59,866 bases of DNA from NCBI GenBank assembly GCA_028875575.1, contig JAPPDF010000005.1, positions 1 through 59,866 of the forward strand. Reading direction: 5' to 3'. The stretch comes from Acidobacteriota bacterium. Its GTDB lineage: Bacteria; Acidobacteriota; Terriglobia; Versatilivoradales; Versatilivoraceae. Below the pieces are notes generated by a model, which searched no databases, was not told the DNA's origin, and was given only the letters and a program-made list of their open reading frames with translations. The translations under genes were made by a program, and so were the position numbers. Below are positions 1 through 59,866 of this stretch, piece after piece (positions within the stretch are counted from its first letter, which is position 1; each line of letters begins with the position of its first letter).

Positions 1-72
1 GAATCACTCCCCCCTTGAGGGGGAGTCGCAGAAGCCGAGCCGCAGGCGAAGGCTGATGCGGTGGGGGGTAAG
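1..72 (-). repeat. Dispersed intergenic repeat, family B (left arm)
   Basis: This stretch is the reverse complement of sequence found again around 19270-19345 and 59712-59785. It has a pyrimidine-rich ACCCCCCACCGCATCAGCC start, a GGCTCGGCTTCTGCGACTC core and a short palindrome of C and G runs at its end. No open reading frame is credible here. It lies downstream of the giant gene that ends at 202. The copies share sequence but no coding potential, so I read it as a non-coding dispersed element; its mobility mechanism is unknown. Confidence 0.7.
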
Positions 73-201
73 GTCGGCTCCGGATCGTGCGACGGCGTCA
101 GAGGATGAAGCCCACCCGCGCTCCCGGGTGGCGCCTCCTTTCATCCCTCCTGCTCCTCCAGGGGGGATTGATTGAGATTCTTGCCCAGGCTGCAACATCC
201 C

Positions 202-3200
202 TCATTCCTGAGCCGGCACATAGGCGCCGTCGCCGCTACGCGCTCCCGGAGCCCCTCCGTCGTTGACTACCCCATAGGCCAGGAACGGGTTCTCCCCGGA
301 GACCTTCAGGATCCGGACATAACCCTGCCGGGTCTCGGGAGCATAGTTTCCCAGGATGCCGTCGAACTGATGCCAGTGCCCGGCCGGAATCGGCCTGGTA
401 ACCACGGTCTGCGCCAGCAGCCCCGTCTCGCCGTCGTAGATCTCGATAAGGAAGACGCTCTCACTGTCTCCCACTTCCCCGGTGTTGACCAGAGCCAGGT
501 TGCTACGGTTTTCCTCGTCCTGCTTCAGGCCGTACACCCATGCGGTTTCTTCGAAGCCCTCACCCGCGGGCACCGCCGTGTAGAAGACGCTGTACTGCCC
601 GCCTCCTCCTTGAGATCCCGTCCTGGCCCCGATCACGACGCCGCTCATATCCCCGCCCTCCGCCTCCGCAAACAAAGGCCCCGCGTAGAAGCCTCGAGTC
701 GATCCCAACCCGGCTACACCCTGACGGCGCAACTCATTCACTACATCCGCAATGATCGCCTGTTGGCCGGCATTCAGGGTTATGCCGAAGCCGGTCGTCA
801 TGTCGTCAGTCCGAATCCCCTCTGCCACAAAGCGGAAAAAAAGCGTCCTGAGCTCCTCGGAGAAGTTCGTCACCGTCAGCTCGCTGGTGAACTCGCTTGT
901 CTCCACAATTACCGGCAAGGTCTGCCCCGCGGTCCTTTCCAGAGAGCCGGCCGTGACCGGAAAGACGAACGAGCCGTCCGAGTTCGCCTGGTCGTTAATA
1001 ACCCCGTAGGCGTAGAAGGACGCCGTACCTTCCACACGCTCCACCTTCACGTAGCCGTTGGCGGTACTGCCCAGCACACCCAGCACCTTATTGAACTGGT
1101 GGAACTCGCCCGGTGCCAGCCTCACGTCCCTCAGCACGCGGGGTCTCCTGTCGGATACATCCCCCGAATACACCGTGGTTCTCAGGGTGATCGCTCCCTC
1201 TTCCGGCGCCCCCATGTTCTGGAAGGCCACATTGGAGCGATCCTGTTGATTCTGACGCAGACCGCACAGATAGACCGCTTCCTCGAATCCCTCCTCCTCC
1301 GGGATCCCCAGATAGGCCAGCCCGGCGCGGCCGTCGGGAACATTGGTGGTGGTCCGGACCAGCACGCCTACATTGGATGAAACAGGCACCTCCACTCTCA
1401 GCGTCCCGAGACGTTTCCCATGGCGCGGCACGGGAATTCCGAGGTTGTTGAGGTGCTCGAAGGCATCGGGCACAATTTTCTGGCGGCCGGGAGCAATCAC
1501 CTCGGAAGCCCTCCCGCTGCCTCCTCCCGCATGGGCCGTATACAGGTAATTGAGTGCGACCTGGTCGGACCCGCGGTTGATCAAGGTAATCTCGGAAGTG
1601 AAGAACGAGGCATTCACTCCGCCCAGGGACAGTATGACGGGGACGAACACGGCCTTCACCGGACCGGTATCGGTGCGGGCAACCGTTATGGTGTGCACCG
1701 AGCCCGTTTCAGGCCGCTCCAGGAGGGTTTCGGATCCGAGGTATGGAGCGTCGGAGCCCGTCCCGTCGGAGCGACGCAACCCGATGTCGGAGAGATTTCC
1801 CAGGGTCAGGACGACAGTCTTGTCTTCGATCCCGGCACTGGCTCCAAGGGTCAGGACGATTTCCGTGTCGGTCGATCCGGCGCGAAACAGCAGACCTTCG
1901 GAAGGAGAGGGGGACAGGTGGGTGTAGTCGTCGCTGCCGGCGCTGCCGCCCAAGTGATACGGCACGCGCAGGGCCACCGGCAAGGCCCGGCTCAGCCTTA
2001 CCTTGACCTCCACTGTGGTTCCCGCGCCGGCAGTCTGTGCGGTCGAAGCGAATGCCAGGCTGGCCTTCAGAGAGGAATCCAGCAGGAGTCCCGCGGAACC
2101 GGGTGTCGAACCCAGAGTGCCGAGCATGTCGTCGAAGATCCCTGAGGGCAAGCGCGTCAGGGAGTTGCCGTTCAACCACAAGTTTCTTACGTCGCTCAGC
2201 CCGCGGAAGAGCCCCGCCGGCAGGGTGTACAGGGAATTGTGATCCAGCAGCAGATTCCGCATGGAACTCAGACCGTTGAAGGTGCCCAGGGGGAGGTCGC
2301 TGAGTGCATTGGAGGACAGCACCAGGTTCTGCAGTTTGCTCAGTCCCTGGAAGTCCTGCGGTTGAAGGGTACTGATGCCGGAATCGGATAGTTTCAGTTC
2401 CGTCACCTGGTCCAACTGTTCGGCGGTCACCTCCTCGCATTGCGGAGACGCCGTGATCTCCAGCAGCTTGTCCCGTACCTGAGTCGTGCGATCACAAATG
2501 CCTCCCTCGGTATCCTGGATGGTGACGACTTGCATGGATCCCTCGGCGGGACGGACGAGCAGCGATTCTCCGTCAAGGTGGGGAGCGTCAGGCCCGGTGC
2601 CGTCGGCTCGCCTCAAAGCGATATCGGAGAGTTCTCCCAGGGTCAGGACGAGGGTTTCCTCCTGGTTGTCATCGTTCTCCATCAGTGTGAATGTGATCCC
2701 CTTGCTAGTCTCCCCGGCCAGAAACAGGAGTCCGTTCTGCGGAGCAGGAGACAGCCCCTCGTAATCGTCTTCGGTGGCACTGCCGCTGAGACTGTAGGGC
2801 ACGCGCACGGCTACCGGCAGCTCCCTGCTGAGAGTTGCGGTCACCTGCACGGTTGTTCCTTCGGAAGCAGTCTGTGCAATCGAGTCGAAGGCCAGGCTGG
2901 CCATCAGGTGAGGGTTCAGAAGGAGTCCCGTAAGAACGGGTGCCAAACCCAGAGTGTCGAGCACATCGTCAAAGATCCCCGCAGGTAAGCTGTTCAGGGA
3001 GGTCGCGGCGAGTTGCAATGATTCGAGCGAGTTCAAGCCGTTGAAAACCGACACGGGTAAGCTGCTCAAGGGGTTGCCATTGAGATCCAGGTTTTCCAGA
3101 TTGCCCAGACCGCTGAAGATACCCGCGGGCAAGGAATGCAGGGAGTTGCTGCTTAAGTGCAAGTATCTCAGGTTGTTCAGACCACCGAATACTGACTCGG

Positions 3201-6200
3201 GCAATTGACTCAAGGAGTTGCCAGTCAACCCCAACCGCACGAGGTTCCCCAACCCGCTGAAGATCCCCTCGGACAGACTGCCGAGTCGATTGCCGCCCAG
3301 GAACAGAAACTGCAGCGAGCTCAGACCGCTGAAGATCCCATCAGGTAACGTACTCAGCCGGTTTGAGCCCAGATTCAGCTGTTGCAGATTGCTCAGTCCG
3401 CTAAACACCCCCAGCGGCAGAGTGCGCAGGGAGTTGACGTTTAACAGCAGGGTTTCCAGCGAAACCAGTTCGTTGAAGACACTCACCGGCAAGCTGCGGA
3501 GTTTGGTATTGGTCAGGTCCAGGAACTGCAGGGAGCTGAGGCCACTGAAGATTCCCTCGGGCAAGCTGCCAACTTTATTTTTTTCCAGGTCGAGAACCTG
3601 CAGCGAAACCAGTCCCCTGAAGTCTTCCGCCTGAAATGCGGTGATTCCGGATTTCCTGAGATCCAGACCGGTCACCTGGGCCAGTTGCTCTACTGTCATT
3701 TCGGTGCAAACAACCACTCCGGTGATCTGCAGCAGCTTGTCCCGCACCTGGGGCGTGCGATCGCAGAACCCTTCAACCAACTCACTATCGGAAATGGTGA
3801 CGGTGTGCTCGGAGTTCCCAGCGGAGCGGATGAGCAATCGTTCGGTATTCAGGAAAGGAGCGTCCGTCCCGGTGCCGTCGGATCGCCGCAGCCCGATGTC
3901 GACGAGTTCGGCCAGGGTCAGGACCAGGGATTCCTCCTGGTCGTCGTCCTCCTCCGACAGGGTGAATGCGATCTCCTTACTGGTCTCCCCGGCCAGAAAC
4001 AGCAGCCCGCTGTCCGGAGCGGGCGACGGCCCCACGTAATCGTCTTCGGTGGCGCTGCCACCGATGGTGAAGGGCACTCGCACCGCTACCGGTAGTGCAC
4101 GGCTCAGAGTCGCTCTCACGCGTACGGTTGTTCCTTCGTAACCGGTCGAAGCGGTCGAAGCAAAGGCCAGTTCGGCCCTCAGGGATGAATCCAGTTGGAG
4201 TCCGGTGGATCCGGGTGTGGAACCCAGAGTGTCGAGCAGGTCGTCGAAGATCCCCGCGGGCAACCGGGTCAGGGAGTTGTTGTTCAGCCACAGATTCCTT
4301 AGGGCATTCAGACCGATGAAAACTCCTGGCGGCAGGGTTTGCAGTGAGTTGTGATCCAGCAGCAGACTCTGCAGGCCGCTCAGTCCGTTGAAGATTCCTG
4401 CAGGGAGGCTGCTGAGCGCATTGGAGGACAGGAATAGCGTCTGCAGTTTGCTCAATCCCTGGAAGTCCTGTGGTTTCAGGGAGGCGATGCCGGAGGCGGA
4501 CAGTTTCAGTTCGGCCACTTCGGCCAGATGATCCTCGCTCACGTCTGCACAGAGCTCTACTCCGGTGACTTCCAGCAACTCGTCCCGTACTTGCGCCGTG
4601 CGGTCGCAAATGCCCTCCGTATACCGGGAAATGGTGACCGTGTGGGTGGCACTGGCGGCCGAACGGATGAGAAGACGATGGGTCTCCAGGTGGGGAGCAT
4701 CGGCCCCGGTTCCGTCGGATCGGCGCAGACCGATGCCGGAGAGTTCGGCCAGGGTCAGAACCAGGGTTTCCTCCTGGTTGTCCCTGTTCTCCAACAGGGT
4801 GAAGCCGATCTCCTTGCTCGTCTCCCCCGCCAGAAACAGAAGCCCACTGTCCCCAGCCGGCGACAAGCCCTCGTAATCGTCATCGGCGGCGCTGCCCCCG
4901 ATGGTGAAGGGCACCCGCACCGCCACCGGCAGCGCGCGGCTCAGAGTCGCGCTTACCCGGACGGCTATCCCCTCGGATGCTGTCTGCCCGGTCGAAGCGA
5001 AGCTCAGGGTGGCCTTGAGATCGGCATCCACCTGCAGCCCGTTGAGGCGCGGGTCGGAACCAAGCGTGTTCAGGACGTCGTCGAAGATTCCCTTGGGGAG
5101 GGTCCCCAGGGAGTTTCCGCCCATCTGCAACGTTTTCAGTTTGTGGAGCCCCCTGAAGATACCGTCGGGCAGTTGGGTGAGTCCGTTGCTCGCAAGCAAC
5201 AGGGTTTCCAGATTGCTCAGGCCACTGAAGATGTCCCCAGGCAGGGTTCTGAGGGAGTTGTTGGCACCCAACTCCAGCCGCCGAAGGTTCCCCAGTCCGC
5301 TGAAGATTCCCGCGGGCAAGGTGTTGAAGCGGTTGTCACCCAACCTCAGCCACTCCAGTTTGCCCAATCCGCTGAAGGTGTCCTCGGGCAAGGTGCGGAG
5401 AGCGTTGCGATGAACACCGATAAACGTCAGGTTGCTCAGACCTCTGAAGATTCCCACGGGCAAGCTGGGCAGGGAGTTGTTCCACAAACTCAGTGATTCC
5501 AGGCTGCCCAGCCCTTGAAACATCCCCTGAGAAAGCGCGCTCAGAGAGTTTTCGCTCAACTCCAACAGCTTCAGACGACTCAATCCGCTAAAGAGTCCCT
5601 CGGGGAGCATGGTCAGGGAGTTATCGTTGAGCAGCAGTTCTTCCAGTCTGGTCAGCCCACTGAAGTCCTCCGCTTTAAGGGCGCTGATGGAGGAAAGCCC
5701 AAGATCCAGCCTGGTGACTCCCTCAAGATGGGTGGAGGTGACCTTCGCGCATCCCGAAACGCCGGTCAGCTCCAGCAGCTTGTCACGCACCTGGGTCGTG
5801 CGGTCGCAGATGCCCCCTGCAGGCTCGGGTATGGTGAGGGTGTGCGTGGAGGTGGCCGCCGAGCGGCTGACAAGACTTTCGGTCTTCAGGTGAGGAGCAT
5901 CCCTCCCGCTGCCGTCCGATCGTCGCAGCCCGATGCCGGAGAGTTGGGCCAGCGTCAGGACCAGGGTCTCCTCCTGGTTGTCATCGTTCTCCGACAGGGT
6001 GAAGGCGATCTCCTTGCTCGTCTCGCCCGCCAGAAACAGCAGCCCGCTGTCGGCAGCCGGCGACAATCCCTCGTAGTCGTCATCGTCGGCGCTGCCGCCG
6101 ATAGTGAAGGGCACCCGCACCGCTACCGGCAGCGCACGGCTCAGAGTTGCACTCACCTGCACGGCTGCACCTTCGGAAGCGGTCTGCGCGGTCGAAGCGA

Positions 6201-9200
6201 AACCCAGGGTGGCTTTCAGGGAAGAGTCCAGGTAGAGCCCGTCCACGCCGGAATTGCCGCCCAGGGTATCCAGCAAGTCGTCGAAGATCCCGGAGGACAA
6301 GCTGCTCAGGGAGTTGGATCGCAGGTCCAGTTCCTGCAGACGGCTCAGCCCGCTGAAGATCCCTGCGGGCAGAGTGGTCAGGGAGTTGTTGTCCAACTTC
6401 AGACGGGTCAGTTGAGTCAGTCCGCCGAAGTCCCCTGCCTGAAGGGAACTGATGGAGGAATTGGAAAGATCCAGGCTGGTCACTCCCTCAAGATGGGTGG
6501 AGGTGACGTTCGCGCATCCCGAGACGCTGGTCAGCTCCAACAGCTTGTCCCGCACCTCGGAAGTGCGGTCGCAGATGCCCCCTGAAGCCTTGGGAATGGT
6601 GACCGTGTGTTCGGAGCTTGTGGCTGAACGACTCAGAACACCTTCGGTCTCCAGGTGGGGAGCATCGCTCCCGCTGCCGTCCGATCGTCGCAGCCCGATG
6701 CCGGAGAGTTGGGCCAGCGTCAGGACCAGGGTCTCCTCCCGGTTGTCATCGTTCTCCGACAGGGTGAAGGCGATCTCCTTGCTTGTCTCCCCGGCCAGAA
6801 ACAGCAGTCCGCTGTCGGCAGCCGGTGACAATCCCTCGTAGTCGCCATCGTCGGCGCTGCCGCCGATGGTGAAGGGCACGCGTACGGCCACCGGCAGCGC
6901 ACGGCTCAGAGTTGCACTCACCTGAACGGCTGCACCTTCGGAAGCTGTCTGTGCGGTCGAAGCGAAGCTCAAGGTGGCTTTGAGCGAAGAGTCCAGGTAG
7001 AGCCCGTCCACGCCGGAATTGCCGCCGAGTGTATCCAGAATGTCGTCGAAGATTCCCGGGGGCAAGGCGCTCAGCGAGTTGGACCGCAGGTCTAGTTCCC
7101 GCAGACTATTCAGTCCGCTGAAGATCCCTGCGGGCAGGCCGGTCAGGGAGTTGTCGTCCAACTTGAGACGGGTCAGTTGAGTCAGTCTGCTGAAGTCCCC
7201 CGCCTGAAGGGCGCTGATGGAGGAATCGGAAAGATCCAGGCTGGTCACTCCCTCAAGATGGGTCGAAGTGACGTTCGCGCATCCCGAGACGCCGGTCAGT
7301 TCCAGCAGCTTGTCCCTCACCTCGGAAGTGCGGTCGCAGATGCCCCCTGAAGGTCTGGGTATGGTGACGGCGTGCGTGGAACTGGTGGCTGAACGGTTGA
7401 GAAGGCGATGGGTCTGCAGGTAGGGAGCATCGGCCCCGGTGCCGTCGGACCGGCGCAACCCGATGCCGGAGAGTTGGGCCAGGGTCAGGACCAGGGTCTC
7501 CTCCCGGTCGTCATTGTTCTCCGACAGGGTGAAGGTGATCTCCTTGCTCGTCTCCCCCGCCAGAAACAGCAGCCCGCTGTCGGCAGCCGGCGACAGCTCC
7601 TCGTAGTCGTCATCGCTGGCGCTGCCGCCGATGGTGAAGGGCACCCTAACCGCTACAGGCAACGAACGGCTCAGAGTTGCGCTCACCTGGACGGCTGCCC
7701 CCTCGGAAGCTGTCTGCGTGGTCGAAGCGAAGCTCAGGGTGGCCTTCAAGGAGAGGTCCATGGAGAGCCCGACGACACTCGAATCGGCACCGAGCGTATC
7801 CAGGATGTCGTCGAAGATCCCCGCGGGCAAGCTGGTCAGGGAGATGGCACCCATCTGTAGGTTTTCGAGAGAATCAAGTCCGTTGAAGACCGTCACGGGT
7901 ATTGATGTCAGTGGATTGCCCGAGAAATGCAGACGTTCCAGGTTGCCAAGACCGCTGAAGATCGAAGCCGGCAGGCTGGTCAGGGAGTTGCTGCCTAAAT
8001 ACAGCGTTTGCAGGTTGCTCAGTCCGCTGAAGATCGAAGCCGGCAAGCTCGTCAGGGAGTTGCTGCTCAACCCCACTCGAATCAGGTTGCTCAACCCGCT
8101 GAAGATCCCTGCGGGCAAGGTGCTGAGCCGGTTGTTGGTCAGGGACAGAAACTGCAGGGCACTCAGACTGCTGAAGATGCCCGCGGGTACGGCGCTCAGC
8201 GAGTTGGATCGCAGGTCCAGTTCCTGCAGGTTGCTCAGCCCGTTGAAGATTCCCACGGGCAAGCTCGTCAGGGAGTTGTTGTCCAACTTCAGATTTATCA
8301 GTTGAGTCAGTCCGCTGAAGTCCCCTGCTTTGAGGGAACTGATGGAGGATTGCGAAACAATCAGGCTTGTGACTCCCTCCAGATGGGTCGAGGCGACATT
8401 CCCGCATCCCGTGACGCCGGTGAGCTCAAGCAGCTTGTCCCGAATCTCGGCAGTTCGGTTGCAGATGCCCCCCGCAGGCTTGGGTATGGTGACCGTATGG
8501 GTGGAACTGGCGGCTGAGCGGCTGAGAAGACTTTCGGTCTTCAGGTGAGGAGCATCGGCACCGGTGCCGTCGGAGCGCCGCAACCCGATGCCCGAGAGCT
8601 GGGGCAGCGTCAGGACCAGGGTCTCCACCTGGTTGTCATTGTTCTCCGACAGCGTGAAGGTGATCTCCTTGCTCGTCTCCCCCGCCAGAAACAGCAGCCC
8701 ACTGTCGGCAGCCGGCGACAACTCCTCGTAGTCGTCATCGCCGGCGCTGCCTCCGATGGTGAAGGGCACCCGCACGGCCACCGGCAGCGCCCGGCTCAGA
8801 GTCGCGCTCACCTGCACGGCAGTCCCTTCGGAAGCGGTCTGTGCGGTCGAAGCGAAGCTCAGGGTGGCTTTCAGGGAAGAGTCGACGGAGAGACCATTGC
8901 CGCTGGTATTTGAACCAAGCGTATCCACGACGTCATCGAAGATTCCGGCGGGTAGGTTATTGAAACGGTTTCCATTCAGGCGCAACAGTTCCAGGGCGTC
9001 CAGGCCGCTAAAGACGGTCGCGGGAAGTTGGGTCAGATCGTTGTCATAGAGTGAGAGTTGTTTCAGGTTGCCCAGTCCGCTAAAGAGGTCCTCGGGGAGA
9101 GTGGTGAGGGAGTTCTTGAACAAATTCAAAATACGGAGTTTGGATAGTCCACTGAAGATCTCCTCGGGCAAGCTCGCCAGGGAGTTGTCGTACAAATTCA

Positions 9201-9831
9201 GCCAGTCCAAATTACCCAATCCGCTGAAGATGTCCTCAGGAAGAGTGGACAGGGAGTTTCCGCCCAAACTCAGATCAGTCAGGTTGGTCAGTCCGCTGAA
9301 GATGTCCTCGGGCAAGAATGTCAGGGAGTTGTCAGTTAGAGTCAGATCAGTCAGGTTGGTCAGTCCGCTGAAGATGCCGACAGGCAGGCTGGTGATGGAG
9401 TTGTCAAACAATTCCAGCCACTTCAGATTGGTTAGTCCGCTGAAGATGCCGGCGGTCAGGCTGGTCAGGGTGGAGTTGTTGTCCAACCAGAGGTACTCCA
9501 GATTAGTCAATCCGCTGAAAACCTTCTCGGGCAAGGTGGTCAGCGAATTCTCGGACAACTCCAGCTCATTCAAGTTGGTCAGCCCGCTGAAATCTCCCTC
9601 TTGAAGAGCAGTGATGCCGGCCCCGGTAAGATTCAACTCCGTCACTTCCTTAAGATGCGTCGAGGTGACGTCCTCGCATTCCGAGACCCCGGTGATTTCC
9701 AGCAGTTTGTCCCTCACCTGCGAAGTTCGGTCGCAGATGCCTTGCGCGGTTGCGGAGGACTGCGCGATCAGAACCAAGGCGGCGAGCCCCAGAATAAAAC
9801 CAGAGAGTTTCCTGAAAGGCCGTGTTGGCAT
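202..9831 (-). CDS. Giant secreted LRR / Calx-beta-like modular protein (3209 aa)
   Basis: A Sec signal peptide (about residues 1-30, ending in an ATAQ-like cleavage region) precedes eight modules. Each opens with a cysteine cap of the form GICDRT..VRDKLLE with a second Cys about 18 residues on. It continues with 2-9 leucine-rich repeats of about 24 residues (LPxGIFSGLSNLxxLxLxxNSLTS) and an IFDD.LDTLG end cap, and closes with a Calx-beta-like sandwich carrying DDDYE and LLFLAGETSKEI. Module caps lie near residues 31, 457, 831, 1086, 1342, 1742, 2023 and 2446. From about residue 2724 the protein changes to two related beta-rich blocks (FVPVILSLGG...). No sortase or membrane anchor is visible. 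The start is the ATG at 9831 because it directly precedes the signal peptide; an ATG at 9864 is possible. It is probably an extracellular adhesion or recognition protein (inference). It is transcribed alone. Confidence 0.9.
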   Translation of the reverse strand: MPTRPFRKLSGFILGLAALVLIAQSSATAQGICDRTSQVRDKLLEITGVSECEDVTSTHLKEVTELNLTGAGITALQEGDFSGLTNLNELELSENSLTTLPEKVFSGLTNLEYLWLDNNSTLTSLTAGIFSGLTNLKWLELFDNSITSLPVGIFSGLTNLTDLTLTDNSLTFLPEDIFSGLTNLTDLSLGGNSLSTLPEDIFSGLGNLDWLNLYDNSLASLPEEIFSGLSKLRILNLFKNSLTTLPEDLFSGLGNLKQLSLYDNDLTQLPATVFSGLDALELLRLNGNRFNNLPAGIFDDVVDTLGSNTSGNGLSVDSSLKATLSFASTAQTASEGTAVQVSATLSRALPVAVRVPFTIGGSAGDDDYEELSPAADSGLLFLAGETSKEITFTLSENNDNQVETLVLTLPQLSGIGLRRSDGTGADAPHLKTESLLSRSAASSTHTVTIPKPAGGICNRTAEIRDKLLELTGVTGCGNVASTHLEGVTSLIVSQSSISSLKAGDFSGLTQLINLKLDNNSLTSLPVGIFNGLSNLQELDLRSNSLSAVPAGIFSSLSALQFLSLTNNRLSTLPAGIFSGLSNLIRVGLSSNSLTSLPASIFSGLSNLQTLYLGSNSLTSLPASIFSGLGNLERLHFSGNPLTSIPVTVFNGLDSLENLQMGAISLTSLPAGIFDDILDTLGADSSVVGLSMDLSLKATLSFASTTQTASEGAAVQVSATLSRSLPVAVRVPFTIGGSASDDDYEELSPAADSGLLFLAGETSKEITFTLSENNDDREETLVLTLAQLSGIGLRRSDGTGADAPYLQTHRLLNRSATSSTHAVTIPRPSGGICDRTSEVRDKLLELTGVSGCANVTSTHLEGVTSLDLSDSSISALQAGDFSRLTQLTRLKLDDNSLTGLPAGIFSGLNSLRELDLRSNSLSALPPGIFDDILDTLGGNSGVDGLYLDSSLKATLSFASTAQTASEGAAVQVSATLSRALPVAVRVPFTIGGSADDGDYEGLSPAADSGLLFLAGETSKEIAFTLSENDDNREETLVLTLAQLSGIGLRRSDGSGSDAPHLETEGVLSRSATSSEHTVTIPKASGGICDRTSEVRDKLLELTSVSGCANVTSTHLEGVTSLDLSNSSISSLQAGDFGGLTQLTRLKLDNNSLTTLPAGIFSGLSRLQELDLRSNSLSSLSSGIFDDLLDTLGGNSGVDGLYLDSSLKATLGFASTAQTASEGAAVQVSATLSRALPVAVRVPFTIGGSADDDDYEGLSPAADSGLLFLAGETSKEIAFTLSENDDNQEETLVLTLAQLSGIGLRRSDGSGRDAPHLKTESLVSRSAATSTHTLTIPEPAGGICDRTTQVRDKLLELTGVSGCAKVTSTHLEGVTRLDLGLSSISALKAEDFSGLTRLEELLLNDNSLTMLPEGLFSGLSRLKLLELSENSLSALSQGMFQGLGSLESLSLWNNSLPSLPVGIFRGLSNLTFIGVHRNALRTLPEDTFSGLGKLEWLRLGDNRFNTLPAGIFSGLGNLRRLELGANNSLRTLPGDIFSGLSNLETLLLASNGLTQLPDGIFRGLHKLKTLQMGGNSLGTLPKGIFDDVLNTLGSDPRLNGLQVDADLKATLSFASTGQTASEGIAVRVSATLSRALPVAVRVPFTIGGSAADDDYEGLSPAGDSGLLFLAGETSKEIGFTLLENRDNQEETLVLTLAELSGIGLRRSDGTGADAPHLETHRLLIRSAASATHTVTISRYTEGICDRTAQVRDELLEVTGVELCADVSEDHLAEVAELKLSASGIASLKPQDFQGLSKLQTLFLSSNALSSLPAGIFNGLSGLQSLLLDHNSLQTLPPGVFIGLNALRNLWLNNNSLTRLPAGIFDDLLDTLGSTPGSTGLQLDSSLRAELAFASTASTGYEGTTVRVRATLSRALPVAVRVPFTIGGSATEDDYVGPSPAPDSGLLFLAGETSKEIAFTLSEEDDDQEESLVLTLAELVDIGLRRSDGTGTDAPFLNTERLLIRSAGNSEHTVTISDSELVEGFCDRTPQVRDKLLQITGVVVCTEMTVEQLAQVTGLDLRKSGITAFQAEDFRGLVSLQVLDLEKNKVGSLPEGIFSGLSSLQFLDLTNTKLRSLPVSVFNELVSLETLLLNVNSLRTLPLGVFSGLSNLQQLNLGSNRLSTLPDGIFSGLSSLQFLFLGGNRLGSLSEGIFSGLGNLVRLGLTGNSLSQLPESVFGGLNNLRYLHLSSNSLHSLPAGIFSGLGNLENLDLNGNPLSSLPVSVFNGLNSLESLQLAATSLNSLPAGIFDDVLDTLGLAPVLTGLLLNPHLMASLAFDSIAQTASEGTTVQVTATLSRELPVAVRVPYSLSGSATEDDYEGLSPAPQNGLLFLAGETSKGITFTLMENDDNQEETLVLTLGELSDIALRRADGTGPDAPHLDGESLLVRPAEGSMQVVTIQDTEGGICDRTTQVRDKLLEITASPQCEEVTAEQLDQVTELKLSDSGISTLQPQDFQGLSKLQNLVLSSNALSDLPLGTFNGLSSMRNLLLDHNSLYTLPAGLFRGLSDVRNLWLNGNSLTRLPSGIFDDMLGTLGSTPGSAGLLLDSSLKASLAFASTAQTAGAGTTVEVKVRLSRALPVALRVPYHLGGSAGSDDYTHLSPSPSEGLLFRAGSTDTEIVLTLGASAGIEDKTVVLTLGNLSDIGLRRSDGTGSDAPYLGSETLLERPETGSVHTITVARTDTGPVKAVFVPVILSLGGVNASFFTSEITLINRGSDQVALNYLYTAHAGGGSGRASEVIAPGRQKIVPDAFEHLNNLGIPVPRHGKRLGTLRVEVPVSSNVGVLVRTTTNVPDGRAGLAYLGIPEEEGFEEAVYLCGLRQNQQDRSNVAFQNMGAPEEGAITLRTTVYSGDVSDRRPRVLRDVRLAPGEFHQFNKVLGVLGSTANGYVKVERVEGTASFYAYGVINDQANSDGSFVFPVTAGSLERTAGQTLPVIVETSEFTSELTVTNFSEELRTLFFRFVAEGIRTDDMTTGFGITLNAGQQAIIADVVNELRRQGVAGLGSTRGFYAGPLFAEAEGGDMSGVVIGARTGSQGGGGQYSVFYTAVPAGEGFEETAWVYGLKQDEENRSNLALVNTGEVGDSESVFLIEIYDGETGLLAQTVVTRPIPAGHWHQFDGILGNYAPETRQGYVRILKVSGENPFLAYGVVNDGGAPGARSGDGAYVPAQE
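5800..7345 (-). repeat. Near-identical tandem modules 3 and 4 inside the LRR gene
   Basis: The modules whose caps lie near 7340 and 6575 are each about 765 bp, have only two full LRRs, and remain very similar at DNA level through the cap, the LRRs and the Calx-beta part. Examples are the shared stretch encoding GLYLDSSLKATL near 7000 and 6230, and the matching cap regions near 7330 and 6570. The other modules are more diverged. This points to recent duplication within the gene and makes copy-number change, or assembly collapse, likely here. Confidence 0.75.
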
Positions 9832-10250
9832 GATCGGGAATACCGCTGTCTTTGCTTTCAGCATGCCGCAATGAGACAAGAAACGATGGCTCGGAACACC
9901 GTGTCTTACGAATTGTGAACGTGAGCAAACAGGGAAGCCTATCATGCAGAAATACTTACTGGCCAACATCCTGGCCGGTTGTCACAATAATTGTGAAATT
10001 TTCACGGTGGCGGCAATTGTTCCTGGAGCTCGGTCTCGAGGGGGAGGGCGGGTTGGCAGAAAAAGGATGCGGGCGGGACGCCCGCGCTCCCGGGGGATGC
10101 CATGCGGCTGCACGGAGAAGGCATGTCCGGCCGGCGACTTCTAAAGAATCCGACGTGCACCCGTCGCAGCCACTGGATGATTGCGTGCTAGCATACGAAG
10201 CAGCGGAAAAATGACGGACCCTTCATGCCGAACGACTAAGGAATACGCCC
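9832..10250. other. Intergenic region between divergent giant LRR gene and OsmC gene
   Basis: This 419 bp gap separates two divergently transcribed genes, so it should hold both promoters, but I cannot place -35/-10 boxes with confidence. An A/T-rich patch with the imperfect palindrome TTGTCACAATAATTGTGA lies around 9979-9996. It resembles a binding site for a dimeric regulator and sits upstream of the giant gene. Around 10070-10095 is a short GC-rich phrase (GGGACGCCCGCGCTCCC) resembling one near 115-130. No gene is supported. Confidence 0.4.
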
Positions 10251-10700
10251 ATGTCTCAACATCATGTCGAGCTGCAATGGCAGCGTGAATCCGCGGATTT
10301 TACCTATCGGAGCTACAACCGGGACCACCGGTGGGTCTTCGACGGAGGGGCCGAGGTGGCGGCTTCGGCCTCCCCGGGCTTTCTGGGGAACCCGGCCTGC
10401 GTGGATCCGGAAGAGGCCTTGATAGCCGCCCTTTCCAGTTGCCACCTGTTGACCTTCCTGGCCATCGCGGCCAAGCGGCGCTTCGTCGTGGATTCCTACA
10501 GCGACCGGCCGGTCGGCCACCTGGAACGGGATGCGGAGGGGCGCTTCGCACTGACCCGGGTCAGCCTGAGGCCCAAGATCGTCTTCGGGGGCGAGCAGGC
10601 ACCGTCGCCGGAGCAGTTCCGGCAGATGCACGCCATGGCCCACCGGCAGTGCTTCATCGCCAATTCGGTGAAGACCCGGGTCACGGTCGAGACCGATTAG
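10251..10700 (+). CDS. OsmC family protein (peroxiredoxin-like)
   Basis: This 149-residue protein has the OsmC/Ohr fold signature. The first conserved Cys lies in ALIAALSSCHLLTFL (about residue 64) and the second in AHRQCFIANSVKT (about residue 134). These are the two redox cysteines used by the family to reduce organic hydroperoxides with thiols. Length is normal for OsmC. The ATG at 10251 has an AGGA box about 8 nt upstream. It is cytoplasmic, with no signal peptide. It converges on the MBL-fold gene with only a 9 bp gap. Whether it acts on lipid hydroperoxides or other substrates cannot be told from sequence. Confidence 0.9.
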   Translation: MSQHHVELQWQRESADFTYRSYNRDHRWVFDGGAEVAASASPGFLGNPACVDPEEALIAALSSCHLLTFLAIAAKRRFVVDSYSDRPVGHLERDAEGRFALTRVSLRPKIVFGGEQAPSPEQFRQMHAMAHRQCFIANSVKTRVTVETD

Positions 10701-10709
10701 CGTCGGGCC

Positions 10710-12626
10710 TCACTCCGCCACCGTCACCAGGGCTTCCGCCACCGGTCCCTGGGAGACACCGTCCAGCGCGATCTCCGCGGTCATCAGGCGTCGCACCCCG
10801 TCGGCAGCTTCCGGGGCGGTGGCGGCCAGTTGGATTTCGCCCTTCCCCGCGGCCGGCAGGGTAAGCTCGGTGAACTCGCCGCCGGCGCTCCACCCGTCGG
10901 GAGGGAGCAGGCGGGCCTGGAAGGTGGCCTCGGTTTCCAGGTTGTTGCGGAGCAGCAGCCGGTATTCCAGGGACTGGCCGGGCTTGACCTGGGCCAGGTA
11001 GGGCAGCATCCGCGCCCAGAACAGGTCGATGTAGCTGTCGCTGGGCTCGGCCACCAGTTTCCGGAAGACCCGCTCCTTGCGGTGAATGAAGTCCGAGTAC
11101 TCCCGCAGCAGCGAGGGGTCGCACTTCCAGACTCCAATATGACCCGGACAGATCAGGTCGGGGGCCACCTGGTTCATGACCTCGATGCAGCGGTGGTGCA
11201 TGCCGAGCTGAAAGCTGTTGCGCAGCACCGTGGTCTGAAAGGGTCTGGTCTCCACCTTGCCGCTCACCAGCACTTCCTGCAGGAAATAGTTGTCGCCGGT
11301 GAAGGCCACCCACTGGCCGTCGATCTCCCCGCTCAGAACCGAGTGGTACTCGGTCTGGCCGGGTGCGAAGTGGATGTCGAAGGTGTACTCCTCCCAGTCG
11401 AAACGCTCCCGGTCGCTCAGGGTCCGGTCGATGCGGATGGGCTTGTGAAAGGTGCAGGGGGTGGAGCTCCAGGCGGCCGGGTCGGCCAGAACCTGGGCCA
11501 CCGCATCCAGGGCCCAGCAGCGGGTGCCGTAGAACTGCTGCAGGTGCGGGATGCCGCAGGTGTGGTCGTCGTGGATATGGGTGGGAATCACCAGGTCCAG
11601 GGTGTGCACGCCGTACTCCTTGCGGAGCTGCTTGAGGTGGTGCTCGATAAACCGCATGACCTCCAGCCCGTTGTGGTCGGCGAAGGTGTGCATGTGGGGA
11701 TGGAAGGCGTGGCCGTAGTCGACGAACAGCGCCTTCCCCGAATCCGAGAGGATCACGTAGAAGAAGGAACAGGTCCAGGAGCCCCCCCAGAGGAGATGCT
11801 TGGACAGCTCCACGAACCTGGGCTCGGGCAGGTAGAGCATTTCGGGAATGCTCTCCCTCCCGCCGACCCGCATTCCACGCCCCAGCGAGACCAGTTGGAC
11901 CAGGGACTTCTCCAGCCGGTCGATGTCGCCCAGCGGATCTTCGATCGGCCCTCCGTGGGAGGGTAGTCCCAGGGGCGTCCCCGAGACGGCGTGGGAACGC
12001 CCTCCCACCACCTCCCCGCTGAGCGCGTCTCTCAGAGCCTGGATGGACTGCAGGGTGAAGAGGGCGCCCGTCATGTCTCCATAGGTGTATTCCATGGCGT
12101 GGAGCTGGTAGAGCTTGCCCCCTTCCACCATCAGGTCTCCGCTGAAAACCACCAGCCGCCCGTCGATCTCCGCCAGCAGCACGACCGAGCCCTGGGTATG
12201 CCCCTTGGCCGGCAGCACGTAGAAGCGGTAGCTGCGCCAGGCAAACTCCTCGTAGTCGTTCAAGGTGGCGGAGACCGAAAGATCCCGGGCCAGCGTCAGG
12301 AAGTTGTTGCGGTCGTCGTAATTGTCGTAGACCCGCCGGGTCTGCCAGAACAGCTCGGCCTTCTCGAAGAGATGGCGCTCGTATTGCGGGACCGCCAGCC
12401 TGGCTCCCGCCTCGATGAGCCGGGGATCTCCCCAGCACTGGTCGCGGTGATGGTGGGTGTGGAGCACCCACTCCACCTTGGTGCAGCCGATCTCCGCCAG
12501 GGAGTCCAGCACGGCGCCGGAGCCGGCGTCGATCAGCAGCGCCGACTGGCCGTCCTTGACGACATAGACGTTGCAGGTGTCGGTAAAACGGTAGAGGTTC
12601 TCGGAAATTCTTTCCATGGTGGCCAT
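10710..12626 (-). CDS. Tandem metallo-beta-lactamase-fold hydrolase (638 aa)
   Basis: Two MBL domains follow one another. The first (about residues 5-215) has HTHHHRDQCWG in place of HxHxDH, with the last His replaced by Gln, then KGHTQGS and FSGDLM. The second (about residues 255-480) has the canonical THIHDDHTCG, then APGQTEYHS, FTGDNYF and CPGHIG. A C-terminal beta-rich extension of about 110 residues follows. There is no signal peptide. I prefer the ATG at 12626, with a GGGAG box 10 nt upstream, over the GTG at 12635 that would sit directly on that box. The second domain should bind two metals; the first may be impaired or use a different metal set. The substrate is unknown; glyoxalase II-like or alkylsulfatase-like roles are only guesses. 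Confidence 0.82.
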   Translation of the reverse strand: MATMERISENLYRFTDTCNVYVVKDGQSALLIDAGSGAVLDSLAEIGCTKVEWVLHTHHHRDQCWGDPRLIEAGARLAVPQYERHLFEKAELFWQTRRVYDNYDDRNNFLTLARDLSVSATLNDYEEFAWRSYRFYVLPAKGHTQGSVVLLAEIDGRLVVFSGDLMVEGGKLYQLHAMEYTYGDMTGALFTLQSIQALRDALSGEVVGGRSHAVSGTPLGLPSHGGPIEDPLGDIDRLEKSLVQLVSLGRGMRVGGRESIPEMLYLPEPRFVELSKHLLWGGSWTCSFFYVILSDSGKALFVDYGHAFHPHMHTFADHNGLEVMRFIEHHLKQLRKEYGVHTLDLVIPTHIHDDHTCGIPHLQQFYGTRCWALDAVAQVLADPAAWSSTPCTFHKPIRIDRTLSDRERFDWEEYTFDIHFAPGQTEYHSVLSGEIDGQWVAFTGDNYFLQEVLVSGKVETRPFQTTVLRNSFQLGMHHRCIEVMNQVAPDLICPGHIGVWKCDPSLLREYSDFIHRKERVFRKLVAEPSDSYIDLFWARMLPYLAQVKPGQSLEYRLLLRNNLETEATFQARLLPPDGWSAGGEFTELTLPAAGKGEIQLAATAPEAADGVRRLMTAEIALDGVSQGPVAEALVTVAE

Positions 12627-12669
12627 GGGCGTCACTCTCCCTGAAGATCAAGATGGAGCCGGCCGGGAG

Positions 12670-13080
12670 GCCGGCAGGGCCCGCAGAATACCATCTTCTC
12701 CCGGAGGCACCAAGGGAGTCTAGGGAGGGGATTGCTGCTGCCGCGTTCGCGGCTCAACTCCCCTATGTGACATCTTCCGATGACTCCCCCCGGGCTCTGG
12801 CCCGGGGCATTATTCCAAATAGAAAAGCACGTTTCCCCTCGCAGCGTTGTGGGTTAGGGGAGAGCTGCGAAGCTGCGGTTGACGTGGGTTACCCGGCGAG
12901 AGGCCACCCACGGGCCATCCTTATAGAGCTGCGTAGCTGCGGCTCAGGGTAGCCCCGGGTGGCAACCCGGGGTCGTATGGGTTCAGCACCAATCTAGCCG
13001 CGAATGCGGCGAATAGGAAGCACCCGTTCGGAAACGCACCGCTTCCCCAAAGAAACACCGCCCCACGCCACGATCACCCG
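12670..13080 (+). repeat. Dispersed intergenic repeat, family A, copy 1
   Basis: The gap between the MBL gene and the chelatase cluster (12627-13099) carries a repeat seen again at 28900-29480 and, inverted, at 29530-29800. Shared landmarks are AGAGCTGCGAAGCTGCGGTT at about 12860, GGCCATCCTTATAGAGC at about 12914, a hairpin AGCCCCGGGTGGCAACCCGG at about 12951, and a tail with GCCGCGAATGCGGCGAATAG at about 12997. It has no coding potential. The embedded hairpins suggest a structured transcript or a REP-like element. Confidence 0.8.
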
Positions 13081-13099
13081 CTGCCGCTGCTTTACTGGA

Positions 13100-15313
13100 T
13101 CAGGAAAGATTCAGCGCCCGGGACTGCTCCTCGATGGAAGCGAAGAGCTGCCGCTTCTCGGATTCGCTGGGGGTGCTTCGGTAGGCGTTGAGAAGCTCCT
13201 TCATGCTCACCAGGCCCTTGTAGAGACCGGCGTTTTCCAGGGGCGGCGTGAGGTAGGAGACCAGCTCGGCGCTGGTGCGGCGCTTGGCGATGGTGCCTTC
13301 GGAAGGATTGTTGACGCTGTAAATGTAGAGGTGGGGCATGGCTCCCAGGAGGCGGTCGGGCCAGCAGCCGGAGGAGAGCCCCACCTGCTTGCCCGGCATG
13401 AATTCAGCCGCCCCGTGGGTGCCCACGTGGATGACGGCGTCGGCCCCATAGACCTTCTGCAGGTAGCTGTAGAGGGCCATGAAGCCGTGGTGGGGGGTGC
13501 CTCCCTGCGCCGCCAGCATCCGCATGGGATCGCCCTCGTAGCCGAAGCCGGGTTGAACGCCGATGAAAGCGTTTCCGAGACGAGCGCCCAAAATCATCAG
13601 GTCCCTGCCGGAAGCGTTGAGGACACCCGGGGCCGGCCCCCACTCCCGCTCGATCTCGGCCACGTGGGGACTCAGGCTCCGATACTCTTCCACCGGCATC
13701 CGATAGGCCACGTTGGCCACCGTGCCCCACGCCTGGGAGTTGCCTTCCAGGACCTGGCGGCGAAGTTCCTCCGGACTCTGCAACCCTGGAATGTCATATC
13801 CCTCGGCACGGAGCCGGGTCAACACCTCCAGCAGGCTGGCGAAAACGTCCAGGTCGGCGGCGGTGCCCAGGTTCCCCTTGTTGGGGGGAAAGCAGAAGAT
13901 CACCAGGGCCAGCTTGAGGCTGTGGCGGGGGGCAGTCTGCAGGCGGTTCCAGCCCGCCAGCCTGGCGGCAATGAGCCGGCAGCGCTCGGTCAGCGGTTCA
14001 GGCTGGCGGCTCTTGTGGCGCACGCCCCCGAACAGGCGGGACTCGGTGGCTCCGTCCAGCTCGGGGATGGCCACCTGCATGGCGGTCTGCACCGGATTGA
14101 GGCCCACCCGGCTCTGCTCCCAGTTCTCGATGGTCTGCAGGTCCAGTGAGACCAGGGAACGGAAGGGAATGCCGAGCTCCTGGAGAAACTCCACCGAGGC
14201 CTCGGTGTCGTTCATCACCGGCCCTCCCACGAAGCTGAATCCGGTCAGCGAAACGATCTGGCTGACCCGCGGGCTTGGCCGTGCTTCACCGCCGCTTGCG
14301 GCGGGCGTCGGGTCGCCGTTACCGTCCTCCAGGAAGTAGGCGCGGCAGGCTTCCCGGTTGTCCATGAAGGTGGAGATGGCCGCCACCACCGACAGTCCTT
14401 CCGACTCGATGGCTCGAATGAGACCGTCGTAGTGCCGCCGGGCCTCCCCTACGATCTGGGGACGCATCAGCAGCAGTCCGACGGTGGTCCGGGGATCCAG
14501 GCTGCGCCCGGTGGCCGCCTTGTGCCAGTCCCGGTAGGCGCTGAAACTTTCGAACAGATCGGGAGCCAGCGGGTGATAGAGCCCGGTGGAGGGCCGCACC
14601 TCGGGCGGATCGGGGGCCGCCAGAGTGGCGTGGCCCGGCACGTAGTGCTTGACGGCGTGCAGCAGCAGGGAGCGAATGTTCCTGGGAGTGGGTTGCAGAA
14701 AGTGGCAGTAGAGGATGAGGTAGTTCTTGATGTCCCTCAGTTTCCCGGCGCCGGGAACGAACTTCAGGATCCTGGGCAGTCGCGCTGCCAGCTTGTGGTA
14801 GGCGTGGAAGCGCCCGCCACTGGAGCGGGGGCCGCTCCCCGACCGCGAGGCAGCTCTCCGGGACATCAGCTCCGACATCCAGGTTCCCAGCCGGTGAGCC
14901 AGGCTCAGTCCCGAAGCCGGGCGGGAGGCACGGCGGTCCGATCGCTTGAGGCTGGTCATCAGACGGCCCAGATCCAGCTTGCCCATGCGGGTCCGGCCCA
15001 TCAGATCGGCCAGGCAATTGAACACGATCACGGCGTGGTGGCGATGGCGGAAGCGGTCCAGGGCCTCCAGCAGGCGCCGGCTGTTGTCCGAATCGGTCAG
15101 GTGCATGACCAGCACCAGGTCGGCCCCGGCGAGGTCCCCCAGAGCCGCCTCCCATTCGGGCTCCGACCAGGCGGCCCCGCCGTTGTGGGCGGCCAGGCGC
15201 AGCTCCAGTCCATGCTCCCGGATCTCGCTTTCGGCCCGGAGCAACGGCGCCAGAATGCTGGAGCCCACGTAGAACACCACCACCTGGACCGGATTCGGGG
15301 CTGCATCCTTCAC
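13100..15313 (-). CDS. bchH: Mg-chelatase subunit H, N-terminal half (split BchH)
   Basis: This 737-residue protein matches the N-terminal part of BchH/ChlH, the porphyrin-binding subunit that receives the metal. It has an N-terminal BchH-type domain (VVVFYVGSSILAPLL), the segment FPPNKGNLGTAADLDVFASL, the conserved HVGTHGAAEFMPGKQ with its His and Glu (about residue 630), and PHLYIYSVNNPSEGTIAKRR. It ends at NLS, just where full-length BchH runs on into its second half. The start is the GTG at 15313, which overlaps the TGA of the upstream gene as GTGA and implies translational coupling. The matching C-terminal half is the upstream gene, so the order of the halves is reversed. It presumably works with BchI and BchD encoded nearby. 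CobN is less likely because the diagnostic motifs are of BchH type. Confidence 0.88.
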   Translation of the reverse strand: MKDAAPNPVQVVVFYVGSSILAPLLRAESEIREHGLELRLAAHNGGAAWSEPEWEAALGDLAGADLVLVMHLTDSDNSRRLLEALDRFRHRHHAVIVFNCLADLMGRTRMGKLDLGRLMTSLKRSDRRASRPASGLSLAHRLGTWMSELMSRRAASRSGSGPRSSGGRFHAYHKLAARLPRILKFVPGAGKLRDIKNYLILYCHFLQPTPRNIRSLLLHAVKHYVPGHATLAAPDPPEVRPSTGLYHPLAPDLFESFSAYRDWHKAATGRSLDPRTTVGLLLMRPQIVGEARRHYDGLIRAIESEGLSVVAAISTFMDNREACRAYFLEDGNGDPTPAASGGEARPSPRVSQIVSLTGFSFVGGPVMNDTEASVEFLQELGIPFRSLVSLDLQTIENWEQSRVGLNPVQTAMQVAIPELDGATESRLFGGVRHKSRQPEPLTERCRLIAARLAGWNRLQTAPRHSLKLALVIFCFPPNKGNLGTAADLDVFASLLEVLTRLRAEGYDIPGLQSPEELRRQVLEGNSQAWGTVANVAYRMPVEEYRSLSPHVAEIEREWGPAPGVLNASGRDLMILGARLGNAFIGVQPGFGYEGDPMRMLAAQGGTPHHGFMALYSYLQKVYGADAVIHVGTHGAAEFMPGKQVGLSSGCWPDRLLGAMPHLYIYSVNNPSEGTIAKRRTSAELVSYLTPPLENAGLYKGLVSMKELLNAYRSTPSESEKRQLFASIEEQSRALNLS

Positions 15314-17061
15314 GGGGTAACTCCTTCCAGCGCGTCTTCCAGGCCGGCAAACACTTCCCGCAACCGGCGCAGCACCTCGGGCCTGGCCGACCAGAACCCC
15401 CGTCCGGAGGCTTCCAGCAGCCGGCCCACCAGGGTCTGGGCCGAGTGGGGGTTGAGGCTCTGCAACCGCTCGAGCATCTGCGAGTCCAGCACGAAGGTCT
15501 CGGCCACCTCGTCGTAGATCCAGTCCTCGACGGCATCGGCCGTGGCCGACCACCCGAAGGTGTTGGTCAGTTGGTGTTCGATCTCGGCCACGCCGCTGAA
15601 GCCGTGCTTGAGCATGCCCTCGTACCACTTGGGATTCAGCACCTTGGTGCGGCTCTCCAGTTGCAGCGTTTCCTGAAGGGTGCGAACCCTGGATTGGGGG
15701 GTGAGCGAGTCGGACAGGTAGACCCGGGGCCGCTTGCCGGACCGTTCTTCCACGGCCTTGGTCACCCCTCCCAGGTACTCGAAGTAGTGATCCACGTCGG
15801 AAATGCCCACCTCGGTGCTGTCGATGTTCTGATAGCTGGCTTCCACCCGCGCGAGGGCGTTGTCCAGCAGCGTCTGGGCCTCCTTCCCCTCCATGGGCCG
15901 GCCCCGGGCGTCGCGCCCGTAGGCGAAGCACTTGCGCTTGACAAAGAGGTCTCCCAGCTCCCTGGCGTCCTCCCACTGGCTCTGCAGCACCATGAAGTTG
16001 ACGTTGGTGCCGTAGTTTCCGGCGGCGTTGGAGAAGACGCGGGTAGCCGCTTCCTGGAAGGTGGACCGGTCCCGGGCCATCTGCTGTTGGACGTGCTTGC
16101 GGACGAAGTTCCGCTCCGGGGGCTCCTCCAGGGCGGCCACCCGCTTGACGGCGCGGTCCAGCAACTCCATGGTGGAGGCGAACAGGTCCCGGAAGATGCC
16201 CGAGACGGTCATGACCACGTCGATTCTGGGACGTCCCAGTTGCTCCAGGGGAATGGCCTCCACCTCGGTCACCCGGTTGAGTCCGTCGCGCACCGGCCGC
16301 ACCCCCAGCAGCCAGAGCACCTGGGCCACCGCCTCTCCCTCTTTCTTGATGTTGTCGATGCCCCACAACACCATGGCTATGGACTCGGGGATCCGGTCAG
16401 TCTCCCGCTGGTGGCGTTCCAGCAGGGCCCGGGTCAGGGGCTCGGCCCGGCGGAGGGCCAGGGCCGAGGGGATGGCGTAGGGATTGACGGCATGGGTGTT
16501 CCTGCCGGTGGGCAGAATGGCGGGGTTCTGCAGCAGGTCCCCCCCGGGTCCGGGCGCGAGGTAGTGCCCTCTCAGGGCGGCTACCAGTCCCTCCAGTTCC
16601 CGGTTGGACTGCAGGCGCAGGTTCAGCCTGGACAGGAAGGCCAGGATCTCCAGCGCCGAATCGGCAGGCACCCCCGCACGCTGCTGGAGCCAGAACGCCG
16701 TGTCCGGTTCGGTTTGATCTCCCGGCGCCAGCAAGCGACGGACGGTCTCCCGGGTCAGGCTCTCCACCGACTCCCGCTCCCGCATCCGCTCCCCGGAGGC
16801 CTGGCTCTCCTCCAGCAAACGGTCATAGGGCGGCAATCCCAGTCCCGAGGCGATGAGATCGGTCAGGGCCGGAAGGCCGAGTTCGGGACGGGGAAAGGAG
16901 ACCACCATGGCCAGCAGGTGTACGGTCTCGGCCGCGGCGCCGGGATTCCCAAAGGTGTGCAATCCGGTGGGAATGAGGCGCTGCTCGATTTCGAGCACCC
17001 TTTCGTAGAGGGCCAATACCCGGCGGTCCCGTTCTTCGCTCGTCATCGATCCCTCGTTCAT
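15310..17061 (-). CDS. bchH: Mg-chelatase subunit H, C-terminal half (split BchH)
   Basis: This 583-residue protein begins at the point where the other half stops: ALYERVLEIEQRLIPTGLHTFG is the linker region typical of the middle of BchH. Other family motifs are NPYAIPSALALRRAEP, AMVLWGIDNIKKEG, LEQLGRPRIDVVMTVSGIFRD, NYGTNVNF and VDHYFEYLGG. It carries no N-terminal BchH motifs. The ATG at 17061 has GGGAG about 10 nt upstream and is preferred over the ATG at 17115, which has no ribosome site. Its stop overlaps the start of the N-terminal half. The two chains together give about 1320 residues, the size of an intact BchH, so they probably associate into one subunit (inference). Confidence 0.87.
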   Translation of the reverse strand: MNEGSMTSEERDRRVLALYERVLEIEQRLIPTGLHTFGNPGAAAETVHLLAMVVSFPRPELGLPALTDLIASGLGLPPYDRLLEESQASGERMRERESVESLTRETVRRLLAPGDQTEPDTAFWLQQRAGVPADSALEILAFLSRLNLRLQSNRELEGLVAALRGHYLAPGPGGDLLQNPAILPTGRNTHAVNPYAIPSALALRRAEPLTRALLERHQRETDRIPESIAMVLWGIDNIKKEGEAVAQVLWLLGVRPVRDGLNRVTEVEAIPLEQLGRPRIDVVMTVSGIFRDLFASTMELLDRAVKRVAALEEPPERNFVRKHVQQQMARDRSTFQEAATRVFSNAAGNYGTNVNFMVLQSQWEDARELGDLFVKRKCFAYGRDARGRPMEGKEAQTLLDNALARVEASYQNIDSTEVGISDVDHYFEYLGGVTKAVEERSGKRPRVYLSDSLTPQSRVRTLQETLQLESRTKVLNPKWYEGMLKHGFSGVAEIEHQLTNTFGWSATADAVEDWIYDEVAETFVLDSQMLERLQSLNPHSAQTLVGRLLEASGRGFWSARPEVLRRLREVFAGLEDALEGVTP

Positions 17062-17173
17062 TACCGAACCGCTCCCGGCTGGGGTCGTCCCTCCGCCTGG
17101 CGCAAACACTTTCATCAGCCGACTGCCTGGTGTCCTGTCTCAGAGACAGGGTTGCCATCTCCGAGACAGAACA

Positions 17174-19135
17174 CTAGCCCCGGACGTCCTCGGCCACCGA
17201 CTTCACCGCCTGAAACAGCGCCCCCTGGTCGGTCCAAGGCAGCCGCAGGTAGCGAGCGCCGGTCCAGTCTGCCAGGGTCCGGCCCTCCTCCCCGGCCAGG
17301 AAGGAGGGCCGGGTATCCACCACCACCGCGGTCAAGGCTTCTCGGCGGATCTCGGTTCCCAGCAGCCGCAGTTCCTGCTGCAGGGCGGCCGGGGTCGGCC
17401 CCAGCCCCGAGGGAGCGGGACGAGCCGGACGATTGGCCCGACCGTCGGTGAGAATCAGCAGCACCGGTTGGGGAGAACCGCGCAGTCGGGCCGCACGGGC
17501 CACCCCGAGGGCCTGCACCAGGCCGGCGGCCAGGGGAGTGGCTCCGGAGGCGGGCAGCGCCTCCACCAGGCGCTTGGCCCGCTGCAGGCTGCGGGTGGGT
17601 GGCAGGAGCGTTTCCGCGCCTTCGCCGCCGAAGCGGACCAGCGCCACCTGATCGCGAAAGACGTAGGCCTGCTGGAGGAGCCGGGCCATGGCCCCCTTGG
17701 CCTGGGCCATGCGGTTCACGGCCATACTACCACTGGCGTCCACCACGAAGACAAAGAGGATCCCCGCCTTGCCGCGAAAACGGCGGAAGCGCAGGTCCGA
17801 GGCCCGAATGATCATAGGGCCGCCCGCCCCGCCCCGCGGTCCGCGCCCGGCGGTGGGACGCCGATCCTTTTCGTCGGCGGAGGCCGCGGCTGCCCTCCGC
17901 CGGCGCCAGGACTGCCAGGGAGCCGCCGCCCGCAGGGTTGCAGCCACGGCAATGGAACGCCTGCGGTCCGGCCTCGGGTCGTTGCGAAAGGCCCTGCCCG
18001 GCGAACCGGGAAGCCTCTGGGTTCTGGGCCCCGTCCGACGGCCGGCGGCGCGGGCAGCCGGGAGCCCGCCGAACATCTCGTCGGGAAACTCTCCGGGGAG
18101 GGGGTCTACCGGCATGGGGGACTCATCCTCGGGTATTGAGCGGTCTTCGGTTCGGGCGCCAGGGTCGGAGTCCGGGGTTTCGACGGCCCCATCGTCCTCG
18201 GGTTGAGCCTGCTCATGCCGAGGCCCGGAGCGGGGCTCCTCATCCACCGGCACAGCACGAGGCCACAGGACCAGCTGGGCGGCCATCTCCAGATCCTCCT
18301 CGGATACCCGGCTGCGTCCGCACAGGGCTGCATGGGCCCGGGCCGCCAGCATGGCGAACAGGTCCAGCCGGTGTCCTTCCATCCCCAGTCGAGCGGCGGC
18401 AGAGATCAGTCGGCGCAGGTCGTCTTCGGGGAAGCTGACCTGGCTCAGAAGGCACCGGGCCTGCCGGATGGATTCGGCCGCGGCCCGGAGTGGGTCGGTT
18501 CCCGCGGGCTCGGCAGCGGCGGCGCCGGGTTCCCGACCCCGCTTGCTCTGTTCAAAACCCTGCAGGAGTTCCAGCACCTGTCGCCGCTGATCCAGGTCGG
18601 CAGTAGAGGCGCCGTCCACCAGCAGTCCCACCCGGGCCTGAATGATGGCCGCAGGATGGCCTTCAGCGGGGTCGTAGGTTCCCACCAGACAGAACCTGGC
18701 GAGGTGGGAGGTGCTCACTCCCTCCCGCTCGACCCTGACCCGGCCTGAATCGAGCGCCGAGGCGATGGCGCGCAGGCAGGATTCCGGCAGCAGATTGATG
18801 TGATCGACCTGAAGCACCCCGCGGTCGGCCCGGGCCAGCAGTCCCTCGCGGTAGCGCCAACGCGGGCCGGCAGCCGCCGGCTCGGGACCCAGACCTCCCA
18901 GCAGGCGATCCTCGCCCACTCCCAGGGGAGCCCTCACCAGCGCCGCTTCCCGGCCCTCGGGCTTCAATGCTTCCAGAAGGGCGGCAAAGGCCTTCACCAG
19001 CCTGCGCTTACCCGTTCCGGAAGGCGAAGCCATCAGCAGGCCGCCCAGACGAGGTTCCACGGCCAGCAACAGAAAGGCCTGCTTCGCCAGCGGTTGACCC
19101 ACCACGGAAGCGAAAGGATCAACGGGAGCGGTCAT
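17174..19135 (-). CDS. bchD: Mg-chelatase subunit D (AAA-like plus von Willebrand A domain)
   Basis: The 653-residue protein has an N-terminal AAA-like domain whose Walker A is degraded (SPSGTGKRR, with Arg where Ser or Thr is needed) and whose Walker B reads VLQVDHINLL, lacking the Glu. This is the usual state of BchD, which scaffolds the BchI ring without hydrolysing ATP. A charged, Pro/Arg-rich linker (about residues 330-440) follows. The C-terminal vWA domain has a MIDAS motif DASGSM (about residue 470) and LILTDGRANR. It lies between bchI and the two bchH parts on the same strand, 112 bp from the latter. The vWA domain is expected to contact subunit H. Confidence 0.9.
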   Translation of the reverse strand: MTAPVDPFASVVGQPLAKQAFLLLAVEPRLGGLLMASPSGTGKRRLVKAFAALLEALKPEGREAALVRAPLGVGEDRLLGGLGPEPAAAGPRWRYREGLLARADRGVLQVDHINLLPESCLRAIASALDSGRVRVEREGVSTSHLARFCLVGTYDPAEGHPAAIIQARVGLLVDGASTADLDQRRQVLELLQGFEQSKRGREPGAAAAEPAGTDPLRAAAESIRQARCLLSQVSFPEDDLRRLISAAARLGMEGHRLDLFAMLAARAHAALCGRSRVSEEDLEMAAQLVLWPRAVPVDEEPRSGPRHEQAQPEDDGAVETPDSDPGARTEDRSIPEDESPMPVDPLPGEFPDEMFGGLPAARAAGRRTGPRTQRLPGSPGRAFRNDPRPDRRRSIAVAATLRAAAPWQSWRRRRAAAASADEKDRRPTAGRGPRGGAGGPMIIRASDLRFRRFRGKAGILFVFVVDASGSMAVNRMAQAKGAMARLLQQAYVFRDQVALVRFGGEGAETLLPPTRSLQRAKRLVEALPASGATPLAAGLVQALGVARAARLRGSPQPVLLILTDGRANRPARPAPSGLGPTPAALQQELRLLGTEIRREALTAVVVDTRPSFLAGEEGRTLADWTGARYLRLPWTDQGALFQAVKSVAEDVRG

Positions 19136-19226
19136 TGAAATCCGTCGAAGAGTTGTCCATAAAGGACGGGAAACTGTAGAACCAACCTGGCGTGGTCACC
19201 GGCCGCAATCTGGTGGCGCGGCGTTC

Positions 19227-19405
19227 ACCCCCACCGCATCAGCCTTCGCCATCCGGCGCTGCTTTGCGGCGCCGCGTATGCCCCCCACCGCATCAGCCTT
19301 CGCCTGCGGCTCGGCTTCTGCGACTCCCCCCTTGAGGGAGAGTCGGTGAGACAAGGGCGCCAGCCCGCCGTCGAACCGGAGGGGGGCAAACGCGGCGTCC
19401 CGTGA
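19227..19405. repeat. Dispersed intergenic repeat, family B, most complete copy
   Basis: The bchI-bchD gap (19136-19429) holds both arms of this family. The left arm has two partial units of CCCCACCGCATCAGCCTTCG (19231 and 19277) and then GGCTCGGCTTCTGCGACTC. The right arm is GAGAGTCGGTGAGACAAGGG followed by GGGGGGCAAACGCGGCGTCC. The left arm recurs at 1-72 and 59712-59785, and the right arm recurs inverted at 34199-34270. Lying inside the chelatase cluster, it may mean bchI and bchD are transcribed separately. Confidence 0.75.
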
Positions 19406-19429
19406 GTGACGACCAGTGGTCCTAATCCC

Positions 19430-20623
19430 CTAACCGCCGGCCGCCTGGGCATCCTTGGGCTCCAGCGGAAACACCCGGTCCAGAGCCTGCTCGATCCGGG
19501 CAGCCGATTCCAGCGGCTCCAGGGGATCTTTCTGCAGCCGGTGGCGCAGTGACATGACGGCCACCCGCCGGATATCCTCGGGCAGAACGACCTCCCTTCC
19601 CTGCCAGGCGGCCAGGGCGCGGGAGGCGCGATAGAGGGTCAACTCCCCCCGGTGGCCGGCCACTTCCAGCCGCAGACAGAGCTCGGCCATGCCCCGCAGC
19701 AACCCGGGATCCACACCGACCCGGGAGATTCGGGAAAGGGCCGCCTTCAGCTTGTGCCGCAACTCCTCCTGGAGCAGTTCCGCCTGGGCGCAGAACCCGG
19801 CGGGATCCTGTTCGAAGCCTTGACGTCTTCGCACGATCTCGATGCGCTCATCCAGGTCATCCAGGGTCCTGACCTCCACAAACAGGCCGAAGCGATCCAG
19901 CAACTGGGGTCGCAACTCCCCTTCCTCGGGATTGCCCGATCCCACCAGCACGAAGCGGGCGGCGTGGCTCACCGAGAGCCCCTCCCGCTCCACCTGGTTG
20001 CGACCGCTGGCGGCTGCATCCAGCAGGAGGTCCACCAGGAAGTCTTCGAGCAGATTGACCTCGTCGATGTAGAGAAAACCCTGATGGGCCTGGGCCAGCA
20101 GGCCCGGCTGGAACACCTTGGCCCCCCGGTTCAAGGCCTGCTCGATGTCGAGACTGCCGCAGACCCGGTCTTCGGTAGCCCCCAGGGGCAGATCGACCAC
20201 CGGGACGGCAAAGGTCTCCCGGGGCAGGCGCTTGCCCTTCCCCCGGCGTTGGTGGCACTCCCGGCAAAGATCCCGAACCCGATTCGGATCGCAGTTGAAG
20301 GGGCAGTCCTTCACCCGGACTTTGGAAGGCAAGAGGTCGGCCAGAGCTCTCACTGCCGTGGACTTGGCGGTTCCCCGGTGCCCCATGACCACCACGCCTC
20401 CAATGTGGGAGTCGAGGACCGTCAGCAGAAGGGCCAGCTTCATGTCCTCCTGGCCGACGATGGCCGAAAAGGGGTAGACGGAGGGCGCAGTTCCACGGGA
20501 CGCCTTGGTTCTCCGGGGCTTGGTCGCGCGGGGTTCGGGCAGGCTCACGTGTCGAGGGGTGTGACCGGGCCGTCTGGCTCCAGGTGCTTGCGACGGTCCG
20601 GGCCGTCCGGGAGGAATCTTCAA
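19430..20623 (-). CDS. bchI: Mg-chelatase ATPase subunit I
   Basis: This is an AAA+ ATPase of BchI/ChlI type: PFSAIVGQEDMKLALLL at the start of the core, Walker A GHRGTAKST, the BchI-specific insertion with CPFNCDP and LCRECH, Walker B LYIDEVNLL, sensor region VGSGNPEEGELRPQLLDRFG, and a helical lid. It forms the ring motor that powers metal insertion with BchD and BchH. The core starts at about residue 49, giving an unusually long, basic, Pro-rich N-terminus. The first possible start is TTG at 20623 and a GTG exists at 20548; neither has a clear ribosome site, so the true start is uncertain. It is the first gene of the chelatase cluster. Confidence 0.9.
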   Translation of the reverse strand: MKIPPGRPGPSQAPGARRPGHTPRHVSLPEPRATKPRRTKASRGTAPSVYPFSAIVGQEDMKLALLLTVLDSHIGGVVVMGHRGTAKSTAVRALADLLPSKVRVKDCPFNCDPNRVRDLCRECHQRRGKGKRLPRETFAVPVVDLPLGATEDRVCGSLDIEQALNRGAKVFQPGLLAQAHQGFLYIDEVNLLEDFLVDLLLDAAASGRNQVEREGLSVSHAARFVLVGSGNPEEGELRPQLLDRFGLFVEVRTLDDLDERIEIVRRRQGFEQDPAGFCAQAELLQEELRHKLKAALSRISRVGVDPGLLRGMAELCLRLEVAGHRGELTLYRASRALAAWQGREVVLPEDIRRVAVMSLRHRLQKDPLEPLESAARIEQALDRVFPLEPKDAQAAGG

Positions 20624-20699
20624 GCAGTCGCCGACGCTGCTTGCTGCCTAACCCTAATGGGAGACGGACGGGCTGTCAAGGCTGGGGAGAGGACCCACG

Positions 20700-20795
20700 A
20701 AGGATTGTGGATTGTGGATTTTTGATTTCGGATTTGGATTTGGATTTGAGGCAAAATCAGACCTCATTGCTCCCCAATCAACAATCAACAATTCA
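20700..20795. repeat. AT-rich dispersed repeat, family D
   Basis: This short element reads GATTGTGGATTGTGG, then T- and G-rich runs of GGATTTGGATTT, and closes with CCCCAATCAACAATCAACAA. Related sequence lies at 36205-36267 (ATTGTAGATTTTGGACTTGGG ... CCCCAATCAACAATG), and a shorter form at 59630-59665. It sits between bchI and the antitoxin gene. It has no coding potential, and the AT-rich composition contrasts with the neighbours. Confidence 0.6.
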
Positions 20796-20805
20796 AGAGC
20801 GGGGA

Positions 20806-21171
20806 TCAAATCAGGTCGTCGACATCCACTCGCAGGGCAGTGGCCAAGCGCTTTAAGGCGTTGATTGAACCGGGCTTTTTCCGGTTCTCTATGGCCGACA
20901 GATAAGAGGCCGCAACTCCAGCGGCAGCAGCGAGCTCAACCCCCGTCAAGCCGCGATACTCCCGCCAGGCGCGCACCGGATTCTCCCCCGCCAGCAGCCG
21001 GTCCACCAGCTCGATGGGCACGGATTCCTCGTTAGGATCCTCGAGCACCCGTCGCATGGCGGCAGCATCCCGCGCATCCTCGTCAACGGCGTTGCGCAGC
21101 TCCTCATATTCGGAAAGGGGAACGACAACATAGGCTTCGCCGGCTAGCGTGATGGTTTGGGGTTTGGTCAC
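20806..21171 (-). CDS. XRE/HigA-type antitoxin with helix-turn-helix
   Basis: This 121-residue protein ends in a Cro/C1-type helix-turn-helix (REYRGLTGVELAAAAGVAASYLSAIENRKKPGSINALKRLATAL, about residues 69-112), the form used by HigA-like antitoxins. The N-terminal part (ITLAGEAYVVVPLSEYEEL) resembles the Phd/prevent-host-death style segment of chromosomal antitoxins. The start is the GTG at 21171, which overlaps the TGA of the toxin gene as GTGA and has GGAGG 9 nt upstream. It should neutralise the toxin and bind the palindromes at 21445-21485 to repress the pair. Confidence 0.85.
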   Translation of the reverse strand: MTKPQTITLAGEAYVVVPLSEYEELRNAVDEDARDAAAMRRVLEDPNEESVPIELVDRLLAGENPVRAWREYRGLTGVELAAAAGVAASYLSAIENRKKPGSINALKRLATALRVDVDDLI

Positions 21172-21425
21172 GAGTAGGCGCCTCCACGCGGCAAAATATT
21201 GGTAATTCTCAGGACTTGTGCAGGGACATCCAACTGGTACAAAACTCGCCAATCGCCCACCCGCAGCCGAAATCCCTCGATTCCACGCAATGGCGTCACA
21301 TTATTGTGCTGCGCCAGCGGATCCGCTGCCACCGCGGCGATCTCGCCCCGGATGATCTGTGCCGTCTTGGCCGGCATACGCGTCAGGCAACGGCGAGCAC
21401 TCTTGGAAATCACTACCTCAAACAC
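21168..21425 (-). CDS. RelE/ParE-family toxin
   Basis: This 85-residue protein has the compact RelE/ParE fold pattern: VVISKSARRCLTRMPAK at the N-terminus, then PLRGIEGFRLRVGDWRVLYQLD, the signature strand region, then VLRITNILPRGGAY. RelE members cleave mRNA in the ribosomal A site; ParE members poison gyrase. The RVGDWRVLY motif favours the RelE-like side, but this is not decisive. The start codon is GTG at 21425. The toxin is encoded before the antitoxin, the HigBA order, and the two genes overlap by 4 bp. Confidence 0.85.
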   Translation of the reverse strand: MFEVVISKSARRCLTRMPAKTAQIIRGEIAAVAADPLAQHNNVTPLRGIEGFRLRVGDWRVLYQLDVPAQVLRITNILPRGGAYS

Positions 21426-21444
21426 ATTTCAACTATATCCAATT

Positions 21445-21485
21445 GAGAATATATTGTAATAAGATAATTCTCTATCTGAGATAGA
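21445..21485. promoter_or_regulatory. Palindromic operator upstream of the toxin-antitoxin pair
   Basis: Two inverted repeats lie in an AT-rich island just upstream of the toxin start. GAGAAT (21445-21450) pairs with ATTCTC (21467-21472), with centres about two helical turns apart. TCTATC (21471-21476) pairs with GATAGA (21480-21485) across a 3 bp spacer. Such paired palindromes are typical of HigA-type autoregulation. A -10-like TATATT on the minus strand lies within the first palindrome. Binding is inferred, not shown. Confidence 0.6.
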
Positions 21486-21659
21486 CGCAAGACGCCGCCC
21501 TGGACAATCCCCCTCCCCAGGAAGCGGCTGAAAATCAACCATCACCAACAAAACGACCTGCCCTGACCCGCAGATTTGGTATTCTCTGCCCGGCGGAGCG
21601 GATGCCGCGGGATGGCTGCGGGTGAATGGGCCGGGTGCCCAAGAAGAGGAGAATTGCCG

Positions 21660-22658
21660 ATGACAAAGGACTGGGAACTCAGGGATTGCGACCGGGAGTT
21701 CTTTGAGAGAGAACTGCGAAGCTTCGTTCCGGAGAAGATCTTCGACGCCCACGCCCACCTCTACGAGACCTGGCACTGGGGACGCGGCGAAGGGGGGATG
21801 CAGGGACCCAGGGTGGCGACCCTGGCCGAGTTTCGCCGCCTGATGGAGTGGATCACGCCCGGCAGCCATACCACGGCGCTGTTCTTCGGAGTGGGCTTCA
21901 GCGACGAACGCCTCCGCCCGTCAAACGAATTCGTGGCGGCTGAGGTGAGCCTGGACCCGGAATGCCGCGGGCAGATGGTGATCTCCCCCCGCATGGATCC
22001 CGAGGAGGTCCGGCAGGAGGCCAAGCGGCTGGGCTTTACCGGCCTCAAGGTCTACCACACCTTCGTACAGGGAGAAGTCACCTGGCATGCGGATATCTCC
22101 AAGTTTCTCACGGAAGAGCACGTGCGGGTAGCCCACCAGGAAGGCTGGACCATCACGCTTCACATGGTCAAGGACCGGGCCATGGCGGATCCCGCCAACC
22201 AGGAGCGAATTGTCGAGTTCTGCACCCGTTACCCGGACATGAAGCTCATCCTGGCCCACGCGGCCCGGGGCTTCAATCCCTATCACACGGTGGAGGGCAT
22301 CCACGCTCTGAAGGGACTGCGCAACGTCTGGTGCGACACCTCGGCGGTCACCGAGGCCGGAGCTTTCGAAGCCATCGTGGACACGCTGGGCCACGACCGC
22401 CTGCTGTGGGGGTCCGATTTCCCGGTCAGCCACGGACGCGGGCGCTGCATAGCCATCGGAGACCAGTTCTTCTGGCTGGGAGAGGACAGCCTGGACTGGG
22501 ACGGCGTGGCTGCCCAAGCCTCCGTTCAACCCGTGCTGACGGGCCTGGAGTCCCTGCGGGTCCTGAAGCTGGCCGCGCGGCACCTGCGGCTGAGCGACAG
22601 CCAGGTGGAGGACATCTTCTACTACAACGCCCGGAGGATGCTGGGAATGGATGGGTGA
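21660..22658 (+). CDS. Amidohydrolase family protein (COG2159-like TIM barrel)
   Basis: This 332-residue metal-dependent hydrolase has FDAHAHLY (metal-binding HxH, about residue 32), GLKVYHTF, TLHMVKDR, LAHAARGFN and WGSDFPVSH, the His and Asp ligands of the amidohydrolase 2 family. Enzymes of this family include aromatic-acid decarboxylases and lactonases, so the reaction cannot be fixed. The ATG at 21660 is chosen because GAGGAG lies 8 nt upstream; the longer frame back to 21576 lacks this. There is no signal peptide, so it is cytoplasmic. It stands alone between the toxin-antitoxin pair and the convergent phosphodiesterase gene. The 155 bp gap after it holds only repeat-like sequence (a CCTTCGTGAATAACGC phrase near 22744). 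Confidence 0.85.
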   Translation: MTKDWELRDCDREFFERELRSFVPEKIFDAHAHLYETWHWGRGEGGMQGPRVATLAEFRRLMEWITPGSHTTALFFGVGFSDERLRPSNEFVAAEVSLDPECRGQMVISPRMDPEEVRQEAKRLGFTGLKVYHTFVQGEVTWHADISKFLTEEHVRVAHQEGWTITLHMVKDRAMADPANQERIVEFCTRYPDMKLILAHAARGFNPYHTVEGIHALKGLRNVWCDTSAVTEAGAFEAIVDTLGHDRLLWGSDFPVSHGRGRCIAIGDQFFWLGEDSLDWDGVAAQASVQPVLTGLESLRVLKLAARHLRLSDSQVEDIFYYNARRMLGMDG

Positions 22659-22813
22659 GACCCTGACGACTGACCGCAGAAGCGCCGCCGTTTCTTAAAA
22701 TCTTCTATCCGGTTGGATCAACCTCAAGATCTGTTTCTTCCGCCCCTTCGTGAATAACGCTTTTCCCTGATTTGCTTCCTGGATTGAGCGCCGACACTGC
22801 TTGGAAAGCCGGC

Positions 22814-24799
22814 CTAAAACAGCGGGCGGCCGACCATGGCCGGATCCGGGGGAAGGCCGAACTCGGCCAGGATGGTGGGAGCAAGGTCGGTCAGGGCCGG
22901 CTTTTCCAGTCGGATCTTGCGGTTGCTGATCAGGATCCCGGGGACCGCCTCGGCGTGAATCAGGTGGTCCCCGCTCCACTTGTCGAGGTTGTCCTCCAGC
23001 ACCGCCTCGGGAAACCTGCCCAGGGTGGTCTCCCAGGACGCCCGGTAGCCGCGGTGGTAGCCGACAACCAGGTCGGGGCTCTCCCGCAGCAGTGGGCCGC
23101 TGTAGATCGAGTCCGGCCTGTGCACCCGGGCCACCACCGCCTCTCCGGATTCCGGATCGCGCAACTCCAGCAGCCGGGTCGTGATCTCCTGGAGAAGCGC
23201 CTCCTCTTCCGCTCCTTTCTGGACGATTCCCCTGGGTTCCCTTCCGTAGAGGTTGAGGTAGAGGCCGTTGAAGCCGAATCCGTAGGCCCGGGTCCGGCTC
23301 CAGTCGACGTTTCTCAGCATGCCTTCCTCGAAGCCCTGTATCAGGGTAATGTAGCCCTGTTGCCGGAGCCAGCTGTTCAGATGAAAGGCGCGGTAGAAGG
23401 GGGCAAATCCGTGGTCGGACATCACCAGCAGGGTGGTGCGATCGTCGACCTCCTCCAGGATCCGACCCAGGACCCGGTCCATCTCGAGGTAAGTGTCGCG
23501 GATCGTCCCGGCATGAGGTGAATCCGGCTGGAAGCCCGGATGCCGGGGATCCATGGCGCTCCAGAACATGTGGCAGATCTGGTCCAGCCGGCCCACATAA
23601 AAGAAGAACAAGCCCTCCCGGAAGTCGCTCAAACCGTTCTCCAGCATCCGCAGCTCTTCCTCGAAGACCGAGTCCGCCTGCTGCAGGAACTCTTCCTCGT
23701 CCAGGACCCCTGAGGAAAGGGCCTTGGTGTCTTCGGGGATGCCCAGCGTGGAATAGAGGCCGATCTGCTCGCACAATCGATGGCTGTAGTCGGCCGGATG
23801 GGAGATGGGAAGGGCGGGATGGGAGGGATGGATGTTGACCGGAGTGACGTAGATCTGCAAGTGAGGAGCTGCCTGCTTCAGATAGAAGCGGCAGATCCCC
23901 CGTACGCTGTGAAGCAAGGGCACCAGTTCGAATTCGATCTCGACCCACTGGCTCCAACTCCCTTCCTGAAGCAGAAACCGGCGGCCTCCGAGCTCGATCC
24001 GCACCACCCGGGCCTCGGGATCGACAGTTCCCTGAAAGCTCGTCCAGGCCTGGTCGACATCCGTCCTGAAGGGATTGGGCGGCCCCGTTATTCGGGCCTG
24101 GAATCTCTGGTTGCGAACCGTCAGAGGAATGACCTCACCGCCGGAGATCTCTCCGGAGTGAAGCTCGGGATCCTGTGTGTAAAAGGAAAAGGTGCCGTAG
24201 GTCCCCTGAAGATCGGGGGTTCCCATACCCGAGAGCTGTCGGGCGGCCTCGCCGGCAGGCGGAAAGTTGGCGGGCGCCCGCAGTATGGTGGAGGGCGTTC
24301 CGTGGCGGCCGAGGATTTCCCAGAAGGCCTTGCCCTTGCGCAGGAGCGTCACCCGGCCCGCCGAGAGCGGCACTCTCCAGGATCCCAGAGACAGGGCATA
24401 AGCGCCTTCCTCGCTGCGGGAGGTGGACAGATAGGGGGACAGGGTGTCCGGGTCCCGGTGAATGAAGTCGAAGATTCCGTGCCCGCCCGGATCCATGCCC
24501 GTGATGAAGCTGGACCAGGCAACGGGGCTCTGAGGAGGCATGCTGGTCCGCAAGGGGCGGAAATGGTCTCCGTCCATGAAGCGGGCGAAGTTGGGCATCC
24601 GGCCTTCCTCCACAAACTGAGCCAACAGGACCGGGTCCATGCCGTCGATGCCCAGCACGATTACCCTTTTGTTGTCGGCAGTTCCGGCGGGAGGGCCGGA
24701 CTGGCAGCAGGTCAGCGCCAGGGGCAGGAACAGACCGGGCAGCCATGCCCATCGTCGCCGCCGACCGTCGGGCAGCCTGCCGCATCCGGATGAAGCCAT
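22814..24799 (-). CDS. Lipoprotein of the alkaline phosphatase / type I phosphodiesterase superfamily
   Basis: The 661-residue protein begins with an arginine-rich signal sequence and a lipobox-like LALTC (Cys about 31), so it is probably a lipoprotein. Alkaline-phosphatase-superfamily motifs follow: VLGIDGMDP (first metal Asp), SMPPQSPVAWSSFITG (nucleophile region), HMFWSAMDP, LLVMSDHGFAPFYRAFHLN (Asp and His ligands) and GDHLIHAEAVPGILI (final His). Members hydrolyse phosphodiesters, nucleotide pyrophosphates or sulfates; the substrate here is unknown. The ATG at 24799 has GAGGAG just upstream. It is divergent from the acyltransferase gene that starts 70 bp away. Confidence 0.87.
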   Translation of the reverse strand: MASSGCGRLPDGRRRRWAWLPGLFLPLALTCCQSGPPAGTADNKRVIVLGIDGMDPVLLAQFVEEGRMPNFARFMDGDHFRPLRTSMPPQSPVAWSSFITGMDPGGHGIFDFIHRDPDTLSPYLSTSRSEEGAYALSLGSWRVPLSAGRVTLLRKGKAFWEILGRHGTPSTILRAPANFPPAGEAARQLSGMGTPDLQGTYGTFSFYTQDPELHSGEISGGEVIPLTVRNQRFQARITGPPNPFRTDVDQAWTSFQGTVDPEARVVRIELGGRRFLLQEGSWSQWVEIEFELVPLLHSVRGICRFYLKQAAPHLQIYVTPVNIHPSHPALPISHPADYSHRLCEQIGLYSTLGIPEDTKALSSGVLDEEEFLQQADSVFEEELRMLENGLSDFREGLFFFYVGRLDQICHMFWSAMDPRHPGFQPDSPHAGTIRDTYLEMDRVLGRILEEVDDRTTLLVMSDHGFAPFYRAFHLNSWLRQQGYITLIQGFEEGMLRNVDWSRTRAYGFGFNGLYLNLYGREPRGIVQKGAEEEALLQEITTRLLELRDPESGEAVVARVHRPDSIYSGPLLRESPDLVVGYHRGYRASWETTLGRFPEAVLEDNLDKWSGDHLIHAEAVPGILISNRKIRLEKPALTDLAPTILAEFGLPPDPAMVGRPLF

Positions 24800-24868
24800 G
24801 GTGCTCCTCGTTGGGGTGCCCGGTCGCTTGAGTTATACTACCCGTCACGACGCCGGGGGCCAGTTAGC

Positions 24869-25594
24869 GTGACCGATCCAACCGAATTCTTCGACCTGAC
24901 CCAATTCGAGCACCGGGATCTCTGGCGCCGGGGCGATAGGGTGTGGGACGCGTTGAAGCGGCTACAGGCCTGCCTCGAAGCCCTGGTTCCGTCCGGGACC
25001 ATGGATATCCAGGGAGAAATCTCCCCGGGCGCCACCCTCCATGGAACCGGGATCCGCATCGGCCCCGGCACCGTGGTGGAAGACGGCGCCTACATCGCCG
25101 GACCGGCCGTTATCGGCAGTGACTGCCGGATCCGGCACGCCGCCTGCATCCGCGGCGGGGTGATCGCCGGAGACGGCTGCGTCGTCGGCCACAGCAGCGA
25201 GGTGAAGGGCGCCATTCTGCTGAACCAGAGCAAGGCCCCCCATTTTGCTTACGTGGGAGACAGCATCCTGGGACAGCGAGCCAACCTGGGAGCCGGCACC
25301 AAGCTCTCCAATCTCACCCTTGTCAGCGCCAGGAACCCCGAGACGGGCCGGCGGCCCACGCTGCAGATCCGGATCGACGACCGGACCTACGACACCGGCC
25401 TCACCAAGCTGGGCGCCATACTGGGGGACGACGTCCAGACCGGCTGCAACTGCGTCACGCACCCGGGCTGCCTGGTGGGTCCACGCACTCTCATTTACGC
25501 CAACGTGGCGCTCCGCAAGGGCTACACCCCGGCCGACAGCCTGGTCAAGCTCAACCAGACCACCACCGTGGTGACCCGGCGCCCGACGGACTGA
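24869..25594 (+). CDS. Left-handed beta-helix acyltransferase (GlmU C-terminal-like)
   Basis: This 241-residue protein is built largely of hexapeptide repeats (ATLHGTGIRIGPGTVVEDGAYIAGPAVIG and onward), which fold into a left-handed beta-helix. HFAYVGDSILGQRANLGAGT (about residues 125-145) closely resembles the acetyl-CoA and GlcN-1-P binding part of GlmU, but no uridylyltransferase domain is present. It therefore probably transfers an acyl group, perhaps to a nucleotide sugar or phospho-sugar. The start is a GTG at 24869 with a G-rich tract upstream. It is transcribed away from the phosphodiesterase gene. LpxA- or LpxD-like roles are less likely because their motifs are absent. Confidence 0.82.
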   Translation: MTDPTEFFDLTQFEHRDLWRRGDRVWDALKRLQACLEALVPSGTMDIQGEISPGATLHGTGIRIGPGTVVEDGAYIAGPAVIGSDCRIRHAACIRGGVIAGDGCVVGHSSEVKGAILLNQSKAPHFAYVGDSILGQRANLGAGTKLSNLTLVSARNPETGRRPTLQIRIDDRTYDTGLTKLGAILGDDVQTGCNCVTHPGCLVGPRTLIYANVALRKGYTPADSLVKLNQTTTVVTRRPTD

Positions 25595-25605
25595 GTCTCA
25601 GCCAC

Positions 25606-26355
25606 CTACAAGTAGATCTCGCGGGCGTGCCCCCGAAGGTCCATTTCATAGTCGATGTCGACCACGGGCGGGCGGGCATAGTGCCACTGCAGGCCGCGCA
25701 GACTGGCAGGCCCCATCCGGGAATGAATTTCCGCCTCGATGAAGGGGTGAATGTCGAACACGGTATAGACCGTGACCCCGGTCACCTGAGACCAGTCCTT
25801 CTCCAGATCCACCAGACGCTGATCCAATATCTGCATCACGGCTGCGTTCTTTTCCCGGATCGCCTCCGCCGAGGTGTCTCCCCGGCGGACGATGGTGCTT
25901 TGCCCTTCGGGTGAGACGGTAATTTCGCCGGCCCCGGCAGCCACGAAGGTGGACCGTTGCAGACCGGGTGCCGGAGCGGTGAAGGCGAAGGCAAACAGCG
26001 AGGTCTCGGTGGGAGGACCCACCACCGGGGCTACGTTGGTTCTGGCCATGGGGTTGACCCCGTCCACCAGGATCTGCCAATCGGTCACCAGGGATCGGTA
26101 CCCCTGATTGAATTCGCTGAAGCCCTCGGCTGTGAAGGGGCGGGCGCAACGCAGCTCAATGGCGCAGAGCGCCTGGCGCGGCCTCCTCTGCTCCTTCAGA
26201 AACGCATCGATGAGATCGAAACCCTGCCGCCAGGGCAGCAACTCCTTCAGCGTGACGCGCACGATCTCGTAGCCCGGCGCGGAAACCACTCCGTCCGAAA
26301 AGGCTTCTCCTCCCGGCGCAAAGAGATAGTTCCCTCCAGGATGATTGACAAGCAT
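25606..26355 (-). CDS. Conserved hypothetical protein, possible Rid (YjgF)-like fold
   Basis: The 249-residue protein has no signal peptide or transmembrane segment. Segments such as NPMARTNVAPVVGPP, LFAFAFTAPAP and SQVTGVTVYTVFDIHPF have the rhythm of RidA/YjgF-like trimers, but the resemblance is weak, so the assignment is tentative. The ATG at 26355 is well supported by GGGAGG about 6 nt upstream. It lies 11 bp downstream of a chorismate-lyase-like gene, so the two are almost certainly co-transcribed and may work in one aromatic pathway (inference). Confidence 0.6.
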   Translation of the reverse strand: MLVNHPGGNYLFAPGGEAFSDGVVSAPGYEIVRVTLKELLPWRQGFDLIDAFLKEQRRPRQALCAIELRCARPFTAEGFSEFNQGYRSLVTDWQILVDGVNPMARTNVAPVVGPPTETSLFAFAFTAPAPGLQRSTFVAAGAGEITVSPEGQSTIVRRGDTSAEAIREKNAAVMQILDQRLVDLEKDWSQVTGVTVYTVFDIHPFIEAEIHSRMGPASLRGLQWHYARPPVVDIDYEMDLRGHAREIYL

Positions 26356-26366
26356 GGCCACCTCCC

Positions 26367-26948
26367 TCAGTTGGATTGAATACGCAAGCCTTGACCGCCG
26401 CCCTCCTGCAGGGCGGGCAATATCTCCAGAATTTCTGCAAGTGTTTCCTCTTGAAGACTTCGAAGCAGGTTGAGCCGCCCGTAGAGAAGGCTTCCCGGGG
26501 ACGGCCCCCGCAGCGCCCGGCTGATCGGACCGTCGGCTGCGACTCGAATGAACGCCTGGGGGCGGCTTTGGTGCGCCAGCCGGTGATGGTGGAGAATGGC
26601 CCCCAGGGGCCTGTGTCCTTGCAGGATCTCCTCTCTTGCCGGGAGGGGGAAAGCATCCAGGTGAATCCGAATGGCCCCGAACACCACCGGAGTCTCCTCC
26701 CGGTCCAGCACCAGCAGAACCTGGCGTGTCAGCAGCTCCCCGGATATCCACTGTTGCATGACGCGCAGTTGGATCGGCCGGCCAAATGCCGCCTCCAGGG
26801 TCGGAGTCATATCCCGGTCGTGAACCAGTAGCCTCCGGTAGGGCTGAGGCATCTCCTCAACGTCGAGGCAGGAGATCGAAGGCGGTTCCACCCCCATTCG
26901 CTCGTAGCACTCTCTGAGCGGGTAAAGCAGGTCAGCGCGATAATCCAT
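26367..26948 (-). CDS. Chorismate-lyase-like (UbiC-superfamily) protein
   Basis: The 193-residue protein resembles the UbiC / chorismate pyruvate-lyase fold: RRLLVHDRDMTPTLEAAFG near the N-terminus, REETPVVFGAIRIHLDAFP (the strand-turn segment that carries catalytic contacts), and GHRPLGAILHHHRLAHQSRP. UbiC-type enzymes remove pyruvate from chorismate to give 4-hydroxybenzoate. Whether this protein keeps that activity is uncertain. The ATG at 26948 lacks a strong ribosome site. It is first of a two-gene operon with the Rid-like gene. Confidence 0.65.
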   Translation of the reverse strand: MDYRADLLYPLRECYERMGVEPPSISCLDVEEMPQPYRRLLVHDRDMTPTLEAAFGRPIQLRVMQQWISGELLTRQVLLVLDREETPVVFGAIRIHLDAFPLPAREEILQGHRPLGAILHHHRLAHQSRPQAFIRVAADGPISRALRGPSPGSLLYGRLNLLRSLQEETLAEILEILPALQEGGGQGLRIQSN

Positions 26949-27108
26949 TGCAGAGGCCCGATGCGCCGAACAGCCCGATCGCGGTTCCGCGGAACCGCCG
27001 CCTTCGATTCAGCCTGTGGGAGTCCTGCGACCAAAAGGAATTGGGGCGGCGCCTGGCAGAGATGAGGTCCGACTCAAGCAGGCCGCCGCCACAGGGCTAT
27101 CCTAGCAT

Positions 27109-27138
27109 AAAAAAAGTCCCCGGGCGGGGCCCGGGGAC
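27109..27138 (-). terminator. Intrinsic terminator of the DegP-like gene
   Basis: Read on the minus strand, a perfect 10 bp stem (GTCCCCGGGC paired with GCCCGGGGAC, three-base loop) is followed by seven T residues. It lies 18 bp beyond the protease stop codon. Confidence 0.93.
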
Positions 27139-27156
27139 CGTTGAATGCGCGCGGAT

Positions 27157-28662
27157 TCAGGGAAGGGTGGCGGCCAGGTAGAGAGTGACCGTCTCCCCGG
27201 TGGCAGGTTGGCCCCGTTTCACCAGAAACAGGACATCCGTGCCCGGCTGGAGCTCTCCAGCCAGCTTCGCAAGCCGTCCGGGAGTGGAAACGACTGCCTT
27301 GTTGAGCTCCACCAGGACGTCCCCCGGCCTCAGGCCGGCATCGTCGGCGACGCTCCCGGGCTCCACCTGCACGACCATCACCCCCTCGGCCCCAGCGCCA
27401 AGGTGGCGCTTCCATTGAGGGGAAAGGCTCTGGACAAGCAGGCCCAGCTTCAGGCTGTCGGACTCCAGGCCCGATCCCGACTCGGCCACCTGCTCCTCGG
27501 CAAAGACTTCGGCCCGGTCGCCCACGGTCAGCCTGGCCGTCCGCTTGCTGCCGTCCCGGATGTATTCGACCTCCACCGTCTCTCCGGGGGAGGTTTCGGA
27601 CAGCAAGGGATAGATGTCGGCCGGCTCACCGATTTTCCGTCCCTTGAATCCGACGATGACATCGCCGGGCTGCAGCCCCGCCCGATCGGCAGGGCCGTCC
27701 TCGGGCCGGACCTGCTGGACGATGACGCCTTTGCCGTCGCTAGCTCCAAGGGCCTTGAGGGCCTGGGAGCTGGCCTCGGTTTGCATGCTGATTCCCAGGG
27801 CTCCCCGGGTGACCCGGCCATGCTCGATGAGCTGATTGTAGACCCGAATGGCCGTGTTGGAGGGAACGGCAAAGCCGACTCCCGAGTTGTCGCCGGAGGC
27901 GCTCAGGATGGCCGTGTTGACCCCGATCACTTCTCCGGCCAGGTTCACCAGCGGCCCGCCGGAATTGCCGCGGTTGATGGCGGCGTCAGTCTGCAGAAAG
28001 CGCTGCCAGTGGGATCGGCCCGGCCGAGCGGTAGCGCTGATGATCCCGGCGGTGACGGTACGCTCCAGGCCGTAGGGGCTGCCGATGGCCAGGACCCAGT
28101 CTCCCCGTCTCATGCCGTCAGAATTGCCCAGCCTGGCGACTTCCAGCGGTTCCCCGGCATCGATCTCGATCACTGCCAGGTCGGTGAAGTTGTCACCGCC
28201 TACGACCTTGGCGGGAAACTCTTCGCCCGAGGTCAGTTCCACCCGAATCTCATCGGCGCCGTTGACGACATGATAGTTGGTGAGGATATACCCCCTGGGG
28301 TCGACCACGAACCCCGAGCCCAGGGACTCGCGCTTCTGGCTTCGACTCGGCGGCAGTTCGCCCCCGAAGAAGCGGTTGAAGAAGTCGAAGGGATCCTGGA
28401 ACTGTCGTCCCCCTCCGCCTCCCCGGCGTGGCAGCCGGAAGCGGTGCTTCACCACGGTGTTGATGTTGACCACGGCCCGGTCGACCGCGTCCGAGACTTC
28501 GGAAAAGCGGGAAGACAGCTCGGCGGCCGTCGGGACATTGAGGGTGGCGGCCGGCGGCGCCGGGCCGGCGCCGAGAGGCTGATGCATCAACCTCCCGGCA
28601 ACCTGCCCGACGACCAGGGCAGCTGCTATCACTCCAGCGGCGATGAACTTGTTGGCTTTCAT
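27157..28662 (-). CDS. degP: DegP/HtrA-type periplasmic serine protease
   Basis: This 501-residue protein begins with an N-terminal hydrophobic segment (AAGVIAAALVVGQVAG), a signal peptide or anchor. A trypsin-like domain follows with the full triad: His in LTNYHVVNG, Asp in NFTDLAVIEI and Ser in RGNSGGPLVN (about residue 225). Two PDZ domains follow, one around GKGVIVQQVRPEDGPADRAG and one around EGVMVVQVEPGSVADDAG. This is the architecture of DegP-like quality-control proteases and chaperones. A Gly/Arg-rich loop lies before the protease domain. It is monocistronic, with a strong terminator downstream. The 1.3 kb upstream region carries repeats; no sigma-E-like site was recognised. Confidence 0.93.
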   Translation of the reverse strand: MKANKFIAAGVIAAALVVGQVAGRLMHQPLGAGPAPPAATLNVPTAAELSSRFSEVSDAVDRAVVNINTVVKHRFRLPRRGGGGGRQFQDPFDFFNRFFGGELPPSRSQKRESLGSGFVVDPRGYILTNYHVVNGADEIRVELTSGEEFPAKVVGGDNFTDLAVIEIDAGEPLEVARLGNSDGMRRGDWVLAIGSPYGLERTVTAGIISATARPGRSHWQRFLQTDAAINRGNSGGPLVNLAGEVIGVNTAILSASGDNSGVGFAVPSNTAIRVYNQLIEHGRVTRGALGISMQTEASSQALKALGASDGKGVIVQQVRPEDGPADRAGLQPGDVIVGFKGRKIGEPADIYPLLSETSPGETVEVEYIRDGSKRTARLTVGDRAEVFAEEQVAESGSGLESDSLKLGLLVQSLSPQWKRHLGAGAEGVMVVQVEPGSVADDAGLRPGDVLVELNKAVVSTPGRLAKLAGELQPGTDVLFLVKRGQPATGETVTLYLAATLP

Positions 28663-28899
28663 TGATCCTTGTCCCCTTTCTCCAGGTTTTTCCTGAATTT
28701 CGGATTGGCTCTCAGGGAGCCATTCACACTCCGGCCGGGTTTAGAGCAAACGGCGTGCCAAAGCCTTCCAGAAAATTTCAGGGAGAATAAACTGTTTATT
28801 ATTATGGTGTTATGGAGATGATTCCCCGATAGCACGGAATGGACGGGTCCGGCCAAACGCGCCGTTTTGGCACGATGGGAGCCGCCATTTGCGCCGATT

Positions 28900-29480
28900 C
28901 TGCAGACGAGGATTGCTGTCGCCGCATTCGCGGCCCAACTCCCGTAAGCGAGGTTTGCCCACGGCTCGACTGGAATCTCCGGCTTGCCGCCGGGGGGAAT
29001 ATTCCAATTAACAAGCACGTTTCCCCTTGCAGTGTCGTGAGTTGGGTGAGAGCTGCGAAGCTGCGGTTGACGTGGTTATCCACGGAAGCGTTTACTACAG
29101 GCCATCCTTATAGAGCAGCGAAGCTGCGGCTCAGGGTAGCCCCGGGTGGAAGCCCGGGGGCGTTCCGGTTTTGCGCCAACTTAGCCGCGAAGGCGGCGAA
29201 TAGAAAGCGCCCTCCCGAAACGCACGGCTTTTCCAGAACGACGCCGCCCACCTAGCCGCGAAGGCGGCGATTTAGAAGCACCCGTCCCGAAACGCAATGT
29301 CTCTCCAAAAGGACGCTACCCGCGCCCCGGGCGTCAGCCCCGGGGTCGTATGGGTTTTGCGTTAACCTAGCCGCGAAGGCGGCGAATAGAGAGCACCCGT
29401 CCCGAAACGCACGGCTTTTCCGGAACGACGCCGCCCACGTAGCCGCGTATGCGGCGATTTAGAAGCGCCATCCCGGCCCG
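28900..29480 (+). repeat. Dispersed repeat family A, copy 2, with degenerate tail units
   Basis: This copy matches 12720-13060: GATTGCTGTCGCCGCATTCG near 28911, AGAGCTGCGAAGCTGCGGTT near 29049, GGCCATCCTTATAGAGCAGC near 29101, and a CCCGGG hairpin near 29140. Its tail unit (GCCGCGAAGGCGGCGAATAG ... CCCGAAACGCACGGCTTTTCC) is repeated about every 70-115 bp, near 29184, 29254, 29369 and 29439. The gap 28663-30004 contains no credible gene; its short open frames are repeat-encoded. Confidence 0.8.
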
Positions 29481-29529
29481 CTGCCCCTGGCGCTTTCAGC
29501 GCCCAAAACCCTGTAAATTTCGATGCCCA

Positions 29530-29800
29530 TTGACAGCGACGTGGGGCGGTGTCGTTCTGGAGAGGTTGTGCGTTCGGGGACGCGGCTTCTAATTCGCCGC
29601 CTTCGCGGCTGGGTTGGCGCAGACCCCATACGACCCCGGGTTGACACCCGGGGCTACCCTGAGTCGCAGCTACGCAGCTCTTTAAGGATGGCCCGTAGGA
29701 GGCGTCTCGCCGGGTAACCCACGTCAACCGCAGCATTCGCAGCTCTCCCCTAACCCACGACACTGCGGGGGGACAGGAAATTTTGTCTAATTGGATTACC
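29530..29800 (-). repeat. Dispersed repeat family A, copy 3, inverted
   Basis: This is the reverse complement of copies 1 and 2: CGCCGCCTTCGCGGCTGGG near 29596, CCCCGGGTTGACACCCGGGG near 29634, CTTTAAGGATGGCCCGTAGG near 29680, and TCTCCCCTAACCCACGACAC near 29743. With copy 2 it forms an imperfect inverted repeat of some 250-300 bp per arm just upstream of the aspartokinase gene. The two arms could form a large hairpin in DNA or RNA. Confidence 0.8.
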
Positions 29801-30004
29801 AGGCGACGGGCCGGGGATTCCAGTAGAGCCGCGAACGCGACGATTTGGAAACACCCGTCACGAAACGCACCACCGCTCCAAAATGACGCTCAAACCCACC
29901 CTCACTCCTTCCACCCGTCTCACCGGTGCAACCCTTTGTCAGAAATCCGAGCTGGTGGCTGCCGTCCCGTCCCCTGTGATATAAGGCCTCGGAGGAGGCC
30001 GGTC

Positions 30005-31198
30005 ATGGACGTAGTGGTGCAGAAATACGGCGGAAGCTCGGTGGCGGACCTCCCCAGGCTGGAAGGCGTGGCCGACCGGATTGCCCGGAGCGCAGCCAGG
30101 GGCGATCGGATCTGCACGGTGGTGTCGGCCATGGGCCGAACCACCGACGACCTGCTGTCCCTGGCCCGGCAGGTAACGGAGACGCCCCCGCGGCGCGAGC
30201 TGGACATGCTGGTCTCGACCGGGGAGCGCATCGCCATGGCGCTGCTGGCCATGGCCATTCAGAAGCGGGGGCTGGAAGCCATCTCCTTTACCGGCTCCCA
30301 ATCGGGAATCATCACCAACGACCGGCACTCGGACGCCCAGATCATCGAGGTGCGCCCGGTGCGCATCCAGGACGAGCTCTCTCGAGGCAAGGTGGTTATC
30401 GTGGCCGGCTTTCAGGGGATGTCCTACCGGCGGGAGATCACCACCCTGGGCCGCGGGGGCTCCGACGCCACCGCCGTCGCTCTGGCTTCGGCCCTGGGCG
30501 CCTCCTACTGCGAGATCTGCTCGGACGTGGACGGCGTCTACACGGCCGATCCGCGACGGGTGCCGGAAGCCTTTCTGCTGGAGAAAATCTCCTACGAAGA
30601 AATGCTGGAACTGGCCACCCACGGAGCCCAGGTTCTCAACGTTCAGGCCGTCGAGTGGGCCCGCAAGACCGGCGTCACCATCCTCACCAGCGCAGCCCAC
30701 CGGGAGGGAGGCCACTCCCGGGTTTCCAGTGAGGGAACCGGCTTGCCGGCCTGCGGTGTGACGGTTGCGGAGAATCTGGCCCGGCTGGGTCTCCTGGGGA
30801 CCGAAGGGGAGTTGCAGACCCGGCTCGGGCAGTTGGGGTTGCCCTTCCGGCCCTGCCGGGGAGGCGCGGAAACGGAGACCATCTGCGTGGTCGCCGCCAA
30901 CGAGTTTCCCGAATGGCCGTCGCTTCGAAGCGAGCTGACCCGCGGGCTGGGCTCGCGCCTGACTCTCCAGGAAGGGATATCCGGATTGTCGGTGGTCGGA
31001 GAAGGCCTGCACTCCGACGCCGCCGGGCGGGCGCTGGAGACGGCCAGGCGCTCGGGGATGGAAGTACTGGGCGTGGAAACCTCGCCTCAGCGAATCACGC
31101 TGCTGGTGACGGGGGACAAGACTACCCCCCTCACCGCCGCCTTGCACCGGACCTTTATCGAGACCCTCGGCCGTCCACCAAGAGATCTTCCAGAGTGA
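30005..31198 (+). CDS. lysC: Aspartate kinase
   Basis: The 397-residue protein starts [12 protein letters not shown], the kinase nucleotide and aspartate motif, and has [40 protein letters not shown] and [13 protein letters not shown]. It catalyses ATP-dependent phosphorylation of aspartate, the first step to Lys, Met and Thr. The C-terminal part (about residues 270-397) would hold paired ACT regulatory domains, but their usual VSVVG-type strand motifs are only partly evident ([21 protein letters not shown]), so feedback sensitivity is uncertain. The ATG at 30005 has GGAGG upstream. Its 3' end overlaps the convergent cytochrome gene by 44 bp. Confidence 0.92.
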
Positions 31199-32105
31199 TT
31201 GTGGAAGCGTGTCCGGATTTGGAGGTCTTCAGGAAACTGACCAGGTCCAGCAACTGCTTCAAGGTGTAGCGTTGACCGTAGGTTTCAGGCATGGGGGAAC
31301 CGGGCTGGGGCTCCAGGGACTGAACCTGATCTCGCTTCATGCTCCTCCGAACTGGCGGCAGCTCGGTGATGTCGTAGAACCGGATCCGCTGCTTCCCCTC
31401 GCCAGCCTTCAGGACGGTCAGATGTTCCCCGGCCACGGTGGTGAGCTTGAAGACGGCTGGTTGGCTTGAAGGCCGGGACGCCGGCAGGACGATGTCCCGC
31501 AGAATCTCGTTGGCGGGGCGATCCGCCAGCCCGCTGAGATCAGGACCGACTGTAGCCCCCATCCCCTGTATGCGGTGGCATTGAGCACAGTTGAAATCGT
31601 CGGCCGCATCGAAGAACAGCTCCCGCCCCTTGTCGGGCTCGCCCGTCAGTCCAACCAATGCCTTCCCGGCTTCAGGCTCCGGCTCCGGCAGACTTGGGGT
31701 CTCTTGCAACCCCCCTGCCTGCGCGTCCGGTGCGGGCAGGGCCGCGGCGGCCACCTCGGCGGCGCCGGACTGCTCCGGATCGGAGAGTGACATCACGTAG
31801 GCCACCACCGACCAGATCTCGTCCTGGCTGAGCTTCTCTTTCCATCCCGGCATGGAGGACCGGGGGATGCCCTCCGCGGTCACCCGATAGAGGTAGCCCG
31901 GCTCCCACGGTTTGCCGCGCAGGCGAGGGCCGCCGCCGGCCCGACCCTCGGCTCCATGGCAGTAGCCGACCGAACAACTCCGGGCGAACAGGGTCCGGCC
32001 GGCTCCGATCACCGCCGGGTCCTTGAGATCGACACTGGGCTGTTGGGGCCAGGGCGCCCACAGAGGAGCACCCGCCAGCACCAGGATTCCGACAAACCCG
32101 ACCAT
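31155..32105 (-). CDS. Dihaem cytochrome c with CX4CH and CX2CH sites
   Basis: The 316-residue exported protein has a short N-terminal signal segment. A first cytochrome c domain has an atypical haem site CSVGYCHG (four residues between the cysteines, about residue 44) and a distal Met in [12 protein letters not shown] Pro/Glu-rich linker leads to a second domain with a normal CAQCHR site (about residue 173). The C-terminus has a beta-rich segment ([20 protein letters not shown]) of the kind seen in large haem proteins of soil phyla. GGGAG lies upstream of the ATG at 32105. It follows the PQQ dehydrogenase gene on the same strand and is probably its electron acceptor. Confidence 0.87.
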
Positions 32106-32357
32106 CTCTTCGCTCCCGCGGGGGCCTGCCTCAAACTGCCGAAGAAGGAAGCCGCCGCCTCAATCGCACGAGTTTAGCTTGCTGCCTGCTGGGGGAGTAG
32201 GGGACGTCCCCAGCGCTGCGAGTTCTCGGATACCCTTTCCCCTTCCCGACCTTCGGCGGATTCCTCTGGAGACTTCTCCAACCCCTTAGTGTCCCTTCGT
32301 GGAAAACTCCTTTTCCTTTCGTGCTCTTACTGGAGCCCCCTTACCCCCGGCCGGCCC

Positions 32358-34052
32358 CTATTCGGGCAGGGCAAACACGATCAGGGCGCTTCCGCCCGGG
32401 AAGTCCTCCACCTCGGGCCAGAGTTGGGGCATCAGTCCGGCCACCGCCGATCCCCAGCCTGCCGGGACCGCGATGTACTGCCGCCCGTTCACCGCATAGC
32501 TGATGGGAGACCCGCGGTGGCCGGAACCGGTGTTGAAGCTCCACAGCTTCTTGCCGGTTTCAGCATCCAGGGCGAAGAATTCTCCCTCGGGATCGCCGGT
32601 GAAGACCAGGTTGCCGCCGGTCGCCACCGCCGAGGCCAGCAAGGGGTACTTGGAGTAGTAGCTCCATTTCTTCTCCCCGGTCACAGGATCCAGGGCGTCG
32701 AGATGGCTGCCCTGGTCTCCCTTGGGAGTAGGCTTGAGCTCGAACACCCCTCCGAAAAAGGTCTCGCCCGGCCTGGGGTCCTCCTTCTGCACGGTGAGGG
32801 TCTGACACCACTCGATGCCGGTGTTGTAGAACAGCCCCGTCTTGGGGCTGTAGGCCCCGTGGTTCCAGCTTCGGGCCCCGCCGATGGCCGGGCAGACCAG
32901 GGTGGGCTTCCCCACCTCGGGCTCCATCCGTCCCAGCAGCTTCCCGGTGGAATCGATCCCTTCGATCCAGTTGAGGTTTTCGACGAAGCGCCAGGCGCCG
33001 ATGAACTCGCCGTTGGTCCGGTCCAGGACCCAGGTGTACCCGCCCTTGTTGGGATTGATCAGGAGCTTGCGCTTCTTGCCGTTGACCGGCAGGTCGACCA
33101 ACAAGCATTCGTAGGCGGTATCCCAGTCCCAGACGTCGTGGGGAATCTGCTGGTAATACCACTTCAACTCCCCGCTGTCGGCATCCAGGGCTACGATGGA
33201 ATCGGTATAGAGGTTGTCCCCGGTCCGGTCTCCGCCGTAGAAGTCGGCGGCCGGATTCCCCACCCCCCAGTAGATCAGGTTCAACTCCGGATCGTAGGAG
33301 CCGGTCATCCAGGTGGCCCCGCCGCCATACTTCCAACTGTCTCCCTTCCAGGTTTCGTGGCCCTTTTCTCCCGGCCCGGGAATGGTCCAGAACCTCCAGG
33401 CCCGCCGGCCGGTCCTGGCGTCGAAGGCGTTCAGATAGCCGCGATGGGCCGAATCGCCCCCGGTGACCCCGACCACGACCTTGTCCTTGACCACCAGGGG
33501 TGCGCCGGTGATGTTGCACCCGCACTGCTGCATGTTCTCGATCTCGACGTTCCAGACTTCCTCCCCGGTCTTGGCGTCCAGCGCCACCAGGCGGTTGTCG
33601 ATGGTCCCCATGAAGACCAGTCCGTGGCCCAGGGCCGCCCCCCGGTTCCAGGGACCGTAGAGGAGGCCGAAGTCCTTGGGCTCGGGATGGTAGTAGTGCC
33701 AGATCTCCTTGCCGGTGACGGCATCCAGCGCAAAGACCCGGTTCCAGGGGGTGGTGATGTACATGACTCCGTCCGCCACCAGGGGAGTGCAGGAGAAACC
33801 GCCGTCCACCTTGCCCGTCTGAAAGATCCAGACCGGCGCCAGCCGTTTCACGTTCTCCCGATTGATCTGATCCAGCGGACTGTAGCGCCAGGCGTCATAA
33901 GTCCCGGAATAGATCAGCCAGTTCTGCGGCTCCTTGGCCGCCTCGATCAGGCGCTTGGAATCGACGGTTTCGGCCGATGCGATCGGAAGCAATGCTATTG
34001 ACAACAGCATGAGGATTGAGGCGGCGAGCGCCCAAGCGGGTTTGGCGGGCAT
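32358..34052 (-). CDS. PQQ-dependent alcohol/methanol dehydrogenase
   Basis: The 564-residue periplasmic protein has a Sec signal peptide (LAASILMLLSIALLPIASA) and an eight-bladed propeller with repeated W-docking motifs (LDAVTGKEIWHY, LDAKTGEEVWNV, FDARTGRRAWRF). QQCGCNITG is where family members carry the redox disulfide, here Cys-Gly-Cys rather than vicinal Cys-Cys. DVWDWDTAYE contains the catalytic Asp followed two residues later by another Asp, the feature linked to lanthanide-dependent XoxF-type enzymes. The ATG at 34052 has GGAG 6 nt upstream and leads straight into the signal peptide; 34094 is less likely. It is followed by the dihaem cytochrome gene, its likely electron partner. The substrate alcohol is unknown. 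Confidence 0.9.
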   Translation of the reverse strand: MPAKPAWALAASILMLLSIALLPIASAETVDSKRLIEAAKEPQNWLIYSGTYDAWRYSPLDQINRENVKRLAPVWIFQTGKVDGGFSCTPLVADGVMYITTPWNRVFALDAVTGKEIWHYYHPEPKDFGLLYGPWNRGAALGHGLVFMGTIDNRLVALDAKTGEEVWNVEIENMQQCGCNITGAPLVVKDKVVVGVTGGDSAHRGYLNAFDARTGRRAWRFWTIPGPGEKGHETWKGDSWKYGGGATWMTGSYDPELNLIYWGVGNPAADFYGGDRTGDNLYTDSIVALDADSGELKWYYQQIPHDVWDWDTAYECLLVDLPVNGKKRKLLINPNKGGYTWVLDRTNGEFIGAWRFVENLNWIEGIDSTGKLLGRMEPEVGKPTLVCPAIGGARSWNHGAYSPKTGLFYNTGIEWCQTLTVQKEDPRPGETFFGGVFELKPTPKGDQGSHLDALDPVTGEKKWSYYSKYPLLASAVATGGNLVFTGDPEGEFFALDAETGKKLWSFNTGSGHRGSPISYAVNGRQYIAVPAGWGSAVAGLMPQLWPEVEDFPGGSALIVFALPE

Positions 34053-34198
34053 GGGGGTCTCCAGTTTCCGGACGTTGAACGGGTGTTGGTCCACCCGGTG
34101 ACCTGATCTCGGGAGCTATCACTAACACTTCCGGGTCGAAGCTGTCAATGAACGGGGGGGGATGTGGAGAGGTTGCGGGCTGTACTTCTCATATTCAC

Positions 34199-34292
34199 TC
34201 ATGGGACGCCGCGTTGGCCCCCCTCCGGCTCGACTGCGGGCGGTGCCCTTGTCTCACCGACTCCCCCTCAAGGGGGGAGTGATTCTTGAGGC
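34199..34292 (-). repeat. Dispersed repeat family B, right arm, inverted
   Basis: GGGACGCCGCGTTGGCCCCC and CCTTGTCTCACCGACTCCCC are the reverse complement of the right arm at 19335-19405. The copy ends in the palindrome of C and G runs that also closes the other family members. It sits between the divergent PQQ dehydrogenase and TauE-like genes, a 328 bp gap (34053-34380) without other recognisable features. Confidence 0.7.
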
Positions 34293-34380
34293 TTGCATCA
34301 GACTTCTTGCCCATTTCCCATCTCGTGGTAGCATGCTGGGCTTGGGCCGCATCCGCGACCGACCGAAGGAGCAACGACTC

Positions 34381-35130
34381 ATGGTCGAATTGGGCAGTTA
34401 TCTGATCCTGCTGCTTGCCGGCTTCATTGCCGGCATGCTGAACGTGGTGGCCGGAGGGGGGTCCTTCCTGACGCTTCCGGTCCTGATCTTCCTGGGACTG
34501 CCGGCCACCGTGGCCAACGGGACCAACCGGGTAGCGGTCCTGACCCAGAACGTAGGGGCCGTCTGGAGCTTTCATCAACACGGGGTGATGGACTGGCGAA
34601 CCAGCCTCCAGTCGGCGGCTCTGCCGGCGATGATTGGTGCCTGGCTGGGTGCCGAGGTTGCTATTTGGGTCGGGGATGAGGCCTTCAAGGACACTCTGGC
34701 ATTCCTGATGGTGGCGGTGACGCTCTGGACCCTTTGGGACCCGCTCAAGGGAAAGCTGGACTCGTCTCCCGGTGGACGGCCCTGGTGGATGATTGCCGCC
34801 GCCTTCTTTGTGGTCGGCGTTTACAGCGGATTCGTCCAGGCCGGAGTGGGATTCCTCATCCTGGCGGCCACTACCCTGGGGGGCTTGGACCTGGTCAAGG
34901 GAAACGCGGTGAAGGTGCTGGTGATCCTGGCAACCATGGTCGTCTCCCTGTGGGTCTTTGCGAGCCAGGGAAAGGTCGATTGGCTTCTGGGGTTCGTCCT
35001 GGGCGCCGGAAACCTGGCAGGAGGATTGGTGGGGGTCAGGCTCACCGTCCTCAAGGGACACGGGTGGATCAAAAAGGTGGTGACGGTCACCGTCATCCTG
35101 TTTGCCCTGCGGCTGTGGTTTCTGGAGTAA
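34381..35130 (+). CDS. TauE/SafE-family membrane permease
   Basis: This 249-residue protein has about eight hydrophobic spans and the family's duplicated motif: AGFIAGMLNVVAGGGSFLTLPVLIFLG in the first half and VGVYSGFVQAGVGFLILAATTLGG in the second. TauE/SafE proteins export or import sulfite, sulfonates or other small anions; the substrate cannot be told from sequence. The ATG at 34381 has GGAG 9 nt upstream. An OmpA-like gene starts 51 bp after its stop on the same strand and may share its transcript. Confidence 0.9.
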   Translation: MVELGSYLILLLAGFIAGMLNVVAGGGSFLTLPVLIFLGLPATVANGTNRVAVLTQNVGAVWSFHQHGVMDWRTSLQSAALPAMIGAWLGAEVAIWVGDEAFKDTLAFLMVAVTLWTLWDPLKGKLDSSPGGRPWWMIAAAFFVVGVYSGFVQAGVGFLILAATTLGGLDLVKGNAVKVLVILATMVVSLWVFASQGKVDWLLGFVLGAGNLAGGLVGVRLTVLKGHGWIKKVVTVTVILFALRLWFLE

Positions 35131-35181
35131 AGGGCCGAATTTCTGGCACAGCCGCAGCCGGACTCATCGGAGAAAGCCGCC

Positions 35182-36003
35182 GTGAAAACTTCCCATGACA
35201 CTTCATCCCGCCGCAAAGTGACGCCGGGAAGAGTTCTACTTGCGGCCATCCTGCTGTCTTTGGCGGTGGTGGCGGTCCTGTTGGTTCTTACCTACCTGAA
35301 GCTGACCGACCTGAGCCGGGAAATGGCCGGGCTCAGACGGGTGAGCAGAACCGTGGCCGAAACCGCCGAGAGCGCCAGGCGCCAGGCCGGACGGGCCGAG
35401 GAAAACGCTCTCAAGGCGGCTCTGGGGCGAGCCCAGGCCGAGGAAGAGGCCTCGGAGGCGCGGGCGGCCGCCGCCAAGTCGAAGGCCGAAATGAGGGAGG
35501 CCAGGCAGGAAGCCGAGCGGGCGCGACAGGAGGCCGCCCGGATACGCAAGGAGCGCGACGAGAAGCTGGACGCCATGCAGCAAGCGCTCAGCCAACTGGT
35601 GGAAACCCGGCGCACGGCTCTGGGTCTTATCATGAACCTGGACAGCGAGGCCATCCAGTTCGAATTCGACAAGGCCGACCTGAAGCCCCACAACAAGGAA
35701 CTGCTCAGCAAGATCGCCGGAATCCTGCTGACCTCGAAGGGGCATCACATCTTTGTCTACGGCCACACCGACGACGTGGGCACCCAAGCTTACAACCAGC
35801 AACTCTCGGAGCGGCGGGCCAAGGCCGTGCGGGACTACCTGGTGGCCTCCTTCATCGATCCGGACATCGTCACGGCCGAGGGCTTCGGCAAGTCCAGCCC
35901 CCTGGTGGAGGGCACTTCGACGGAAGCCCGAGCCCGGAACCGGCGGGTCGAGATCGCCATCGTGGACACCGTGCTGGACTACCAGCAAAGGACTCGCCAG
36001 TAG
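35182..36003 (+). CDS. OmpA-family peptidoglycan-binding protein with coiled coil
   Basis: The 273-residue protein has an N-terminal transmembrane segment (VLLAAILLSLAVVAVLLVLTYL), then a long Ala/Glu/Arg-rich coiled coil (about residues 45-145). The C-terminal OmpA-like domain carries IQFEFDKADLKPHNKELLSKIAG, FVYGHTDDVGTQAYNQQLSERRA and GKSSPLVEGTSTEARARNRR, the residues that grip meso-diaminopimelate. It probably sits in the inner membrane and reaches the cell wall. The start is the GTG at 35182 with GGAG 9 nt upstream. Confidence 0.88.
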   Translation: MKTSHDTSSRRKVTPGRVLLAAILLSLAVVAVLLVLTYLKLTDLSREMAGLRRVSRTVAETAESARRQAGRAEENALKAALGRAQAEEEASEARAAAAKSKAEMREARQEAERARQEAARIRKERDEKLDAMQQALSQLVETRRTALGLIMNLDSEAIQFEFDKADLKPHNKELLSKIAGILLTSKGHHIFVYGHTDDVGTQAYNQQLSERRAKAVRDYLVASFIDPDIVTAEGFGKSSPLVEGTSTEARARNRRVEIAIVDTVLDYQQRTRQ

Positions 36004-36314
36004 ATATTTCTGGATTGTGGAACCTTTTGCAAAATTCGGCAGGGGACGCATCCCGGGAATGGCCACAAAAGGCACAAGAACACAAATTGTGACGTTTGCG
36101 CCTAGACAGCGTTTTTCACCGGTTCGCACCGGATATTGAAAAGGACAGAACCTCAGGTTCGCAGGCAAGTTGATCTGCCACGCTGCGAATATTGCAAAAG
36201 CTCTGTGGATTGTAGATTTTGGACTTGGGGCAAAACCAGTCGGCATAGATCCCCAATCAACAATGAGTCCGTCCCTTCCCGCCTCTTCCCTGATATCTCT
36301 TCAGGAAGCTCGGG
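36004..36314. other. Intergenic region with two dispersed repeats
   Basis: Near 36018 the phrase GGAACCTTTTGCAAAATTC and the following CATCCCGGGAATGGCCACAAAAGGC resemble sequence near 45650 (GAGCCCTTTGCAAGATTC) and 50517 (TTTTTGCAAAATTAGC ... CCACAAAAAGCACAAGAG). From 36205 to 36267 lies a family D repeat. No gene is credible here. Confidence 0.5.
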
Positions 36315-37061
36315 TTAGCCCTCCTTGCCTTCGATCAGGGTAAAGACAGTGCGATTTTTCCAGTAGTTGTCGAAGTGAATTTCCCGGATGCGGGCGCCCC
36401 TCTGTCGGAGGTAATCGCCCCCGAACTCCCAGATGACCGGGAATTCTCGGTCGCAGCCGTGAAAGCTGGGAGGCAGGTGGGACACCAGCCTTCCGGAGGC
36501 GTCCTGGGACATCCGTTGCCGGGTGACCCGGGAGAGGAGCAGCGGAATGGTGTAGATCTGGAGCCCGCCGGGCTTCAACACCCGCCGAACCTCATCCAGG
36601 GCTTGGCCGTAGTCCAGCAGATGTTCCAGCGTTTCGGAGTGAACGGCCAAGTCGAACGTATCGTCCTCGAAGGACAACCGGGACATGTCCTCATTGGACC
36701 TGCCGTCGATTTGGGACCCGAGGGGCTTGTCGGGTCGATGGACGGTTTCGGTGACGCTGCCGAGGCTCTGCAAGGCCGGCGCCAGGGCGTTGACCTGGTT
36801 CAGGTGCAAAATCCTCAGCCGCGAGCCGGGCCGACACCGGCGCCTGATGCTCCACAGCAGCATGCGGACCCGTTTGGACATGCCGCAATTGCGGCAGCGA
36901 TCGCCTTCCCGCAGGTCCAGCCAGCGCCGTTCGCGACCCGAGAGCCCCCAGGCGGCGGCCAAGGGGTCGTCGATAACAACCTCCTGCTCGAAGTCACGGC
37001 AGCCGCAAAGGATGCATCCGCGGCGGTCGATTCGACAGCACCGGTAGGTCTTGCCCATCAT
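36315..37061 (-). CDS. Class I SAM-dependent methyltransferase with N-terminal zinc-like cysteines
   Basis: The 248-residue protein starts with a cysteine-rich region (CILCGCRDFE and, further on, CRNCG) that could bind zinc. A type-11 methyltransferase core follows: LRILHLNQVNALAPALQSLG in place of a classical glycine-rich loop, LSFEDDTFDLAVHSETLEHLLDY (acidic loop) and EVRRVLKPGGLQIYTIPLL. It resembles methyltransferases of surface-glycan clusters, but the substrate is unknown. Two ATG codons lie in tandem at the start. It is 27 bp downstream of the macro-domain gene on the same strand, so the two are probably co-transcribed. Confidence 0.8.
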   Translation of the reverse strand: MMGKTYRCCRIDRRGCILCGCRDFEQEVVIDDPLAAAWGLSGRERRWLDLREGDRCRNCGMSKRVRMLLWSIRRRCRPGSRLRILHLNQVNALAPALQSLGSVTETVHRPDKPLGSQIDGRSNEDMSRLSFEDDTFDLAVHSETLEHLLDYGQALDEVRRVLKPGGLQIYTIPLLLSRVTRQRMSQDASGRLVSHLPPSFHGCDREFPVIWEFGGDYLRQRGARIREIHFDNYWKNRTVFTLIEGKEG

Positions 37062-37088
37062 TTACCCGCCGCCCGTCGGAAATCCCAA

Positions 37089-37622
37089 CTACAGCCTGGA
37101 TCGGAAGAGGGCCAGTTGCTTCTCGAAGAGAGCAAGCGTGGCCGAATCGTAGAGGCAGAAAACGACCTGCCGGAGCCGACTCTTTCCTGAAAGATAATTG
37201 CAGGTCACTTCCAGCATGATTCGGGCGCATCTGTCGGCGGGAAAGCCGAAAATCCCGGTGCTGATGGCCGGAAAGGCGATGCTCTTCAGGCCTTTCGAGT
37301 CGGCCAGGACCAGGCTGGTCCGGGTCGCCCGGCCGAGCTTTTCGTCCTCTTCCCCCTCGCCCATGCGCGGCCCCACCGCGTGGATGACGTGGCGGGCCTT
37401 GAGATTCCCCCCGCCGGTCATGACGGCCCCGCCGACTTCGGTGCCGCCGATTCGGTGGCATTCTCTCTGAATCGAGTCTCCCCCTTTGCGTCGGATGGCC
37501 CCGGCCACACCCGCTCCCAGGATCAGCTCCCGATTGGCGGCATTGACGATGGCATCGGTATCCTGCTCGGTGATGTCCCCCTGAAGCAACAGAAGCTCTG
37601 TGTCCTTGATTTTCACTCGCAT
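37089..37622 (-). CDS. Macro-domain protein (O-acetyl-ADP-ribose deacetylase-like)
   Basis: This 177-residue protein is a complete macro domain: ELLLLQGDITEQDTDAIVNAANREL (adenine site and the catalytic Asn region), GAGVAGAIRRKGG (ribose-binding loop) and FPAISTGIFGFP (diphosphate loop). YmdB-like members remove acetyl from O-acetyl-ADP-ribose or ADP-ribose from proteins. It is cytoplasmic. The ATG at 37622 is the only reasonable start. It shares a transcript with the downstream methyltransferase gene. Confidence 0.9.
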   Translation of the reverse strand: MRVKIKDTELLLLQGDITEQDTDAIVNAANRELILGAGVAGAIRRKGGDSIQRECHRIGGTEVGGAVMTGGGNLKARHVIHAVGPRMGEGEEDEKLGRATRTSLVLADSKGLKSIAFPAISTGIFGFPADRCARIMLEVTCNYLSGKSRLRQVVFCLYDSATLALFEKQLALFRSRL

Positions 37623-37731
37623 GCCGCGACTTCCCCGACAACTGTTGCGCTCAACTATGCCGTTGACTCATTCGAGTCGGATTGATTCCATCTTGGGCGG
37701 CATCAATGCCATCCTGCCTTGAAGCGGTTTA

Positions 37732-38167
37732 TTTCAGGAATTTGGCAGGTCTATCGGCCAAGACGTGATCGAAGAGGCGAACCGGCTGGGGCGGCGCACA
37801 TTCGGTCCAGCCCGTTACTTCTGCTGCTCTACCAACTCGCCCCGGGTGAATCCTTCAAACAGCCCTTCCAGCCGGGCCATGCGTTCCCGGAGATCGGCGA
37901 CGTCTCCACGGACATCGGCCACATCTCCTCGGACATTGGCGACGTCCTCTCGGACATGTTGAATTTCCAGTCTGAACTCCTGTCGGATATCGGATGAGAC
38001 CTTCCATCCGAGGCTGACCAATGCCACGCCGAGAATGCCGATGGCAATCAACTCCGCGCTGAGAATCATTGCTGATGCTCCTTCCACTTCGACGAGCCCG
38101 CCGAGAGGGAGAACAGACCAGGCAAGGGGTTCATTTGCTGACGGATCACTCGGTTAGTGTACCACGC
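37732..38167 (-). repeat. Direct repeat DR-A, left flank of the 8 kb island
   Basis: This 436 bp block recurs in the same orientation at 46164-46622. Shared edges are TTTCAGG.ATTTGGCAGGTCT on one side and GTTAGTGTACCACGC on the other. Sequence outside these edges is unrelated. Each copy contains one small coiled-coil gene with its own ribosome site and upstream sequence. The two copies bracket the CobN/ExbB-like genes. Confidence 0.88.
37815..38069 (-). CDS. Small membrane-anchored coiled-coil protein (DR-A copy)
   Basis: The 84-residue protein has one N-terminal transmembrane helix (AELIAIGILGVALVSLGW) and a long amphipathic helix of seven-residue units (VREDVANVRGDVADVRGDVADLRERMARLEGLF), a heptad coiled coil. 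The ATG at 38069 has GGAAGGAG about 8 nt upstream and is preferred over an in-frame start at 38087. Its sister gene at 46249-46524 is nearly identical but has one more heptad. Its function is unknown; such proteins oligomerise at the inner membrane. Confidence 0.75.
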   Translation of the reverse strand: MILSAELIAIGILGVALVSLGWKVSSDIRQEFRLEIQHVREDVANVRGDVADVRGDVADLRERMARLEGLFEGFTRGELVEQQK

Positions 38168-39090
38168 AAGACAGGCTTGAAAGAACAGAGCCCGCGGCGG
38201 GACCTGCGGTCCCTGAGAGGGAAATCGGTGCAGGAGGCGTTCCGGGGTGTTCTGGTATGCCAGGGGCCTGGAAATCGCAGCCTGCCCGGCAAGGCTCGCG
38301 GATTCCGGGTGCAGGACACCGTCGAACGCCATGGCGGCTTCGATGCCGTCATGGAGAAGGTCGTCCAACAGGAACAGGAAAACCCGGCCTCCAACGGCCG
38401 CGAAATGATCGACGATTTCCGCCTCTGGGGGTCAAGGCGGTGTCGATAGACTAACCCGGTGTTCCTCTTCCGGGAGGATTTCCGGCGCTGCACCGACAGC
38501 GCGGGCTATTCCCTCAACCTGATGGTGTTCACCGGTCTTCCGGAAATGGGTTCGGAAGTTAGTTGGTTTACCTCGATCGAAGAACTCCCGGATCTGGACA
38601 AGGCACTGGCCCGATGGTTGAGCCGGGCGTAGTGTTGCGTTTTCAAATGCGACCCTCGTTCCTGTTGAAGATCCGCGTCTTGTTGTTCAGGTGTATAGGT
38701 ACCGTGGCGACGACCGGTTTACCCGCGCGCTTTGCGTGGATAACGCCGCACGCGGATCCTATGGATGCATTCCACATGCTGACGAGTAATCCATCTGCAG
38801 ATTCGAATCCGAGGCGATTTGTTTCGACGATTGTGCGAGGGTTTGTTGCTTATTGGGCCGTATTAGGATTGATTTGCAGCTCCTGGTTCAACTTGCAGAT
38901 AGAGGGGAATCGATCTGAGGGCATTAGTTGGCCCGAGACGATGGCCTTCTCGAAGGGGTAGACCAGTTGCCGGTAAAGCGAGAGGCCCGTTCGAACCGGC
39001 CGCCCACTGGTACAGCCACGCCATGATGCCGGGTCCGGTAACTTTCAAATGCCTGTGAATCAACCATAACCCGGACCGACTGAGAGGCCA
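38168..39090. other. Island left part: no intact gene, possible remnants
   Basis: No convincing complete gene is seen in these 923 bp. The plus-strand frame at about 38290-38449 reads FDAVMEKVVQQEQENPASNGREMIDDFRLWG, and a separate frame at 38459-38632 continues with plausible protein sequence, so a decayed gene is possible. From about 38640 the sequence becomes less GC-rich and the frames lose protein character. Decay at an island edge is common after insertion. Confidence 0.4.
38459..38632 (+). pseudogene. Short protein-like fragment (57 aa)
   Basis: Read from the GTG at 38459, the frame gives NLMVFTGLPEMGSEVSW and ends FTSIEELPDLDKALARWLSRA, which looks like the C-terminal end of a globular protein. 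No start region or upstream domain is joined to it in frame. I do not recognise the family. It could be the tail of a gene truncated when the island formed, or a chance frame. Confidence 0.3.
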
Positions 39091-39384
39091 TCAGACCAAC
39101 CGAAGTACCACCACGACAACCAGGAGAACAAGTAATCCCACACGCAGAATCCAGACATCAAACCGAAGGAACTTCCGAACAAACTGCCGTCGATGTTCCG
39201 CACTTCCCCTCGTTCTCCAGAGCAACGGAAGAAGCAACACAGACAAGAGAAAGAACCACCACACCGGGTCAGGGACATGTTGAAGGGTTGTCCACCATTC
39301 CCACCGTCCTTGGAAATCGCTGCCGCGATTCCCACATCCTACCGCCTCGAACCCGATCCTCTTTTCCCGCTCAAGGGGAGACAT
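39091..39384 (-). CDS. Hypothetical small membrane protein with two transmembrane helices
   Basis: The 97-residue frame has two strongly hydrophobic stretches, VWWFFLLSVLLLPLLW (about 42-57) and VWILRVGLLVLLVVVVVLRLV (77-97), separated by a basic loop RRQFVRKFLRF. That is the pattern of a real small inner-membrane protein. The ATG at 39384 has GGGGAG-type sequence about 8 nt away on the coding strand only weakly. No family is recognised. It is divergent from the hmuT-like gene, 189 bp away. Confidence 0.45.
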   Translation of the reverse strand: MSPLEREKRIGFEAVGCGNRGSDFQGRWEWWTTLQHVPDPVWWFFLLSVLLLPLLWRTRGSAEHRRQFVRKFLRFDVWILRVGLLVLLVVVVVLRLV

Positions 39385-39573
39385 CTATCTAGGCTTGACA
39401 CAGCGCTTGCTGAAAGGTAAACCCCTACTGTGATACGGTTTTCTGTAGGGACAGGATCGCGCGAATCCAAGCGTCCGCCACGTCTGCCGTCGGGAATCCA
39501 ACTCACAGCAGCAGTGAATCGTTAGAATGGACCGGGGCGGCGGAGGCACGCGCCGAAACGTGGAGGTTCTCAC

Positions 39574-40146
39574 TTGCTTATCCACACCGTAGCACAACTG
39601 TGTGGCTTGGCCGCCGTGGTCTTCGCCACCGCATCGCGGGGCCGTCGCGGGGTTGCCGCACTCTCTGCGGGCTTCTTGTGCGGGCTTGGATTGCCGGTTC
39701 CATCTCCCGGATGGACAGGCGCGCTTGTCGCGGCCATGGCAGTGCTGGTGCTCATTGATTCGCGCTCCCCGACGACCGCGCTCGCAGGCCCGCTGGCGTC
39801 CGGGCTGACTGGTGGAATGTGCGCACAGATGCTGGTCGGCCAAGGGATGGCAACGTGGCTGGCCTGGCCGCTCGCGGCGGGCTTTGTCGCGGCATCGGCC
39901 TTTGCGTCCCAGCGCAACCCTCGATTCGCTCGACGGGAAATCCGCGAGGACGCGCTGGCAGCGCTCGCAGCGCTGGGCTTGGCCGTCGCGGCTGCGCCAA
40001 GCGTGGCAGCGGGTTGGCGCACGGCGGGAGTAATGAACCTTGCGGCCAATGACTTGGCTCGACCGGGGCCGAACTCGGGTCTACTATTGGGCGTCGCGGC
40101 TGTCGTTGTGCTCGGAGGCCTGCATAGGTTGCGGAGGCGTGCATGA
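39574..40146 (+). CDS. Multi-pass membrane protein of the CobN/ExbB-like locus (HmuT position)
   Basis: This 190-residue Ala/Leu/Gly-rich protein has six or seven hydrophobic spans (for example GLAAVVFATAS, GALVAAMAVLVLID, WLAWPLAAGFVAASAF and LLLGVAAVVVLGGL) with short loops. The start is a TTG at 39574 supported by GGAGG 9 nt upstream. Its stop overlaps the ATG of the ExbB-like gene (ATGA), so the two are translationally coupled. It holds the place of HmuT in Bacteroidota hmuSTUV loci (from memory). A role as a channel partner or small-molecule permease is a guess. Confidence 0.78.
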   Translation: MLIHTVAQLCGLAAVVFATASRGRRGVAALSAGFLCGLGLPVPSPGWTGALVAAMAVLVLIDSRSPTTALAGPLASGLTGGMCAQMLVGQGMATWLAWPLAAGFVAASAFASQRNPRFARREIREDALAALAALGLAVAAAPSVAAGWRTAGVMNLAANDLARPGPNSGLLLGVAAVVVLGGLHRLRRRA

Positions 40147-40790
40147 ACTTTCTCGGAATTCTTGAGAACGGCCTGTTCGCCTTGGCCCAAGTGCTCCGCC
40201 TACCCGTGATCGCCATGCTCTGGGTTGCGGTTGGCACCGTATTCTTCATGACCGGTGCGTGTGTCATGGATTGCTTGGCGCGGCGGCGAGAGCGCGACGG
40301 CTTCGATCTCAGCGCGTGGCTCGATGCAGGTCCGCTGCTTGGCATCGATGGCGCGCGGCTGGAGGCATTGCCGACGCCGCTTCGCGGGATGCTGCGCGAT
40401 GTCGAGACTGAGCGAAAGAGGCTGGGGCTTGGCGACGGCGGCTTGGAGCACCTCGTTCTCGAACGGGAGGAGCGAGTGCGCCGCACACTGAACCGGTCGC
40501 GCTTGCTGGTCAGGGTTGGTCCGAGCTTGGGCTTGCTGGGCACCCTCATCCCGATGGGGGCGGCCTTGGCGTCGCTGACGGCCGGCAACCTCGAGGCGAT
40601 GGCGGGACAAATGGTCGTCGCCTTCACCACCACCATCGTCGGTCTCGCGACGGGGACGGTAGCCTACGTCATTCAGAGCGTGCGCCAAAGATGGGTTAGC
40701 GAGACCGTGCGCGAGCAGCGATTCCTAGCCGAGCGTCTCGCCGCGGAACTGACACACGATGCGCGCGGCACCCCCGCGCCGGAGGATTAG
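40143..40790 (+). CDS. hmuU: MotA/TolQ/ExbB-family proton channel (HmuU-like)
   Basis: The 215-residue protein has the ExbB/TolQ topology: a first helix (IAMLWVAVGTVFFMTGACVM), a large cytoplasmic loop with basic helices, then two helices. The second carries the signature RVGPSLGLLGTLIPMG (about residues 122-137) and the third AFTTTIVGLATGTVAYVIQ with its conserved Thr. With an ExbD-like partner such proteins form the proton-driven motor that energises periplasmic or outer-membrane work. It overlaps the preceding gene by 4 bp and is followed after one base by the DUF2149 gene. It is distinct from the ExbB at 53244-53951. Confidence 0.87.
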   Translation: MNFLGILENGLFALAQVLRLPVIAMLWVAVGTVFFMTGACVMDCLARRRERDGFDLSAWLDAGPLLGIDGARLEALPTPLRGMLRDVETERKRLGLGDGGLEHLVLEREERVRRTLNRSRLLVRVGPSLGLLGTLIPMGAALASLTAGNLEAMAGQMVVAFTTTIVGLATGTVAYVIQSVRQRWVSETVREQRFLAERLAAELTHDARGTPAPED

Positions 40791-40791
40791 G

Positions 40792-41124
40792 ATGGCACGT
40801 TTCCTGCACCTGAATTCAACAGCCGACGCGGAGGCCGAGGACCCTCTCTCGGGAATTACGAACATCTTCGACATCTCGGTGGTCTTCATCGTCGGCCTGA
40901 TGATGACTCTCTTCTCCGTGTATCGTATCGGCGACCTCGTCGATCCGGAAAGCCAGGTGACGCTGGTCAAGACCAACGCAAACGGCTTGCGAGAGATCAT
41001 CGTCAAGCGCGGCACCGAGATTACCGCCTACGAGCTCACAGGCGAGACACTCGGCGGGCAGGGCGAGCGCCTCGGCACCGCCTATCGGCTGGCCGACGGG
41101 CAGATCATCTACGTCCCGGACTGA
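40792..41124 (+). CDS. hmuV: DUF2149 protein, ExbD/TolR-like motor partner (HmuV-like)
   Basis: This 110-residue protein has a short cytoplasmic N-terminus, one transmembrane helix (NIFDISVVFIVGLMMTLFSVY, about 24-44) with a membrane Asp at residue 27, and a periplasmic beta-rich tail. This layout and the Asp copy ExbD/TolR, whose Asp carries protons in the ExbB ring, although the tail is shorter and unlike ExbD. The ATG at 40792 has GGAGG 6 nt upstream inside the end of the previous gene. It matches the DUF2149 family, which I recall next to CobN-like genes in hmu loci and methanogens. It probably completes the motor. Confidence 0.83.
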   Translation: MARFLHLNSTADAEAEDPLSGITNIFDISVVFIVGLMMTLFSVYRIGDLVDPESQVTLVKTNANGLREIIVKRGTEITAYELTGETLGGQGERLGTAYRLADGQIIYVPD

Positions 41125-41168
41125 GCGGATCGCTGCTTGGACCGACCGTCTGTACTGGAACCATCAAG

Positions 41169-41202
41169 CGAAGCCGACGGCACCGTAGCGGTGCCAGCTT
41201 CG
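41169..41202. terminator. Strong extended hairpin between convergent hmuV-like and hmuS-like genes
   Basis: A perfect inner stem GGCACCG/CGGTGCC closes a three-base TAG loop and is extended by an outer CGAAGC/GCTTCG stem. It lies 45 bp after the hmuV-like stop, in the 300 bp gap (41125-41424) between convergent genes. There is no T-run, so it may be a Rho-assisted or bidirectional end, or an mRNA-stabilising structure. Confidence 0.6.
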
Positions 41203-41424
41203 GGTGGGTCGGCAGTACCGATTGCTCGACTCCGGGTGATGGAATTGGCTTCGATCCAGGTTCTGTGCTCTCCCGCCGTCACCCGGCCCGTCCGACGTCC
41301 GCAGCGCGAGGCCAGCACTCAAGCGACGCCCCCGAGGGACAGGGAGCATCAACCTGACGGTCCGTCCCTCGGAACTGAAGGCCGCGGACGGCCGCTTTCG
41401 GTCCGGCCGGTTGCCTGTGGTGGC

Positions 41425-44400
41425 TCATGATCGCCCCCTGTGAAGCCGCCGCTGCCTGCGCCAAGCGGCGAGCAGCCCCAGGAGCGGAAGGCCCACCCAA
41501 AGCGGAGACCATTCATCGGGCTCCGGACTTGCTGCCGGCAGGTTCGGGGCCGGACCGCTCGCGCTTGCAGTCTCCTGCATGCGATAGCCCCTGATGCCGG
41601 TCAGCGCCGGTGCGGCTGTCCCCGCCTCGTTGCGGCGGACGAACTCCTCTACTGCAGCCGCTGCTTCCTCGATGTCGACACCGAGCGCCTCCTGCATCGC
41701 CTCTCGGTACGCCTGAAGAGCGGGACCGGGAATGTTCAGCGCCGCGCCTCGCTCCAGCACGTAGCGCAAGAGTCTCGGATTGCCGCAAGTGTGGGATGCA
41801 CAGCCGACGCCGTGCCTGGCGACGCTCTCGACATGTTCATGGAGCAAGCGCTCGGCTGTCGCGTCATCGGCCGCCCAATAGTCCTTGCGGATCGTCTCAA
41901 CCATCCGGCCGGTGATGTCTTGGTACGCGTGGGGCGAATGCTCCTCAAAGAAGGTCTTCAGGTCCAGTCCGTGCCTGTCCTCGACGTACACGGCGAATGA
42001 CTCGTTCCACATCGCATCGTCGACTGTCTCGGGCACAGCGGCGTCCCAGCCCCACAGGTACTCGACGAACGCGCGCATCTCGCCGGCACCGGCGTAGCCC
42101 TCGCTCTGCATCCCTTCGATCCAAGTGGGGTTGACGTAGCGAGTCCGGAACTCCGAGCCGATGAACTCGTGGATCCCGGTCATCTCGGGTCGGCTGGGGT
42201 CGCGGGTGTTGGCGACGACCATCTGCGGGCTCTCACCGTCAATGCTCCTGACGGCGGCCGCGAGCCCGCCCATGTACATGAAGAAATCGTCGTTGTCCAA
42301 TGCGCCGTAGAGCATCGTGGAGCTACTGTGCACCACCTTGGCGGTGCCGGAGAGCGCCAGGCGAAACGCATCCTCCATCGGTTCGCCCCAAAACCCGTTG
42401 CCGTAGCCGTGCCCCATCTTCGACAAGTACTCGTCCGCCATTGGCCGGTCGCTGTCCCAAGTGCCGCTCGCAGCGGCGATGCGCGATGTGTTCAAATTGA
42501 AGGTGCCGGGCGGCTCCTGGAAGATGCGGACGCCGGCGCGCCGGTCGGCTTCCTCGTCCGCGTAACCGCGCCCGATCAGCGCCGCCTTCGTCGCCAGGTA
42601 GTGGCGCCGCACGTAGTTGTCCGCCTCCTCCATAACCTTGACCCGCTGGACCGCCTCGTCCATCAGCCGGGTCACATTGCTGAACATTCCCGTCGCGGTC
42701 GAGGCGATGACGACGTCCACGCGGGGCCGGCCGAGCTGGCTCGACGGAACGACATCCACTCCTACCACCTTCCCGCGGGCATCCCAGACCGGGCGCGTTC
42801 CGAGCAAGTGAAAGATCTGCGATTCCAGAATTCCTTCGTGCCGCAGAGTTTCGTCGGCCCAGATCACGAAAGACACCTTCTCGGGATAGCCTCCGTGCTC
42901 TGCGACATGGTCTGCCAGCATCTGCTCGGCCAAGTCGACGCCGAGCTTCCAGGCAGCCGGCTTCGGCACCTTCTCAGGGTCGATGCCGTAGAAGTTCTTG
43001 CCGGTAGGATAGGAATCCGGGTTGCGGATCGGCTCCCCGCCGCCGCCCACGGGAATGTAACCGCCGTCGAGAGCACGCACCAAGTGATCGAGTTCCCGAG
43101 GCCCGGACTCGACGATGCGCCGCTCCATCTCCGACGCCCGGACCGTGGCGTCGTTCGGCAGGAGGCTCCGATCCACGGAGACAATCGCCTCGACCGTGCT
43201 CGCTCGCATCTCCGGCTCCGGGACCCGACCGAAGGCATGCAGTCCGTACGGCATGTTCTGCCCCCGCAGCTCGATCAGGTAGTCCTCGATGGCATGAACC
43301 GACTCGTGCGGGATCTCCGGGCCGCTTCCGAGGTCGATTCCGAGGTCCTTGACCATTCCCAGGTCCGTCGCCTGGCGCCGGATCTGATCGGCGTACGCCT
43401 CGGTCATTTGCACGCTCTTGTGGACGTTGGTGTGATAGTCATCGACGCTCTCTCCGAGGGCGGCCAGCGCGGGCAGCAACTCGCTGGTTCTGAACGGCGG
43501 CACCATGTGATCCACCAGAGCCGCCATGCCGCGGCGACGCGCTACCAGCCCTTCGCCCACGACGTCTACGTTGTACACGTACAGGTTGGGCAGGTCGCCG
43601 ATCAGTGCATCCGGAGCGTCGTTCTCCGAGAGACCCAGGTCCTTGCCTTCAAGCCACTCGAGCGTCCCGTGCGTGCCGAGGTGAATCAACGCGTCCGCGC
43701 CGAACCCGGCGGGCTGATCCGCTTTCAGCCAAGAATAGGCGGCAACGTACTGGTGGTGCGGCGCGAGAGCCGTCGCGTGGTACAGCTTCTCAGCGTCCTC
43801 GGACCAACCCCGCGCGGGCTGCGGCATTAAGACGATGTTGCCGTAGCGCACCGCCGGTATGACGAAGGCACCGTCCCGCACCATCACACCGGAGTCCGCA
43901 GGGTCGCCCCAGTCGGCTGCAACCTTGGCGCGGAAGGCCGGCGGGTAACCGCTAAACCAACGCAAGTAATCGCTCAACGGCACCCGAGCCGCCCCACCCT
44001 TCTCGATCAGCGCATCCAGTTCGCCCGGCGCGTACCCTGCGACATTGCGGGCGCGGTCCGAGATCGCCGCCATCACCGCTCCCGGCGACAGATCGACCCC
44101 GGAGCCTCCGACATCGTAGCCGGCCATGAGCATCCGCCGCAGGATGTTCGAGATCGACTCCGCGACATTCAGGTAGCTGGCTCCGATGGTGGCTTTGCCC
44201 GGAGGGTAGTTGTAAAAGAGCAGCGCGACGCGCTTGTTGGCGTTGGGCGTCGCCGCCAGCGACGCATAGGCAATGGCCCGCTGGACTGCCGTCGTCACGC
44301 GGGCAGCCAGCGGCTGGGAGACTACGACAGCCATCCCGGTGCCCGGGTCTGTACGGCGCTCCCGGCTGCCGACCACGGTCGGCGCCACCAGCCCGGACAG

Positions 44401-45438
44401 TTCCGGCACGAATACTTGAAAGGTCCCTTCGAACAACGACAGCCCCTGCGGTGAGGCACGCCACTCGGCCTCGCTTCGCCCGTAGAGCGAAATCAGACTG
44501 AGCACCGGTATGCCCAACTGGCCGAGTGATTCGCTCGCCTTCGGGTCGGCGAAGCGGAACATAAACGTCAGCGCGACGTCGGCCCGCGCGACGCCGTCGG
44601 CTCCGCGCAGCAAGGAATTGAAAGTCTCCCCTGCCGGATAACCGAAGACCGGAATTGCTTCGGCTCCCTGCCGCTCGATTTCGGCGATCACCGAGTCAAT
44701 GAGAACGGTGTCGCCATGGTGGAGTTTCGCCCCGTAGAAACCGATCGCGACGCGCGGTGCTCCGGGACGGAGTTTGCCCGCACGCCGCCGCCAGCGGTCG
44801 AACGCCTCCCAGGTGGCGAAGGCGCGGCCGCTCGACACTCCCCGGTCTTCGTTCTCCGCCCCGGGATGGTAGTAGCCAGCCTCAAGGCTCGGCCGCGGGT
44901 CGGCCGCAGAGAGATCCGGAATACCCGCCGCGGAAAGAACGTGCTTGAGCAGCCCCGCCTGGTTTGCGACGCCAGCGTGGCGCCAGAACTCGCGGGCGCG
45001 CTCGTCCCATGTCGCACCAAGCGCGACGTAGTGCTCGCGGGGCAGCAGCCCGTCGTCAACGGGCAGAACCAAGCCGTTCGCGGCGACACGGCCAATGAGG
45101 TCGACGCCGTGCTCCTCGTCGAACCGTTCCAGCGCCAGGTGATCCAGAGTGTTGACGATCAGCACATCGCTCGCCAGAACATCCTCGGGATCGACCTCGT
45201 CGAGCAGCGACTCAGTCAGCAGCGTCACCGCGACGCGGTCGCGGAGATCTGGACGCTCGTTGACCACCGCCCGCCAGGCGCTCAGTATGCCCGGCACGGT
45301 GGCATCGAGCGTGACATAACAGATCCGAACAGTTTGTGCGCGAGCTGGGCTGGAGGCCGCGCCGACCGCCAACCAAAGGAGCGAGACAGCTATGCCGCCT
45401 ATGAGACAGCGGATGCAGGTCGATGGAGAACGGGCCAA
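41425..45438 (-). CDS. hmuS: Exported, membrane-anchored CobN-type chelatase (HmuS-like haem dechelatase candidate)
   Basis: This 1337-residue class I chelatase large subunit resembles CobN. Unlike cytosolic CobN it starts with a signal peptide (about 1-35, LIGGIAVSLLWLAVGAASS, then a PARAQ cleavage region). It ends with a hydrophobic anchor and basic tail (LWVGLPLLGLLAAWRRQRR), so the body should lie in the periplasm. CobN motifs include YNYPPGKATIGASYLNVAESI, HLGTHGTLEWLEGKDLGLS (about residue 585, conserved His and Glu), SQLGRPRVDVVIASTATGMF and FFMYMGGLAAAV. The likely start is a TTG at 45438; the GGAG two bases before it is too close, so the start is uncertain. The neighbouring channel genes match hmuTUV. 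In Bacteroides, HmuS is reported to take iron out of haem; metal insertion is the alternative. Confidence 0.88.
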   Translation of the reverse strand: MARSPSTCIRCLIGGIAVSLLWLAVGAASSPARAQTVRICYVTLDATVPGILSAWRAVVNERPDLRDRVAVTLLTESLLDEVDPEDVLASDVLIVNTLDHLALERFDEEHGVDLIGRVAANGLVLPVDDGLLPREHYVALGATWDERAREFWRHAGVANQAGLLKHVLSAAGIPDLSAADPRPSLEAGYYHPGAENEDRGVSSGRAFATWEAFDRWRRRAGKLRPGAPRVAIGFYGAKLHHGDTVLIDSVIAEIERQGAEAIPVFGYPAGETFNSLLRGADGVARADVALTFMFRFADPKASESLGQLGIPVLSLISLYGRSEAEWRASPQGLSLFEGTFQVFVPELSGLVAPTVVGSRERRTDPGTGMAVVVSQPLAARVTTAVQRAIAYASLAATPNANKRVALLFYNYPPGKATIGASYLNVAESISNILRRMLMAGYDVGGSGVDLSPGAVMAAISDRARNVAGYAPGELDALIEKGGAARVPLSDYLRWFSGYPPAFRAKVAADWGDPADSGVMVRDGAFVIPAVRYGNIVLMPQPARGWSEDAEKLYHATALAPHHQYVAAYSWLKADQPAGFGADALIHLGTHGTLEWLEGKDLGLSENDAPDALIGDLPNLYVYNVDVVGEGLVARRRGMAALVDHMVPPFRTSELLPALAALGESVDDYHTNVHKSVQMTEAYADQIRRQATDLGMVKDLGIDLGSGPEIPHESVHAIEDYLIELRGQNMPYGLHAFGRVPEPEMRASTVEAIVSVDRSLLPNDATVRASEMERRIVESGPRELDHLVRALDGGYIPVGGGGEPIRNPDSYPTGKNFYGIDPEKVPKPAAWKLGVDLAEQMLADHVAEHGGYPEKVSFVIWADETLRHEGILESQIFHLLGTRPVWDARGKVVGVDVVPSSQLGRPRVDVVIASTATGMFSNVTRLMDEAVQRVKVMEEADNYVRRHYLATKAALIGRGYADEEADRRAGVRIFQEPPGTFNLNTSRIAAASGTWDSDRPMADEYLSKMGHGYGNGFWGEPMEDAFRLALSGTAKVVHSSSTMLYGALDNDDFFMYMGGLAAAVRSIDGESPQMVVANTRDPSRPEMTGIHEFIGSEFRTRYVNPTWIEGMQSEGYAGAGEMRAFVEYLWGWDAAVPETVDDAMWNESFAVYVEDRHGLDLKTFFEEHSPHAYQDITGRMVETIRKDYWAADDATAERLLHEHVESVARHGVGCASHTCGNPRLLRYVLERGAALNIPGPALQAYREAMQEALGVDIEEAAAAVEEFVRRNEAGTAAPALTGIRGYRMQETASASGPAPNLPAASPEPDEWSPLWVGLPLLGLLAAWRRQRRLHRGRS

Positions 45439-46163
45439 AGCTCCTACCCCTGTGCCTCCCGATGCAGGACGTTATAGTGTGCAGCCAGGGCGGCAATCAG
45501 GCAGGCTTAGCCTACTGCCCGTGCCTCCAACCCCGGGCGGACCCTGGAAGGCATGTGGACTCCGCGTCGACTCGCGGCCGTCAAGGAAGCGGCAGCATTG
45601 CACGGACATCCGCAGCACATGACTGCTCAATGATATTGGAGGCTTTCGAGCCCTTTGCAAGATTCTCGAGGCAACGGGTCTTTGGTGAGATGCCAGGCTG
45701 GGTAGAAACAAGTTCACTCGCCGTTAAATGATGGAAATTACCGAACAAGCCATCTTGGCAACGGAAAGCGGACTTGTCGCTGAAGAACACCGTATCACAT
45801 TATAGGTTCACCTTCCAGTAAGCGGTGTTCCCGTCGCGGGTCGAGTGAGGGGGCCCCATTTATTGGTCCACTCAGTCAGTGAAATTCTGACGTTCGTTGG
45901 ACCCAAAGGGCATTGAATTGCTGGGGGCGAACGATCACAAGATCTGTCCGCCAACGTCCTGGAAGGTCCAGTGGATTCCTTTTCAATAGGAGGGATTCAA
46001 TGAGGGAACCGCAACTGGTTTATCCTTAGTAAGCCTATTATAATTAGCAGTTTAAATTTGACAGGTTTCAGGTCGTGCAGCCGCTTCCCAAATTGGTTTT
46101 CCTGTGCACCCAGTCGATCGATGTTTCTTGAATCACATCGATGCACAGGAAATACAGGACTTG
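45439..46163. other. Island right part: upstream region of the CobN-type gene
   Basis: These 725 bp hold no credible gene. They should contain the promoter of the chelatase gene. I looked on the minus strand for a cobalamin riboswitch (GCCACTG element and B12 box) and saw none, nor a clear Fur box. Around 45650 is a copy of the TTTGCAA repeat. Around 46020-46070 the sequence is very AT-rich (CCTATTATAATTAGCAG), unlike the rest of the window. Confidence 0.45.
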
Positions 46164-46622
46164 ATTTTCAGGGATTTGGCAGGTCTATCTGCCAGGGCAT
46201 GATCGATGGGGCGAACCGGCCGGGACAATAGGCGTTAAAGGCAGTCCGTTACTTTTTTTGCTCTGCCAACTCGCCCCGGGTGAATCCTTCAAACAGCCCT
46301 TCCAGCCGGGCCATGCGTTCCCGGAGATCGGCGACGTCTCCACGGAGATCGGACACATCCCCTCGGACACGGGCCACGTCCCCACGGACATGGGCCACGT
46401 CCTCTCGAACATGTTGAATTTCCAGCCTGAACTCCTGTCGGATATCGGATGAGACCTTCCATCCGAAGCTGACCAAGGCCACGCAGAAAATGCCGATGGC
46501 AATCAACTCCGCGCTGATAATCATTGCTGATGCTCCTTCCACTCTGACGAACCTGCCGAGAGGGAGATCAGGCAAGGCAAGGGGTTCATGTGCTGACGGA
46601 TCACCCCGTTAGTGTACCACGC
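46164..46622 (-). repeat. Direct repeat DR-B, right flank of the 8 kb island
   Basis: This 459 bp block corresponds to 37732-38167 in the same orientation, with the same two edges. It differs by scattered substitutions, extra bases near 46225-46250 and one added 21 bp heptad unit in the coiled-coil gene. The divergence shows that the duplication is not recent, or that the copies came from related elements. Confidence 0.88.
46249..46524 (-). CDS. Small membrane-anchored coiled-coil protein (DR-B copy)
   Basis: This 91-residue paralogue of the protein at 37815-38069 has the same N-terminal helix (AELIAIGIFCVALVSFGW) and heptad region (VREDVAHVRGDVARVRGDVSDLRGDVADLRERM), but with one more seven-residue unit. 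The ATG at 46524 has GGAAGGAG upstream, and that region is shared between the copies. Substitutions between the copies largely keep the protein sequence, which suggests both are expressed. Function unknown. Confidence 0.75.
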   Translation of the reverse strand: MIISAELIAIGIFCVALVSFGWKVSSDIRQEFRLEIQHVREDVAHVRGDVARVRGDVSDLRGDVADLRERMARLEGLFEGFTRGELAEQKK

Positions 46623-46659
46623 TGGCCGGTCGTGAAATGGGTGGATTCCTTTGGCTCCT

Positions 46660-46760
46660 GCCGACCCTTGGCCGAACCCTCTTGAGCCTTCTCCAACCCC
46701 TTGGTGGTCCTTCGTAGTCCTTCGTGGCCCTTTGTGGATAACTCTTTTCCCTCGGTGGAT
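46660..46760 (+). repeat. Dispersed repeat family C (CCTTCGTGG type)
   Basis: The phrase CTTCTCCAACCCCTTGGTGG followed by CCTTCGTGGCCCTTTGTGGA and TAACTCTTTTCCCT recurs in related form near 22744, 32288-32325 and 50815-50930, and inverted near 50440-50475. It is always intergenic and has no coding potential. Here it lies just upstream of the NamZ-like gene. Confidence 0.6.
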
Positions 46761-46884
46761 TTCTTTTTCGCACGACGCGACAGCCGTGCATCCCGCTGCT
46801 GCTTCCGATCCCGGCGGTAACGTGTCACAATGGCGCCTCGAGTCGACTTCGGCGCGGCCCTTCGACTGATTTCTCCCCGAAACG

Positions 46885-48123
46885 ATGATATTTCCAATCC
46901 CGTCGATATCCCGGAGAAGCTTCCTGGCCCGCCTGGCCCCTGTTGCCGCCGCGCCCCTTCTCGCGGACGGATGGGGCGCCGCACGCACGGTGGTTCCGGG
47001 GATCGAGGTGCTGCTGAACCGGCGAAAGTCCCTGATCCGCGGCCGGCGAGTCGGACTGATCACCAACCACACCGGGGTCGACCGCCGACTGCGTCACGAT
47101 ATCGATCTGCTGCAGGCCCAGCCTGAGGTGGAGCTGGCGGCCCTCTTCGCTCCCGAGCACGGCATCGCCGGGATGGCCACGGCGGGAGCCAGAATCGAGA
47201 GCCGTCCGAACAGCCGGTGGGGCATCCCGGTGCACAGTCTCTACGGCGCCACTACCCAACCGACAGAGGAGATGGTCCGCGGCCTGGACCTGCTGATCTA
47301 CGACATGCAGGACGTGGGATCGCGCTATTACACCTACCTGGCGACCCTCAGGAACTGCTTGCAGGCCGCCGACCGCTTCCGGATTCCCCTGATTGTGCTG
47401 GACCGCCCCAATCCGCTCGGTGGCTTGAGCATCGAGGGCCGAGTGCTGGATGCTCGACTGCAATCGCTGGTGGGGCCCGCGCCCATACCGGCTCGATACG
47501 GTCTGACCCCGGGAGAGCTGGCCGGTTGGATGAAGTCCCGCCTGCGCCTGAAATGTTCCCTGACCGTTGTCAGAATGGACCATTGGGAGCGCCCTCACTG
47601 GTTCGCCGATACCGGCCTGGTCTGGGTACCCCCGTCGCCCAATATTCCCGGCGCCATGACGGCCCTGGTCTACGCCGGCATGTGCCTCGTGGAGGGAACC
47701 AACCTGTCGGAGGGCCGAGGCACCACCACACCCTTTGAAATCGCCGGAGCCCCCTGGGTGGACGGACCGCGGGCAGTTGAGGCCATGAACCGGCTCGACC
47801 TGCCCGGGGTCGCCTTCAGGCACACACGGTTCCGGCCCAGCGCTTCCAAATTCTCGGGGCAGGTCTGCGAGGGCATCCAACTGCACGTCCTCCACCCCCG
47901 ACGATTCCAGCCGTTGCGAACGGCCCTCAGTCTCATCGCTCATTTTCGCAGGATCCATTCCGGCCACTTCCAGTGGGCGGAGCGCCATTTCGATCGCCTG
48001 GCGGGATCGGAGGAGGTCCGCAGCGGCATCGATCGGGACCGGCCGGTGGAGGAAATGCTGGAAGGTTGGGAGGAAGAACTGGCCGCCTTCGAGAAGGAAC
48101 GGCGCGATTTTTTTCTGTATTGA
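46885..48123 (+). CDS. namZ: NamZ-type exo-beta-N-acetylmuramidase (DUF1343)
   Basis: The 412-residue exported protein begins with an RR-containing leader (SRRSFLARLAPVAAAPLLADG), possibly a Tat signal. The DUF1343 core follows: GRRVGLITNHTGVDRRLRHD, ALFAPEHGIAG, VHSLYGATTQPTEEMVRGLD, LIYDMQDVGSRYYTYLAT, IVLDRPNPLGG and GTNLSEGRGTTTPFEIAGAPW. NamZ releases N-acetylmuramic acid from the non-reducing end of peptidoglycan fragments, so this is a wall-recycling or scavenging enzyme. The conserved PEHG and EGRGTT segments are intact. It leads a tight plus-strand run with hpt (12 bp gap) and the RpiB-like gene. No MurNAc kinase or transporter is nearby. Confidence 0.88.
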   Translation: MIFPIPSISRRSFLARLAPVAAAPLLADGWGAARTVVPGIEVLLNRRKSLIRGRRVGLITNHTGVDRRLRHDIDLLQAQPEVELAALFAPEHGIAGMATAGARIESRPNSRWGIPVHSLYGATTQPTEEMVRGLDLLIYDMQDVGSRYYTYLATLRNCLQAADRFRIPLIVLDRPNPLGGLSIEGRVLDARLQSLVGPAPIPARYGLTPGELAGWMKSRLRLKCSLTVVRMDHWERPHWFADTGLVWVPPSPNIPGAMTALVYAGMCLVEGTNLSEGRGTTTPFEIAGAPWVDGPRAVEAMNRLDLPGVAFRHTRFRPSASKFSGQVCEGIQLHVLHPRRFQPLRTALSLIAHFRRIHSGHFQWAERHFDRLAGSEEVRSGIDRDRPVEEMLEGWEEELAAFEKERRDFFLY

Positions 48124-48135
48124 ACGGGGGGAAAG

Positions 48136-48771
48136 TTGACTGGCAGCGGAAAACGAGACAGGCAAGGAAAGCGAGTGAAACCGGCAGTGGTCCCGTCGAC
48201 AACCGGGCCGCGCCAAGAGCCGTCGCAGTTGGTGCCCCTGATTGCCGAGAAGACTATCCGGGAGAAGGTGGAGGAGCTCGGCCGCCGCATCTCGGAAGAC
48301 TACCGGGGCACGCATCTCCACCTGGTGAGCCTCCTGAAGGGCGCCTGGGTATTCACGGCCGACCTGGCGAGACAGCTCCGGTTGGAGACCTCGATTGATT
48401 TCATGGAAGTCTCCAGCTACGCTGCGGCCGCACGGTCCAGCGGGCGGATCAAGATCGTCCAGGACCTGCAAGCCAGTGTCCGGGGGCTGCACGTCCTGGT
48501 AGTGGAAGATATCTGCGACACCGGCTTGACGCTGAGTCGCATCTGCAGGGAAATTCGGGGGCGGGAACCCGAATCGCTTAAAGTGGTTTCCCTACTGAAC
48601 AAACCCTCCGGTCGGGTGGAATCCGTCGGCCTGGACTATGTCGGGTTCGAGATTCCCGACAAATTCGTGGTGGGTTATGGTTTAGACTATCGGCAGAGAT
48701 ACCGGAACCTCCCCTCCATATCGGCTATTACGCCCCATGAAACGGACCTTCCTGACCGAAAAGGAACTTAG
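48136..48771 (+). CDS. hpt: Hypoxanthine phosphoribosyltransferase
   Basis: This type I phosphoribosyltransferase has HLVSLLKGAWVFTADL (pyrophosphate loop), VLVVEDICDTGLTLS (the PRPP-binding motif, about residues 122-136) and LDYVGFEIPDKFVVGYGLDY (purine-binding end). It salvages hypoxanthine and guanine to IMP and GMP. The core begins at about residue 35. A TTG at 48136 with GGGGGGA upstream and a GTG at 48175 with AGGA 7 nt upstream are both possible; the shorter form fits the usual family length better. Its 3' end overlaps the next gene by 35 bp. Confidence 0.9.
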   Translation: MTGSGKRDRQGKRVKPAVVPSTTGPRQEPSQLVPLIAEKTIREKVEELGRRISEDYRGTHLHLVSLLKGAWVFTADLARQLRLETSIDFMEVSSYAAAARSSGRIKIVQDLQASVRGLHVLVVEDICDTGLTLSRICREIRGREPESLKVVSLLNKPSGRVESVGLDYVGFEIPDKFVVGYGLDYRQRYRNLPSISAITPHETDLPDRKGT

Positions 48772-49399
48772 GAACATCGCTCCGGGGTCGCCCTGTTACG
48801 TGGTCAAGGGAACCTGTCTCACTCCCCTTGCACTGGAATTTGCCGCTCAGCGCGGCAATACCATTATCGAGTGCGACACTCCTGAAGAAATCCAGCGCCT
48901 CAAGGCTTTCGACAAGCGGCTGGCGCTGGGGGCCGCCGCGTCGCAGCGGGAACTGGGACAGAAAATCCGGAGCCTGCTCCAGGAGAACGGATATCTGGTC
49001 TGCGAGTGCGTTGCAAACAACTCTCAGGACGAACCTGGCAACGTCCTGGGGGTGGCCCAAATGGTTCAGAGCGGCCAGGTGTGCAGCGGCATCTGGCTGG
49101 ATGAGGATGGAATCGGATCCACCATCCTGGCCAACAAGTGCCCCGGCATACGGGCGGTCCACTGCTGCGATCGACAGACCGCCAGGGTCAGCCGGGAGCG
49201 GCACGGGGCCAACCTGCTGGTGCTGGCGGATCCCGGTCTGAACGTCGACCTGGCCGCCATGGTGGTGACCACCTGGCTGAGCGCCGCCTCTACCAGGGCT
49301 CGGCACAGCCCGGAGATCTTGCTGCTGGAAGAAGTGGAAAGGAAATATCTCCGGGAGACGATCGTGGCCGTTCCCGGAGACTGCAGTTGCGCGCTATAG
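48737..49399 (+). CDS. Degenerate RpiB/LacA/LacB-like protein with N-terminal extension
   Basis: The 220-residue protein has an N-terminal segment (LTEKELRNIAPGSPCYVVKG and onward, about 1-60), then an RpiB-like fold: RLALGAAASQRELGQKIRSL, GVAQMVQSGQVCSGIWLDED, GIGSTILANKCPGIRAVHC and SRERHGANLLVL. In ribose-5-phosphate isomerase B the first strand carries an Asp-His pair and the later loop a catalytic Cys in CGTG. Here these positions read Ala-Ala and DEDG, so the normal isomerase chemistry is probably lost or changed. It overlaps hpt by 35 bp and is co-transcribed. Its role is unknown; a regulatory or altered sugar-phosphate function is possible. Confidence 0.75.
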   Translation: MKRTFLTEKELRNIAPGSPCYVVKGTCLTPLALEFAAQRGNTIIECDTPEEIQRLKAFDKRLALGAAASQRELGQKIRSLLQENGYLVCECVANNSQDEPGNVLGVAQMVQSGQVCSGIWLDEDGIGSTILANKCPGIRAVHCCDRQTARVSRERHGANLLVLADPGLNVDLAAMVVTTWLSAASTRARHSPEILLLEEVERKYLRETIVAVPGDCSCAL

Positions 49400-49436
49400 G
49401 GACAGCCCAACGTCGCGGAACAGGACTACTTGAAAC

Positions 49437-49461
49437 AAAAAATCCCGGGCGCCAACCCGGG
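49437..49461 (-). terminator. Probable intrinsic terminator for tatA
   Basis: On the minus strand a CCCGGG/CCCGGG stem with a six-base loop, flanked by further pairing, is followed by ATTTTTTG. It lies 69 bp beyond the tatA stop and 38 bp after the convergent RpiB-like gene. Confidence 0.65.
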
Positions 49462-49529
49462 TTTACAGTAAGCCGCGAGTGCGGCGGCAGGTAGTCGTGG
49501 GCGTGACCCATGGGGGTGAAAGCCCGGGG

Positions 49530-49730
49530 TCAGGAGGCTTCTTTCTCGGTAGGTTTCTGCAGGTCCTTGTCTTCGTCTTTCTTCATGGCGCCGCGGAAAT
49601 TCTTGATCCCCTCGCCGATGCCTTTACCGATTTCGGGAAGGCGCTTGGCGCCAAAGAGAAGGAAGACGATCACCAGAATGATGACCCACTCCGCAAGACC
49701 CATGGTTGGAATTCCAATCCCCAGCACCAT
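49530..49730 (-). CDS. tatA: Twin-arginine translocase subunit TatA/TatE
   Basis: This 66-residue protein has the exact TatA plan: a short transmembrane helix ([20 protein letters not shown], with the FGAKRLPE hinge), an amphipathic helix ([18 protein letters not shown]) and a charged tail. It forms the pore-like assembly of the Tat pathway for folded proteins. The ATG at 49730 has GGAGG 5 nt upstream. No tatB or tatC is beside it, so they must lie elsewhere. Confidence 0.92.
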
Positions 49731-49864
49731 AATGACCTCCCCATCTCTTGAGAACCGGCGTGGCCGGCGCCGTCATTAAAGGATCTTAGTGGATTTGCGG
49801 ACGGATGGCAAACGGATAGTCCGCCCCGGAAAGGCCCGATCTGCCCCCGGCCCGTCCGATCGAC

Positions 49865-50296
49865 TCAGTCGCCGGAACCCTGACAGTAACGATCGAAGGC
49901 CGTCGTCAGGGTGTCGGCGATCTCGGACGCATCGCGGTATTCGATCTGATGGCGGTGCAACATGAATACCGGCTGGCCTTGCCGGAACAGGGCAACCGAA
50001 GGAGAGGAAGGCGGGTATTCCTGAAGATATTCCCTCACCCGCGCCGTAGCTTCCAAGTCGCCTCCCGCGAATACGGTCGCGACCTTGGCCGGCACCACCG
50101 CATGCTTCAGCGCCAGGGCGATTCCGGGACGTGCCCGGCCGGCGGCACAGCCGCACATCGAGTTGATCACCATCATGACCGTGCCGTCTTCATTTCGGAG
50201 AAGCTCGTCCACCTCTTCGGGGGACCGAGTCTCATGCACCCCCAGCCGGGTGAGCTCTTCCCGCATGGGTCCGATGAATTCTTCCGGATATCTCAC
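49865..50296 (-). CDS. brxB: Bacilliredoxin (BrxA/BrxB, YphP/YqiW family)
   Basis: This 143-residue thioredoxin-fold protein has the bacilliredoxin motif CGC in VMMVINSMCGCAAGRARPGI (about residue 40-50), then VFAGGDLEATARVREYL and PSSPSVALFRQGQPVFMLHRHQIE. BrxA/B remove bacillithiol from S-bacillithiolated proteins. The start is the GTG at 50296 (VRYPEEFIGPMREEL), the usual family N-terminus, with GGGAG upstream. Its presence hints that the organism may make bacillithiol, although no bsh genes are in view. Confidence 0.87.
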   Translation of the reverse strand: MRYPEEFIGPMREELTRLGVHETRSPEEVDELLRNEDGTVMMVINSMCGCAAGRARPGIALALKHAVVPAKVATVFAGGDLEATARVREYLQEYPPSSPSVALFRQGQPVFMLHRHQIEYRDASEIADTLTTAFDRYCQGSGD

Positions 50297-50960
50297 TGTC
50301 CTAGTCTCCCTTCGAGCCGCCCTCCAGCCAACCCGACTCTGCAACCGGTGCAGGCTGACGGCAATAGAATTGCAGGCGCCGGGATTCTAGCAAGGCCGGC
50401 GTGGAAAGTAAAACGCGGAGGCTGCATGAAGGGCTGCAAAAGAGTTATCCACGAAGAGACACGAAGGACCACTGAGAAAACCAAAAGAACATGGATGGAC
50501 CGGATTAACGGGAGGAGCTTTTTGCAAAATTAGCAGCGGAACAGGTCATTTTGCCGGCAAACGTCATGTTCTGCCTCTTTCAATATGGGGTGGGACATGA
50601 TGAAAACTGCTGTCTAACCACAAAAAGCACAAGAGTCACAAAACGATTTTCCTGATTTCGAGTCTTGACGATCCGAAGTTGATCAGCATGGCGTCGCGTT
50701 GACCGGATGCACACAGAGCAGGTCGAAGGCCGTCTGCCGGATCTGATCACACAAAGCCGGCATGCCTTGGTCGTTTCCAATTGTTCTGCTCTTTTTGTGC
50801 CTTTTGTGGCCATTCACAATCCCTGGGGAGCACTTCCAACCCCTCAGTGGCCCTTCGTAGACAACTCTTCTAACCCCGTGACGGATCTTCGTGGATCCCG
50901 TTCGTGGACAACTCCTTGTATGCTATTCTTTTGGAAACTCCACTGGATTCCCGCCTCCGC
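50297..50960. other. Intergenic region rich in dispersed repeats
   Basis: These 664 bp upstream of the ClpS gene contain an inverted family C unit (GAGTTATCCACGAAGAGACA near 50450), a TTTTTGCAAAATTAGC unit near 50520, a CCACAAAAAGCACAAGAGTC unit near 50620 and a forward family C run from about 50815 to 50935 (CCTTCGTAGACAACTC, then TTCGTGGACAACTCC). No gene is credible here. Confidence 0.55.
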
Positions 50961-51302
50961 ATGAAACGAAATCCCAAGGCCGCGGTTGTCGCTGAACCGG
51001 AAACCGAACAACGGGCCGGCTCAGAAAGGGCCGGGCTCTACCAGGTGATTCTGCTGGACGATGACGATCACAGCTACAACTACGTCATCGAGATGCTGCA
51101 GAGAATTTTCTATTTCTCGGTGCGGCAAGCTCTCCAGCACGCCCGGGAGGTAGACCTCACCGGACGGACGGTGTTGATCACCTGCGGGCGCCAGGAGGCG
51201 GAGTACTCCCGGGACCAGATCCAGGCCTGGGGTCCCGACCCGCTTATCCCGCGCTGCCGCGGGTCCATGTCGGCCCTGGTTGAGCCCGCAACCGGGGCAT
51301 AG
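50961..51302 (+). CDS. clpS: ClpS-family adaptor
   Basis: The 113-residue protein has an unstructured N-terminal arm of about 35 residues and a ClpS core: GLYQVILLDDDDHSYNYVIEM, FSVRQALQHAREVDLTGRTV and EAEYSRDQIQAWG. ClpS hands N-degron substrates to ClpA/ClpC. The Asp pair after the first strand, at the N-degron pocket, is kept, but the C-terminal end (GSMSALVEPA) departs from E. coli ClpS and is more like the shorter ClpS-like variants. The ATG at 50961 has no clear ribosome site; the alternative GTG at 50904 lies within repeat sequence. No clpA is adjacent. Confidence 0.75.
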   Translation: MKRNPKAAVVAEPETEQRAGSERAGLYQVILLDDDDHSYNYVIEMLQRIFYFSVRQALQHAREVDLTGRTVLITCGRQEAEYSRDQIQAWGPDPLIPRCRGSMSALVEPATGA

Positions 51303-51307
51303 CCCCC

Positions 51308-51345
51308 AAAAAACAACGGCCGGCGGACAGGATGCCCGCCGGCCG
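51308..51345 (-). terminator. Intrinsic terminator of the tonB-exbBD operon
   Basis: A perfect 10 bp stem (CGGCCGGCGG / CCGCCGGCCG, nine-base loop) is followed on the minus strand by TTGTTTTTT. It lies about 80 bp beyond the TPR lipoprotein stop and just after the convergent clpS stop. Confidence 0.9.
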
Positions 51346-51426
51346 GAACAGAAGAGCTTCAGATTTTATCGGATGGAGGCTTGCGCCTCGGGGACGGGTT
51401 CGATTGGGCGGCCGCGCCGGACCGTC

Positions 51427-52284
51427 CTATTCCTCCGCGACGATGCCGATGGCCGCGGCTGCCGATTCTTCCTCGACCTTGCGCTTGATCTCCATGGCCT
51501 GGTCGTAGTGATCGTCGGCAAGCTTCTGATAGGACACGTACTCCTCGTAGCGGTCGGGCCCGTGCCTCTTCACCAGGGGTTCCAGGGCATTGACGTCTTG
51601 CCCGGCCAGAATGAATTCGTTCTCCGAGGAAGGTTTCTGCTCGATGATCTCGTCAACGATGACCCTGGCCTTTTCCCGATTGAGCAGGTTGATGTAGAAG
51701 TGGGCATTGAAGTAATCGGGATCGTTGACCAGGCACTTCTCCAGATATTCCAGGCCCTCTTCCGACAGTTCCCACCGCTCCTGAGCAGGGCGGGGATTCA
51801 ACTTGTCGTAGGCCATGGTCCAGTTGACGTTCCCGACGCTGTAAAAGGGATCGGCCCCTTCCGGCTCCAGCTCACAGTTCTTCAGGTAGTACTCCTTGGC
51901 CTTCTGGAATTCTCCCATGTTGAAGTAAATGCCGGCAATTCCCTTGACCGAGTAGAGGTTCTCCGGGTCCTTCTCCAGCACGTCCATATAGGCGCCGATG
52001 GCTTCTTCACCGACCCTGATGTTTTCCTCCGACTGGCCGTTGGGGATGTAGAGGGAAGCGTAGGAGGTGGCCAGGTAGATCTGAGCGTTCAGGAACTCCG
52101 GATCCAGCTCGATCGCCTGCTTGAAGCGCTCCACCGCCCTTTCGTACTCGCCTTCCCGGAAAGCCCGAACGCCCTTGTTGAGGCGGTCCCGGGCCTTCAG
52201 CTTGTCAATGACGCCACACCCAACCATCCCAAAGGCCAGAGGCAGCAAGACAAGCCCGGCCATCGCTCTCCTTCGACACTTCAT
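51427..52284 (-). CDS. TPR-repeat lipoprotein
   Basis: The 285-residue protein has a signal peptide with lipobox GMVGC (Cys about 23). Tetratricopeptide repeats follow: NKGVRAFREGEYERAVERFKQAIELDPEF as the first, AIGAYMDVLEKDPENLYSVKGIAGIYFNMG as a middle one, and later GLEYLEKCLVNDPDYFNAHFY. TPR lipoproteins scaffold protein complexes at the envelope. It is the last gene of the tonB-exbB-exbD-exbD operon, with a ribosome site GGAGGAAG upstream of the ATG and a terminator downstream. Its partner is unknown. Confidence 0.87.
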   Translation of the reverse strand: MKCRRRAMAGLVLLPLAFGMVGCGVIDKLKARDRLNKGVRAFREGEYERAVERFKQAIELDPEFLNAQIYLATSYASLYIPNGQSEENIRVGEEAIGAYMDVLEKDPENLYSVKGIAGIYFNMGEFQKAKEYYLKNCELEPEGADPFYSVGNVNWTMAYDKLNPRPAQERWELSEEGLEYLEKCLVNDPDYFNAHFYINLLNREKARVIVDEIIEQKPSSENEFILAGQDVNALEPLVKRHGPDRYEEYVSYQKLADDHYDQAMEIKRKVEEESAAAAIGIVAEE

Positions 52285-52347
52285 CGGCTTCCTCCACAGA
52301 CGGCAAATATCCTGTTTATCGCTTTCGGGAATGACAGCCAGGGGAGA

Positions 52348-52776
52348 TCACTGACCGGACTGGATCTTCTCGGTGATCAATCCGATCTTGTCCACTCCCG
52401 CATTGTGGGCGATGTCGATGACTTCCACCACCGAGTTGAAGAACAGCGACTCGTGACCCTGCACGAACATCGTCCTCTGATTTCGGGTCTTGAAGATATC
52501 GGTGAGCCGCTCCTCCAGATTCCGAAGATCCACATTCTCCTGGTTGATCTTCAATCGCCGCTCGGCGTCAATGGACACCACGATGGTGCGGTTGGACACA
52601 TCCTGGGGAGGGGGGTCCCCCGGAGGAGGCGGCTGGGGGATTTGAGCATCCAGCCCCCTGGGAATCAAGGGCGTGATTACCATAAAGATAATCAGCAGCA
52701 CCAGCAACACGTCGATCAGCGGAGTTACGTTGATGTCGGCTTTAGGACCCGCATCGGCCCCAACTGACATTGCCAT
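52348..52776 (-). CDS. exbD: ExbD/TolR-family protein, second copy
   Basis: This 142-residue protein has a short N-terminus, one helix with the family's Asp (INVTPLIDVLLVLLIIFMVI), a Pro-rich hinge (PQPPPPGDPPP) and a periplasmic domain (RTIVVSIDAERRLKINQENV ... GVDKIGLITEK). It pairs with ExbB to use the proton gradient. The start is the ATG at 52776 with GGGAGG 7 nt upstream. It follows the first exbD by 13 bp. Two different ExbD proteins with one ExbB is a common arrangement in related phyla. Confidence 0.9.
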   Translation of the reverse strand: MAMSVGADAGPKADINVTPLIDVLLVLLIIFMVITPLIPRGLDAQIPQPPPPGDPPPQDVSNRTIVVSIDAERRLKINQENVDLRNLEERLTDIFKTRNQRTMFVQGHESLFFNSVVEVIDIAHNAGVDKIGLITEKIQSGQ

Positions 52777-52789
52777 TTCCAAACCTCCC

Positions 52790-53239
52790 TTAGATACCCG
52801 GTACTTTCTTCTTGTCAACCTTGTCCGTCAGCAATCCGAGCGTATCCACGCCGGCGGACCGGACGGTATCCACCACGTCGACCACTCCTCCATACTTGGC
52901 CCGCCGGTCGCTCTTTACGTAGACGGTCTTGTCCACTTTGGCGGCCAGAAGATCCTGGATGCGTTCGGACAGTCGCTCCACCAGCAACTGGTCCGACCCC
53001 AGGTAAATCTTGCCGTCGCGGGACACCGCCACCACCACGGCGTCGTCCTGGTCGGCTTCCCGCATCTCCCGGGGATTGGTGGCCTTGGCCATGTCCACGC
53101 TCACTCCCTTCTGCAACATGGGGGTGATCACCATGAAGATAATGAGCAGCACCAGCATGATGTCCACCATGGGCGTGACATTGATGTCGGACACCGGGGC
53201 GTTTTTGTCCTTCTTGTCAACATCGACCGACATTGCCAT
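52790..53239 (-). CDS. exbD: ExbD/TolR-family protein, first copy
   Basis: The 149-residue protein has the helix INVTPMVDIMLVLLIIFMVITP with the membrane Asp, and a periplasmic domain (AVVVAVSRDGKIYLGSDQLL ... SAGVDTLGLLTDKVDKKKV). It is clearly related to its neighbour but has a longer linker and lacks the Pro-rich hinge. The ATG at 53239 has GGAG 8 nt upstream. It lies 4 bp after exbB, so it is translated with it. Confidence 0.9.
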   Translation of the reverse strand: MAMSVDVDKKDKNAPVSDINVTPMVDIMLVLLIIFMVITPMLQKGVSVDMAKATNPREMREADQDDAVVVAVSRDGKIYLGSDQLLVERLSERIQDLLAAKVDKTVYVKSDRRAKYGGVVDVVDTVRSAGVDTLGLLTDKVDKKKVPGI

Positions 53240-53243
53240 CAGA

Positions 53244-53951
53244 TTATCTCCGTTTCAGAAAGTAATCGATCAACTCAGAGGCAGAGTTGTCCATCTCGAC
53301 GCCGAAGGCTTCCATCTTGCCATTGAAGTAATTGAACATCCAGATGGCGGGAATCGCCACAAAGAGCCCCAGCGCGGTTGCGATGAGCGCTTCGGAAATT
53401 CCGCCGGCCACCGCGGAAAGACCCGTGGTCTTGGCCGTGGACATCCCCTGGAAGGCGTTGATGATACCCACCACCGTGCCGAACAACCCCACGAAGGGAG
53501 CCGTGCTTCCGATGGTGGCCAGTCCGGGGACACCTCGCTTCAACTCGGCGTTGGTGATGGCGGTAGCTCGATCCAGGGCGCGCTTGGAAGCTTCAATGGT
53601 TTCCGTCGAAGTCGTGCTCCCCGACGATTGATACTCCTGCAATCCGGCGATCACCACTTTTGCCAGATGGCTCTTCTGGTTCTGCTCGGACACGTCGATG
53701 GCTTCGCCGATCTTGCCTTCCTGCAGACAGCCGGCAACCAGCGGAGCAAACTCGCGAGACTGCTTGCGGGCCGCGTTGAAGGCCAGATACCGGTCAATCA
53801 TGACCCCGATCGACCAGGCCGACATGATGGCCAGAATGATCAGGGTCGCCTTGGCCGTCGGGCCGGAAGCGTTCCACATATCCATGAAGGAAAAGCCCAC
53901 TTCACCCTGAAGCAGGGATACCGCCAACAAGTTCAAAGGAACGGACATCAT
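53244..53951 (-). CDS. exbB: ExbB/TolQ/MotA proton channel protein
   Basis: This 235-residue protein has three helices: AKATLIILAIMSAWSIGVMI, then GVPGLATIGSTAPFVGLFGTVVGIINAF (signature) and ALIATALGLFVAIPAIWMFNYF. It forms the pentameric stator that, with the two ExbD proteins, powers TonB. The first of two tandem ATGs, at 53951, is preceded by GGAGG about 11 nt upstream. It lies 55 bp after tonB. Its loop is larger and its sequence different from the HmuU-like channel at 40143-40790. Confidence 0.92.
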   Translation of the reverse strand: MMSVPLNLLAVSLLQGEVGFSFMDMWNASGPTAKATLIILAIMSAWSIGVMIDRYLAFNAARKQSREFAPLVAGCLQEGKIGEAIDVSEQNQKSHLAKVVIAGLQEYQSSGSTTSTETIEASKRALDRATAITNAELKRGVPGLATIGSTAPFVGLFGTVVGIINAFQGMSTAKTTGLSAVAGGISEALIATALGLFVAIPAIWMFNYFNGKMEAFGVEMDNSASELIDYFLKRR

Positions 53952-54006
53952 GGGATTGCTACCTCCTCGGTTCTCTCAGAATTTGGATCTTGCCGATGGG
54001 CAAAGG

Positions 54007-54771
54007 TCACCCTCTCAAGTTGAAGTTCACCGTAATGCGGGTGATGACTTCAACCGGCACGCCATTCAGCACGGTCGGCTTGTAGCGCCACTGCTTGACA
54101 GCGTTCAGCGCCGACTGAATCAACAGCGGGTGTCCCTTGACAACCCGCAAATTTTCCACGGAACCCTGCTTGCTGATGATCGCCTCCAGAATGACCGTGC
54201 CCTGGATGCGAGCCTGCTTGGCCAGTGCCGGGTAGCGCGGGCGCACCTGACGGATCAGGTTGGCGCGTTGCACGTTGCCACCCACCCGAATGCGTTGGGG
54301 AGGTTTGGGCGGAGGCGGCGGGGGGGGCGGGGGCGGGGGCGCCAGAGAAGTTGGAGCGCCGCCGATTACACCACCGACCACGCCTCCAAGGACACCGCCC
54401 GGAACCCCTCCGGGAACTCCGCCGACCACACCCGCAACCATGGCTTCGGGAGCGGGTCCCTCATCCACGACCATGAGGATGTCCTGGGGAATTTCCACCG
54501 GAGCGGTGAAGTCGGTCGTCGGGGTTGTCCTGACGACTCGCCGGACGGCTTCCGAGGGCGGAGGCGGCGGGGGCGGCGGGGGCGGGGGTGGCGGGGGCGC
54601 CACCAGAAAAGTGAGCTGTGTACCGACCCCTCCCAGGGTTTCAGGAAAAAGCATCGGCAGGATGATCGCGAACACAATCAGCACCACGTGAAAAACCACC
54701 GAAACGGTGAGGACAACAGACTTTTTCTTGGTTGTGCCGGATTCCTGCGCATCGGTCAACTGTTCAAACAT
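54007..54771 (-). CDS. tonB: TonB-family protein with two polyproline spacers
   Basis: The 254-residue protein has a cytoplasmic N-terminus, one transmembrane helix (VVLTVSVVFHVVLIVFAIIL), a run of about 14 prolines, and a Gly/Val-rich segment (GVVGGVPGGVPGGVLGG). A second run of about 11 prolines precedes the TonB C-terminal domain (RPRYPALAKQARIQGTVILEA, ALNAVKQWRYKPTVLNGVPVEV). It transmits energy from ExbBD to outer-membrane receptors. The ATG at 54771 has GGGAGG 7 nt upstream. It is first in the operon. Its repetitive DNA makes sequencing error likely, but the frame is intact. Confidence 0.92.
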   Translation of the reverse strand: MFEQLTDAQESGTTKKKSVVLTVSVVFHVVLIVFAIILPMLFPETLGGVGTQLTFLVAPPPPPPPPPPPPPPSEAVRRVVRTTPTTDFTAPVEIPQDILMVVDEGPAPEAMVAGVVGGVPGGVPGGVLGGVVGGVIGGAPTSLAPPPPPPPPPPPKPPQRIRVGGNVQRANLIRQVRPRYPALAKQARIQGTVILEAIISKQGSVENLRVVKGHPLLIQSALNAVKQWRYKPTVLNGVPVEVITRITVNFNLRG

Positions 54772-54946
54772 GGTTGAACCTCCCTTCCCAAGTCGAACCG
54801 GCGATGCCGGAAAACCTTTCCCGACTTGAGATCGACTTCCAACGACGAAGAAAGAGGATAATGCCTCCGCGTAACGATACCGCAATTGGGTGGATTGAAG
54901 TCAAGACTCTAACACAAAAAAACAGGCTGGTCCATTGCAACGAAAT

Positions 54947-56152
54947 TCAAGCCCTGGCAGGCCGGGCCACCGCCTTTCTCCGGGTCCGAAAATCATACCA
55001 GATAACCAGCAGCTGACTGGCCACTCCGATGGAGGAATAGGTTCCCACGGCAACCCCGACCACCAGGCAGAAAGCGAAGCCGTTGATCACCTGGCCCCCG
55101 AAATAATAGAGCGAGAGCACGGTAAGAAAAGTGGAGCCTGAAGTCAACAGCGTGCGGCTCAGCGTCTGATTGATGCTCCGATTGACAATCGAGGAAATCG
55201 ACTCGCGCCGGCGCAGCCTCAGATTCTCCCTGATTCTATCAAAGACCACAATGGTATCGTTCATGGAATAACCGACCAGGGTCAACAGGGCCGCTACCAC
55301 CGGTATGGAAAGCTCGCGATCGGCAGCCGAAAAGAATCCCAGGGTGATGATGACGTCGTGGAAGACCGCCACAACGGCCGCCGCCCCGTAGACGGTGCCC
55401 TTGAACCTGAAGGCGATATAAACCAGCATTCCCAGCAAGGCATAGAGAGTGGCGTTGATGGCCTGGCGCTGCAGCCTGCGCCCCACCTTGGGACCGACGA
55501 ACTCCGTCTGGAACACCGCGAAATCGCCCAGATAGGCCTGCTCCCGCACGGCGGCCAGCAAGGAGCGGCTCATTCCTTCCACCGATTCCAGATCCTGAAA
55601 GGCACTGATGATTCCCCCGTTCCGGGCCCGGTAGTCGGTCACTGCCCGCGCCAGTTCTCCGGGAGTCTTGAATGCCGGGCTCTCGTCGGACTCGAGCAGA
55701 GAGGTGAGCCCGGCAACACCGCTCAGGCGACCTTCCAGTTCATCGGGCGCCGCGTTGTTGAGGTCGATCTTGCCCTCCTGCCCCGCAGACGATCCAAACG
55801 TGCTTTGCAGCCCCTCGAGAATGAGCACCCGCCCGGCATCGGTGTCGGGCCCCACCTCGCCCTCTCGCTGACCCAGGCCGATGATGACCTCGTTCCTTTC
55901 CGGGACGTCGTAGCGCTGGATGGTGCTGCCGCTCAAGCCCTGTTCGGAGAGAGCCGACCGAATCCTGCCCAGGTCGGGGGAATCCTTGAACTTGACGTAG
56001 ACGAGGGTGCCGCCGCGAAAATCGATTCCGTAGCGGGGGCCGCCCTTGAGATAGAGGGTGGTCAGGCTGGCCGCGATCAGCAGCACGGACAGGCTCAACC
56101 AGAGCCGTTTCCGACCGATCCAGTCAACGTTGACGTCTTTCAGCAACTGCAT
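54947..56152 (-). CDS. secF: Protein translocase subunit SecF with inserted helix-hairpin-helix-like segment
   Basis: The 401-residue protein has six transmembrane helices and the SecF marks YGIDFRGGTLVYVKF, FVGPKVGRRLQRQAINATL, AVFHDVIITLGFF and GYSMNDTIVVFDRIRENL. SecDF pulls exported chains through SecYEG using the proton gradient. Between the first helix and the second is an unusual insertion (about residues 125-205) beginning GKIDLNNAAPDELEGRLSGV and ending FQDLESVEGMSRSLLAAV, which looks like paired helix-hairpin-helix units as in ComEA-type proteins. It is the last gene of the tgt-yajC-secD-secF run, 215 bp after secD. Confidence 0.92.
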   Translation of the reverse strand: MQLLKDVNVDWIGRKRLWLSLSVLLIAASLTTLYLKGGPRYGIDFRGGTLVYVKFKDSPDLGRIRSALSEQGLSGSTIQRYDVPERNEVIIGLGQREGEVGPDTDAGRVLILEGLQSTFGSSAGQEGKIDLNNAAPDELEGRLSGVAGLTSLLESDESPAFKTPGELARAVTDYRARNGGIISAFQDLESVEGMSRSLLAAVREQAYLGDFAVFQTEFVGPKVGRRLQRQAINATLYALLGMLVYIAFRFKGTVYGAAAVVAVFHDVIITLGFFSAADRELSIPVVAALLTLVGYSMNDTIVVFDRIRENLRLRRRESISSIVNRSINQTLSRTLLTSGSTFLTVLSLYYFGGQVINGFAFCLVVGVAVGTYSSIGVASQLLVIWYDFRTRRKAVARPARA

Positions 56153-56367
56153 GGGTTACGTTTTCTCCCGGAGTCCGGGGGACTCGAACGCTATTGCCGT
56201 CTTTCCATTGGACACCCTGCTTCCCCTCAATGTTCCCGAAAGATTGGACCGGTGCCGTCTTCGTCGTCGCTCCTCCTCGCAATGAATGAGCATTGGCTCG
56301 TCCTCGCTCCTGGAATCCGACGCCGTTGCGCTCCGAAAGATGACAACCCTATTTCTGGGACAGAACA

Positions 56368-57975
56368 CTAGATGCTGAGGCTCGCCCTCCGGCGGCGGCT
56401 CAGGATGAACTCGAAGATGAATCGAGAGACAAAGATCGCGGTAAACAGATTGGCCAGCAGGCCCCAGAAGAGGACCACGGCAAAGCCCTTCACCGGACCG
56501 GTCCCGAACAGGAACAGGAACAAGACGGCGACCACCGTGGTCACGTTGGCGTCCACGATGGTGAGGATGGCCTTGCTGAAGCCCGTGCCGACCGATGAGA
56601 CCACGGTCTTTCCGGCCCACATCTCCTCCTTTATGCGCTCGAAGATCAGCACATTGGAGTCCACGGCCATGCCTATCAACAGCACCACTCCCGCGATTCC
56701 GGGGAGCGTCAGGGTGGCCGAGATGTAGACCATGGCCGCCAGCAGAATGACCAGGTTGAGGAGAAGCGCGTTAATGGCGATAAAACCGGAGAGGCGGTAG
56801 TAGGTCACCATGAACAGGGCCACCCCGAACAACCCGATCAGGGAGGCCATGATTCCCTGCCGAATGGAGTCGACCCCCAGGGAAGCGCCCACGGTGCGCT
56901 CCTCCATGTAGTCCATGGAGGCCGGCAGTGCGCCCGACCGCAGCACCAGCGCCAGGTCGTTGGCCTCCTGGCTGGTAAAACTCCCGGTGATCTCGCCCGA
57001 ATCGCTGATTCTGTCCTGGATGACGGGCGCCGATTGCACCCGGCCGTCGAGCACGATCGCCAGATGCTTCCCGATGTTCTCGGAAGTAACTCTCTCGAAA
57101 CGCCGGGCGCCGTCGTTGGTCAGACTGAAGCCCACCGCGGGGCGGCCGAACTGGTCGTTCTGGGGGCGGGCCATGCGCAGGTCTCTCCCGGTGATGGCCG
57201 CCGATCTGTTGGCGACATACCAGGACTGGGTGGCCTGGGAGCCGTCTCGGAACTGGGGAACCCCCTGAAGCAGCTCCTTGCCTGCGGGGATGACGCCGTT
57301 GTACTGCTCCAGGGCCGCGGCCCGCGAGGGATAAATGTCCTGCGGCTCCACGATCTTCAGCTCGAGCAGGGCGGTGGACTTGATGATTTCGCGCACCCGC
57401 ACCGAGTCGTCCACCCCTGGAAGCTGAACCAGGATCTGATACTCGGTAACGGGGCCGTGGTTCTGGATGACCGGCTCGGTGACCCCCAACTCGTCCACCC
57501 GGTTGCGAATTCTCTGGATCGCTTCCTGCACGGCGCTTTGCCGGATCTGGCCCTCCACCTCCGGCCGCAGGCTCAGCAGGAAGGAATCGGACGAGCCGGC
57601 CAGATTGCTGCGTAGCCAGGCCGGATACCCCTCGTCAATCAAGGCTCGCCCATCGACCAGGCGATCCGGATCGAGCTCCAGAATATCGATATGGGTGGCG
57701 TCCCTGCGCCGGATCTCACCGAAAGAGATCTCCTGCTCGCGAAAGCTCCGCTTGATCCGCTCCACCGACTGGTCGGTCTCTATGGTGAGCGCGTCCCCGG
57801 TGTTGACCTGCAGAATCAGGTGCATCCCGCCCCGGAGATCGAGACCCAGTCGGATTCGGTCGCTCAGGTTCTGCAGCAGGGCCTCCCCGCTGCCGGGCAA
57901 CCCGATAATGCCCACCACGCACAGCACGACCACGGTCAATATGGCAAAGAATCTCCACCGAAGCTTTCTGGGCAT
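56368..57975 (-). CDS. secD: Protein translocase subunit SecD
   Basis: The 535-residue protein has a first helix (FFAILTVVVLCVVGIIGL), LGLDLRGGMHLILQV, the large periplasmic P1 domain (AVQEAIQRIRNRVDELGVTEPVIQ ... LVQLPGV), then five helices with GMAVDSNVLIFERIKEEM and GPVKGFAVVLFWGLLANLFTAIFVSR. Length and motifs are normal. It works with SecF and YajC. The ATG at 57975 lies 43 bp after yajC. Confidence 0.94.
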   Translation of the reverse strand: MPRKLRWRFFAILTVVVLCVVGIIGLPGSGEALLQNLSDRIRLGLDLRGGMHLILQVNTGDALTIETDQSVERIKRSFREQEISFGEIRRRDATHIDILELDPDRLVDGRALIDEGYPAWLRSNLAGSSDSFLLSLRPEVEGQIRQSAVQEAIQRIRNRVDELGVTEPVIQNHGPVTEYQILVQLPGVDDSVRVREIIKSTALLELKIVEPQDIYPSRAAALEQYNGVIPAGKELLQGVPQFRDGSQATQSWYVANRSAAITGRDLRMARPQNDQFGRPAVGFSLTNDGARRFERVTSENIGKHLAIVLDGRVQSAPVIQDRISDSGEITGSFTSQEANDLALVLRSGALPASMDYMEERTVGASLGVDSIRQGIMASLIGLFGVALFMVTYYRLSGFIAINALLLNLVILLAAMVYISATLTLPGIAGVVLLIGMAVDSNVLIFERIKEEMWAGKTVVSSVGTGFSKAILTIVDANVTTVVAVLFLFLFGTGPVKGFAVVLFWGLLANLFTAIFVSRFIFEFILSRRRRASLSI

Positions 57976-58018
57976 GATTTCCCGACCCGCGAAAGATTAA
58001 CGAGCGAACGAAGGACGC

Positions 58019-58321
58019 TCACTCATCTTCCGTCTGTTTGGCGACAATGGCGTTTCTGGAGATTTCAATCTTGACCTGATCGGCGACGCGGAGGTGAACC
58101 CGGTCTTCCTTCATGCCGGCGACAATACCATAGATCCCACCCGAAGTAATGACCTTGTCGCCGTTTCGCAGGTTCTTCAACATCTCCTGCAGGGCCTTCT
58201 GCCGCTTTCGCTGGGGGCGAAAAACGATGAAGTAGAAAATGAGGAAAATGGCGACGATGGGCAGCAGCGCCCCAATGGTGCTCCCTTGCCCATTGGCGGC
58301 CAGAAGGGCCAAAGTTGACAT
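58019..58321 (-). CDS. yajC: Preprotein translocase accessory protein YajC
   Basis: This 100-residue protein has one N-terminal helix (ALLPIVAIFLIFYFIVFRPQRKRQK, with the typical RPQ(R/K)KR end) and a small cytoplasmic domain (LKNLRNGDKVITSGGIYGIV). It is the standard partner of SecDF. It lies between tgt and secD, the common gene order. Confidence 0.94.
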   Translation of the reverse strand: MSTLALLAANGQGSTIGALLPIVAIFLIFYFIVFRPQRKRQKALQEMLKNLRNGDKVITSGGIYGIVAGMKEDRVHLRVADQVKIEISRNAIVAKQTEDE

Positions 58322-58495
58322 GGATGCGACTCCAAAGGTTTCAGGGGATTTGCCGACTCGAGAAGGGTGACGTCAGTGGTGAAATCCGCCGGGCAGCCTG
58401 CGGTCGAAGGATCCCCGAACGGCTCCGCTCGGAAGCGTTCTCCAGCATGAACCGCGTTGCCGGGGACCGCGGGGCTTGTTCCGGGAGCCGACCCG

Positions 58496-59623
58496 TCAAC
58501 CGGCACCTTTCCGGTCGGCACGTTCCAGCATGTACTCCCGCAGTCTGAAGGACGCGATAGCATCCCTGATCTCCCTCATGCTGTCAAGATAAAAGTAGAG
58601 GTTGTGGTAGGTGTTGAGCACTGCCGAGAGCGCCTCGTTGGACTGATACAGATGCCTGAGATAGGCTCGACTGTAGCGCTTGCAGACCATGCATCCGCAG
58701 CCCTCGTCGATGGGCCTCTCATCGGCCGCGTAGCGGGCGTGCTTGATCACCAGGTGGCCTCCCCGGGTGAACAGCCAGCCGTTGCGTCCATTGCGGGTGG
58801 GCAGCACGCAGTCGAACATGTCCACTCCCAGGGCCACGCATTCCACCAGGTCCCTTGGCGTGCCCACTCCCATGAGATAACGCGGCCTTCCTTCGGGCAG
58901 GTCCTCCGAGGACTGCTCCACCGCTTCCAGCATGGCTCCCCGGGGCTCTCCCACCGACAGCCCGCCCAAGGCAAATCCCGGGAAGTCCATCTCGACCAGC
59001 CGCCGGATGCACTCTCGCCGCAGTCCCAGGTGAGTCCCTCCCTGGCCGATACCGAACAGCCACTGGCCGTGGGGATGAGAGTCCTCCCGCGGCCGGCCCG
59101 CGGCCCGCTTGGACCGCTGCGCCCAGCGCAGGGTGCGTTCCATCGATTCCCGGGCCGCTTTTGCCTCCAGCGGATAGGCGGGGCATTCGTCGAATGCCAT
59201 CATGATGTCGGCTCCCAGAACCCTCTGGATCTCCACCGACTTCTCCGGGGAGACGAAATGAGCCGAACCATCCAGATGGGAGCGAAAGGAAACCCCCTCT
59301 TCTTCAATGGTGCGCAGGCGGCTTTGGCTGAAGATCTGGAACCCGCCGCTGTCGGTCAGGAGCGGCCGATTCCAGGACATGAAGCGGTGCAAGCCCCCCA
59401 GACGTCCAATCAGCTCGTGGCCGGGCCGCAGGTAGAGATGATAGGTGTTCCCCAGGACCACCTCGGCGCCCAGCTCTTCCAACTGATCCTGGGTAATGGC
59501 CTTGACGGTGCCGGCGGTGCCCACCGGCATGAAGACCGGCGTATGGATCTCACCGTGGTCGGTAACGATCTTGCCCAGTCGAGCCCGGGTAGATGAATCC
59601 CGGGCCAGCAGCTTGAATTCCAT
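58496..59623 (-). CDS. tgt: Queuine/preQ1 tRNA-ribosyltransferase
   Basis: The 375-residue TIM-barrel enzyme exchanges guanine-34 in GUN tRNAs for preQ1. Motifs seen are LLTDSGGFQIFS (catalytic Asp of base recognition), GIGQGGTHLGLR, FALGGLSVGEP, GVDMFDCVLPTRNGRNG (nucleophile Asp) and the zinc ligands CGCMVCKRYSRAYLRHL. The ATG at 59623 begins MEFKLLARDSSTRARLG, the usual N-terminus; the longer frame to 59698 is repeat-derived. It leads the yajC-secD-secF run. Confidence 0.94.
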   Translation of the reverse strand: MEFKLLARDSSTRARLGKIVTDHGEIHTPVFMPVGTAGTVKAITQDQLEELGAEVVLGNTYHLYLRPGHELIGRLGGLHRFMSWNRPLLTDSGGFQIFSQSRLRTIEEEGVSFRSHLDGSAHFVSPEKSVEIQRVLGADIMMAFDECPAYPLEAKAARESMERTLRWAQRSKRAAGRPREDSHPHGQWLFGIGQGGTHLGLRRECIRRLVEMDFPGFALGGLSVGEPRGAMLEAVEQSSEDLPEGRPRYLMGVGTPRDLVECVALGVDMFDCVLPTRNGRNGWLFTRGGHLVIKHARYAADERPIDEGCGCMVCKRYSRAYLRHLYQSNEALSAVLNTYHNLYFYLDSMREIRDAIASFRLREYMLERADRKGAG

Positions 59624-59711
59624 GATTGGATTGTAGGGATTGTAGTTTGTGGACTTGGGGACAACCAGTGTTCCCGATCCGCCTGGGTGAGGCGGCATTT
59701 AGGCGGCTCGG

Positions 59712-59866
59712 CGTTACCCCCCCACCGCATCAGCCTTCGCCATCCGGCTCGGCTTCTGCGACTCCCCCTCCAGGGGGGAGTGATAGAGTTCTACTGGAAG
59801 CCTTGTGCTGACCTCAATCACTCCCCCCTGGAGGGGGACTCCCCACCATTTGTCAAGAGGTGGAAA
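59712..59866 (+). repeat. Dispersed repeat family B at the window end
   Basis: ACCCCCCCACCGCATCAGCC and GGCTCGGCTTCTGCGACTCC repeat the left arm seen at 1-72 and 19270-19345. A second C-run/G-run palindrome lies at 59820-59845. The same family lies at both window ends. There is no gene after 59623. Confidence 0.7.

Follow-up and report, generated by a model that had tools for sequence, protein, structure and literature searches.

Analysis of a 59,866-nucleotide stretch of acidobacterial DNA (contig JAPPDF010000005.1, positions 1 to 59,866; the window) revealed two adjoining genes that encode the two halves of a BchH/ChlH-like chelatase subunit in reversed order, the C-terminal half coming first. 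In plants and phototrophs a subunit of this kind inserts magnesium into precursors of chlorophyll. The large subunit of class I chelatases has been studied as one chain of roughly 150 kDa. The split, with its order-swapped genes, is a real arrangement, confirmed by comparison of independently assembled genomes. We infer, with a probability of about 0.78, that the two products are halves of a single class I chelatase subunit, assembling non-covalently, driven by the I and D proteins and of single origin. The genes of the locus and a paralogue are as follows.

19430–20623, minus strand: bchI, a BchI/ChlI-like AAA+ subunit (TIGR02030, 479.8 bits, exceeding the cut-off of 466.95)
17174–19135, minus strand: bchD, a BchD/ChlD-like AAA+ plus VWA (integrin) protein with a DASGS motif (TIGR02031, 487 bits)
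15310–17061, minus strand: gene for the C-terminal half, 583 residues, from ATG at 17061 to TGA at 15310
15310–15313, minus strand: four-base GTGA overlap of the C-half TGA (15312–15310) and the N-half GTG
13100–15313, minus strand: gene for the N-terminal half, 737 residues, from GTG at 15313–15311 to a stop at 13100
10710–12635, minus strand: next downstream gene, for a protein with two metallo-beta-lactamase domains (PF00753, two stretches)
41425–45438, minus strand: full-length CobN/HmuS-like paralogue, not in the chelatase operon and the one further PF02514 protein that the genome encodes

The order of transcription on the minus strand is bchI, bchD, C half, N half and the double metallo-beta-lactamase gene. 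The BchD-like protein scores slightly under the TIGR02031 cut-off of 499.55, and VWA_2 and an AAA lid are also matched. The sequence-only reading had placed the split gene at 13100–17061, with the C half leading and the N half starting at a GTG that overlaps the preceding stop codon. Its coordinates are right, with the one correction that the interval covers two reading frames. An alternative in-frame ATG for the C half is possible further upstream, at 17115. The long frame at 13100–16366 (1088 residues) is regarded as an open shadow frame in GC-rich DNA because homology begins approximately at the GTG.

The two products divide the family cleanly between them. The C half matches positions 549–1089 of PF02514 (615 bits) and the N half positions 5–538 (490 bits), with no overlap; the N half also carries an N-terminal DUF3479 (PF11965), so that the full PF02514 together with DUF3479 is reached solely by the two half-proteins combined. 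The homology of both to PF02514 and ChlH is far above chance. Comparison with ChlH crystal sequences (PDB chain numbering) reveals that the N half, comprising the DUF3479 head domain, neck and domain III, stops at residue 744 and that the C half, equivalent by sequence to ChlH 734–1330, begins at 754, while the outer ends of both coincide with the native ChlH termini. The cut is therefore reciprocal. Its position on ChlH, ~744/754, is probably at or near the border of domains III and IV. Values of dN/dS are 0.12–0.21 for both halves, and purifying selection acts on each.

The active site of ChlH is distributed over both chains. Equivalents of H621, E625, Y651, Y653 and E660, whose roles, with that of H1174, are taken from PMC13297055, are situated in the N half, and the H1174 equivalent is in the C half; each is invariant in 39 of 39 split proteins. 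With five invariant residues in one product and one in the other, the active site must come from two chains. ChlH holds its porphyrin in a pocket at the interface of domains III and V (PMC5098175), and these belong to different chains in the split form. ChlH without its N-terminal 565 residues retains porphyrin binding but its activity is abolished (PMC4255732); by analogy, porphyrin binding would be expected of the C half by itself, whereas catalysis would require the N half as well. The AlphaFold model of the N half matches ChlH 18–725 with a Z of 29.5, and that of the C half matches the C-terminal part of ChlH with a Z of about 40, these separate models being only moderate (pLDDT 70 and 72, 37 sequences). 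The poorly predicted parts include segments in which some of the most conserved residues lie, which fits the absence of a partner but proves nothing.

We propose that the two halves assemble non-covalently into one BchH/ChlH-type (class I) subunit. The N half (head, neck and domain III) would provide the equivalents of H621, E625 and E660, and the C half (domains IV–VI) that of H1174, the two closing round a porphyrin at the III/V interface. Insertion or removal of metal would be powered by the AAA+ pair BchI/BchD, whose genes lie just upstream. Natural, separately expressible halves with a divided active site should be useful for studying closure of the cage on the porphyrin.

Among the closest known systems is BchH/ChlH. 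The split halves match both parts of Synechocystis ChlH (PDB 4zhj/6ysg) in sequence and in predicted fold, the six residues named above are kept and the I and D genes adjoin; BchH/ChlH is, however, a single polypeptide of ~1200–1400 residues, against 583 + 737 residues and swapped genes here. The H1174 site is His in the split proteins, in BchH and in Aureibacter HmuS, and Asp in CobN. Three residues further on, ChlH has Asp whereas the split proteins have Glu, as does the BchH of Chloracidobacterium. In N-only, C-only and joint trees the 39 split pairs form one clade with an SH-aLRT of 100, on the BchH side and apart from CobN and HmuS. Its neighbours are BchH of Chloracidobacterium and Roseobacteraceae and BchH-like proteins of Planctomycetota, Chlorobiota and Corynebacterium; the trees are quick searches under LG+G4, and the exact sister of the clade is unsure. 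Distances among the N halves and among the C halves correlate with r = 0.90, as expected from shared descent. Intact BchH-like proteins occur at four loci in Planctomycetota, a Chlorobiota MAG and Corynebacterium, and in Corynebacterium the I and D genes adjoin.

What the enzyme does was approached through the pathways of its hosts. Ferrochelatase is present in 11 of 12 carriers, indicating that they make porphyrin. Searches of sampled carriers for BchM (PF07109) and for BchN/B/Y/Z (PF00148, subunits of DPOR and COR) gave no match, Chloracidobacterium serving as positive control, and CbiC (PF02570) was found in no carrier searched, although positive controls matched. In view of these absences, 'BchH' is here the name of a fold and does not denote chlorophyll synthesis; the name given in the sequence-only reading holds for family and fold only. 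The ferrochelatase and the His at the H1174 site, with the tested chlorophyll and corrin genes absent, make a porphyrin substrate likely, and the sequence data point most likely to a two-chain, ATP-driven porphyrin chelatase or de-chelatase. Carriers that make porphyrin without the tested chlorophyll or corrin steps point to a tetrapyrrole reaction that is as yet unassigned.

With the downstream pathway missing, the chemistry could have changed. In many loci of Blastocatellia and Bryobacterales the operon is followed, downstream of the N half, by genes for a Rieske protein (24 loci) and cytochrome b (20 loci), about half of the loci having them, and divergent ccm genes (ccmABCEF) flank it in about a dozen loci. 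In the window's genus a metallo-beta-lactamase gene takes the place of these neighbours, so that the link is suggestive only; this gene is at the same position in congeners and in a second genus of the family, where it is 73% identical. It is quite possible, though somewhat short of an even chance, that the two-chain ATP-driven chelatase or de-chelatase performs undescribed chemistry in non-phototrophs, such as formation of a new metalloporphyrin or recovery of metal from heme, perhaps tied to the Rieske, cytochrome b and ccm functions.

A more specific proposal, that the protein is a cytoplasmic de-chelatase of heme or another metalloporphyrin with HmuS-like chemistry driven by I and D, we consider unlikely, if deserving of attention. 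HmuS belongs to the same superfamily, with a His pair across the active site and an H...E motif in its C-terminal part (PMC12583661). It has in common with the split form the H1174-site His and a Glu that follows three residues later; porphyrin is made, the chlorophyll path is absent and genes for cytochrome c maturation, Rieske protein and cytochrome b lie near many loci. The Glu is not diagnostic, however, being shared by intact relatives that include Chloracidobacterium BchH. Moreover, HmuS is one membrane-anchored chain that is encoded in a TonB/Hmu operon and works independently of ATP (PMC12583661), whereas the split form keeps bchI and bchD beside it, and inspection by eye shows no hydrophobic membrane anchor in the N half or the C half.

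A cobaltochelatase for vitamin B12 is very improbable. CobN shares the PF02514 superfamily fold, its complexes likewise use I/D-like AAA+ proteins and a cobyric acid synthase-like protein is encoded in several congeners; nevertheless, CobN is one chain with Asp in place of His at the H1174 site and falls on the other side of the tree, and the lack of CbiC in the carriers searched implies that no corrin ring is made de novo. Least credible among the functional assignments is a magnesium chelatase for (bacterio)chlorophyll synthesis. The best family scores are indeed to BchH models (the halves reach 711 and 696 bits against NF009140) and the clade is on the BchH side of the tree, but each half alone scores under the BchH equivalog cut-offs, no photosynthesis genes adjoin the locus and, unlike chlorophyll-making hosts of BchH/ChlH, the carriers are without the tested later steps. 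The absence of PF07109 and PF00148, both present in Chloracidobacterium, largely refutes this assignment.

The split form is old and widespread in Acidobacteriota, many of its carriers being non-photosynthetic. Congeners 91–97% identical have the same two frames, in the same order wherever the contig permits, and a genome assembled as a single 5.1-Mb contig (OX638355.1) has both half frames in C-then-N order; a second genus of the family, 67–70% identical, shares this arrangement. A scan of GTDB species genomes seeded with the split C half gave 61 loci, counts that are no measure of frequency; the compared loci are all from genome assemblies, mostly MAGs. Wherever both halves were on the contig (46 of 46 acidobacterial loci), C precedes N on the same strand. 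Carriers include Blastocatellia, Pyrinomonadaceae, Bryobacterales and other lineages, and bchI and bchD, or an I–D fusion, are directly upstream in most loci. The two genes overlap by four bases in every congener compared, and several further genera show this overlap too; the gap is usually less than 160 bases, and 600–720 bases in some. In five loci a PDDEXK_3 (GxxExxY-like) frame of ~133 residues lies between the two genes. In the MAG Chersky_418 the two halves are on separate contigs, from which we conclude that adjacency is not strictly required. The N half was not recovered in one short-contig MAG, and a fragmented congener has apparent frame breaks in both halves. Of 396 genomes sampled evenly across the phylum, eight have a split-size frame, and the remaining matches are long frames; in photosynthetic Chloracidobacterium the BchH is intact, with 1306 residues. 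Surveys that drop short BchH matches as incomplete would overlook the split halves.

Assembly error, frameshift or a decaying pseudogene is rejected as the source of the two halves with near certainty: the source genome is a draft MAG and the half frames overlap, but the identical junction recurs in independently assembled genomes, including OX638355.1, long intact half frames persist across dozens of species and dN/dS is low. The sequence-only reading had described two genes in reversed order, cut at the junction of the halves with no frameshift, and had asked whether an unsupported rearrangement across 15310 might lie behind them; the reciprocal cut and the recurrent junction uphold its description.

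That reading had also likened the locus to a circular permutation of bchH, which is apt for the gene order but does not extend to the polypeptide: a search of related genomes, as it had proposed, found no fused C–N chain among the 61 loci or the matches of the phylum survey. Proteins circularly permuted through duplication (PMC3320104) likewise have their parts exchanged, with the old C and N termini at the junction, whereas the split form remains two genes. The C-then-N order probably has a single origin that predates the divergence of the sampled split lineages of Acidobacteriota. The simplest route would be a tandem duplication of the gene, after which copy 1 lost its N part and copy 2 its C part; fission with local rearrangement is an alternative. 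No clear case of a split in N-to-C order was seen among the surveyed loci. In the complete genome of Tepidiforma flava (positions 3596–8150 of the locus), a BchH/CobN-like gene is broken into several frames, its parts running N-to-C in shifting frames and resembling a frameshifted gene.

The swapped form was unfamiliar to the sequence-only reading and is absent from the papers searched, but it is not peculiar to this genome, being fixed in a large acidobacterial clade. No description of a split bchH, chlH or cobN was found in the literature searched, nor anything on Versatilivorator, and the split, order-swapped arrangement is not described in the passages of PMC7842958 consulted. The novelty of the gene order is firm within the literature and genomes searched.

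A search of the genome with PF02514 for an intact bchH, whose presence would have counted against the split reading, found only the CobN/HmuS-like protein at 41425–45438. This protein has an apparent signal peptide and a terminal membrane helix, its family score is that of a CobN, and the residue corresponding to ChlH H1174 is Asp; membrane anchoring, score and Asp together rule it out as an intact BchH. Genes for ExbB and a DUF2149 protein (40143–40790 and 40759–41124, plus strand) adjoin it. The neighbourhood is the gene set found beside HmuS in Aureibacter tunicatorum, but with Asp replacing His at the active-site position of the C-terminal part. Near-identical short coiled-coil frames (VSSDIRQEFRLEIQHVREDV...) at 37815–38087 and 46249–46575 on the minus strand are direct copies ~8.4 kb apart that flank this HmuS-like locus. 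Elsewhere in the window, 202–9969 on the minus strand is a single frame of 3255 residues; it contains numerous leucine-rich repeats as well as repeated Calx-beta-like modules and apparently encodes a secreted or surface protein.

Follow-up and report, generated by a model that had tools for sequence, protein, structure and literature searches.

In the hmuYRSTUV loci of Bacteroidota (structure 9d26; PMC12583661), HmuS is an exported, anchored class-I chelatase encoded in an operon with the ExbB-like protein HmuU and the DUF2149 protein HmuV. According to the HmuS paper, most bacterial and archaeal members of the family cannot be reliably annotated (PMC12583661), and many genes are labelled 'cobaltochelatase CobN' by default. 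A CobN-like BtuS family, distinct from CobN and ChlH, is cited from Rodionov 2003 in PMC6460266, and Hmu-like operons led by a riboswitch and devoid of HmuY have been described (PMC10100974); in these systems an exported CobN-like protein accompanies a TonB receptor and, in some cases, a cobalamin riboswitch. A plasmid-borne cobN-TonB cluster of Trichlorobacter (Geobacter) lovleyi (NC_010815; PMC3403914) unites a TonB receptor, a membrane protein, ExbB, DUF2149 and CobN in one operon, and PA1922-PA1925 of Pseudomonas aeruginosa (PMC4542158, PMC9431628), likened here by published gene content, encode a TonB receptor, a CobN-like protein, a channel protein and DUF2149. Cytosolic CobN and BchH/ChlH belong to the same Pfam family and possess the catalytic His loop, but have no export signal or anchor and work with AAA+ ATPase partners.

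The locus described here lies in a window of 59,866 nucleotides, the whole stretch of DNA that was analysed. Its gene set is already known, as hmuSTUV in Bacteroidota and as CobN-like 'BtuS' clusters elsewhere: a CobN-type S, a multi-pass T, an ExbB-like U and a DUF2149 V protein are all present, as anticipated by the original prediction of an HmuSTUV-like module. The accompanying suggestion of a perhaps undescribed form goes too far for this kind of system in general, since published accounts already cover CobN-like BtuS proteins, Hmu-like operons led by a riboswitch and clusters of CobN, ExbB and DUF2149 (PMC6460266, PMC10100974, PMC3403914, PMC9431628). The module is probably a periplasmic class-I chelatase machine driven by the proton-motive force, of the corrinoid-linked BtuS type and not a haem de-chelatase.

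Organization of the locus

All four genes were confirmed in the window, with T, U and V spanning 39574-41124 and S on the opposite strand (Table 1). The start of U overlaps the end of T by 4 nt, the start of V is placed at 40792, where a GGAGGA site is found, in place of 40759, and the TTG start codon of S is preceded by a GGAG-type ribosome site.

Table 1. Genes and repeated elements of the chelatase module
Feature	Coordinates	Strand	Remarks
T slot: multi-pass inner-membrane protein	39574..40146	+	190 aa, TTG start, RBS GGAGG; no Pfam match
U: MotA/TolQ/ExbB-family proton channel protein	40143..40790	+	215 aa; PF01618 E 1.8e-12
V: DUF2149 protein	40792..41124	+	110 aa; PF09919 E 3.4e-26
S: exported class-I chelatase (predicted), CobN/BchH/HmuS superfamily	41425..45438	-	1337 aa; PF02514 E 1.3e-296
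61-nt element, 5' of T-U-V	39400..39460	+	77% complementary to inverted copy
Inverted copy of 61-nt element, 5' of S	45768..45828	-	contains TATAAT

The convergent layout, which distinguishes the module from hmuYRSTUV and had been read as a mark of divergence, is real in the window but extends no further than its genus plus a single closely related fragment (L001, L011-L013). In the other relatives the four genes are co-directional in the order T-U-V-S, and in near relatives they form one operon that mostly adjoins BtuB-like TonB receptors. Locus L001 is 97% identical and supports the predicted host phylum, Acidobacteriota. The ends of the 61-nt pair coincide with those of a 96.3% identical block that the window and L001 have in common, and the pair may represent either a shared promoter/operator or the end of a moving unit. 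The pair may conceivably form the ends of a known transposon; seven genomes from the genus contain no further copies of the element, and nothing between the pair encodes a transposase.

Consistent with the predicted absence of HmuY and HmuR, a scan of the window genes surrounding the module revealed no TonB receptor, and none of the neighbour genes searched matched HmuY. No cobalamin riboswitch was detected at the window locus. BchI/D/H genes lie nearby, but their connection to chlorophyll synthesis was discarded, no BchL scoring above the cut-off.

Family membership and active site of S

S matches PF02514 (CobN-Mg_chel) over its entire length with 987 bits (gathering score 24.5), and its best match in the PDB is the HmuS structure 9d26 (E 6.7e-135), while its scores lie below the NCBIfam CobN equivalog cut-offs (804 vs 1248 bits; 580 vs 822 bits). 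Phylogenetic trees place S with exported, motor-linked chelatases (SH-aLRT 100 in one tree, 94 in another). Like BtuS, it falls apart from CobN and ChlH, on a branch separate from cytosolic CobN and from the window's own BchH-like protein, and it does not group with the cytosolic cobaltochelatases. In the searches run, the window clade comprises only Acidobacteriota and some Gammaproteobacteria.

Near its N-terminus, S has a hydrophobic segment that spans residues 11-29, as well as a sequence, ARA|Q, that resembles a cleavage site; together with the Pfam match, these features bear out the claim of an exported CobN-type protein. The C-terminal anchor, also claimed, is represented by a hydrophobic stretch at about 1308-1326 followed by arginines, but this stretch is weak, with a peak hydropathy of only 0.85; in most relatives it peaks at 1.1-1.9. 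From these features, S is predicted to be an exported, membrane-anchored class-I chelatase.

The catalytic His of the superfamily is retained in the HLGTHG loop of S (H590 region, corresponding to HmuS H538), and the HxGTHG loop and this His are kept throughout the window clade. S and HmuS also have in common the loop itself and a Cys-x4-Cys region near the C-terminus, where S reads CASHTCGN. The positions of H1209, the second His of the HmuS active site, and of HmuS E1212, which lie within LSLDHxxEFMGG, are instead occupied by Asp and Met in the S variant LDNDDFFMYMGG. This pair is H/E in the porphyrin enzymes, namely four HmuS proteins and the window's own BchH-like protein, D/Q in eight cytosolic-type CobN proteins and D/M in the window clade. 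It provides a candidate rule for telling exported chelatases of the haem type from those of the corrin type; on a more tentative reading, it would mark ring specificity across the superfamily, with H/E for porphyrins and D combined with Q, M or D for corrins. At the HmuS haem ligands Met79 and His254, S has Leu and Phe, respectively. The Met79 column is unreliable, the head domain being divergent and Met being present in some relatives, and the His254 column is Phe, Leu or Met across the window clade. The Met-rich insertion of HmuS domain IV is also absent: HmuS residues 700-888 have no counterpart, and the alignment resumes from window residues 733-754 at HmuS 889.

The candidate motor and its membrane partner

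Together, U and V fit the pattern of an ExbB/ExbD-type motor, in which a MotA/ExbB channel (PF01618), here with three hydrophobic segments by hydropathy, is combined with a single-helix partner carrying a membrane Asp. In V, the single membrane helix is accompanied by a short beta-rich periplasmic part, and its Asp (D27 of the 110-residue form) is nearly invariant in 28 homologues, in line with the ExbD-like Asp that had been proposed. The predicted structure of V is of low confidence (pLDDT 61.8, pTM 0.26), and a profile search of the PDB returned weak, unrelated matches only. All DUF2149 genes above the family cut-off, among those inspected in the Acidobacteriota and Gammaproteobacteria surveys, adjoin a CobN gene, and no U-V pair without S was found in the neighbourhoods examined, as expected of the dedicated motor originally predicted. 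Exported CobN genes beside receptors with no U and V nearby do occur (L070, L073, L074 and likewise L054). We infer that U and V act on S as a proton motor.

T constitutes a family of its own, in which C10, P142 and G147-W148 are invariant (12-member alignment), and its AlphaFold model shows 7 helices (pLDDT 79.5). Profile search yielded no PDB match, and the fold search gave no convincing match, only half-MFS similarity at background level (best Z 8.7 at 3.8 Å over 140 residues); a BtuM- or NicO-like permease was rejected on these grounds, and T of the window clade matches no metal permease. Profile comparison detected no match to DUF2162 and a probability of 2.8% with HmuT; shared descent of T and HmuT is possible for such short membrane proteins.

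Corrinoid setting and competing explanations

Receptors adjacent to relatives of the module score highest with the BtuB model TIGR01779, yet under its cut-off, at five loci (L002, L005, L006, L007, L009); at L004, a haem-receptor model scores best and BtuB fourth. A cobalamin riboswitch lies 5' of the adjacent receptor at L005 and L007, the only two window-clade loci with one beside the module. The receptors of L002 and L078 are 54% identical to a riboswitch-controlled receptor in genome G035, and that of L081 is 40% identical to the riboswitch-controlled receptor of the window genome, which is located away from the module. In more distant relatives, the chelatase-motor operon itself is under a cobalamin riboswitch: a Comamonadaceae plasmid operon is riboswitch-led, as is that of Trichlorobacter, and in another gammaproteobacterial group the same holds for 7/9 scanned loci, one of which ends in BtuR. 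Riboswitches accompany 0/7 H-type vs 12/33 D-type loci (Fisher p 0.08; loci not independent), and a significant association is not claimed.

The corrin-ring enzyme CbiC is absent from 14/14 carrier genomes tested and from the genus mate G001, and present in 7/14 control genomes; cobalamin riboswitches occur in 13/14 carrier genomes tested. The window genome keeps BtuCDF, CobT, CobS, CobQ and three methylmalonyl-CoA-mutase-family genes. Since BtuCDF is present, import itself does not depend on the module, and a role as sole corrinoid importer is ruled out. The presence of BtuCDF, together with the lack of a riboswitch and of a TonB receptor at the window locus, speaks against a corrinoid reading, as does the apparent link of related D-type systems to other metals (Runella, Pseudomonas PA1922-1925).

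Textbook vitamin B12 salvage knows only the BtuB/BtuFCD route. The preferred explanation puts an envelope motor into this pathway. A BtuB-like TonB receptor would bring a corrinoid or similar ring to S, exported and anchored on the periplasmic side of the inner membrane, and S would bind it in the cleft between HLGTHG (H590 region) and the opposite Asp. The ExbB/ExbD-like stator formed by U and V would drive S through its periplasmic part, replacing the AAA+ partners (ChlI/D, CobS/T), which are cytosolic and beyond the reach of S, and would power a metal-removing, metal-inserting or ring-releasing step; T would be an inner-membrane partner, perhaps a permease, and BtuFCD would then import the product, whichever direction the S reaction may take. 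A corrinoid-type ring is fairly likely as the substrate class of S. That organisms unable to make corrins use such a motor-powered envelope chelatase to repair, strip or exchange the metal of scavenged corrinoids before import is a tentative proposal; if true, class-I chelatases would have a second power source, a membrane motor vs an AAA+ ATPase, where ATP is absent.

The preferred explanation stripped of its chemistry, in which S, powered by the motor, would ferry the corrinoid through the periplasm from the receptor to the inner membrane and exchange no metal, is conceivable but doubtful. Cobalt removal from corrinoids is chemically hard and makes little sense in a B12 salvager, a setting that favours the carrier; however, the catalytic His and HxGTHG loop kept across the window clade would be needless for it. 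A transfer role of HmuS from HmuR to HmuTUV was suggested earlier (PMC13227078). The haem-handling function of the original prediction, that is, a divergent HmuS system stripping iron from haem, is quite unlikely. The S-U-V set, the export of S, the PDB match and the Cys-x4-Cys region all recall HmuS, whose activity was shown in B. theta (PMC12583661), but S has neither H1209 and E1212 nor Met79, His254 or the Met-rich insert, T is not HmuT-like by profile, and relatives have mostly BtuB-like receptors, some of them under cobalamin riboswitches. Moreover, in the acidobacterial genome G258 the window type (L078) coexists with a true HmuS (L077).

Scavenging of Co, Ni or Zn, in which S would free the metal from a receptor-delivered chelate for import by T or another permease, is also unlikely. 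It finds an echo in a D-type module of Runella situated inside hyp/hydrogenase-maturation genes, where the protein in the T slot weakly resembles NicO (E 1.4e-4, short of the cut-off), in an exported CobN of Cupriavidus that adjoins CobW and a cytosolic CobN, and in the Zur regulon membership of PA1922-1925 (PMC9431628, PMC4542158), a regulation that sets the Pseudomonas genes apart from the window module. However, free cobalt would be of little obvious use where CbiC is absent, as in all window-clade genomes tested, and neither the T proteins, with no metal-permease match, nor the mostly BtuB-like adjacent receptors fit this scheme.

With respect to BtuS and the riboswitch-led Hmu-like operons, the window clade differs in having its own T protein and the D/M active site, and the window locus in lacking a riboswitch. 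The Trichlorobacter lovleyi CobN is 39-40% identical to S and lies near it in the tree; its host, however, makes corrinoids, two cobalamin riboswitches lead its operon, its T slot is DUF2162 and its active site is D/Q.

Architecture and distribution of the module

The module comprises T, U and V, whose genes overlap or abut one another, and S, a CobN/BchH/HmuS-family protein. Pfam E-values of 1e-12 to 1e-296 exclude a chance match, and a plausible ribosome site precedes every start codon, inspection of these sites placing the V start at 40792 rather than 40759. S carries an export signal at its N-terminus and, at the C-terminal end, a short hydrophobic stretch with arginines after it; V has a single helix in which Asp27 is nearly invariant.

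Positions of the module and of other features in the window
Feature	Position	Strand
T slot: multi-pass membrane protein, 190 residues	39574-41124 (first gene within)	+
U: MotA/TolQ/ExbB-family protein, 215 residues	39574-41124 (second gene within)	+
V: DUF2149 protein, 110 residues	39574-41124 (third gene within)	+
S: CobN/Mg-chelatase-family protein, 1337 residues	41425-45438	-
61-nt inverted pair, upstream of both convergent transcription units	39400-39460, 45768-45828	
~450-nt direct repeats	37732-38174, 46166-46629	
Split Mg-chelatase H-type genes	13100-15334, 15310-17115	-
BchD- and BchI-like genes	17174-20623	
Acido-Lenti-1 small RNA	29114-29159	-

A neighbourhood survey bears out the proposal that the ExbB/DUF2149 pair is tied to a CobN-type gene: DUF2149 exceeds the cut-off in 6 of 297 acidobacterial and 20 of 369 gammaproteobacterial genomes, and each of these loci that was opened contains U, V and a CobN-type gene. 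The converse is looser, U and V being absent near the exported CobN-type proteins of four loci (L054, L070, L073 and L074). The convergent layout of the original prediction is present in the window but is no general mark of the module, being limited to the window's genus and one near-identical fragment; most relatives have a co-directional T-U-V-S operon (L002-L007, L009, L078, L079 and L081, from Acidobacteriota and Gammaproteobacteria), as does L080, although no T was detected there.

Phylogeny and active site of S

In trees built on 40 and then 56 proteins, S groups with exported, motor-linked chelatases, and cytosolic CobN and the window's own BchH-like protein are placed elsewhere, in agreement with the expected separation of S from cytosolic cobaltochelatases. 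The window clade has 13 rows, with Trichlorobacter and Runella proteins nearest, whereas the HmuS group forms a separate branch. In the 56-protein tree, riboswitch-led gammaproteobacterial proteins (L154-L164) occupy a long branch close to cytosolic CobN; the exported forms may therefore comprise more than one clade.

In HmuS, the Bacteroidota haem de-chelatase whose numbering is used here, H538 lies in the superfamily-wide motif HFG(T/A)HG, and the distinguishing marks are H1209 and E1212 in LSLDHxxEFMGG, the haem ligands Met79 and His254, and a Met-rich insert (PMC12583661). Alignments show that S keeps the equivalents of H538, H534 and E577. Positions 1209/1212 are H/E in HmuS of Bacteroides, Prevotella, Aureibacter and one acidobacterium, in the BchH-like protein and in L061, L069, L072, L075, L151 and L152; D/Q in eight cytosolic-type CobN, with D/A in a haloarchaeal one; D/D in the riboswitch-led gammaproteobacterial group; and D/M in the window clade. 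Since S has D/M where HmuS and the BchH-like protein have H/E, it resembles corrin-type more than porphyrin-type enzymes here, and this column may determine ring type.

Corrinoid context and possible working

Receptors adjoining window-clade modules in L002, L005, L006, L007 and L009 have BtuB (TIGR01779) as their top NCBIfam model, with scores all below its cut-off; that of L004 scores highest to a haem-receptor model, and that of L081, a locus that encodes a periplasmic binding protein and a PepSY_TM protein as well, about equally to both. In L005 and L007 the receptor is preceded by a cobalamin riboswitch. The receptors of L002 and L078 share 54% identity with one in genome G035 that is under riboswitch control, and the L081 receptor is 40% identical to the riboswitch-controlled one in the window's own genome. 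In more distant relatives, the Trichlorobacter operon has two riboswitches in front of it, one heads ExbB-DUF2149-CobN on a Comamonadaceae plasmid and one lies near L070. Among the gammaproteobacterial group, 7 of 9 scanned loci have one upstream, before TonB receptor-CobN-U-V or straight before CobN-U-V; the last gene of the L160 operon encodes the corrinoid adenosyltransferase BtuR, and three genomes of the group encode the corrin-ring enzyme CbiC at most about 10 kb away on that contig. Riboswitches accompany 0 of 7 scanned loci with His at position 1209 versus 12 of 33 with Asp (p 0.08, the loci not being independent), a split that is suggestive but short of proof.

PepSY_TM proteins adjoin window-type modules in three acidobacteria (L003 12106-13710, L079 13253-14815, L081 6828-8015), perhaps as reductase partners. 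At L155 9347-9477 (genome G609), a TonB receptor controlled by a TPP riboswitch comes after an exported CobN-U-V operon.

CbiC was absent from each of the 14 carriers tested and from genus mate G001, 15 genomes in all, and present in 7 of 14 control genomes; a cobalamin riboswitch was found in 16 of 17 searched genomes, the exception being G353, which holds L009. In the window genome, one contig carries riboswitch-BtuDCF and another riboswitch-receptor-CobT-CobS-...-CobQ; the genome also has three methylmalonyl-CoA-mutase-family genes, but a MetH activation domain was not found in it. Judged from its genes, the organism is a corrinoid salvager. A true HmuS operon (L077) and a window-type module (L078) occur together in genome G258, which makes redundancy between them unlikely.

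The gene content and its context, the export features, the motif and the tree position are observed; beyond these, we infer that S would most likely receive a corrinoid or a similar ring on the periplasmic side, with U and V as a motor converting proton flow into S movement in place of the ATPase partners of its cytosolic relatives, and T helping within the membrane. The step on the ring may be metal insertion, metal removal or hand-over without metal exchange. Counting most strongly against a corrinoid machine are the presence of a conventional BtuFCD in this genome, the absence of a riboswitch from the window locus, and the existence of sister systems linked to zinc (PMC4542158, PMC9431628) and, by neighbourhood, to nickel. 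The latter, L053 on a Runella slithyformis plasmid, is a TonB receptor-T-U-V-S array surrounded by a hyp hydrogenase-maturation cluster; its T-slot protein is weakly NicO-like, and the context suggests nickel supply.

The gene set itself is known from hmuSTUV, PA1922-1925 and the Trichlorobacter cluster (PMC3403914); Rodionov et al. 2003, as cited in PMC6460266, put forward CobN-like BtuS, and riboswitch-led Hmu-like operons have been noted in Bacteroides fragilis (PMC10100974). Added here are the placement of the window clade with the corrinoid-linked systems, its D/M active site, a T family of its own, hosts without CbiC and a specificity column open to test.

Flanking repeats and other features of the window

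The module lies in a block of 6.4 kb that shares 96.3% identity with L001 (the copy of a close relative), and both ends of the block fall at the 61-nt inverted pair. Outside the block the neighbours of the two loci are unlike; other genes compared between the two genomes are 89-93% identical, and the module occurs in only 2 of 7 genomes of the genus. The pair may serve both transcription units as a common promoter/operator, or the block may be mobile as a whole. The pair includes a CTTGCTGGAAGGT-like sequence, reminiscent of MerR-family metal operators, and its right copy includes TATAAT. The direct repeats, which are 86-91% identical to each other, bracket the module, and each carries a small coiled-coil-like ORF.

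Elsewhere in the window, the order of the split H-type genes is reversed: the gene for the C-terminal half lies upstream of the one for the N-terminal half, and the latter starts with DUF3479; genus and family mates G001, G003, G004, G006 and G008 share this layout. They lie downstream of the BchD- and BchI-like genes and, since no BchL scored above the cut-off in the window genome and the mates with split genes, represent a chelatase without an obvious chlorophyll pathway. The small RNA scores 38.7 bits, marginally above the gathering score.
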